From the NCBI GenBank assembly GCA_002733105.1, contig NVUI01000006.1, positions 33,999 to 66,786 of the forward strand: 32,788 nt of DNA, written 5' to 3'. This DNA is from Methylophaga sp. (lineage in GTDB: Bacteria > Pseudomonadota > Gammaproteobacteria > Nitrosococcales > Methylophagaceae). How positions within the stretch are numbered: the stretch's first letter is position 1; each line of letters begins with the position of its first letter. This document shows, piece after piece, positions 1-32,788 of the stretch. The notes below the pieces were generated by a model. That model did no database searches. It had not been told where the DNA came from and saw only the letters and a program-made list of their open reading frames with translations. The translations under genes and the position numbers were made by a program.

Positions 1-1
1 C

Positions 2-64
2 GCGGCACTTAGGAGGGCTGATGCCCATGATTTTAGTGAATTGCTCAAATTTGTTGGGGCATAG
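2..64 (+). CDS. C-terminal end of an unidentified protein (truncated by window edge)
   Basis: An open frame runs in from the left edge and stops at the TAG at 62-64. The 20 visible residues end in SELLKFVGA and look like an amphipathic C-terminal helix, so real coding sequence is plausible. It is too short to assign a family. A second frame (ending at 127) is also open here, but its composition looks less protein-like. Confidence 0.35.
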   Translation, partial: AALRRADAHDFSELLKFVGA

Positions 65-142
65 GATTTACCGTTCAGGTAAAATGCGTTCCATTTTATG
101 CGGCGAAGGCTGTCCTCACCGCAAATAGCACTTTTATAAATC

Positions 143-160
143 TGTACAAATTTTTGTACA
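143..160. promoter_or_regulatory. 18-bp perfect palindrome just upstream of prfC
   Basis: TGTACAAA, two bases (TT), then TTTGTACA form a perfect 8-bp inverted repeat whose right end is 16 bases before the prfC ATG. It could be a protein operator or a weak AU-rich hairpin in the prfC leader. It has no GC-rich stem or T-run, so it is not a usual intrinsic terminator. Its 18-bp span resembles TyrR-type boxes in geometry only, not in sequence. Confidence 0.4.
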
Positions 161-176
161 AACTAAGGTAATAATT

Positions 177-1757
177 ATGGCTGAGGCCAATTTTATTCAA
201 AAAATTCAACAACGTAGAACATTTGCTATCATCTCGCATCCTGATGCGGGTAAAACAACGCTAACAGAAAAATTGTTGTTATTTAGTGGAAAAATCCAGA
301 CAGCAGGTAGTGTTAAGTCTCGTAAAACGGATCGCCATGCAACATCTGATTGGATGGATATGGAAAAAGAACGTGGTATTTCTGTGACCTCATCTGTCAT
401 GCAATTTGAACATAATGGTTGCGTCGTTAATTTATTAGATACACCAGGCCATGCTGATTTCTCTGAAGATACCTATCGCACGCTAACAGCGGTTGATTCA
501 GCATTGATGGTGATTGATATCGCTAAAGGTGTAGAGCAACGTACGATTAAACTAATGGAAGTTTGCCGCTTACGTGACACACCTATATTGACCTTTATTA
601 ACAAGATGGATAGGGAAGGTCGAGATCCAATCGATATTTTGGATGAAGTTGAGTCAATTCTTAATATCCGCTGTGCTCCGATTACTTGGCCCATTGGTAT
701 GGGAAAAGGCTTTAAAGGGATTTTCCATCTACAGAAAAATAGCGTCCACTTATTTGAACCGCACAGCGATCAAGTTGGTGAGATTATTGAAGGTATAGAC
801 AATCCACGTTTAGATGAATTATTTGGTGATTTGGCGGCGGATTTACGTGAAGAAATTGAATTGGTTCGAGGCGCAAGCCATGAATTTGATCATGCTGCTT
901 TCTTAGCCGGTGAGTTGTCGCCAGTATTTTTTGGTAGTGCGATGAATAATTTTGGTATTAAGGAATTAATGGATTCTTTTGTTGAAATTGCACCCGCACC
1001 ACAGGGACGAGAAACAAAAACGCGTCATGTGGATGCTGATGAAGAATCGTTTAGTGGTTTTGTGTTTAAAATTCAGGCAAATATGGATCCTAAACATCGT
1101 GATCGTATTGCTTTTCTACGGGTGTGTTCAGGACAATACATCAAGGGCATGAAATTACGCCATGTGCGTACAGGTAAAGACATCGTTATTGCCAATGCAG
1201 TAACCTTTATGGCGGCAGAGCGTGCACAAGCTGAACAGGCATGGCCCGGTGATATTTTAGGTTTGCATAATCATGGCACCATTCAGATTGGTGATACTTT
1301 TACTCAGGGTGAAGAGATTCAATTCACTGGCATTCCTTATTTTGCCCCAGAATTATTTCAACGCGTGCGATTGAAAGATCCACTTAAAATGAAAGCTCTA
1401 TTAAAAGGCTTGCAGCAGTTGAGTGAAGAAGGCGCTACTCAGTTGTTCAGACCGTTAGAAAATAATGATCTGATTTTAGGTGCGGTAGGGGTATTACAAT
1501 TTGATGTGGTCGTACATCGACTTAGAGGTGAATATAAAGTTGATTGTGCCTATGAGGCGGTGCAAGTTTACACTGCGCGATGGGTCTATTGTGATGATGA
1601 GAAAAAACTAGATGAATTTAAGAAAAAAGCATCATTAAATCTTGCACTAGATGGTGCTGGTGGTTTGACTTATATTGCCCCAACTAGGGTGAATTTAGAT
1701 TTAACCATGGAACGTTGGCCTGAGATTGAATTTAAATCTACTAGAGAACATAGCTAA
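177..1757 (+). CDS. prfC: Peptide chain release factor 3 (RF3)
   Basis: RF3 is a cytoplasmic GTPase that recycles RF1 and RF2 from the ribosome after peptide release. The 526 residues match the usual length (E. coli about 529). The GTPase domain comes first, with the P-loop HPDAGKTT at residues 21-28, a switch I region containing ERGISVTSS, the G3 motif DTPGHADF and the G4 motif NKMD. The rest fits the translation-factor beta-barrel and the C-terminal RF3 domain. A short AAGG lies 8-11 bases before the ATG. The gene is convergent with the downstream GspF-like gene, with only 13 bases between stops and no clear terminator. The family assignment is secure. Confidence 0.97.
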
Positions 1758-1770
1758 AGCCGTTCAAATA

Positions 1771-2766
1771 TCATACTGAAATAAGGCCAAAAGGATGGCT
1801 GCCAATGATTGAAAAAGCCATGGTAATGATAATCGCTAAGTAGATAACTCTTGGTATCCACTCTGCTAACAAATTTTCTTGCATATTAATTTTTTCAGCT
1901 TCAATTTTGGTAAAATGCAGCATTGTTTGAGCAAGGCTGCCACTATTCTCTCCAATGCGTAATTGATAGATTATTTCATTGTTTATTGCTGGGATATGAC
2001 TGAGTGTTTCAGTCAGACTGTTACCTTGTTCTATCGACGAGGCTGTTAACGAGAATTGAGAACGAAGCACTCTGTTTTTGATGGTGGCAACGGCTTTGGG
2101 AAGCGCATATAGCATTGGCAAGCCTGCAGATAACATTAGCCCCAAGCTATAGATGAAATCATTGATTTGTCGGCTGATAACCCATTTAGCCATGATGGGC
2201 AGTTTTATTTGCAGAGTACTAAATAACTGGCCAAAGCCGAAATACTGGAGCCGGCTATAAGTTAACCATTTAGATAATGTGTAGATAATATAAAGGCCCA
2301 AAGTTATTTTAAACAGTAGTCCTATTGTTCTAGCTAGGTAAACCAGCCCCGTTATTTCAGTTGCAATTAAAGAGGGAAGTGGTTGTATAAATATGGCGAG
2401 TATCAAAAGAACGAGAGGCAAATATAATTTAGACTTGATATATTTCATACGTTTTGTTTTGTTTGCATAATATTCTGCTAGCTGCTGGTAAATTGTACCT
2501 AATTGGCCACTTTCTTCACCGACCAGCACTAGACCTTTATCAAATAGGCCGAAGATACCTGCTTTGAATCCTGATTCGGCAATAGATTTGCCTTGCTGGA
2601 GATATTTTTGTAACTGTTGTATGTTTTTTGCCGTTTTTTTATCTGTTTGTTGTAGTAAACCAAATGCTTGTTGAGCAGAAAAACCAGTCTGTTCCAGTTG
2701 GCAAAGTTGCCAATAAATATTGGCACGAGATTTAACCGAAATAACTGGTAAGTGAATTGATTTCAT
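1771..2766 (-). CDS. Orphan type II secretion system F (GspF/PilC-like) inner-membrane protein
   Basis: GspF/PilC proteins are polytopic inner-membrane platforms of type II secretion and type IV pilus machines. The 331 residues contain two T2SF repeats. The first carries GEESGQLG at about 83-90 and the second GENSGSL near the C-terminal third. Hydrophobic segments lie at about 114-135, 142-164 and 303-323. The protein is shorter than typical GspF (about 400 residues) and lacks much of the usual N-terminal extension. No gspE, gspG, pilB or pilD homologue lies in the window, so it is an orphan or part of a dispersed system. The ATG has no clear ribosome-binding site, so the start is uncertain. 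The family is confident and the role is not. Confidence 0.85.
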   Translation of the reverse strand: MKSIHLPVISVKSRANIYWQLCQLEQTGFSAQQAFGLLQQTDKKTAKNIQQLQKYLQQGKSIAESGFKAGIFGLFDKGLVLVGEESGQLGTIYQQLAEYYANKTKRMKYIKSKLYLPLVLLILAIFIQPLPSLIATEITGLVYLARTIGLLFKITLGLYIIYTLSKWLTYSRLQYFGFGQLFSTLQIKLPIMAKWVISRQINDFIYSLGLMLSAGLPMLYALPKAVATIKNRVLRSQFSLTASSIEQGNSLTETLSHIPAINNEIIYQLRIGENSGSLAQTMLHFTKIEAEKINMQENLLAEWIPRVIYLAIIITMAFSIIGSHPFGLISV

Positions 2767-2991
2767 AGTGATCTAAGTATACTGCAACGATGGTAGAATA
2801 ATGGTTTAAGCTAAATATAGTATGATTTTATGGTAATAATGGGACAGTCAAATATACCGTACAGTTTCAATATTTATTTAGACTAGATGTGGCGAGGTGA
2901 TAATAAAGATCCAGAATTGGACTTGCTTTTATTAATCATCCTCAAGCAGAATAACAACAAGGCCGTTAAATAGATAAATAAGGTGAGTCGA

Positions 2992-3447
2992 ATGAAAGTA
3001 AGATCAATTACTAAGAATAAAGGTAAGCCAGTTATTGGCTTGACGCCCAATGATTCATTAGATCAAGCTGTGACATTAATGATGGATAATCGCATAGGGT
3101 CATTGATTGTCACTGATGATAGTGGTGCCGTTGTTGGTATTTTATCTGAACGTGATTTACTGAGCGTTTTACATGATAAACATGCGATGTGGGCACCGTT
3201 AATGGTTGCTGATGCGATGACGCCAGACCCTATTGTGTGCCACCCAGATAATACCTTAGAAGAAGTGATGAAGATGATGGTCGATAATAATATTCGTCAT
3301 TTACCGGTACTGTATGAAAGTAAGTTAGAAGGAATGCTTTCAATTACAGATATTGTAGAAACATTGCTAGAAAAAGCAAAATTTGAAAATAAACTATTGA
3401 AAAATTATATTCAAAATTGGCCAGATGCTGAGGGTGAGAGTGAATGA
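2992..3447 (+). CDS. Tandem CBS-domain protein
   Basis: This soluble 151-residue protein is essentially two CBS motifs, at about residues 10-66 and 78-135, forming a Bateman module. Hallmarks are GILSERDLL at the end of the first repeat and AMTPDPIVCHP followed by LPVL and SITDIVETLL in the second. Such modules bind adenine nucleotides or related ligands and often act as sensors, but with no effector domain the partner is unknown. An in-frame GTG at 2983 is possible. The ATG at 2992 is preferred because AAGGTGAG sits 5 bases upstream of it, whereas the GTG lies inside that Shine-Dalgarno sequence. The gene stands alone, convergent with the DUF3579 gene. Confidence 0.88.
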   Translation: MKVRSITKNKGKPVIGLTPNDSLDQAVTLMMDNRIGSLIVTDDSGAVVGILSERDLLSVLHDKHAMWAPLMVADAMTPDPIVCHPDNTLEEVMKMMVDNNIRHLPVLYESKLEGMLSITDIVETLLEKAKFENKLLKNYIQNWPDAEGESE

Positions 3448-3467
3448 GTTGAAATATTTATTAGGTT

Positions 3468-3494
3468 AAAGGCCGTTATTGATCGCCTTTTATT
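3468..3494. terminator. Possible bidirectional terminator between convergent genes
   Basis: AAAGGC (3468-3473) pairs with GCCTTT (3485-3490) around an 11-base loop, followed by TATT. The stem is only 6 bp and the loop is large, so it is weak. It sits in the 54-base gap between two convergent stop codons, where a shared terminator is expected. Confidence 0.35.
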
Positions 3495-3501
3495 AATATA
3501 T

Positions 3502-3798
3502 CTACAACGTCTCTGGCAGTGGAAATGTATCGGTACGCAAGATTTGTAAATTATTTTCATCGGCAAAATCGGTAAGAAATTCAAATAACATTTCGTCTTC
3601 TTCTTCCAATGAGGCATCAATTACAACACATTTAATCCCTTTAATAGATGCCAATGCAACATTAGGATGGAAAATGATGCGGCGACCAGGACCATATGTC
3701 GCAACGGCTCCACACAGACGTTCAGCCCAATCACTAGGGCGAAACTTGCCTCCATCCAATGTGATACCTTGGATAATGACTTTTCCGATTGTGGACAT
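3502..3798 (-). CDS. DUF3579 family protein
   Basis: The 98-residue soluble protein matches the DUF3579 pattern as I know it: a start of the form IIQGITLDGGKFRPSDWAER, then a hydrophobic core, and a C-terminal segment FLTDFADENNLQIL. The family is found in beta- and gammaproteobacteria and has no established function. A GAGAAG sequence lies a few bases upstream of the ATG on the minus strand and supports this start. It is transcribed divergently from ileS, sharing a 171-base upstream region. No catalytic motif is visible. Confidence 0.85.
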   Translation of the reverse strand: MSTIGKVIIQGITLDGGKFRPSDWAERLCGAVATYGPGRRIIFHPNVALASIKGIKCVVIDASLEEEDEMLFEFLTDFADENNLQILRTDTFPLPETL

Positions 3799-3885
3799 AT
3801 TTGGCTTCTCGCATTAGGCGTATTTATAGAATTTAGAGATATTCTACTGCAAAGTATTGGTGTAGCGGAATAAAATTTAGATAAA

Positions 3886-3907
3886 TAAATCACATTTCAG
3901 TGATTTA
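3886..3907. promoter_or_regulatory. 8-bp inverted repeat overlapping the ileS promoter
   Basis: TAAATCAC (3886-3893), six bases, then GTGATTTA (3900-3907) form a perfect inverted repeat. It overlaps the putative -35 element of the ileS promoter, which suits an operator. It could alternatively be a weak hairpin on the divergent DUF3579 side. Confidence 0.35.
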
Positions 3908-3932
3908 GCTCAGTAGCAAAAACCCGTATAAT
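3904..3932 (+). promoter_or_regulatory. Putative sigma-70 promoter for ileS operon
   Basis: A perfect TATAAT (3927-3932) is preceded at 17 bases by TTTAGC (3904-3909, 3 of 6 to TTGACA). Transcription would start near 3939-3940 and give a leader of about 30 bases before the GTG at 3970. This is the only good -10 hexamer in the gap. Confidence 0.55.
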
Positions 3933-3969
3933 TAGCCGTTATATTGATTTTGAATTTACGAGTGATCTA

Positions 3970-6771
3970 GTGGCTGAATATAAACACACCTTAAACTTGC
4001 CTGAAACCAAGTTCCCAATGAAGGCGGGCTTGCCTAATCGCGAACCATTAATGTTAAAGCGTTGGCAGGAAAATGGCCTGTATCAAAAAATGCGTGATAA
4101 CGGTGAGGGGCGACCTAAATTTATTCTGCATGATGGCCCTCCATATGCTAATGGTGATATTCATATCGGTCATGCGGTGAATAAAATTCTCAAAGATATT
4201 ATTCTAAAATCTAAAACACTCAGTGGTTTTGATACGCCTTATGTACCTGGTTGGGATTGTCATGGTTTACCGATTGAGCTTAATGTTGAAAAGAAAATTG
4301 GTAAGCCAGGTAAAAAAGTAACAGCAGCCGAGTTTAGGACGGCATGTCGTGTTTATGCCCAAAAACAAGTGGATGGTCAGCGTGAAGATTTCAAGCGCTT
4401 AGGGATATTGGCTGAATGGGATAATCCATATCTAACGATGGATTTCAGTTTTGAAGCTGACATTATTCGTACTTTAAACGAAATTGTTAAACAGGGACAT
4501 TTGCACAAAGGGGTTAAACCGGTTCATTGGTGTGTAGATTGTGGCAGTGCTTTGGCTGAGGCTGAAGTGGAATATGAAGATAAAAAATCCCCCGCCATTG
4601 ATGTGCGTTTTACTGTTATTGACAGTAAATCATTTGAAGCAGCAACGGGCGCTACTGGCTTGGGCAAAATCAGTGTACCTATTTGGACAACAACGCCGTG
4701 GACTTTGCCTGCCAATCAAGCGGTATCACTAAACCCTGCTTATGACTATGTTGTGGTACAAGCGGGTGATGAACGACTGTTATTAGCTGAAGCCTTATAT
4801 GAATCAGCATTAGAGCGTTATGGAATGCAAGGTGAAGTGGTTGCTCGTTGTAAAGGTGAAGCAATAGAAGGCTTGTTATTACAGCATCCATTTTATGACA
4901 AGCAAGTGCCTATTATCTTGGCTGATCATGTTACTGCAGAAGCAGGTACGGGCGCGGTTCATACTGCACCCGGGCATGGCCAAGATGATTTCACGGTAGG
5001 TTTGAAATATGATCTGGAAGTCTATAACCCAGTAGGTTCAAATGGTGTATTTTTACCCGATACTGAGATCTTTGCCGGGCAATCGGTATTTAAAGCTAAT
5101 CCAAATGTGATTGATTTATTAAAAGAAAAGGGTGCCTTATTAAAGCATATTGATATTCAACATAGCTATCCACATTGCTGGCGGCATAAGAGCCCGATTA
5201 TTTTCCGTGCCACACCACAATGGTTTGTCAGTATGGATCAAAATGATCTTAGACAAGCGGCACTGCAAGCCATTACTGAAACACAATGGATGCCTGAATG
5301 GGGGCAAAAACGTATCGAGGGCATGGTCGAAGGCCGTCCTGATTGGTGTGTTTCACGTCAACGTACTTGGGGTGTGCCGATCCCGTTATTTGTACACCAA
5401 CAAACAGGTGAGTTACATCCCAAAACGCAACAGTTAATGGAGCAGGTTGCTCAAAAAGTTGAACAACAAGGTATTGATGCTTGGTTTGAATCAGAATTAA
5501 CAGATTGGTTAGGTGATGAAGCGGTTGATTATGAAAAGGTGAGTGATACTTTAGATGTGTGGTTTGATTCCGGTGTGTCTCATGCTTGTGTATTAGCACG
5601 TCGAGATTACTTGAGTCGTCCCGCCGATTTATATTTAGAAGGCAGCGATCAGCATCGTGGTTGGTTCCAGTCTTCATTATTAACATCGATTGCATCGACA
5701 GGTAACGCACCGTACAAAGCCGTGTTAACCCATGGGTTTGTTGTCGATGCCACGGGCAAGAAAATGTCAAAATCAGTGGGCAATGTGGTTGCACCCCAAA
5801 AGGTAGTTAATAATTTGGGCGCTGATATTATCCGTTTGTGGACGGCATCTTCAGATTACAGTGCTGAAATGAGCGTGTCGGATGAGATTTTAAAACGAAC
5901 GGCAGATTCTTATCGCCGTATTCGTAATACCTCACGTTATTTATTATCCAACTTATTTGATTTTGACCCAGCAACAGATCTTGCGGATATTAAAGATATG
6001 TTGCCATTAGATCGCTGGGCTGTAGATCGAGCATATCAGTGCCAACAAGATATTTTAGCCGCTTATGACAGTTATAATTTCCATGTGATTTATCAAAAAA
6101 TTCATAATTTCTGTGCACAGGAAATGGGCAGTTTGTATTTAGATATTACTAAAGATCGCCAATACACTATGCAGGCAAATAGTGTGGCACGGCGCTCAAG
6201 CCAAACAGCGATGTATCATATTATTGAAGCATTAACACGTTGGATGGCACCGATTCTAAGTTTTACTGCTGATGAATTATGGGGTTATCTACCAGGTGAA
6301 CGTAATGGATCTGTATTGCTTAATACTTGGTATGAAGGTTTAACGCCCTTAACTGAGCATTCGCAGTTTGATATTACTTTCTGGGATAAGATTTTTGCTG
6401 TCCGTGATACTGTTTCAAAGGAATTAGAGGTATTACGCGCCGAGGGCCGGATTAAAGGAGGTTTGACAGCTGAAGTCACGCTATACGCTGAGCCTGATTT
6501 ATTTAAAATTTTGAATATTTTGGATGATGAGTTGAAATTTGTGTTGATTACATCAGCTGCTCACTTATTGCCTGCAAACAATAAACCAACAGATGCAATT
6601 GAAAGTTCGATCGCGGGGTTATCATTAGTGTTAACTCCTTCAGAACAAGCTCGTTGCGATCGCTGTTGGCACCAAACAGAGCAAGTGGGCAAGGATGAAA
6701 CACATCCTGAACTATGTGGTCGCTGTATTGAAAATGTTGATGGAGAAGGCGAACAACGCCTATATGTCTAA
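3970..6771 (+). CDS. ileS: Isoleucyl-tRNA synthetase
   Basis: This class I aminoacyl-tRNA synthetase charges tRNA-Ile in the cytoplasm and edits valine. The 933 residues match the bacterial form (E. coli 938). HIGH lies at 65-68 within [17 protein letters not shown] at 598-602, and a C-terminal zinc-finger has cysteines at 896, 899, 916 and 919. The editing (CP1) insertion is present, including [12 protein letters not shown]. Translation starts at a GTG; the N-terminal segment with [15 protein letters not shown] matches the family and no upstream start is available. ribF, the common upstream neighbour in other bacteria, is absent here. The 3' end overlaps lspA by 8 bases. Confidence 0.97.
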
Positions 6772-7243
6772 ATCTATGCTGAAATATTTATGGTTAAGCG
6801 GCTTGATAATAACATTAGATCAAGCATCAAAATGGCTAATGTCATCATGGTTGTCACTACATGAAACTGTGGCTGTTATGCCATTTTTTAATTTCACTAT
6901 GGCGCATAATTATGGTGCAGCATTTAGCTTTTTAGCTGGAGCGGGTGGTTGGCAACGCTGGTTTTTTATGGCTTTGACAACAGTGATCAGTATTGTCTTG
7001 TTTATCTGGCTTAAAAGATTGAGTAGCCATGCTAAATTGGAAGCTCTTTCAATCAGTCTCATTTTAGGTGGGGCGATTGGTAATGTGATTGATCGTATTT
7101 ATTTTGGATACGTGATTGATTTTTTAGATATTTACTATGGTTCATATCATTGGCCAGCATTCAATATTGCTGATTCTGCCATTGTTGTTGGTGCAGGATT
7201 ATTGATTATTGATAGCTTTATTGCTAAGTCGGATCAGACATGA
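6764..7243 (+). CDS. lspA: Lipoprotein signal peptidase (signal peptidase II)
   Basis: LspA is an inner-membrane aspartyl protease that removes signal peptides from diacylglyceryl-prolipoproteins. With the ATG at 6764 it has 159 residues (E. coli 164) and four hydrophobic segments. Conserved blocks are DQASKW near residue 20, NYGAAFSFL at 49-57, GNVIDR at 106-111, VIDF with Asp119, and FNIADSA with Asp137. Asp119 and Asp137 align with the catalytic dyad. Longer in-frame extensions into ileS exist, but the family begins just before the first membrane helix. An ATG at 6776 is an alternative. It overlaps ileS by 8 bases and hisC by 4, indicating one operon with translational coupling. Confidence 0.95.
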
Positions 7244-8325
7244 TATTTGGTGATTTGGCCTTAGATTGTATCACTAAGTTACAACCCTATGTGCCAGGTA
7301 AACCGGTTGAAGAATTGGAACGAGAACTGGGTATTAGTAACATTGTAAAACTGGCTTCAAATGAAAATCCATTAGGCCCTTCAGCATCAGTATTGGCTGC
7401 GATTGACGGTGCGAGTAAAGCACTTAGCCGTTATCCGGATGGTAATGGTTTTACTTTAAAAACTGCATTAGCAGAAAAGTATCAGCTTGATCTTGAGCAG
7501 ATCACTTTAGGCAATGGTTCGAATGATGTGTTGGAATTGATTGCCCGTGCTTTTGTGTTGCCAGAAGATGAAGTGCTGTTTTCACAATATGCTTTTGCAG
7601 TTTATCCGATCGTGACCCAAGCTATAGGCGCTAAAAGTGTGATTGCCCCCGCTCGTGACTATGGTCATGACTTGCAGGCAATGAGCACACTAATTAATCA
7701 ACGTACTAAGCTGATCTTTATTGCTAACCCGAATAATCCAACAGGCACATATGTGGCTGAAAAAGAATTAGAAGCATTTGTACAACAGGTGCCAGAGCAC
7801 ACATTGGTAGTGATTGATGAAGCTTATGTTGAATATGGTGATGGCACGGTAGACACGATTGGTTGGTTGAACAAATATGCTAATTTGATCATTACGCGTA
7901 CATTTTCAAAGGCCTATGGTTTGGCTGGGTTACGAGTAGGTTATGCTTTGTCACATCCTGAAGTGGCTGATTTATTAAATCGTGTTCGTCAGCCATTTAA
8001 TGTCAATAATTTAGCTTTAGCAGCAGCGACAACAGCACTTAAAGATAATGAATATCTTGCTGCCACTAAACAGCTAAATAATGAGGGTATGGCACAATTA
8101 ATAGCTGGGTTTGATGAACTTGGTTTAGAGTATATTCCTTCTAAAGGTAATTTTATTACCGTGGATGTGAACAGAAATAGTGAAGAGGTGTTTGCTGATT
8201 TATTACGCCAAGGCGTTATAGTCCGACCTGTTACTAATTATGGACTACCCAAACATATACGTGTCAGCATTGGTTTGCCAGATGAAAATGAACGTTTTCT
8301 TGATGCTATGAGGAAAATACTATGA
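7240..8325 (+). CDS. hisC: Histidinol-phosphate aminotransferase (possibly also aromatic aminotransferase)
   Basis: This is a fold-type I PLP aminotransferase of 361 residues. SNENPLGPS near the N-terminus, NPNNPTGTY in the middle, and TFSKAYGLAGLRVGY with the PLP lysine at residue 224 are HisC hallmarks. HisC catalyses the glutamate-dependent transamination of imidazoleacetol phosphate. Here it sits directly before tyrA and aroA, the position of the broad-specificity HisC paralogue (HisHb) in the Pseudomonas aromatic supraoperon. A role in the last step of phenylalanine and tyrosine synthesis is therefore a reasonable inference. The start overlaps the lspA stop (ATGA) and the stop overlaps the tyrA start in the same way. 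Confidence 0.93.
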   Translation: MIFGDLALDCITKLQPYVPGKPVEELERELGISNIVKLASNENPLGPSASVLAAIDGASKALSRYPDGNGFTLKTALAEKYQLDLEQITLGNGSNDVLELIARAFVLPEDEVLFSQYAFAVYPIVTQAIGAKSVIAPARDYGHDLQAMSTLINQRTKLIFIANPNNPTGTYVAEKELEAFVQQVPEHTLVVIDEAYVEYGDGTVDTIGWLNKYANLIITRTFSKAYGLAGLRVGYALSHPEVADLLNRVRQPFNVNNLALAAATTALKDNEYLAATKQLNNEGMAQLIAGFDELGLEYIPSKGNFITVDVNRNSEEVFADLLRQGVIVRPVTNYGLPKHIRVSIGLPDENERFLDAMRKIL

Positions 8326-9185
8326 TTAAACGTTTAGCCATTATTGGCGTTGGTTTGATCGGTGGCTCTTTATCCTTAGCCTTAAAAAAAGCAGGTGTTG
8401 TGGGTGAAGTGATTGGTTATTCTCGTACTGAGCATGTTCGGCAGCAAGCATTAAACCTAGGCATCATTGATATAGCCGCTAGCAGTGTTAAACAGGCTGT
8501 TAAAGAGGCTGACGTGGTATTTTTAGCGGTGCCTTTGGCGGCGATGTCATCCGTTTTGACTGAGCTAGCTGGCAATATGAGTGACAACTGTATTATTACC
8601 GATGGTGGAAGTGCTAAAGGCGAATTAGTAAAGCTGGCGAGAAGTGTACTAGGCAATAGTTTTAGCCAATTTGTGCCTGGTCATCCCATTGCTGGTACAG
8701 AAAAAAGTGGCCCTGATGCAGCGTTTGCTACGTTGTATCAAGATCACCGTGTGGTGTTAACACCAGTAGCAGAAACTAATCTAGCAGCATTAGAAAAAAT
8801 ACGCTCCATGTGGCAGGCAACAGGTGCAGAAGTATTTGATATGGATGTTGAGCATCATGATGTGGTGTTGGCGGCAACCAGTCATTTACCCCATGTATTA
8901 GCCTTTAATTTGGTCAATATGTTGGCTGAACGTGATGATTGTGATGAAGTATTGCGTTATGCAGCCGGTGGTTTTAGAGATTTTTCACGTATTGCATCGG
9001 GGGATGCGGTCATGTGGCGAGATATTTGTTTAGCCAACAGTGATGCTATTTTAGGATTGCTGGAACAATATCATCAAGGTTTAAATCAATTAGAACAGGC
9101 TATCAAAAATCAAGATGGCGATACGTTAATAACAGTATTCGAACGAGCTAAACAAGCACGCGATACACGATTTTCAGAAGATTAG
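8322..9185 (+). CDS. tyrA: Prephenate (or arogenate) dehydrogenase
   Basis: TyrA oxidatively decarboxylates prephenate or arogenate towards tyrosine, using NAD(P)+. The 287-residue protein has an N-terminal Rossmann domain with GVGLIGGS at about 9-16. The catalytic domain includes PGHPIAGTEKSGP and ATSHLPHVLAF. It lacks a fused chorismate mutase, an ACT domain or a fused EPSP synthase, unlike the tyrA-aroA fusions in some pseudomonads. Substrate and cofactor preference cannot be read with certainty. The ATG overlaps the hisC stop by 4 bases, and aroA starts 19 bases after the tyrA stop. Confidence 0.93.
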   Translation: MIKRLAIIGVGLIGGSLSLALKKAGVVGEVIGYSRTEHVRQQALNLGIIDIAASSVKQAVKEADVVFLAVPLAAMSSVLTELAGNMSDNCIITDGGSAKGELVKLARSVLGNSFSQFVPGHPIAGTEKSGPDAAFATLYQDHRVVLTPVAETNLAALEKIRSMWQATGAEVFDMDVEHHDVVLAATSHLPHVLAFNLVNMLAERDDCDEVLRYAAGGFRDFSRIASGDAVMWRDICLANSDAILGLLEQYHQGLNQLEQAIKNQDGDTLITVFERAKQARDTRFSED

Positions 9186-9204
9186 CAGTGGAGTTGAAGT
9201 AGTA

Positions 9205-10524
9205 GTGAGTAGTGATCATAAAAAGAGTTATGTAGTACAGCCGGGAGGAAATTTACAAGGTGAAATTCGGGTGCCAGGTGATAAATCAATCTCACATCGC
9301 TCCATTATGTTGGGTTCATTGGCCGAAGGTATCACTGAAGTAACGGGATTTTTAGAAGGTGACGATGCATTAGCAACCTTGGCGTCTTTTCGTGCCATGG
9401 GGGTGAAAATCGATGGCCCTAAAGATGGAAAAGTGACAGTGCATGGTGTTGGCATGCACGGTTTAACAGCACCAGATAAAGATGTGTACTTAGGTAATTC
9501 AGGCACCTCAATTCGTTTATTGAGTGGTTTGCTTGCAGGACAAAGTTTTGAATCTACTTTGACGGGTGATATATCGTTGTCAAAACGACCGATGCGTCGT
9601 GTCACAGATCCATTAACTCAAATGGGGGCGGAAATTGCTTCCTTAGAAGGCAAGCCACCGTTAACCATTAAAGCTGGACATAAATTAACCGGTATTCACT
9701 ATACCTTGCCGATGGCAAGTGCACAGGTTAAGTCATGTGTTTTATTGGCAGGTATGTATGCTGAAGGTAGCACTACAGTAGTAGAGCCTGCCCCGACTCG
9801 TGATCATACCGAACGAATGCTGAGTGGTATGGGATATCCGGTAGAGGTTAATGGTGATACGGTCACTATTGAAGGTGGTGGCAAATTAACCGCAACCAAT
9901 ATTGATGTGCCTGCAGATATTTCTTCTGCCACCTTTTTTATGGTGGGCGCTGCTATTGCTGAAGATTCAGATATTATCCTGACTCATGTGGGTATTAACC
10001 CAACCCGAATAGGTGTTATTAATATTCTACGTTTAATGGGTGCTGATATTACGCTATCAAATGAAGGTTTAACGGGGGGAGAACCTGTTGCTGATATTCG
10101 CGTTAAATATGCACCGTTAAAAGGTATCAATATTCCTGAAGACCAAGTTCCCTTAGCGATTGATGAATTTCCGGCGTTATTTATTGCTGCTGCTTGTGCT
10201 GAAGGTCAAACAGTATTAACCGGTGCCGAAGAATTACGCGTTAAAGAAAGTGATCGTATTCAGGCAATGGCCGATGGCTTACAAATCCTAGGTGTTGATG
10301 CTCAATCAACAGAGGATGGCATTATTATCAATGGTGGTGTTATTGGGTCGGGTGAAGTTGAAAGCCATGATGATCACCGGATTGCCATGGCGTTTGCTAT
10401 CGCAGGCCTACAAGCGGGGGGCACAATTCAAATAAATGATTGCGCTAATGTGGCCACATCCTTTCCAAATTTTGTTGATTTAGCCAATAACGCCGGTTTA
10501 AGTTTGGAACAAATTGATGAGTGA
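9205..10524 (+). CDS. aroA: 3-phosphoshikimate 1-carboxyvinyltransferase (EPSP synthase), class II-like
   Basis: AroA transfers the enolpyruvyl group of PEP to shikimate 3-phosphate, the sixth step of the shikimate pathway. The 439 residues show the motif set used to define class II enzymes: GDKS (25-28), SAQVK (172-176), RDHTE (199-203) and NPTR (265-268). The PEP-site residues of LRVKESDR and [13 protein letters not shown] are intact. The residue equivalent to E. coli Gly96 is Gly100, in GNSGTS, not alanine as in the CP4 enzyme. Translation starts at a GTG with GTGGAG about 11 bases upstream, and no in-frame ATG precedes the first conserved block. The 3' end overlaps cmk by 8 bases. Confidence 0.96.
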
Positions 10525-11185
10525 TATACCTGTTTTAACCATTGATGGGCCCAGTGGTTCAGGCAAGGGAACAATTGCACAATTAGTTGCAAAAAAATTG
10601 GGCTGGCATTACTTAGATAGTGGCGCTATCTATAGAGTTTTGGCTCAAGCTGCGATTAAACATGATGTTGATTTGGCTGATGAGCAGAAATTAGCCGAGA
10701 TAGCAGATAATTTAGAATTGGTTTTTTTGCTAGGTAACGGTGTATTAACAGTGATGTTGGAAGGTGATGATGTGAGTACACTTATTCGTTCTGAACAGGC
10801 TGGTAATGCCGCATCCAAGGTAGCAGCTTTACCTTTAGTTCGTGCTGCACTATTAGAACGACAACGGAATTTTCGCCAATTGCCAGGTTTAGTAACTGAT
10901 GGCCGAGACATGGGTACTGTAGTGTTTCCGGATGCTGAACATAAGGTGTTTTTAACAGCGAGTGCTGAAATACGAGCGGAAAGACGATATAAGCAGTTGA
11001 AAGAAAAAGGAATTGAGAGTAACCTTCCCGGTCTTATTGCTGAAATTTCCGAGCGGGATGTTCGAGACAGTCAACGTAAAGTAGCACCATTACGGCCTGC
11101 TGACAATGCGTTGCAGCTTGATTCTAGCGCAATGGGAATAGAAGATGTTTATAAGCACATCATGGAAAAATGTTCTGATGTGTAA
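10517..11185 (+). CDS. cmk: Cytidylate kinase
   Basis: This kinase phosphorylates CMP and dCMP with ATP. The 222 residues contain the P-loop GPSGSGKGT (11-19), the substrate-site segment LDSGAIYR, and [13 protein letters not shown] from residue 128, all diagnostic of bacterial Cmk. The ATG at 10517 is preferred to the adjacent in-frame TTG at 10514, since GGA lies 8 bases upstream. It overlaps the aroA stop by 8 bases and is the last gene before a terminator-like hairpin. The order aroA-cmk-rpsA is conserved in many gammaproteobacteria. Confidence 0.96.
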
Positions 11186-11191
11186 TGTGTG

Positions 11192-11226
11192 CTTACCATT
11201 TTAAATTTTAAACGGTAAGTTTTTTT
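11192..11226 (+). terminator. Intrinsic terminator after cmk
   Basis: CTTACC (11192-11197) pairs with GGTAAG (11214-11219), with three further A-T pairs inside after one mismatch, and is followed by seven T (11220-11226). The stem is AT-rich but the T-run is good. It lies 7 bases after the cmk stop and probably ends or attenuates the ileS-cmk transcript. Confidence 0.6.
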
Positions 11227-11237
11227 AACTTCCTGCT

Positions 11238-11266
11238 TTAGCAGGTATTTAGGGCGGTTTTATCAT
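11238..11266 (+). promoter_or_regulatory. Putative rpsA promoter
   Basis: TTAGCA (11238-11243, 4 of 6 to TTGACA) and TATCAT (11261-11266, 5 of 6 to TATAAT) are 17 bases apart. Transcription would begin near 11273 with a leader of about 22 bases. It lies just behind the cmk terminator, where an independent promoter for abundant ribosomal protein S1 is expected. Two short hairpins overlap it (11232-11245 and 11260-11277). Confidence 0.45.
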
Positions 11267-11294
11267 TGCATTGATAAGATCAAGGATATAAATA

Positions 11295-12971
11295 ATGAGC
11301 GAAAGCTTTGCTGAACTTTTTGAAGAAAGTCTAAATTCAACACCAATGAAACCTGGCCAGATTGTATCTGGTATGGTTGTTAGCGTTAGTTCTGATGTGG
11401 TTATTGTCAACGCAGGATTAAAATCTGAAGGTGCCATCCCAGTAGAAGAATTTTTTAATGAAAAAGGTGAAATTACCGTTGAAGTGGGTGATTTGGTCGA
11501 TGTTTCATTAGAAACATTAGAAGATGGTTTTGGTGCGACACAATTATCACGCGAAAAAGCGAAAGCAGCAGAAGCATGGATCAAATTAGATCATGCATTT
11601 GAAGCTGATGAAGTTGTTATAGGTGTTATCTCCGGTAAAGTTAAAGGTGGTTTCACGGTTGAATTAGAAAATATTCGTGCATTCCTACCTGGATCTTTGG
11701 TTGATGTTCGTCCGATTCGTGACACATCACATCTGGAAGGCAAAGAGCTTGAGTTCAAGTTAATTAAACTAGATCGTCCACGTAATAATATTGTTGTTTC
11801 TCGCCGTGCGATTATGGAAGCAGAAAACAGTGTTGAACGTGAAGCATTATTAGAAACACTTGAAGAAAATAAAATCGTTAAAGGTATTGTTAAAAACCTT
11901 ACTGACTATGGTGCGTTTGTTGACCTTGGTGGTATTGATGGTCTTTTACATATCACAGATATGGCTTGGAAACGTGTTAAACACCCATCTGAAGTTGTCA
12001 CTATTGGTGATGAAATTGAAGTTCAAGTACTGAAATTTGATAAAGAACGTGAGCGTGTTTCATTAGGCTTGAAACAAATGGGTGATGATCCTTGGAAAGA
12101 AATTGCTCTTCGTTACCCAAATAATAGTCGTACCAAAGGTAAAGTGACCAATATTGCTGACTATGGTTGCTTTGTTGAAATTGAAGATGGTGTTGAAGGT
12201 TTAGTGCACATGTCTGAAATGGACTGGACTAACAAGAATGTTCACCCATCTAAAGTCGTTCAACTAGGTGATGAAACTGAAGTGATGGTATTGGATATTG
12301 ATCCAGAACGTCGTCGTATCTCACTAGGTATGAAACAATGTAAAGTGAACCCTTGGGAAGAGTTTGCAATGACTCATAATAAGGGTGATAAAGTCTCTGG
12401 TTCAATTAAATCAATCACTGATTTTGGTGTATTTATTGGCCTTGACGGTAATATTGACGGGTTAATTCACTTGTCTGATATTTCTTGGGAAGAAGATAAC
12501 GAAGAACTGATCCGTAATTATAGTAAAGGTGATGCGCTGGAAGCGGTTGTATTGGCGATTGATCCTGAACGTGAGCGTATCTCATTAGGCATTAAACAAT
12601 TACAAGATGATCCGTTATCTGCTTATTTAGCTGAGCATTCTCGTGGTACTATCGTGACAGGTAAGATCACTGAAGTTGATGCTCGTGGTGCAACTGTTGA
12701 ATTAGCTGAAGGTGTGGAAGGCTACATCCGAGCTGCTGATATTGCACGTGAACGTACTGAAGATGCTAGTAAGGTATTATCAATAGGTGATGAGGTTGAA
12801 GCTAAATTTACCGGTATGTCACGTAAAGATCGTAATCTTACTTTATCCATTAAAGCAAAAGATGATCAAGAGGAGACTGAAGCACTGAAAGAATATTCAA
12901 ATATTTCTGAAGGTGGTGCTACAACCTTAGGTGATTTGCTGAAAGAGCAAATGGATCAAAAAAATAACTAA
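11295..12971 (+). CDS. rpsA: 30S ribosomal protein S1
   Basis: S1 binds mRNA on the small ribosomal subunit and promotes initiation. The 558 residues (E. coli 557) contain six S1 OB-fold repeats. The later repeats are easy to see through recurrent phrases such as [45 protein letters not shown] and [28 protein letters not shown] lies 8 bases before the ATG. The gene is separated from cmk by a terminator and candidate promoter and from ihfB by another terminator, so it is probably its own transcription unit. Codon use appears biased (many CGT arginines), as expected for high expression. Confidence 0.97.
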
Positions 12972-12988
12972 GCTATTATAGTGAAAAT

Positions 12989-13025
12989 TAGGCAGCCAGA
13001 TGAAAGTTTGGTTGCCTACTTTCTC
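12989..13025 (+). terminator. Intrinsic terminator after rpsA
   Basis: TAGGCAGCCA (12989-12998) pairs with TGGTTGCCTA (13009-13018) in a 10-bp stem containing one G-U pair, with a 10-base loop, followed by a T-rich tract. It lies 17 bases after the rpsA stop. Confidence 0.65.
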
Positions 13026-13036
13026 TTCATTAAAGG

Positions 13037-13057
13037 ATTAATGTTTGGGACATTAAT
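13037..13057 (+). repeat. 7-bp inverted repeat in the ihfB leader
   Basis: ATTAATG (13037-13043), seven bases, then CATTAAT (13051-13057) are perfect inverse complements, and G-T pairs could extend the stem outward by two. It ends 3 bases before the AGAGGA ribosome-binding site of ihfB. It may be an operator or an mRNA hairpin affecting ihfB translation. Confidence 0.35.
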
Positions 13058-13076
13058 TTAAGAGGATTTTTGAGAC

Positions 13077-13364
13077 ATGACTAAATCAGATTTGATTGAA
13101 AGATTATCTGAAAAACAATCGCTATTGAGTTATAGAGATGTTGAGTTGGCAATTAAGCTCATGCTTGAGCAAATGAGTGAAAGTTTGGCGAGTGGTAATA
13201 GAATTGAAATTCGTGGTTTTGGTAGCTTTACTTTGCATCACCGTCCCCCTCGTATTGGACGTAACCCAAAAAGTGGTGAGTCAGTAGAACTTGATGAAAA
13301 ATATGTGCCACACTTTAAACCAGGTAAAGAATTACGTGACCGTGTTAATAATACGATTAAATAA
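13077..13364 (+). CDS. ihfB: Integration host factor subunit beta
   Basis: IhfB pairs with IhfA to form the sequence-specific DNA-bending nucleoid protein IHF. The 95-residue protein has the DNABII fold. It begins TKSDLIERL, the beta-arm region contains [10 protein letters not shown] and the tip [11 protein letters not shown] with the intercalating proline, and it ends [12 protein letters not shown]. The position immediately after rpsA separates IhfB from HU and IhfA. AGAGGA lies 10 bases upstream of the ATG. The next gene begins on the base after the stop codon. Confidence 0.95.
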
Positions 13365-13754
13365 ATGAAGTTTAGTCAGGAAACATTTTCTGACGCAAAT
13401 TATATCCATGCATACGATAGTCAAGCTATTGTTGTAAGAGACAAAAACAACTTGGAGTTACATAAACTCCACACTGATCTCATTTTAACAGCGGGTCAAA
13501 TTATTACCGATTGGAAAATCAATCAGATATTTGACATCCCAGTGAGTGACATTGATTTTCTAATGAGTTTGGATCCAGAAGTATTAATTATTACAACTGG
13601 ATCCAACCATCACTTCCTTCCCCCTCAGTTACTTGTCCAATTTTCTGAAAAATCAATAGGCGTGGAATGTATGTCACTGGGCGCTGCTTGTCGAACATAT
13701 AATTTGCTGATTGCAGAAGGTCGACGTGTTGTATTGTTAGCCAGTTTTGATTAG
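13365..13754 (+). CDS. Mth938-like domain protein (DUF498 family)
   Basis: This small soluble protein of 129 residues matches the Mth938/DUF498 fold family, whose eukaryotic relatives include the complex I assembly factor NDUFAF3 and AAMDC. Characteristic stretches are PEVLIITTGSNHHFLP, then GVECMSLGAACRTYNLL and RRVVLLASF at the C-terminus. No catalytic residue is established for the family. The ATG abuts the ihfB TAA with no spacer, so its translation probably depends on reinitiation after ihfB. The family call is confident and the function is unknown. Confidence 0.82.
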   Translation: MKFSQETFSDANYIHAYDSQAIVVRDKNNLELHKLHTDLILTAGQIITDWKINQIFDIPVSDIDFLMSLDPEVLIITTGSNHHFLPPQLLVQFSEKSIGVECMSLGAACRTYNLLIAEGRRVVLLASFD

Positions 13755-13921
13755 ATAGAAATTAACGCAAATCTGAATATACGCCATCTTTTGTGTGGTT
13801 GTTTTTATCTTTATAACAACAATTTGTCCAGATATAACATAATGATTTTTAGATGTTTTTTTGAGCACTTTAAAATAGATAGCATGTTCATCACCTTGAC
13901 CAATAGCATGGAAGAAAGCAC

Positions 13922-13942
13922 AATCAATAGTGACGATTGATT
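13922..13942. repeat. Inverted repeat upstream of the cco promoter
   Basis: AATCAAT (13922-13928), a 7-base spacer, then ATTGATT (13936-13942) is a perfect inverted repeat. The half-sites resemble FNR half-sites in everted orientation, so FNR itself is unlikely to bind in the classical way. It lies about 55 bases upstream of the FNR-like centre. Confidence 0.35.
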
Positions 13943-13980
13943 AAGGCAAATAACTTATCGTTATGCTTTTCCCACATTGC

Positions 13981-14023
13981 ATGATCTAGATCATACAAGC
14001 GGTGTAAAGTTGATAACGATATT
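13981..14023 (+). promoter_or_regulatory. FNR/ANR-like box and class II promoter for ccoNOQP
   Basis: ATGATCTAGATCAT (13981-13994) matches the FNR/ANR consensus TTGAT-N4-ATCAA in 8 of 10 positions and is fully palindromic. A -10-like GATATT (14018-14023) places transcription start near 14029. The FNR box is then centred at about -41.5, the classical class II activation distance. FNR-family activation of cbb3 operons under low oxygen is established in Pseudomonas. The site here is inferred from sequence only. Confidence 0.55.
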
Positions 14024-14133
14024 GCTGTAGAATTCAGCTGTGCTTTAAATTCAAAAGTGTGATGGGAATGGGTTATTATTCAATTTTAAAGGATAGTAAT
14101 TGTTTTTGATTGAGATAAGGGTGTGTGATCGCT

Positions 14134-15561
14134 ATGCAAGCGGAACAGCAATATAGTTTTCAAATAGTCAAGTGGTTCGCCTATATGGCGGTTGTCTACT
14201 TGGTAGTCGGTACGGGGATAGGCGTATATATCGCCTCAGAATTGGCATGGCCTGTTTTGAATTTTGATAACCCTTATATCAGTTTTGGTCGTTTACGTCC
14301 GTTACATACCAATGCAGTTATTTTTGCCTTTGGTGGGTCTACGTTGATGGCAACAGCCTATTACATCGTACAACGAACATCAGGTGTACGATTGTGGAGT
14401 GACAAACTGGCATGGTTCACCTTTTGGGGGTGGAACTTGGTCATTGTTGGTGCGATTATCACCTTACCGCTAGGTCTTACACAATCAAAAGAATATGCCG
14501 AGTTAGAATGGCCAATAGATATATTAATAGCGGTCGTTTGGTTGGCTTATTCGTTTAATTTCATCATGACCTTATCAATTCGCAAGGTTTCACATATTTA
14601 TGTTGCTAACTGGTTTTTCTTAGCCATGATGATTATGATCACCTACTTACATGTAGTAAATAGTCTCTCTATTCCCGTTTCGTTATGGAAATCATATTCA
14701 ATCTTTGCGGGTGTACAAGATGCAATGATTCAGTGGTGGTGGGGGCATAACGCAGTTGGTTTCTTCCTGACAGCTGGTTTCTTAGGGATTATGTATTACT
14801 TTGTACCTAAACAAGCCAACCGCCCTATATATTCTTATCGTTTATCTGTTATTCACTTTTGGGCATTAACCTTTGGTTATGTATGGTTAGGCGCTCATCA
14901 CCTTCAATACACTGCATTACCAGATTGGACAGGTTCTTTGGGTGCGGCTATCTCGTTAGCGATGATTATTCCTTCATGGGGGGGAGCCATTAACGGTATG
15001 TTCACCTTAAGCGGTGCATGGGATAAGTTACGTACAGACTATATTTTACGCTTCTTGATTGTTTCATTAGCGTTCTATGCAATGTCAACGTTTGAAGGCC
15101 CGGTCATGGCGGCTAAAACAGTGAATGCTTTATCACATTACACTGATTGGACTATTGGTCATGTACATGCGGGTGCCTTAGGTTGGGTAGCCATGGTTTC
15201 TATCGGTGCTATCTACCATATGGTGGAGCGCCTATGGGGAACAACTATCTGGTCTGTTAAGTTAGTTAACCTGCATTTCTGGATGGCGACAATTGGTACT
15301 GCTGTCTACATCACGGCGATGTGGGTATCAGGTATTATGCAAGGTCTAATGTGGCGTGCATATGATGATTACGGAAACTTAGCATATACCTTTGTTGAGT
15401 CGGTGGCTCAAATGCATCCATTCTATGCAATGCGTGCAGCGGGTGGGCTCATCTTCTTCTTAGGCGGATGTATCATGTTATTTAATATCACCGTAACAAT
15501 TCGCAAAGCAGTGGCTAATGAATCTGCAAAACAAGCTGCACTCGTTAACGCTAATATATAA
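14134..15561 (+). CDS. ccoN: cbb3-type cytochrome c oxidase subunit I
   Basis: CcoN is the catalytic heme-copper subunit of the high-affinity cbb3 terminal oxidase. The 475 residues span about 12 membrane helices. Visible ligand regions are RLRPLHTN for the low-spin heme b histidine, [11 protein letters not shown] for a CuB histidine, [13 protein letters not shown] for two further CuB histidines, and [10 protein letters not shown] for the heme b ligands. The tyrosine in [10 protein letters not shown] probably corresponds to the His-Tyr cross-link of C-family oxidases. An in-frame GTG at 14125 has AAGG only 4 bases upstream and is a possible alternative start; the ATG is chosen by similarity of N-terminal length. 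It is followed by ccoO after 11 bases. Confidence 0.96.
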
Positions 15562-15572
15562 AGGGGACTGGC

Positions 15573-16253
15573 ATGTCTGAAAATAACTCAAATAAACCAG
15601 TAACCTTTCAGGAAAAACTGGAAAAAAACGTCTGGGCATTAGTGTTGGCAACAGCAATGATTGTGTCAGTAGGCGGTATTGTTGAAATTGTACCGTTATT
15701 CTATTTGGACACAACATTTGAGGATATAAATCATCCTGAATATGAAGAGTTGTCTGGAGTACGGCCTTATACTGCATTAGAGTTGGCCGGTCGAGACATC
15801 TATCAACGTGAAGGTTGTTATTTGTGTCACTCACAAATGATCCGTCCTTTCCGTGATGAGAAAGATCGCTATGGACATTATTCATTGGCGGTTGAGTCTA
15901 AATATGATCATCCATTCCAATGGGGGTCAAAACGTACTGGGCCGGATATCGCTCGTGTCGGAGGAAAGTACTCTGATGTATGGCATAGACAGCATTTACG
16001 AGCGCCACGTAGTGTCGTACCTGAATCAGTTATGCCTAATTATCCATGGTTAGATAAAGCAACCATTGATGGTGTAGGTATGGAAAAACGTCTGAAGGCG
16101 ATGAGAGTTTTGGGCGTACCCTATACTGATGAAGATATTAACAACGCTGCCGCTGCCGTTGAAGGTAAAACTGAAATGGATGCAATGGTCGCGTATCTTC
16201 AAGTATTAGGTACCATGATTAAATTTGAACCAGGCAGGGATTACCGTGACTAA
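15573..16253 (+). CDS. ccoO: cbb3-type cytochrome c oxidase subunit II (mono-heme cytochrome c)
   Basis: CcoO is a membrane-anchored c-type cytochrome that passes electrons from CcoP to CcoN. The 226 residues begin with one membrane helix at about 20-43. A periplasmic domain follows with a single heme site CYLCH (Cys82, Cys85, His86) and the probable axial methionine in SVMPNYPW. The length and the order CcoN-CcoO-CcoQ-CcoP are standard. AAGGGGA lies just before the ATG. The stop codon overlaps the GTG start of ccoQ by 8 bases. Confidence 0.96.
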
Positions 16254-16446
16254 ACTTCGAGAGTATTTTTATACAGATTGGAGCGCGATGACAGGAGCCG
16301 ATTGGTTTGGGTTGCTCCTTACCGTAGGTGTTTTTATAGTGATGGTGGTTGCTTATTATTGGGTACTTAATCCAAAAAATAAAGAAAGCCTAGAGTCACA
16401 TCGCAACATGGTGTTGGACGAAGACAAGAGAAATGCGGAGAAATAA
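16246..16446 (+). CDS. ccoQ: CcoQ, small cbb3 oxidase subunit
   Basis: CcoQ is a small one-helix membrane protein that stabilises the association of CcoP with the CcoNO core. The 66-residue product has a membrane helix at about 22-43 ([20 protein letters not shown]) followed by [11 protein letters not shown], typical of CcoQ. The frame is open further upstream, but the GTG at 16246 has AGGGA exactly 5 bases before it and gives a family-like length. It overlaps ccoO by 8 bases and ends 2 bases before the ccoP start. Confidence 0.88.
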
Positions 16447-16448
16447 AG

Positions 16449-17408
16449 ATGGCAGATAGTAAAAATAATTCTAATCAAGTGCCTGACACTGGCCATGTTT
16501 GGGATGGGATTAGAGAGTTAGATAACCCCTGTCCACGATGGTGGTTAAATTCCCTTTATTTAAGTGGTTTAATTGTCGTAGTGTACTTTATTCTGTATCC
16601 ATCTCTTCCTTTAGTTAATGATAGTACGAAGGGCTTGTTAGGCTGGACACAAATCAAAGAGTTTAAAGAAGATTTGGCAAAAGTAGAGGCTGTACGTGCA
16701 CCCTTTGAAAATAAATTGGCTGAAATGAGTGTCGAAGATATTCTGGCCAATCAAGAAATGCTGAATTATGCGATTGGATCAAGTAAGGTACTTTTTGGAG
16801 AGAACTGTGCAGCTTGTCATGGTACAGGTGGTGCCCCAGCTGAAAGTGCTGGATATCCTAATTTAACCGATGATGATTGGCTTTTCGGTGGTGAAATTAA
16901 TGAAATCATGATGAGTATTGCTAAAGGCCGATCAGGCACAATGCCTGCACATCAGAACTTATTAACAACTGAAGAAGTAGATCTGCTGGTACAATTTGTT
17001 GTTGATAGCTCTAATGGTGTAGAAAATTCAGCGGGTCTAGCCTTGTACAATGCAAAAGGATGTGTCGCTTGTCATGGTGCTGATGCTAAAGGTGTTAAAG
17101 CAATGGGGTCTGCTAATTTAACAGATAAAATTTGGCGGTTCTCAGGAGATGAAGATCAAATTCGTCATACTATTCTCCATGGTGTGAATGATGCTTCTGA
17201 TAAAGAAACACGTGTTGCTCTTATGCCTCAATGGAGTGAAAAAATGGCTGTAATAATGGAAGCCATAGCTTATGCTATTGAAGATGATGAAGATCCTAAT
17301 GATATTGACTGGGATGATGAGTTAACGGGTGATGAAGCCGAACGTTTGACTGAAACTGAGATTAAAAAACTAGCTGTTTATGTGCATCAGTTTGGTGGTG
17401 GTCAATAA
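16449..17408 (+). CDS. ccoP: cbb3-type cytochrome c oxidase subunit III (di-heme cytochrome c), with acidic insertion
   Basis: CcoP is the electron-entry subunit of cbb3 oxidase. The 319 residues start with a short cytoplasmic segment (NPCPRWWLN) and a membrane helix at about 35-58. Two cytochrome c domains follow with heme sites CAACH (120-124) and CVACH (205-209). The second domain has an unusual insertion of about 35 residues after MPQW (259-262). Residues 278-298 contain 13 Asp or Glu in 21 positions, before the usual final helix EIKKLAVYVHQFGGG. This could affect docking of a donor cytochrome or bind cations. GGAG lies 8 bases before the ATG. Confidence 0.95.
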   Translation: MADSKNNSNQVPDTGHVWDGIRELDNPCPRWWLNSLYLSGLIVVVYFILYPSLPLVNDSTKGLLGWTQIKEFKEDLAKVEAVRAPFENKLAEMSVEDILANQEMLNYAIGSSKVLFGENCAACHGTGGAPAESAGYPNLTDDDWLFGGEINEIMMSIAKGRSGTMPAHQNLLTTEEVDLLVQFVVDSSNGVENSAGLALYNAKGCVACHGADAKGVKAMGSANLTDKIWRFSGDEDQIRHTILHGVNDASDKETRVALMPQWSEKMAVIMEAIAYAIEDDEDPNDIDWDDELTGDEAERLTETEIKKLAVYVHQFGGGQ

Positions 17409-17449
17409 TATAGATTTGTAGAAATGATTCAAGTTTGGAGGAAAGTGTT

Positions 17450-17572
17450 ATGAATATAGATTGGGTTTCCATTTCCGTCATTGCCAGTGTAATTGCAATG
17501 ATTTTTGGGCTTGCTTATTTTGTATATTATGCAATGAAGCATGTGAATGAAGATCATTCGTCTGATGATTAG
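17450..17572 (+). CDS. 40-residue single-helix membrane protein co-encoded with ccoNOQP
   Basis: A short ORF starts at an ATG with a perfect GGAGG (17437-17441) 8 bases upstream, the best ribosome-binding site in the cluster. It encodes 40 residues. A membrane helix at about 6-28 (ISVIASVIAMIFGLAYFVYY) precedes a charged, acidic tail rich in His, Glu and Asp. It lies 41 bases after ccoP and before the cluster's strong terminator, so it must be on the same transcript. It may be an accessory cbb3 subunit or assembly peptide, comparable in size and topology to CcoM of Pseudomonas stutzeri, or a DUF3149-type small membrane protein. I cannot assign it by sequence. Confidence 0.75.
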   Translation: MNIDWVSISVIASVIAMIFGLAYFVYYAMKHVNEDHSSDD

Positions 17573-17592
17573 GACTTGATTATAAACTATTG

Positions 17593-17620
17593 AAAAGCCG
17601 ACATATTTGTCGGCTTTTTT
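17593..17620 (+). terminator. Strong intrinsic terminator of the ccoNOQP operon
   Basis: AAAAGCCGACA (17593-17603) pairs perfectly with TGTCGGCTTTT (17608-17618) around a TATT tetraloop, with the T-run continuing to 17620. It is the clearest terminator in the window and lies 20 bases after the small membrane ORF. Confidence 0.9.
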
Positions 17621-17678
17621 ATTAATGAAAGAAACTATATTTAAAATAAGCAAAAGCTTATATTCTATATGGTTATGT

Positions 17679-17684
17679 TATAAT
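17679..17684 (+). promoter_or_regulatory. -10 element of a putative ccoG promoter
   Basis: TATAAT (17679-17684) lies in the gap between the ccoNOQP terminator and ccoG. No good -35 hexamer is visible at 16-18 bases; the closest is GCTTAT at 17656. Transcription from about 17691 would leave only about 12 bases before the ATG at 17703 but about 33 before the GTG at 17724, favouring the GTG start. No FNR-like box is visible in this gap. Confidence 0.4.
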
Positions 17685-17723
17685 TCACACATAGCCATTT
17701 AGATGATTAGACAGGATAAAGCG

Positions 17724-19139
17724 GTGAGCGGACAAGTAAAAGAAACGGCAATCAATGTTGATGATATTTATGAAGAAGTATCAGAGTGGCATATTAATTC
17801 TGGCGGTATAAAAATTGTTGCCAAACGTCTTGCGGGCCGCTTTCGTACCCTAAAATGGTTTGGAATGTCAGTTTGGTTGGTTTTGTTTTTAGGTCCATAT
17901 CTTCGTTGGAATGATTCCCAAGCTATTTTATTTGATCTCCCCCATCGTCAATTCAATATTTTTGATATCACCATTTATCCTCAAGATATTTGGATGTTAT
18001 CGTTAACATTACTGTTTTTTGCTATTTTGTTAGCTGCTGTGACTAGTATTGCAGGACGTGTGTTTTGCGGTTATTTTTGTTTCCAAACAGTATGGACAGA
18101 TGTCTATACCTTCATTGAGGAAAAATTAGAAGGAAATACGCCACAAAAAGCATTGAAATTCAATAAGGCACCTTGGTCAGTTGATAAAATCACTCGCAAA
18201 ATAGCAAAACATAGTATGTGGTTGCTTATTGCTGCATTGACGGGTATCTCATTTGTTGCCTGGTTTACGGAGGCTTTCCAGCTTTGGCGTGATCTATTTA
18301 GTTTTCAGGCTCCATTATTTGCTGTTGGTGTCATTGCTACTTTTACTGGTGGTACATATTTATTTGCTGGGTTTATGCGTGAACAAGTATGCTTTTGGTT
18401 ATGCCCCTATGCTCGCTTGCAAGGTGTCATGTATGATCAGGACACGTTATTACCTGCTTATGATGCCGAGCGTGGTGAACCGCGAGGTCGGATCAAAAAA
18501 GGGCAAGATAACTCGGCAAAAGGGAGTTGTATTGACTGTAATGTTTGCGTGGCAGTTTGTCCGACCGGAATTGACATTCGTAAAGGGCAGCAGGAGGGGT
18601 GTATCACCTGTGGCATGTGTATTGATGCTTGCGATAGTATTATGGATAAGGTTAAGCAGCCACGTGGTTTGATCCGTTATGCATCCTATAAAGAATTACA
18701 TCATAATGGAAAATCAATTCCTCTATACAAGCGTCTTCGTGTGATCATTTATAGCTTAATTTTATTAATGGCACTATCTGGGATCATCTATGGCTTTATG
18801 AATTTATCACCCACTGAATTTAAAGTAGTGCATGAGCGTCAACCACTATTTGTGCGTTTAAGTGATGGATCGATACAGAATAAATATACCATTAAAATAT
18901 TGAACAAGACTAAAGAAACGATGACGATTCGATTTAATATTGAGGGTCTTGATGGGGCAACATTACATAGTTTGAAAGAAATGACAGTGGAACCTGGTAA
19001 AATTGTACCGGTAACTGCACTAGTGCGTGTTCCATCTGAACACTTTACGAAAGGTATTACACCCATAATCTTTAAAGGAGATGTAGTAGATTCAACTATT
19101 TCATTGCGTTATAAAAGTATGTTTATGGGGCCTGAATAG
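17724..19139 (+). CDS. ccoG: Cytochrome c oxidase accessory protein CcoG (RdxA/FixG), polyferredoxin
   Basis: CcoG is an inner-membrane iron-sulfur protein needed for copper delivery to cbb3 oxidase, reducing Cu(II) before CcoI transport. The 471 residues have several N-terminal membrane helices and the cysteine segments CGYFCFQ and CFWLCPYARLQG. Two [4Fe-4S] motifs follow, CIDCNVCVAVCP and CITCGMCIDAC, then a further membrane helix and a C-terminal Ig-like domain. An ATG at 17703 is in frame but has no ribosome-binding site and lies very close to the likely transcription start. The GTG at 17724 has AGGA 8 bases upstream and is preferred. fixH follows after 12 bases. Confidence 0.93.
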   Translation: MSGQVKETAINVDDIYEEVSEWHINSGGIKIVAKRLAGRFRTLKWFGMSVWLVLFLGPYLRWNDSQAILFDLPHRQFNIFDITIYPQDIWMLSLTLLFFAILLAAVTSIAGRVFCGYFCFQTVWTDVYTFIEEKLEGNTPQKALKFNKAPWSVDKITRKIAKHSMWLLIAALTGISFVAWFTEAFQLWRDLFSFQAPLFAVGVIATFTGGTYLFAGFMREQVCFWLCPYARLQGVMYDQDTLLPAYDAERGEPRGRIKKGQDNSAKGSCIDCNVCVAVCPTGIDIRKGQQEGCITCGMCIDACDSIMDKVKQPRGLIRYASYKELHHNGKSIPLYKRLRVIIYSLILLMALSGIIYGFMNLSPTEFKVVHERQPLFVRLSDGSIQNKYTIKILNKTKETMTIRFNIEGLDGATLHSLKEMTVEPGKIVPVTALVRVPSEHFTKGITPIIFKGDVVDSTISLRYKSMFMGPE

Positions 19140-19151
19140 TCTGCAAATAAT

Positions 19152-19655
19152 ATGAATATTTCTCAAAAAAATAGTGCTGCGATGAAAAATCCTTGGGTGC
19201 TTGGTATGCTGGCATTTTTATTCACCTTTTTATCTGCTAATGCGATATTTATTTATCTTGCATTTTCATCACCTCCCAGTCTTGTTGTGCCTGATTTCTA
19301 TGAGCGAGGTAAGAATTACGAAGAAACACAGAAACGCATTGAACAAGAAAAAGCATTAGGTTGGAAGGGGCTATTAATGACTCCGAGTAAAACAAGAGTA
19401 AATCAAGCCCAGACCTATGAAGCCTTGATCCACGGTAAAAACTCAGAAGCACTTGATTTAGAAATGGTGAGTTTGCATGCTTATCGACCATCTGATGCTA
19501 AGGCTGATTTTTCAGTGAAAATGACTAAAAAATCACCCGGGTTATATATTGCAGATATAAGTTTTAATTTGCCTGGTATATGGGATTTAATCGTTGTAGC
19601 CAAACAGAATGGACATGAATTTTTAATGACCAAAAGAATCAATATCTCACCTTAA
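19152..19655 (+). CDS. ccoH: FixH family protein (cbb3 assembly, CcoH)
   Basis: FixH/CcoH is a single-pass membrane protein required for cbb3 maturation or stability. The 167-residue product has a membrane helix at about 14-38. A periplasmic domain follows with the family pattern PDFYERGKNYEETQKR, and a C-terminal beta-rich region ends PGIWDLIVVAKQNG and FLMTKRI. It sits between ccoG and ccoI as in canonical ccoGHIS clusters. There is no strong ribosome-binding site; an ATG at 19182 is an alternative start, but translational coupling to ccoG would explain the weak signal. Confidence 0.88.
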   Translation: MNISQKNSAAMKNPWVLGMLAFLFTFLSANAIFIYLAFSSPPSLVVPDFYERGKNYEETQKRIEQEKALGWKGLLMTPSKTRVNQAQTYEALIHGKNSEALDLEMVSLHAYRPSDAKADFSVKMTKKSPGLYIADISFNLPGIWDLIVVAKQNGHEFLMTKRINISP

Positions 19656-19709
19656 ATTTCAGGCTGGTTGAGATAATACACACATACTTTTATTAACGGA
19701 CCATTTTCT

Positions 19710-22142
19710 TTGTCTATCAGTTGTTATCACTGTGGTTTACCCGTTGCACAAAAAGGCATTTTTACTGCCGTTGTAGCAGATAAAAAGCATGAATTTTGTT
19801 GCTTTGGTTGTCAGACAGTTTGTCTAACAATTTATAACTCAGGTTTACAGGGATTTTATCAAAAAACACCTGAAAATACTTCATTAGCACCGCCGCCCGA
19901 TTTGCCCGTTGAATTCACATCATATGACTTGGATGATGTGCAAGCTGATTTTATTGATACCAACAGTCATATTCGTACCATACACCTATTAATAGAAGGC
20001 ATACATTGTGCTGCCTGTGTTTGGTTAATTGAGCATGCTTTAGCTCGGCAAGAAGGTGTGATAACGGCAGAGGTTAATCTGACTTCAAAGAGGCTTCGTC
20101 TGAAGTGGGATAACGATGTCATATTATTATCTAAAGTACTACAGGCCTTGGGCCAAATAGGTTATGCTGCCGTGCCTTTTGATCCTGAAACAGCAGAAGG
20201 GGCATTAGCACGGAAACATCAAAGCTTACTCTATCGGATGGCTTTTGCAGGGTTTGCAATGATGAATCTGATGTGGATTTCAATTGCATTATATTCTGGT
20301 GCAGATCAGGGTGAGTTTAGAAACTGGTTCCATTGGATCAGTTTTATTATTGCGACTCCAACATTACTTTATTCCGGTTATCCATTTTTACGCAATGCTT
20401 TGCTTGGTTTACGTCATCGTTATTTGACGATGGACTTACCGATTGCGATTGGTGCTGTAGCAACATACAGCTATTCAACGTATATAACAGTGAATGGTTC
20501 TGTTGGCGGTGATGTGTACTTTGATACGGTGGTGAATTTTCTATTTGTTATTTTAGTGGGGCGTTATCTTGAAGCAATATCCAAGCGTGAAGCACTATCT
20601 GCAACAACACGACTGTTAGAATTACAGCCAAAAGTAGCGACAGCGATAATTGATGGTGAACTTAAAATAGTACCGATTAGAACGGTTGAAATAGGTGACT
20701 TAATACTGATTAAACCGGGTGAAAATATTCCAGTTGATGGTGTCTTAGTCGATGGGCAGAGCGCGGTTAACGAATCAATGTTAACAGGTGAATCATTGCC
20801 TGTTGTTAAAATGATAGGTGATAAAGTTGTTGCTGGAAGTCTTAATGAGGAAGGGGCTTTTACAGTACAAACAGAGCAAGTTCTACGCAATACGGCTTTA
20901 GCTAAAATTGTGGCTTTAATGGAAGATGCTCAGGCGTCTAAAGCACCGATCCAATGTGCAGCAGATAGGGTCGTGCCTTGGTTTGTAGCTGTAACATTAT
21001 CATTAGCCTGTTTAACTTTTGTATACTGGGTCCAATTTGATTTCGAACAAGCCTTATTGGCTGCTACATCAGTACTTATTATTACTTGTCCCTGTGCATT
21101 GGGGTTAGCAACACCTATGTCTGTTGCTGTCGCTACGGGTGTTGGAGCCAATCATGGTATTTTAATCAAGCAAGGTGCTGCATTGGAATATTTGTCTCAG
21201 GTAACGCATTTTGTGTTTGATAAAACAGGCACTTTAACAGAAGGGAAATTGCGTGTTGTTACGGTTGAAGTGTTGGCTGAAATGTCGGCAGATGACTTAT
21301 TGTCAATAGCAGCTTCTGTCGAATCTTTATCAGAGCATGGTGTTGCAAAAGCCATTACAGTAGCAGCATCAGATCGTCATTTAACTTTATTGCCGGCGAC
21401 TGAATTTTTATCAATCCCTGGACAGGGAGTGCAAGCGAGATTAGAGCAAAAATTGATACTTGTAGGCACTCAGGCGTGGCTAGCAAAGAAAAATTTGCTG
21501 GTTCAGGGCAATTGGCAGCAGCAGGCGAGAGATTTAGAACAACAAGGTATTAGCTGTGTTTTTATTGTGATTGATGGCATGGTATCCGGATTGATAGGAC
21601 TGGCTGATCAGTTACGATCAGACGCTGAAATGATGGTTACACAGTTACAGAAACAAGGTATCTCTGTATCAGTATTAAGTGGTGATAGGCCATCTGTTGT
21701 GGCGGCAGTGACAGCAAAACTGGGCAACATAGATCGCCAAGCAGAGGTGCTGCCAAAAGATAAAGCTGCTGTAGTCAGAAAGCTACAACAACAAGGTGAA
21801 ATAGTGGCTATGGTGGGTGATGGAATTAATGATGCTCCCGCTTTGATCCAAGCTGATGTCGGTATTGCCTTAGCATCAGGTACTGATGTTTCTATTGAAA
21901 GTGCTGATATTGTGTTATCACACAATGAATTACATAAAGTAGTAGAGGCAAGAGAATTAGCGAGTAGAACTTTACGTACAATTAAACAGAATATTGTATT
22001 ATCATTCTGTTACAACATTATTATGGTGCCACTAGCAATGATGGCATTGATTAGTCCAGTAGTGGCGGCGCTGACAATGCCAATCAGTTCTTTGTTAGTT
22101 ATTGGTAACGCAGCCAGAATAAAATATTTCTATAAGAGGTAG
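19710..22142 (+). CDS. ccoI: Copper-translocating P-type ATPase CcoI (FixI), TTG start
   Basis: CcoI is the P1B-type copper ATPase dedicated to metalation of cbb3 oxidase. The 810 residues begin with a cysteine-rich segment (CYHCG at 5-9, then CCFGCQ) typical of CcoI. Next come a heavy-metal-binding domain with CAAC at 100-103, membrane helices, TGES, the CPC metal site (460-462), the phosphorylation motif DKTGT at 504-508 and GDGINDAPAL. No ATG or GTG lies upstream in frame, and the next Met is far downstream. The TTG at 19710, with GGA about 9 bases upstream, is the only start that keeps the N-terminal cysteine motif. ccoS follows after 4 bases. Confidence 0.94.
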   Translation: MSISCYHCGLPVAQKGIFTAVVADKKHEFCCFGCQTVCLTIYNSGLQGFYQKTPENTSLAPPPDLPVEFTSYDLDDVQADFIDTNSHIRTIHLLIEGIHCAACVWLIEHALARQEGVITAEVNLTSKRLRLKWDNDVILLSKVLQALGQIGYAAVPFDPETAEGALARKHQSLLYRMAFAGFAMMNLMWISIALYSGADQGEFRNWFHWISFIIATPTLLYSGYPFLRNALLGLRHRYLTMDLPIAIGAVATYSYSTYITVNGSVGGDVYFDTVVNFLFVILVGRYLEAISKREALSATTRLLELQPKVATAIIDGELKIVPIRTVEIGDLILIKPGENIPVDGVLVDGQSAVNESMLTGESLPVVKMIGDKVVAGSLNEEGAFTVQTEQVLRNTALAKIVALMEDAQASKAPIQCAADRVVPWFVAVTLSLACLTFVYWVQFDFEQALLAATSVLIITCPCALGLATPMSVAVATGVGANHGILIKQGAALEYLSQVTHFVFDKTGTLTEGKLRVVTVEVLAEMSADDLLSIAASVESLSEHGVAKAITVAASDRHLTLLPATEFLSIPGQGVQARLEQKLILVGTQAWLAKKNLLVQGNWQQQARDLEQQGISCVFIVIDGMVSGLIGLADQLRSDAEMMVTQLQKQGISVSVLSGDRPSVVAAVTAKLGNIDRQAEVLPKDKAAVVRKLQQQGEIVAMVGDGINDAPALIQADVGIALASGTDVSIESADIVLSHNELHKVVEARELASRTLRTIKQNIVLSFCYNIIMVPLAMMALISPVVAALTMPISSLLVIGNAARIKYFYKR

Positions 22143-22146
22143 ATGA

Positions 22147-22353
22147 ATGGATGTTATCTATGGCCTATTGCCTGGCATGTTATTGTTGGGCCTCATTGGT
22201 GTTGGTGTCTTTTTTTGGGCAGTACGCAGTGGGCAATATGATGATATGGAAGGTGCTGCCAATCGGATACTATTAGACGATGATGACCCTCTTCTAAAGC
22301 CTGAAGCACTTTCCCCACAAAATAATTCAAAGACTAAGAGTGTTGATGAGTAA
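22147..22353 (+). CDS. ccoS: cbb3 oxidase assembly protein CcoS
   Basis: CcoS is a small membrane protein needed for cofactor insertion into cbb3 oxidase. The 68 residues have one helix at about 4-26 followed by the family signature VRSGQYDDMEGAANRILLDDD. AGAGG lies 7 bases before the ATG. The C-terminal tail is longer than minimal CcoS and low in complexity. Its last codons overlap the start of the substrate-binding protein gene by 8 bases, joining that gene to the ccoGHIS transcript. Confidence 0.93.
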   Translation: MDVIYGLLPGMLLLGLIGVGVFFWAVRSGQYDDMEGAANRILLDDDDPLLKPEALSPQNNSKTKSVDE

Positions 22354-23509
22354 ATTTATTATTATTATCATTGGGCTTGTTTTCTCTCCCTTGATATCAT
22401 CCACTGAAAATATCAAAATTGGTATGACTACGGCCTTGTCAGGGTCTGCTGCTGCTTTAGGGCATGATATGAAAATGGGGGTTGAGCTGTATTTTGATTT
22501 TATCAATAAACAGGGTGGCATCGGCGAGCAAAAATTAGAACTCATTGTCCGGGATGATGGTTATGAGCCAGAGCACGCTGCGGTTAATATGCGAACTCTT
22601 ATTGATGCCGATAACGTTGTTGCTGTTATTGGTAATGTGGGTACCCCGACGGCTATTGTGACCGTTCCGATAGCAAAAGAGAAAAAGATATTATTGTTTG
22701 GTGCTTTTTCAGGTGGCGATGTATTGCGAGAAGATCCTGTTAGCCGATATATTATTAATTATCGCCCTAGCTATACTGAAGAAACAGCTGAGATGCTCTC
22801 TGGGTTATTTAAGTCTGGTATAAAACCCCAAGAAATTGCATTTTTCACTCAGCGAGATGGCTATGGGAATGCAGGCTATCAAGGCGCTATTCAAGCATTA
22901 TTAGCTCATGGATATAACAAGTATGATCAGCTGGCTCATGGTCGTTATACGCGTAATACACTTAATGTTGAAGATGCTGTGGCGACTATACTGGATGCCA
23001 AAATAGAGCCAAAAGCGATCATCATGGCAGGTGGTTACGCGCCTTCAGCAAAATTTATAACATTATTACAACAAGATTTTCCTGATATGTTATTTTTAAA
23101 CTTATCTTTTGTTGGAAGTCATGCATTGCAACAGGTACTACCAGCTGATGTTAAAAATGTCATTGTGACTCAGGTTGTACCCAACTTAGACTCTTCTTTA
23201 CCCATTGTTGATGAATATCTGACTATTCTTGAGCAATCTGAGCATCGTGTCGAACCAAATTTTGTTTCGTTCGAGGGCTTTATTATTGCTAAGATTTTCC
23301 ATCAGGGCCTACTTAACATTGATGGTGAAATTAATAAAGAAAGCATTATTGATGGATTTGAATCAATGTCTGAGGTAGATATTGGTTTAGGTATTGGCAT
23401 TAATTATAGTCAAACTGATCACCAAGCCTTGCATTCACTTTGGTTAACGTCTATTCAGGTTGGAAAGTTAGGATATTTTGACTGGTCAATGTTGATGTCA
23501 GGGGAGTGA
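22346..23509 (+). CDS. Periplasmic substrate-binding protein (Peripla_BP_6/LivJ-like), probable sensor partner
   Basis: The 387-residue protein has a cleavable-looking signal peptide (SKFIIIIIGLVFSPLISS, no lipobox cysteine). A type I periplasmic binding fold follows, recognisable by IKIGMTTALSGSAAALG, ELYFDFINKQGGI, VVAVIGNVGTPTA and IAFFTQRDGYG. This family normally delivers branched-chain amino acids, amides or urea to an ABC transporter. No permease or ATPase gene is near. The ATG overlaps the ccoS stop by 8 bases, and the next gene is a large membrane GGDEF-EAL receptor. A role as the ligand-sensing subunit of that receptor is inferred. The ligand is unknown. A GTG at 22340 is an alternative start. 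Confidence 0.88.
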   Translation: MSKFIIIIIGLVFSPLISSTENIKIGMTTALSGSAAALGHDMKMGVELYFDFINKQGGIGEQKLELIVRDDGYEPEHAAVNMRTLIDADNVVAVIGNVGTPTAIVTVPIAKEKKILLFGAFSGGDVLREDPVSRYIINYRPSYTEETAEMLSGLFKSGIKPQEIAFFTQRDGYGNAGYQGAIQALLAHGYNKYDQLAHGRYTRNTLNVEDAVATILDAKIEPKAIIMAGGYAPSAKFITLLQQDFPDMLFLNLSFVGSHALQQVLPADVKNVIVTQVVPNLDSSLPIVDEYLTILEQSEHRVEPNFVSFEGFIIAKIFHQGLLNIDGEINKESIIDGFESMSEVDIGLGIGINYSQTDHQALHSLWLTSIQVGKLGYFDWSMLMSGE

Positions 23510-23533
23510 ACAGCAAAATGAAGGAACGATCAT

Positions 23534-26500
23534 ATGTTTAATGCTTGGAGTATAAAGAAATTACTCCAGTTGTGGTCGTTAGTCACGATATTGGCGATTA
23601 TCCTGATAGCCGGTGTTGCTATTTATACCAATGAAGTTTTTTCTGATACACAGAGGCACTTAACAGAACAAGTTTTGCCTATGGAAAATGCAAGTCGACA
23701 AATTAGTAAAGTAGCCTCAGAGTTTATCGTTCGACAGAGAAAGGTAGTAGCTTCAACATCACTAAATGCTCTTAAGTTAATAGCATCAAGACAAAGTCTT
23801 GAAGAAGAATTTGAGAAATATTGGGATCAGATATTGGCTACTATAGTCAGTAAAGAAGAGAATGAAATTTCTTATTTTTTACGAAATGATTACCATCATT
23901 TTTTATATATTGATAACCAATTATTTGAATTTGTCAGGCAACGCATTATTCTGCAAGATCGACTTGATTTATTAAATCATGAGCTAAGAGCACTAGACCA
24001 AAAAATTCAAAATCAAGTTGAAGCTATTGCTGGACGCATTAATTTGCAAGTAAGCCGCGATAAGCGAGATATTAGAATGTTAGTTGGGCCAAGAAGTGCC
24101 TTGGATACTCAAAATTTAATCAATAAAGTGATCTTTGGCGATCAATATGCAATTCAGAAGTTAAGCCAAACAGTCAGACTTGGCATGTTAACAATAATAA
24201 ATTTAATGCAAAATATTTTGCAGACAGAAAGTATAGATGATTTATTGAGTATTCGTGAAAATGATATTAGGCAATTAGAGTTATTATTACAGATTGATAT
24301 TCATGAGTTAAAACGGAAACTAAAAGATAATCCTGCTTTGTTATTGCAAACAAAGACGCTCGAACAAGATGTTAATCAATTGATAACGATGGTAGTAGAA
24401 GGTGATGCATCTGTTTATCAGTTACGCGTTCAGCAATTAAAAAATAAGCAGTTATTGTTGACAGTCCAACAAAATTCTACCTCAGTGTTGGCATTGATGG
24501 GCGATAGCTTGGATCAATTTTCAGAGTTGGTGGGTGAGCAAAGTTTGAAAGCAGTATTGCACTCTTCAACAGTTGCAGAGAGTGCTCGCTGGCTTATCAT
24601 TATACTTGGGCTATTGGTGCTGTTAGGAATGATATGGTTTGTTGCGTCTATATCAAAACGAATCAACGTACCGTTAACAGAGTTACATCATGCAATGCGT
24701 GCATTATCTTCTGAGAATTTTGATACGCGGATACAGGTTACCCGTGGCCATAATGAATTTGCAGTTTTAGCCGAAGACTTTAATCAGTTTGCTACTAATA
24801 CACAAAGATTGATTGATGATTTGGCTGAAACAAGAGATTCGCTACAGATGCAGCAACAGCATATCAGAGCTATTTTAGATGGGGTGCCGGAAGCTATATT
24901 GACATTAGCATCATCAGGAGAGATTAAATCGACAAACCCAGCTACTGAGCGTATTTTGGGAGCAGAATCAGATCTATTGGTAGGGATGAATATTGTTCAG
25001 TTTTTTGATGAGAATCAGAATGTTGAACATTTACTTGATATTGCTGAACAACAGGAATTAAGTCAAGAGTTTTTAGGTAGAGACTTTCATAATAAGTTGT
25101 TTAATATGTGGTTGTCACTGAGCTTATTATCAGGCTTGGGTGGCGGTGTCTGGGTGTGTGTCATATCTGATATTACTGCATGGAAACAGGCTGAAGAGAA
25201 ACTAAAAATAACAAGTTCAGAGCTAGATACTATCCTTGATAATGCCATGGTCGGCATTGCCTTTATTAAAGATCGTATTTTGTTACGTATTAATAGCAAA
25301 TTTGAAGAATTATTTGACTGTGAAAGAGCGTTGATAGAGGGGCAATCCACACGCTGTTTGTATCCAACACAAAAGATTTATGATGAGCTTGGTGATGAGG
25401 CATACAATGATATATTGTCCCGTGGAGAGAATTTTGAAGGAAACGTAGAACTAATACGTCAAAATGGGGAAACGTTTTGGGGAAAAATTTCTGTCAAAGC
25501 CATTGATTCTTCTAACCCTCAAGCCGGTACGATATGGTTATTTGATGATGTCACTGAGCAACGAAAAAATCAATTGAAATTAAAAAGCTTAGCCAGTTTT
25601 GATAGTTTAACAGGACTTGCTAATCGTGCTGTATTCCATGACCGCCTCGGTCATGCTATAGATAAGGCTCAGCGTAATTCAGGACGGATAGCATTATTTT
25701 TTCTTGATTTGGATCATTTCAAAAATATCAATGATTCATTAGGGCATAAAGCAGGAGATTTACTACTGTGTGAGGTGGCGAGTCGTTTGCAAGACTCTGT
25801 GAGAGCAGATGATACCGTTGCCAGATTAGGGGGCGATGAATTCACTATTATTTTGGAGGATGTGACTTCAGCACGATATGTAGCAAAGGTGGCTGAAAAG
25901 ATATTGGATGTAATTTCACAATCATTTGTGTTGGAGACAACGGAAGTGAATGTGAGCCCGAGTATTGGGATCAGTTTGTATCCTGCTGATGGTCGTGATG
26001 TCGATTTACTACTGAGAAATGCTGATGCTGCGATGTATTATGCTAAGGAGAGTGGCAGGAATAACTTTCAATTCTACTCTGCTGAAATGAATGCTCAGGC
26101 CGCAGAACGTTTAGCAATGGAGACAAGTTTGCGGCATGCTATGGAACAAAATGAATTTTATTTACATTTTCAGCCTCAAATTAACTTGCGTACGGGGAGG
26201 ATTGCTGGAGCAGAAGCATTGTTACGCTGGAGCAGCGAACAGTGGGGTGCCATTTCCCCTGCCCAATTCATCCCTATTTTGGAAGATACAGGCCTGATTA
26301 ATGAGGTCGGTGAGTTTGTTATAAGACAAGCTTGTGAAGCATATATGTTATTGAAAGACAAATTAGAACCAGATTTTCAATTAGCAGTAAACCTATCTGG
26401 AAGACAATTTAAAGGGGGTACTTTAGCCCGCTTTGTTGAGAAAGTTTTGACTGATACGGGTATGTCAGCTAACAACTTGGAACTAGAAATTACGGAAAGT

Positions 26501-26896
26501 ATTTTAATGGATGATGCTGACTTAGCAATTAAAACGTTAACTGAACTAAATGAATTAGGTGTTACATTAGCAATCGATGATTTTGGTACAGGTTATTCAT
26601 CTCTTTCATATTTAAAACAGTTTCCATTAGATGTGTTGAAAATTGATAGATCATTTGTTCGTGATGTGAATGAAGATGCCGATGATGCTGCTATCGTTGA
26701 TGCGATTTTAGCGATGTCTAAGCGGTTAGGATTAGATGTGGTGGCAGAAGGGGTTGAAACAGCCGGGCAACTGGAATTTTTACAAGCACATGACTGCCAG
26801 AGAGTGCAAGGTTACTATTTCAGTAAACCATTACCATTTGATGAGCTAAGGAAATTTATAGAAAAGCCTGTACCTAATATCTTAATGGGCAAATAA
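23534..26896 (+). CDS. Membrane receptor with helical periplasmic domain, HAMP, PAS, GGDEF and EAL
   Basis: This is a 1120-residue c-di-GMP signalling protein. A first membrane helix (about 12-32) precedes a predominantly helical periplasmic region of about 315 residues, reminiscent of TorS-type sensors. A second helix lies at 353-373, followed by HAMP (374-426), two PAS-like regions (about 445-555 and 560-680), GGDEF (766-770) and EAL (894-896). The cyclase motif is intact and preceded by RADD, a plausible RxxD inhibitory site. The phosphodiesterase residues look intact: EALLRW, NLSG, EITES, DDFGTGYSS, LKID, AEGVE and QGYYFSKPL. Both activities are therefore possible. AAGGAA lies 7 bases before the ATG and 24 bases separate it from the binding-protein gene. 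Confidence 0.93.
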   Translation: MFNAWSIKKLLQLWSLVTILAIILIAGVAIYTNEVFSDTQRHLTEQVLPMENASRQISKVASEFIVRQRKVVASTSLNALKLIASRQSLEEEFEKYWDQILATIVSKEENEISYFLRNDYHHFLYIDNQLFEFVRQRIILQDRLDLLNHELRALDQKIQNQVEAIAGRINLQVSRDKRDIRMLVGPRSALDTQNLINKVIFGDQYAIQKLSQTVRLGMLTIINLMQNILQTESIDDLLSIRENDIRQLELLLQIDIHELKRKLKDNPALLLQTKTLEQDVNQLITMVVEGDASVYQLRVQQLKNKQLLLTVQQNSTSVLALMGDSLDQFSELVGEQSLKAVLHSSTVAESARWLIIILGLLVLLGMIWFVASISKRINVPLTELHHAMRALSSENFDTRIQVTRGHNEFAVLAEDFNQFATNTQRLIDDLAETRDSLQMQQQHIRAILDGVPEAILTLASSGEIKSTNPATERILGAESDLLVGMNIVQFFDENQNVEHLLDIAEQQELSQEFLGRDFHNKLFNMWLSLSLLSGLGGGVWVCVISDITAWKQAEEKLKITSSELDTILDNAMVGIAFIKDRILLRINSKFEELFDCERALIEGQSTRCLYPTQKIYDELGDEAYNDILSRGENFEGNVELIRQNGETFWGKISVKAIDSSNPQAGTIWLFDDVTEQRKNQLKLKSLASFDSLTGLANRAVFHDRLGHAIDKAQRNSGRIALFFLDLDHFKNINDSLGHKAGDLLLCEVASRLQDSVRADDTVARLGGDEFTIILEDVTSARYVAKVAEKILDVISQSFVLETTEVNVSPSIGISLYPADGRDVDLLLRNADAAMYYAKESGRNNFQFYSAEMNAQAAERLAMETSLRHAMEQNEFYLHFQPQINLRTGRIAGAEALLRWSSEQWGAISPAQFIPILEDTGLINEVGEFVIRQACEAYMLLKDKLEPDFQLAVNLSGRQFKGGTLARFVEKVLTDTGMSANNLELEITESILMDDADLAIKTLTELNELGVTLAIDDFGTGYSSLSYLKQFPLDVLKIDRSFVRDVNEDADDAAIVDAILAMSKRLGLDVVAEGVETAGQLEFLQAHDCQRVQGYYFSKPLPFDELRKFIEKPVPNILMGK

Positions 26897-27511
26897 TTAA
26901 TGGCTAGATCGATATTGTAATACAGATCTTTCAGTAGGATTTATGCGGATATTTAATCCTATCGCTGTGTATTGCCAAATGGTAGTATCAGGGCTTTCTG
27001 GATCTGGTTTTATCTGGTCTGGCTTGCCAAAGCGATGCTCAATTCTTGCTTTGTTGAGCTTAATTGATGGAATATAAGTAAGAGCAGAGATAGGGGTATC
27101 TAATAATGAAGCATGATCCTGTGGATTTAAATCATAACGGTGGGCACCACTTGGTTGTAGCCGAGCCTCTGTTGCGCGTTCTAGCATAAGCTCCACTTGG
27201 CGTTGATCAAGAGACATATTTAAAACAATTTTTGCAGATAAGCCACCTAAATTAATACTTTCAAAAAAGGCTTCTACAGTGGGTGTTTCATTTTCTTGAA
27301 TGAATACTGCTGTTTTACCGTAGGCATGGAGCATTAATTGTGCTTGGCGAAAGGTTGTTGTGCCAAGATGGATACCCAGTACTTTACTGTTCCCATCTCC
27401 CATCACTGTTACCTCCCACGGCATAGCTGCAGGTTCCTGCTTTGAAGGGAGGAGCATTAGCCCCATAATACCGACGAGTGTAAGCAGTAAACCAATAATA
27501 AAATTTCTCAT
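26897..27511 (-). CDS. Membrane-anchored protein of unknown function
   Basis: I do not recognise this 204-residue protein. The ATG at 27511 overlaps the dtd stop in an ATGA arrangement and starts the product immediately before a hydrophobic helix (about 4-22). That helix is followed by a proline-rich linker and a periplasmic domain. The segment VLGIHLGTTTFRQAQ and the later RIEHRFGKPDQI are the most family-like parts; the latter faintly recalls BamE-type domains, without real support. Longer upstream reading into dtd is possible but unlikely. The stop abuts the stop of the convergent GGDEF-EAL gene with no intervening base. Confidence 0.75.
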   Translation of the reverse strand: MRNFIIGLLLTLVGIMGLMLLPSKQEPAAMPWEVTVMGDGNSKVLGIHLGTTTFRQAQLMLHAYGKTAVFIQENETPTVEAFFESINLGGLSAKIVLNMSLDQRQVELMLERATEARLQPSGAHRYDLNPQDHASLLDTPISALTYIPSIKLNKARIEHRFGKPDQIKPDPESPDTTIWQYTAIGLNIRINPTERSVLQYRSSH

Positions 27512-27975
27512 GATTTTTGACCTGGAGGTGTATTGGGTGGAACCTGTAACCAAAAGGTTACGGGACCATCATTAGTGAGAGATACTTGCATATCAGTAGC
27601 AAATATTCCGCTTTGAACCGTGTGATATTGCTGTTTGGCTTGTAAACATAAATACTCAAAGAGTATTCTACCTTGTTCTGGTACCGCAGCAGAGCTAAAA
27701 CTGGGTCTCATTCCTTTTTGGGTATTAGCGACAAGGGTAAATTGAGGAACGAGCAACAATCCTCCATTAATGTCTTGAAGAGAAAGATTCATTTTATCTT
27801 CATTATCGCTAAAAATGCGATAACCTAACAATCGACTAAGCAGTCGATCAGCTTGCCTTTCAGAATCATGATGCTCTATACCAATAAGTACTAATAATCC
27901 TTTGCCTATTTTGGCAACTTGTTTATTTGCAATATCAACATTGGCGCGCTGTACTCGTTGTAACAATCCGATCAT
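27508..27975 (-). CDS. dtd: D-aminoacyl-tRNA deacylase
   Basis: DTD hydrolyses D-aminoacyl-tRNAs and Gly-tRNA-Ala in the cytoplasm. The 155 residues (E. coli 145) include the N-terminal LLQRV.RA pattern, KGMRPSFSSAA, and the Gly-cisPro motif NDGPVTF that recognises the chirality. The usual SQFTL motif reads PQFTL. A short tail after the core adds about ten residues. It overlaps pip upstream and the unknown gene downstream by 4 bases each (ATGA), so the three genes form a coupled operon. Confidence 0.94.
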   Translation of the reverse strand: MIGLLQRVQRANVDIANKQVAKIGKGLLVLIGIEHHDSERQADRLLSRLLGYRIFSDNEDKMNLSLQDINGGLLLVPQFTLVANTQKGMRPSFSSAAVPEQGRILFEYLCLQAKQQYHTVQSGIFATDMQVSLTNDGPVTFWLQVPPNTPPGQKS

Positions 27976-28937
27976 GTCAGTTGTTTGGCAAAATCCTGTG
28001 TAGCAGAAATAAGGGCATGAACCAAAGCGGGTTCACCCGCTGCATGTCCAGCCATTGGAATAATATTTAATTCAGTTTCAGGCCATACTTGATGTAATTC
28101 CCATGATTGTTGCATAGGGCAAACGATATCATAGCGACCATGGATAATTTTAGTAGGAATATGACGAATGAACTCAATATTATCTAAGATAGGGGTGTCA
28201 GCAATAAAACATTCGTTGAGAGCATAATGTAGTTGGATCCGCGAGTGTGCTAAGGGCCCAGGATCTTGGTTGAAATCAGGTTGATGTTCATGATCTCGCA
28301 GCATGACAATGGTGCTTTCCCAAGTTTGCAATGTTTTTGCGGCAGCCATTTGATGTAGCTCATCTGCAGAGGTTAGTTGTTGGTAATATGCTCTGAGTGG
28401 TTCTTTTTGATCTGCTTCTGGCAGATGCCTGACTAATTGTTGCCATGTATCAGGAAATAGTTTGGAGGCTCCTCCTTCGGCATATACCCAGTTAATATCT
28501 TGTTTTCGTCCTAAGAAGATGCCGCGTAGAATCATAGCGAGTACTTTTTCAGGGTGGCGCTGAGCATAAACCAGTCCTAATGTTGCTCCCCATGAACCGC
28601 CAAAAATTATCCATCGATCAATGTTTAATTTTTCACGAATGGCTTCCATATCATTAATAAGATAAGGCGTTGAATTGTGAGTTAATTCCCCATGAGGAAG
28701 AGAGCGGCCGCAACCACGTTGATCAAACAAAATTATGTGATAAAGGTTAGGGTCAAAATAACAACGATGTTGTGGACGACAACCTGAGCCTGGGCCACCA
28801 TGGAGAAAGATGATTGGAATACCATCAGGATTACCACATTGTTCAACATAGACTTGATGGCATTGATTATTTTCCATCAATTCCATCTTAATATGATAAC
28901 TTGCGAAGGGTTCAATATCTGGGTAAAGCAGGGTCAT
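27972..28937 (-). CDS. pip: Prolyl aminopeptidase (proline iminopeptidase)
   Basis: This alpha/beta-hydrolase removes N-terminal proline from peptides. From the ATG at 28937 it has 321 residues, in the family range (about 313-323). Motifs are the oxyanion-hole segment FLHGGPGSGC, DQRGCGRS, the nucleophile elbow GGSWG with Ser115, the acid in HGRYDIVCP and the histidine in GHAAGEP. Upstream in-frame starts (ATG 28949, GTG 28967) are possible, but homologues begin at the LYP.IEP segment and GAG lies 6-9 bases upstream of the chosen ATG. It is the first gene of the pip-dtd-unknown operon, divergent from sucC. Confidence 0.93.
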   Translation of the reverse strand: MTLLYPDIEPFASYHIKMELMENNQCHQVYVEQCGNPDGIPIIFLHGGPGSGCRPQHRCYFDPNLYHIILFDQRGCGRSLPHGELTHNSTPYLINDMEAIREKLNIDRWIIFGGSWGATLGLVYAQRHPEKVLAMILRGIFLGRKQDINWVYAEGGASKLFPDTWQQLVRHLPEADQKEPLRAYYQQLTSADELHQMAAAKTLQTWESTIVMLRDHEHQPDFNQDPGPLAHSRIQLHYALNECFIADTPILDNIEFIRHIPTKIIHGRYDIVCPMQQSWELHQVWPETELNIIPMAGHAAGEPALVHALISATQDFAKQLT

Positions 28938-28989
28938 GATTATTCTCATTGTGCAGTTGTAAGGCACTATATCACGGTAAAAATGGTAA

Positions 28990-29009
28990 TTCTTGCTCTA
29001 TTGCGAGAA
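28990..29009. repeat. Inverted repeat between pip and sucC
   Basis: TTCTTGC (28990-28996), six bases, then GCGAGAA (29003-29009) form a 7-bp stem with one G-U pair. It lies upstream of the sucC -10 element, in the divergent promoter region, and could be an operator. Support is limited to symmetry and position. Confidence 0.25.
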
Positions 29010-29031
29010 AATACTAGATTGATGAGGCGGA

Positions 29032-29037
29032 TATAAT
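29032..29037 (+). promoter_or_regulatory. -10 element of putative sucC promoter
   Basis: TATAAT (29032-29037) lies 40 bases upstream of the sucC ATG; transcription would start near 29044. There is no good -35 hexamer at 16-18 bases, suggesting an activator or a weak promoter. Confidence 0.45.
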
Positions 29038-29077
29038 GTCTCACTGTGAATAATATGATAATGAAGGCAAAGAAAAA

Positions 29078-30250
29078 ATGAACCTGCATGAATTTCAGGC
29101 TAAACAATTATTGACCCGTTATGGTATCCCTACACCACAAGGTCAAGCGGTAACAAGTGGCACACAAGCGAGACAAGTTGCAGAACAATTAGGTGGTCAG
29201 CGATGGGTTGTAAAAGCACAAATACACGCTGGTGGACGAGGTAAAGCCGGAGGCGTAAAAGTTGTTGATGGTCTGGATGATGTCACTAATGTTACATATG
29301 ACTTGTTAGGCCAACAATTAGTCACACATCAAACTACGGCTCAAGGATTGCCTGTTAACCAGGTATTAGTTGAGCAACCCTCAGATATTCAGCGCGAACT
29401 TTACTTGGCTGTATTGGTGGATCGTGTCAGCCAGCAAGTGGTATTTATGATTTCAGCCCAAGGTGGGATGGATATCGAAGCTGTTGCAGCAGAAAATCCA
29501 GACGCTATTTTGAATGTATATGTTGGCCCTGTTGTTGGCTTAAAAGCTTATCAATGTCGGCGTGCGGGGTTTTTTCTGGGCTTAACAGGTAGTGCCTTTA
29601 AACAACTGGAATCAGTGATGCAAGCGTTATATCGTTTGTTCACTGAGAATGACGCTAATTTAATCGAAATTAATCCCTTAGTTGTGACAGGAGAAAATGA
29701 ATTATTAGCAGTAGATGCCAAGATAAATATTGACGATAATGCATTATTTAGACATGCTGAATTGGCTGCCATGTTTGATCCTGCTCAGGAGGATGAAGCT
29801 GAAGTTGTTGCGCAGCAGTATGGTCTTAACTATATCTCATTAGATGGTGAGGTGGCTTGTATGGTAAATGGTGCTGGTCTTGCCATGGCAACAATGGACT
29901 TGATTCAAAAAGAAGGGGGCCGACCAGCCAATTTTTTAGATGTGGGTGGCGGTACAACTGCAGATCGCGTGGCTGAAGCCTTTAAGTTGATTTTGTCAGA
30001 CAGTAATGTAAAGTCAATTTTGGTCAATATTTTTGGTGGTATTGTTCGCTGTGATTTAATTGCTGAAGGCATTATTCAAGCGGCAAAAGAGGTCGATTTA
30101 TCCTTGCCTGTTATTGTTAGGTTAGAAGGTACCAATGCAGAATTGGGACGTGAATTATTGGCTAATAGTGGGATGAATTTACGGGTGGCTCAAAATTTGA
30201 CCGATGCGGCTAGACAAGCAGTGGCATTAGCTCAGGAGGCTGTGAAATGA
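29078..30250 (+). CDS. sucC: Succinyl-CoA ligase (ADP/GDP-forming) subunit beta
   Basis: SucC and SucD interconvert succinyl-CoA and succinate with substrate-level phosphorylation in the TCA cycle. The 390 residues (E. coli 388) show an N-terminal ATP-grasp domain ([31 protein letters not shown]) and the C-terminal CoA-ligase domain with [14 protein letters not shown] and FLDVGGG. The segment [16 protein letters not shown] matches succinyl-CoA rather than malate-CoA ligase. AAGG lies about 10 bases before the ATG. The stop overlaps the sucD start by 4 bases. Confidence 0.95.
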
Positions 30251-31116
30251 GTATTTTAGTGAACCGTGATACTCGTGTTATTTGCCAAGGTTTTACCGGT
30301 AAGCAAGGCACCTTCCATTCAGAACAAGCGATTGCTTATGGCACTCAATTCGTGGGGGGGGTAACACCAGGAAAAGGTGGTCAAACACATCTTGATTTGC
30401 CCGTATTTAATACTGTTCATTATGCGGTCGCTGAAACAGGTGCTGATGCAACCATGATTTATGTACCTGCTGCTTTTGCGGCCGATGCTATTTTGGAGGC
30501 TGCTGATGCCGGAATCAAAATAATCGCGTGTATTACGGAAGGTATACCTATCCAAGATATGTTGAAAGTAAAGCATGTATTAAAGAATTCTGATGTTCGC
30601 TTGATTGGACCTAATTGCCCAGGATTGATCACACCTGGAGAGTGCAAAATTGGCATTATGCCGGGTTCGATTCATTTACCTGGCAAGATAGGCATTGTGT
30701 CGCGGTCAGGTACATTAACTTATGAAGCCGTCTACCAAACGACGTTGAATGGTTTAGGTCAAAGTACTTGTGTTGGTATTGGGGGAGATCCCATCCATGG
30801 TATGAATTTTATTGACTGTTTAGCACTATTTGAAGCCGATCCGCAAACCGAAGGCATTGTAATGGTGGGTGAGATAGGTGGGCAGGCTGAAGAGGATGCT
30901 GCGAATTATATTCGTGATCATGTGACTAAGCCTGTTGTGGCTTATATTGCAGGTTTAACGGCACCAGAAGGCAAACGTATGGGGCATGCGGGTGCAATTA
31001 TCAGTGGTGGTCAAGGCACTGCTGAGGCAAAACTGGCAGCATTATCTAATGTCGGTGTGCATATTGCCCGATCGCCTGCAGAGATGGGTGACCGTATGTT
31101 AGAAGCATTAGGATAA
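30247..31116 (+). CDS. sucD: Succinyl-CoA ligase subunit alpha
   Basis: SucD carries the CoA-binding site and the phosphohistidine. The 289 residues (E. coli 289) contain [13 protein letters not shown] near the N-terminus, the Rossmann CoA-binding domain, [17 protein letters not shown] and GHAGAII with the phosphorylated histidine. It is coupled to sucC by an ATGA overlap. No sucAB or sdh genes accompany the pair in the window, and nadE follows 8 bases later. Confidence 0.96.
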
Positions 31117-31124
31117 CCCACGAT

Positions 31125-32768
31125 ATGACAAATCAATTTTGTCTAGTGATGGGACAAATTAATCCTATCGTAGGTGATGTGCGAGGTAATGTTAAAAAAA
31201 TTATTAATGCTGCAAACCAGGCACGAGATGAATTTAATGCTGATCTGGTTGTGTTCCCTGAGTTGACCTTAACCGGGTACCCACCAGAAGATTTATTGCT
31301 ACGAGCAGGACTAATAAAGCGTGTTAACAAAGGGTTGAGGAAATTAAAAAATAAAATCAATGGTGTCGGTATATTGGTAGGGCATCCCGAGGGTGTTGTC
31401 GGTGAAGAGTTATATAATGCGGCATCATTAATTGCTGATGGGGAATGCATAGCAACCTATTATAAACAACGATTACCAAACTATAGCGTGTTTGATGAAA
31501 AACGATATTTTGTTGAAGGTAAAGAACCCTGTGTAGTTGATTTTAAAGGTATTAAGTTTGGTATTACCCTTTGTGAAGATATTTGGTTTACTGAACCAGC
31601 TGCACAAGCAGCTGATGCTGGCGCTGAAGTTATTTTAAATCTTAATGCTTCACCTTTTAGGCAAGGAAAATGGCAATTACGTGAAGCGGAAGTAAAGCAG
31701 CGTGTGGCAGAAACTGGTTTGCCAATCGTTTATGTGAATCTTGTCGGTGGGCAAGATGAGTTGGTTTTTGATGGATGCTCTTTTGTGCTTTCTGAGCAAG
31801 GAATAAAAATAGCGCGTGCTCCTGCTTTCGAAGAGGGCCTGTTTCCTATCTTTATTACTCGACAAGTTAATGGTCGGTTGTTATTTAAGGGTGAATTAGC
31901 AGAAAAAAGAACAGAGTTAGCCATGGTTTATCAGGCATTGGTGCAAGGATTACGTGACTATATTGAGAAAAACCATTTTTCTAGTGTTGTTATCGGGTTA
32001 TCGGGTGGCATTGATTCGGCACTCACCTTAACACTGGCGGTTGATGCTATTGGTGCAGATAGAGTAAAGACGGTGATGATGCCATCCCGCTATACAGCAC
32101 AAATGAGTTTAGATGATGCTGAAGAGATGGCTGATAGGTTAAATGTAGCACATTCTGTATTGCCTATTGATGCATTATTTAATCAGTTTTTGGAAAGTTT
32201 ATCTGATGTGTTTGCAGATAAGCCTGCTGATACGACGGAGGAAAATATTCAAGCCCGTTGCCGTGGTATTTTGCTAATGGCAATATCGAATAAAACAGGT
32301 GCAATGGTTTTATCTACCGGTAATAAGAGTGAAATGGCAGTAGGATATTCAACTTTATATGGTGATATGGCAGGCGGTTATTCACCATTAAAAGATGTTT
32401 ATAAGACACTAGTTTACCGTTTAGCCCATTATCGGAATACTGTTTCTGATGTTATTCCAAAACGTATCATCACACGTCCTCCTTCTGCTGAATTGGCTCC
32501 TGATCAACTTGATCAAGATAGTTTGCCACCGTACGAAATTCTTGATGAGCTATTAGAACGTTATATTGCTGAAGATTGGTGCTTTGAGGATATGGTCGCG
32601 ATAGGCTGTGATCCTGAGGTGGTTACAAGAGTCATTAAGATGGTGGATAGTAATGAATACAAACGTCGACAAGCGCCTCCTGGTATTCGTATAACAGGGC
32701 GTTCATTTGGCCGTGATAGGCGTTATCCAATCACTTCTGGTTATGCTGTTAATTCTAAAATGGATTAG
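31125..32768 (+). CDS. nadE: Glutamine-dependent NAD+ synthetase
   Basis: This two-domain enzyme makes NAD+ from deamido-NAD, ATP and glutamine. The 547 residues have an N-terminal nitrilase-type glutaminase domain with a Glu46, Lys114, Cys150 triad (in PELTLTGYPPED, YYKQRLPNY and TLCEDIW). A C-terminal ATP-pyrophosphatase synthetase domain follows with the P-loop SGGIDS at 293-298 and STGNKSEMAVGYSTLYGD. It uses glutamine rather than ammonia, unlike short NadE proteins. It belongs to the sucCD operon by spacing. GGAG at 32778-32781, just before the window edge, may serve a following gene. Confidence 0.96.
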   Translation: MTNQFCLVMGQINPIVGDVRGNVKKIINAANQARDEFNADLVVFPELTLTGYPPEDLLLRAGLIKRVNKGLRKLKNKINGVGILVGHPEGVVGEELYNAASLIADGECIATYYKQRLPNYSVFDEKRYFVEGKEPCVVDFKGIKFGITLCEDIWFTEPAAQAADAGAEVILNLNASPFRQGKWQLREAEVKQRVAETGLPIVYVNLVGGQDELVFDGCSFVLSEQGIKIARAPAFEEGLFPIFITRQVNGRLLFKGELAEKRTELAMVYQALVQGLRDYIEKNHFSSVVIGLSGGIDSALTLTLAVDAIGADRVKTVMMPSRYTAQMSLDDAEEMADRLNVAHSVLPIDALFNQFLESLSDVFADKPADTTEENIQARCRGILLMAISNKTGAMVLSTGNKSEMAVGYSTLYGDMAGGYSPLKDVYKTLVYRLAHYRNTVSDVIPKRIITRPPSAELAPDQLDQDSLPPYEILDELLERYIAEDWCFEDMVAIGCDPEVVTRVIKMVDSNEYKRRQAPPGIRITGRSFGRDRRYPITSGYAVNSKMD

Positions 32769-32788
32769 GTAGAGCACGGAGAAAGTAG

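Follow-up and report, generated by a model that had tools for sequence, protein, structure and literature searches.

A periplasmic binding protein encoded with a predicted TorS-fold c-di-GMP receptor behind the cco genes of Methylophagaceae

Introduction

The signals of most c-di-GMP enzymes are, to our knowledge, unknown. Among receptors served by a separate periplasmic protein, LuxP is a binding protein bound to the periplasmic domain of the LuxQ receptor, whose sensor has a PAS-like fold and whose output is a kinase, and the TorT/TorS pair of E. coli and Vibrio, which senses TMAO, has a histidine kinase output and is encoded by divergent genes. The closest working precedents for the gene pair described here are NspS/MbaA and ScrB/ScrC, neither of which was named in the first-pass annotation of this DNA. 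A passage of PMC8967002 describes how, in Vibrio cholerae, the periplasmic binding protein NspS controls the bifunctional GGDEF-EAL receptor MbaA, and gives the nspS and mbaA genes as overlapping, while an excerpt of PMC10269520 presents the periplasmic protein ScrB of Vibrio parahaemolyticus as a switch of the dual c-di-GMP enzyme ScrC, encoded in a single operon. According to one portion of a 2022 review, of the binding-protein clan found in c-di-GMP proteins only SBP_bac_3 has been studied in c-di-GMP networks (PMC8846402).

We analysed a window of 32,788 nucleotides from the genome of a Methylophaga, a marine methylotroph; the assembly has 22 contigs, totals 2.06 Mb and is 82.5% complete. 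The family is called Methylophagaceae here, the closest named relatives of this genome being labelled Methylophaga, Piscirickettsiaceae or plain Gammaproteobacteria. The window carries a conserved pair which combines a TorS-type input with c-di-GMP output in a binding-protein-coupled receptor, and this pair was not described in the PMC titles or abstract openings found, mostly open-access literature.

Results

Architecture of the gene pair

The pair lies 3' of a cco cluster made of ccoN, ccoO, ccoP, ccoG, a FixH-type gene, a gene for a CcoI-type metal ATPase and ccoS.

22147..22353, plus strand: ccoS, last cco gene and upstream neighbour (TIGR00847 E 1.9e-16; FixS E 5.5e-21)
22346..23509, plus strand: periplasmic binding protein (Peripla_BP_6), 387 aa, proposed ligand sensor (Pfam E 8.8e-45)
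23534..26896, plus strand: membrane receptor, 1120 aa, with the order TM, predicted TorS-fold sensor, TM, HAMP, PAS, PAS, GGDEF, EAL
23645..24565, plus strand: periplasmic sensor domain modelled as all-helical, residues 38-344
24014..24283, plus strand: residues 161-250, holding G167 and N243, shortened in 18 of 18 aligned receptors that come without the binding protein; candidate docking segment
24650..24805, plus strand: HAMP, residues 373-424 (Pfam E 2.1e-10)
24860..25072, plus strand: first PAS, residues 443-513 (Pfam E 1.2e-12; weak FixL match E 3.7e-5)
25265..25558, plus strand: second PAS (best stretch PAS_9), residues 578-675 (Pfam E 4.8e-18)
25592..26065, plus strand: GGDEF domain, residues 687-844, with GGDEF motif and RxxD site (Pfam E 9.2e-51)
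26126..26830, plus strand: EAL domain, residues 865-1099, with EAL and DDFGTG motifs (Pfam E 9e-76)

The first-pass annotation had described a binding protein gene overlapping ccoS by 8 bases and, 24 bases behind it, a HAMP-PAS-PAS-GGDEF-EAL receptor, and coordinates, Pfam matches and the conserved gene order agree with it throughout: ccoS runs to 22353, the ATG of the binding protein stands at 22346 (the automatically called frame opens earlier, at GTG 22340), its stop ends at 23509, and the receptor starts 24 bases 3' of that stop, at 23534. Hydrophobic spans at residues 6-37 and 345-377 of the receptor leave a periplasmic part of about 307 residues, near the 315 mostly helical ones first estimated, and its structure model is all helix (mean pLDDT 89.1). 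Each of the 36 aligned family receptors, that of the window among them, has the GGDEF, RxxD, EAL and DDFGTG motifs, so that synthesis and breakdown of c-di-GMP are both plausible activities as far as motifs can tell; a periplasmic domain followed by GGDEF and EAL domains with intact motifs also characterises a receptor of the NspS/MbaA kind. Of the window proteins that were put through Pfam or NCBIfam, none is an ABC permease or ATPase, in line with the earlier claim.

The weak FixL match of the first PAS would suit the oxidase context, and a FixL-like heme PAS was considered and rejected, as no histidine is common to all rows of the family receptor alignment in this domain. Next to the receptor, at 26897-27553 on the minus strand, the window encodes a protein of 218 aa with no Pfam match at 0.01, relatives of which adjoin dtd at most family loci that were retrieved.

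The binding protein and its ligand

The binding protein begins with a stretch that looks, by eye, like a signal, and has a single match in its own genome at E 1e-5; its best solved relative is 4kv7 (E 2e-90). Its initial description as LivJ-like stands for the fold family, which it has in common with LivJ and LivK (hhalign probability 96.5 with LivJ), and is questionable for the ligand. With the LivJ contacts, which we take to be Ser79, T102, Y202 and E226 in LivJ numbering, hhalign places a Thr opposite Ser79 but G, A and S opposite the other three, and therefore a standard branched-chain amino acid appears doubtful as the ligand. The protein stays below the NCBIfam cut-offs as well (47.1 bits against 477 for PRK15404, 36.7 against 492.75 for UrtA) and, unlike LivJ and LivK, is not seen with Liv permease genes. 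Two relatives of the pair are damaged, through decay or assembly error: in G022 (L113) the binding protein gene has one internal stop and the receptor is intact, and in G009 (L118) the binding protein lies in two frames with a truncated receptor.

Fold of the sensor and comparison with known systems

Searches of PDB and Pfam profiles did not link the sensor to TorS, so a fold comparison was needed. A PDB profile search with the sensor alignment returned no TorS chain (best E 0.016, unrelated); the Pfam family PF21689 (TorS_sensor_domain) has no match in the window sensor, in which our sensor departs from TorS, does not appear in the family lists of 43 relatives (E 0.05), and when searched in 229 class genomes matched in one (G072), besides E. 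coli among 14 control genomes. In the fold comparison of the sensor model five TorS entries head the matches listed, three of them TorS-TorT complexes, and the domain is thus predicted to have the fold of the TorS periplasmic domain. The sensor profile scored E 3.9e-11 against L077, a PF21689 receptor (reversed decoy 0.14), and E 0.058 against E. coli TorS (reversed decoy 0.77), with hhalign probabilities of 81 for TorS, 64 for L077, 31 for L100 and 0.7 for L098 next to 0.1-0.7 for reversed decoys.

The suggested parallel with TorT/TorS consequently holds at the level of the receptor fold. In other respects the systems differ: a GGDEF-EAL output stands here in place of a histidine kinase, the genes form a same-strand pair instead of a divergent one, and the binding protein belongs to Peripla_BP_6 and gives no alignment with TorT (hhalign probability 0.6). 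LuxP/LuxQ, the other system named at first, likewise ends in a kinase where our receptor is a c-di-GMP enzyme. NspS/MbaA shares the combination of a binding protein with a GGDEF-EAL receptor, although NspS is a polyamine binder from a class of binding proteins other than Peripla_BP_6, and the ScrB/ScrC operon includes ScrA, which makes the signal, whereas no such gene is seen in our pair. At L220 (G144, positions 1-343) and at L065 a fragment resembling the N-terminus of the binding protein lies on the opposite strand before the receptor, and this pair may be divergent like torT/torS across a contig break.

Gene order and transcription signals

The order ccoI, ccoS, binding protein, receptor was found in 20 of 20 genomes that have the protein, among 59 relatives searched with the own genome included (in G020 it was read across two contigs), and identically in five further family genomes, the frame-broken G790 being one of them. 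Order kept to this extent is not due to chance. The pair stands beside ccoS in 25 family genomes, a check which the first-pass annotation had proposed. The chosen start of the binding protein, picked automatically, overlaps ccoS in 22 of the 25 junctions examined, and 1-39 bases separate binding protein and receptor in 23 of 24 cases, the exception being the frame-broken G009.

Across 21900-27100 we counted three terminator-like matches against a shuffle mean of 2.9, none of them between ccoS and the receptor start, and 23 promoter-like matches against 18.0 (sd 4.4), which is near chance level. One of the latter, at 22343-22371, spans the junction of ccoS and the binding protein, so that an internal promoter may be present there. 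A terminator or a promoter at this junction had been named as evidence against the first idea: the first of the two is not seen, and the second has this one candidate. Because family members keep the pair behind ccoS, shared expression of the pair with the cco genes is likely; we infer co-transcription, and the pair is probably also translationally coupled with the cco operon.

Homologous loci and receptor outputs

Named species genomes were scanned with a 20-row binding-protein alignment, and the best 80 of 297 relatives were taken. A receptor with two TM spans lies directly 3' on the same strand at 66 of these 80 loci, its spans about 310 residues apart and accompanied by a HAMP or output match; the outputs are MCP in 39, GGDEF-EAL in 12, histidine kinase in 11 and GGDEF only in 2, with 2 more cut by a contig end before the output. 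Of the other 14 loci, seven stop no more than 600 bases further on. The remaining seven depart from the pattern: at L135 the protein directly 3' is NMT1-like and is followed by a further GGDEF receptor; the product is an HPP membrane protein at L140, a HAMP protein at L158 and one lacking a Pfam match at L155; L136 and L141 have short frames that contain a single TM span, and at L142 that strand carries nothing. Among 40 further genome stretches, 29 had a downstream protein of at least 250 residues; 20 of these were scanned, giving 7 GGDEF, 6 MCP, 3 kinase and 1 GGDEF-EAL proteins, one cut after HAMP and a partial PAS, one porin (L072) and one without match (L080). At the 80 named loci the two genes are thus mostly linked; homologues that are usually unlinked had been raised as a possibility. 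At one MCP pair (L190, Vreelandella), flavin-reductase-like and DJ-1/PfpI-like genes at 8086-8697 and 12346-12963 flank the pair and may be clues to the ligand.

Relatives of LivH or LivM occur in the flanks of one of the best 80 loci (L135) and in none of nine clade loci searched, and six more of the 80 have weak LivF/LivG-type ATPase matches. No transporter appears to belong to the pair, as first supposed, and a dedicated binding protein encoded with a receptor, without a transporter of its own, is again the arrangement of the NspS/MbaA kind. Since receptors stand directly 3' at most loci, the closer binding proteins serve receptors and not a transporter, and since the outputs are mixed, one sensor half is put to use with several of them: binding protein and TorS-fold domain together form a portable input module which also occurs with chemoreceptor and kinase outputs. 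These loci bear on an alternative in which the receptor senses directly, through its helical or PAS domains, the binding protein serves a transporter elsewhere and the adjacency is operon hitch-hiking. It is contradicted by the flanks of 79 of the 80 loci, by MCP and kinase receptors with the same sensor that adjoin the same binding protein family, and by the joint presence or absence of sensor segment and binding protein in all 36 aligned family receptors, described below, and we consider it unlikely.

Joint presence of binding protein and sensor segment

The family sample of 57 genomes was searched with the sensor profile (A3) and the binding protein. The protein is present in 25 genomes, 22 of which have a single full-length sensor match; in the remaining three (G002, G005, G025) the sensor lies at contig ends or is split by them. 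None of the 32 genomes without the protein has a full-length sensor, 22 having split or partial matches and 10 none. We aligned 18 receptors accompanied by the binding protein and 18 that are not, omitting frame-broken, truncated, contig-cut or unfetched copies (G003, G009, G790, G028, G020, G002, G005, G025, G785, G788, G804) and the remnants to which the receptor is reduced in G007 and G013; in G015 it is absent.

G167 and N243 together with at least 75 residues of the segment 161-250 are found in 18 of 18 receptors with the binding protein and in 0 of 18 without it. Gaps in this segment amount to 25-90 columns in the latter against 0-11 in the former, and the GGDEF and EAL columns are gap-free in both sets. 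Receptors without the protein in G011, G786 and G800 have large losses elsewhere in the periplasmic domain too, that of G011 retaining 23 of 307 periplasmic residues plus the whole enzyme. At this locus (L205, 8202-10622) the two TM spans are brought together, the periplasmic domain is nearly gone and PAS-PAS-GGDEF-EAL is retained. All of 48 sensors, taken from receptors with MCP, kinase and c-di-GMP outputs, carry G167 and N243 unchanged. Because residues 161-250 are absent jointly with the binding protein, we regard them as a candidate docking region. The earlier view of protein and receptor as one sensing unit gains support from this co-occurrence and joint absence.

On a tree of the cytoplasmic part of the receptor, at least three changes in the presence of the binding protein are needed, and three supported independent pairs all agree (sign test p 0.25); with three independent changes this test cannot reach significance, which weighs against our explanation. 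A history of losses only would require five losses on that tree. The small number of changes bears on a reading of the joint absence as a lineage artefact, in which two sensor types were replaced as blocks without any interaction: the state changes are clustered, 3 for 36 receptors, and lineages without the protein diverge more in their periplasmic parts generally. Yet the three independent pairs agree, G006, without the protein, is the sister of G001, which has it, the same joint loss is approached outside the family in G448, and block replacement too would keep both parts together; we judge this reading to be very unlikely and retain that of an interacting pair.

Wider samples

In a phylum sample of 398 genomes there are 15 full-length sensor matches, and 14 of the genomes concerned also match the binding protein at 1e-40. 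G558 (71% complete) has a full-length sensor with G167 and N243 and no binding protein match at 1e-40; in G448 there is no such match either, and from its sensor G167, N243 and roughly half of 161-250 are missing; the sensor of G691 is partial, the binding protein being absent. All 16 phylum-sample genomes whose binding protein is at least 43% identical have a sensor match (two partial), while 38 genomes whose best match is at most 40% identical show no sensor match at 1e-10. In a class sample of 369 genomes, a binding protein of 43% identity or more occurs in 10, of which 7 have a sensor match; none was found in G245 and G132 (44% identical) or in G228 (52%, the contig ending behind the gene), and G216 and G272, which lack the protein, show weak partial sensor matches. 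Both partners are present and apart in G523 and G432.

Distant binding proteins thus occur without the sensor, and the tie is therefore confined to the closer subfamily, where it is strong, though with exceptions: G558 on the side of the sensor, G245, G132 and G228 on that of the binding protein, the separated partners of G523 and G432, and the stop in the G022 gene beside an intact receptor all speak against a strict pairing. A mirror-tree comparison gave a Mantel r of 0.62 over 41 pairs (66 before near-copies were collapsed), a value reached in 0 of 2000 permutations, but r was 0.15 for pairs whose outputs differ; this weak congruence also counts against our explanation, and the mirror-tree is not relied on.

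Relation to the cbb3 oxidase

The first-pass annotation had proposed a functional tie to cbb3 assembly. In such a scheme the pair would be a respiration sensor, and a ligand or the redox state of the oxidase would feed c-di-GMP turnover; the position immediately after ccoS in the 25 family genomes that have the protein, the overlapping start in 22 of 25 junctions and the weak FixL match of the first PAS are all in its favour. The link is not supported beyond position, however. Four genus genomes have no ccoN match, and two of them, G010 and G012 (searched at 1e-60), keep the receptor in the same place; conversely, seven genus genomes have ccoN and no binding protein. Of the 80 named loci, 13, nearest to the window (L122-L133, L149), are flanked by ccoN or ccoG or have ccoI immediately 5', whereas the other 67, outside the clade of the window and some with short flanks, have none of these, and no histidine is common to all rows of the first PAS. 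We therefore find a respiration sensor rather unlikely. Nothing observed calls for a functional tie to cbb3; the job of the pair is probably independent of the oxidase, whose genes are probably mere neighbours. At L236 (G012, about 1200-5600) and L243 (G010, about 1400-5550) there are no cco genes, and the receptor lies between relatives of the 13365-13754 gene and dtd.

Discussion

We propose, with good confidence, that the pair is a switch of the biofilm messenger c-di-GMP operated by its binding protein, which docks on a sensor of predicted TorS fold. The proposal builds on gene order, co-occurrence, the joint absence of the protein and the sensor segment, and intact catalytic motifs, to which the modelled fold is added; control of c-di-GMP turnover by the binding protein would follow from the co-occurrence and joint absence. 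The secreted binding protein would close on a small periplasmic ligand and, in its ligand-bound form, dock on the TorS-fold domain; the docked state would be passed through TM2 and HAMP to the two PAS domains, and this relay would shift the balance between synthesis by GGDEF and breakdown by EAL, similarly to the action of NspS on MbaA and of ScrB on ScrC. Physical docking, the region used for it, the direction of the response and the class of the ligand are what this model supposes. Receptors without residues 161-250 presumably run on PAS inputs. Of the overall interpretation given at first, the sensing unit, the TorS-fold parallel and the lack of a transporter are retained, and respiratory coupling beyond position is not.

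A bolder version, on which we are evenly divided, would see here one widely travelled input cassette for c-di-GMP enzymes, chemoreceptors and kinases, with a stretch of about 30 residues around G167 as the docking latch; lineages without the binding protein would have excised this latch and use PAS inputs alone, and the ligand would not be a standard amino acid.

What the pair offers is an input defined as two proteins: a relative of the binding protein has a solved structure (4kv7), the receptor has a predicted TorS-type fold, and natural losses point to a short candidate docking segment. The ligand of one such binding protein would hint at the class of signal read by c-di-GMP enzymes, kinases and chemoreceptors across many genera.
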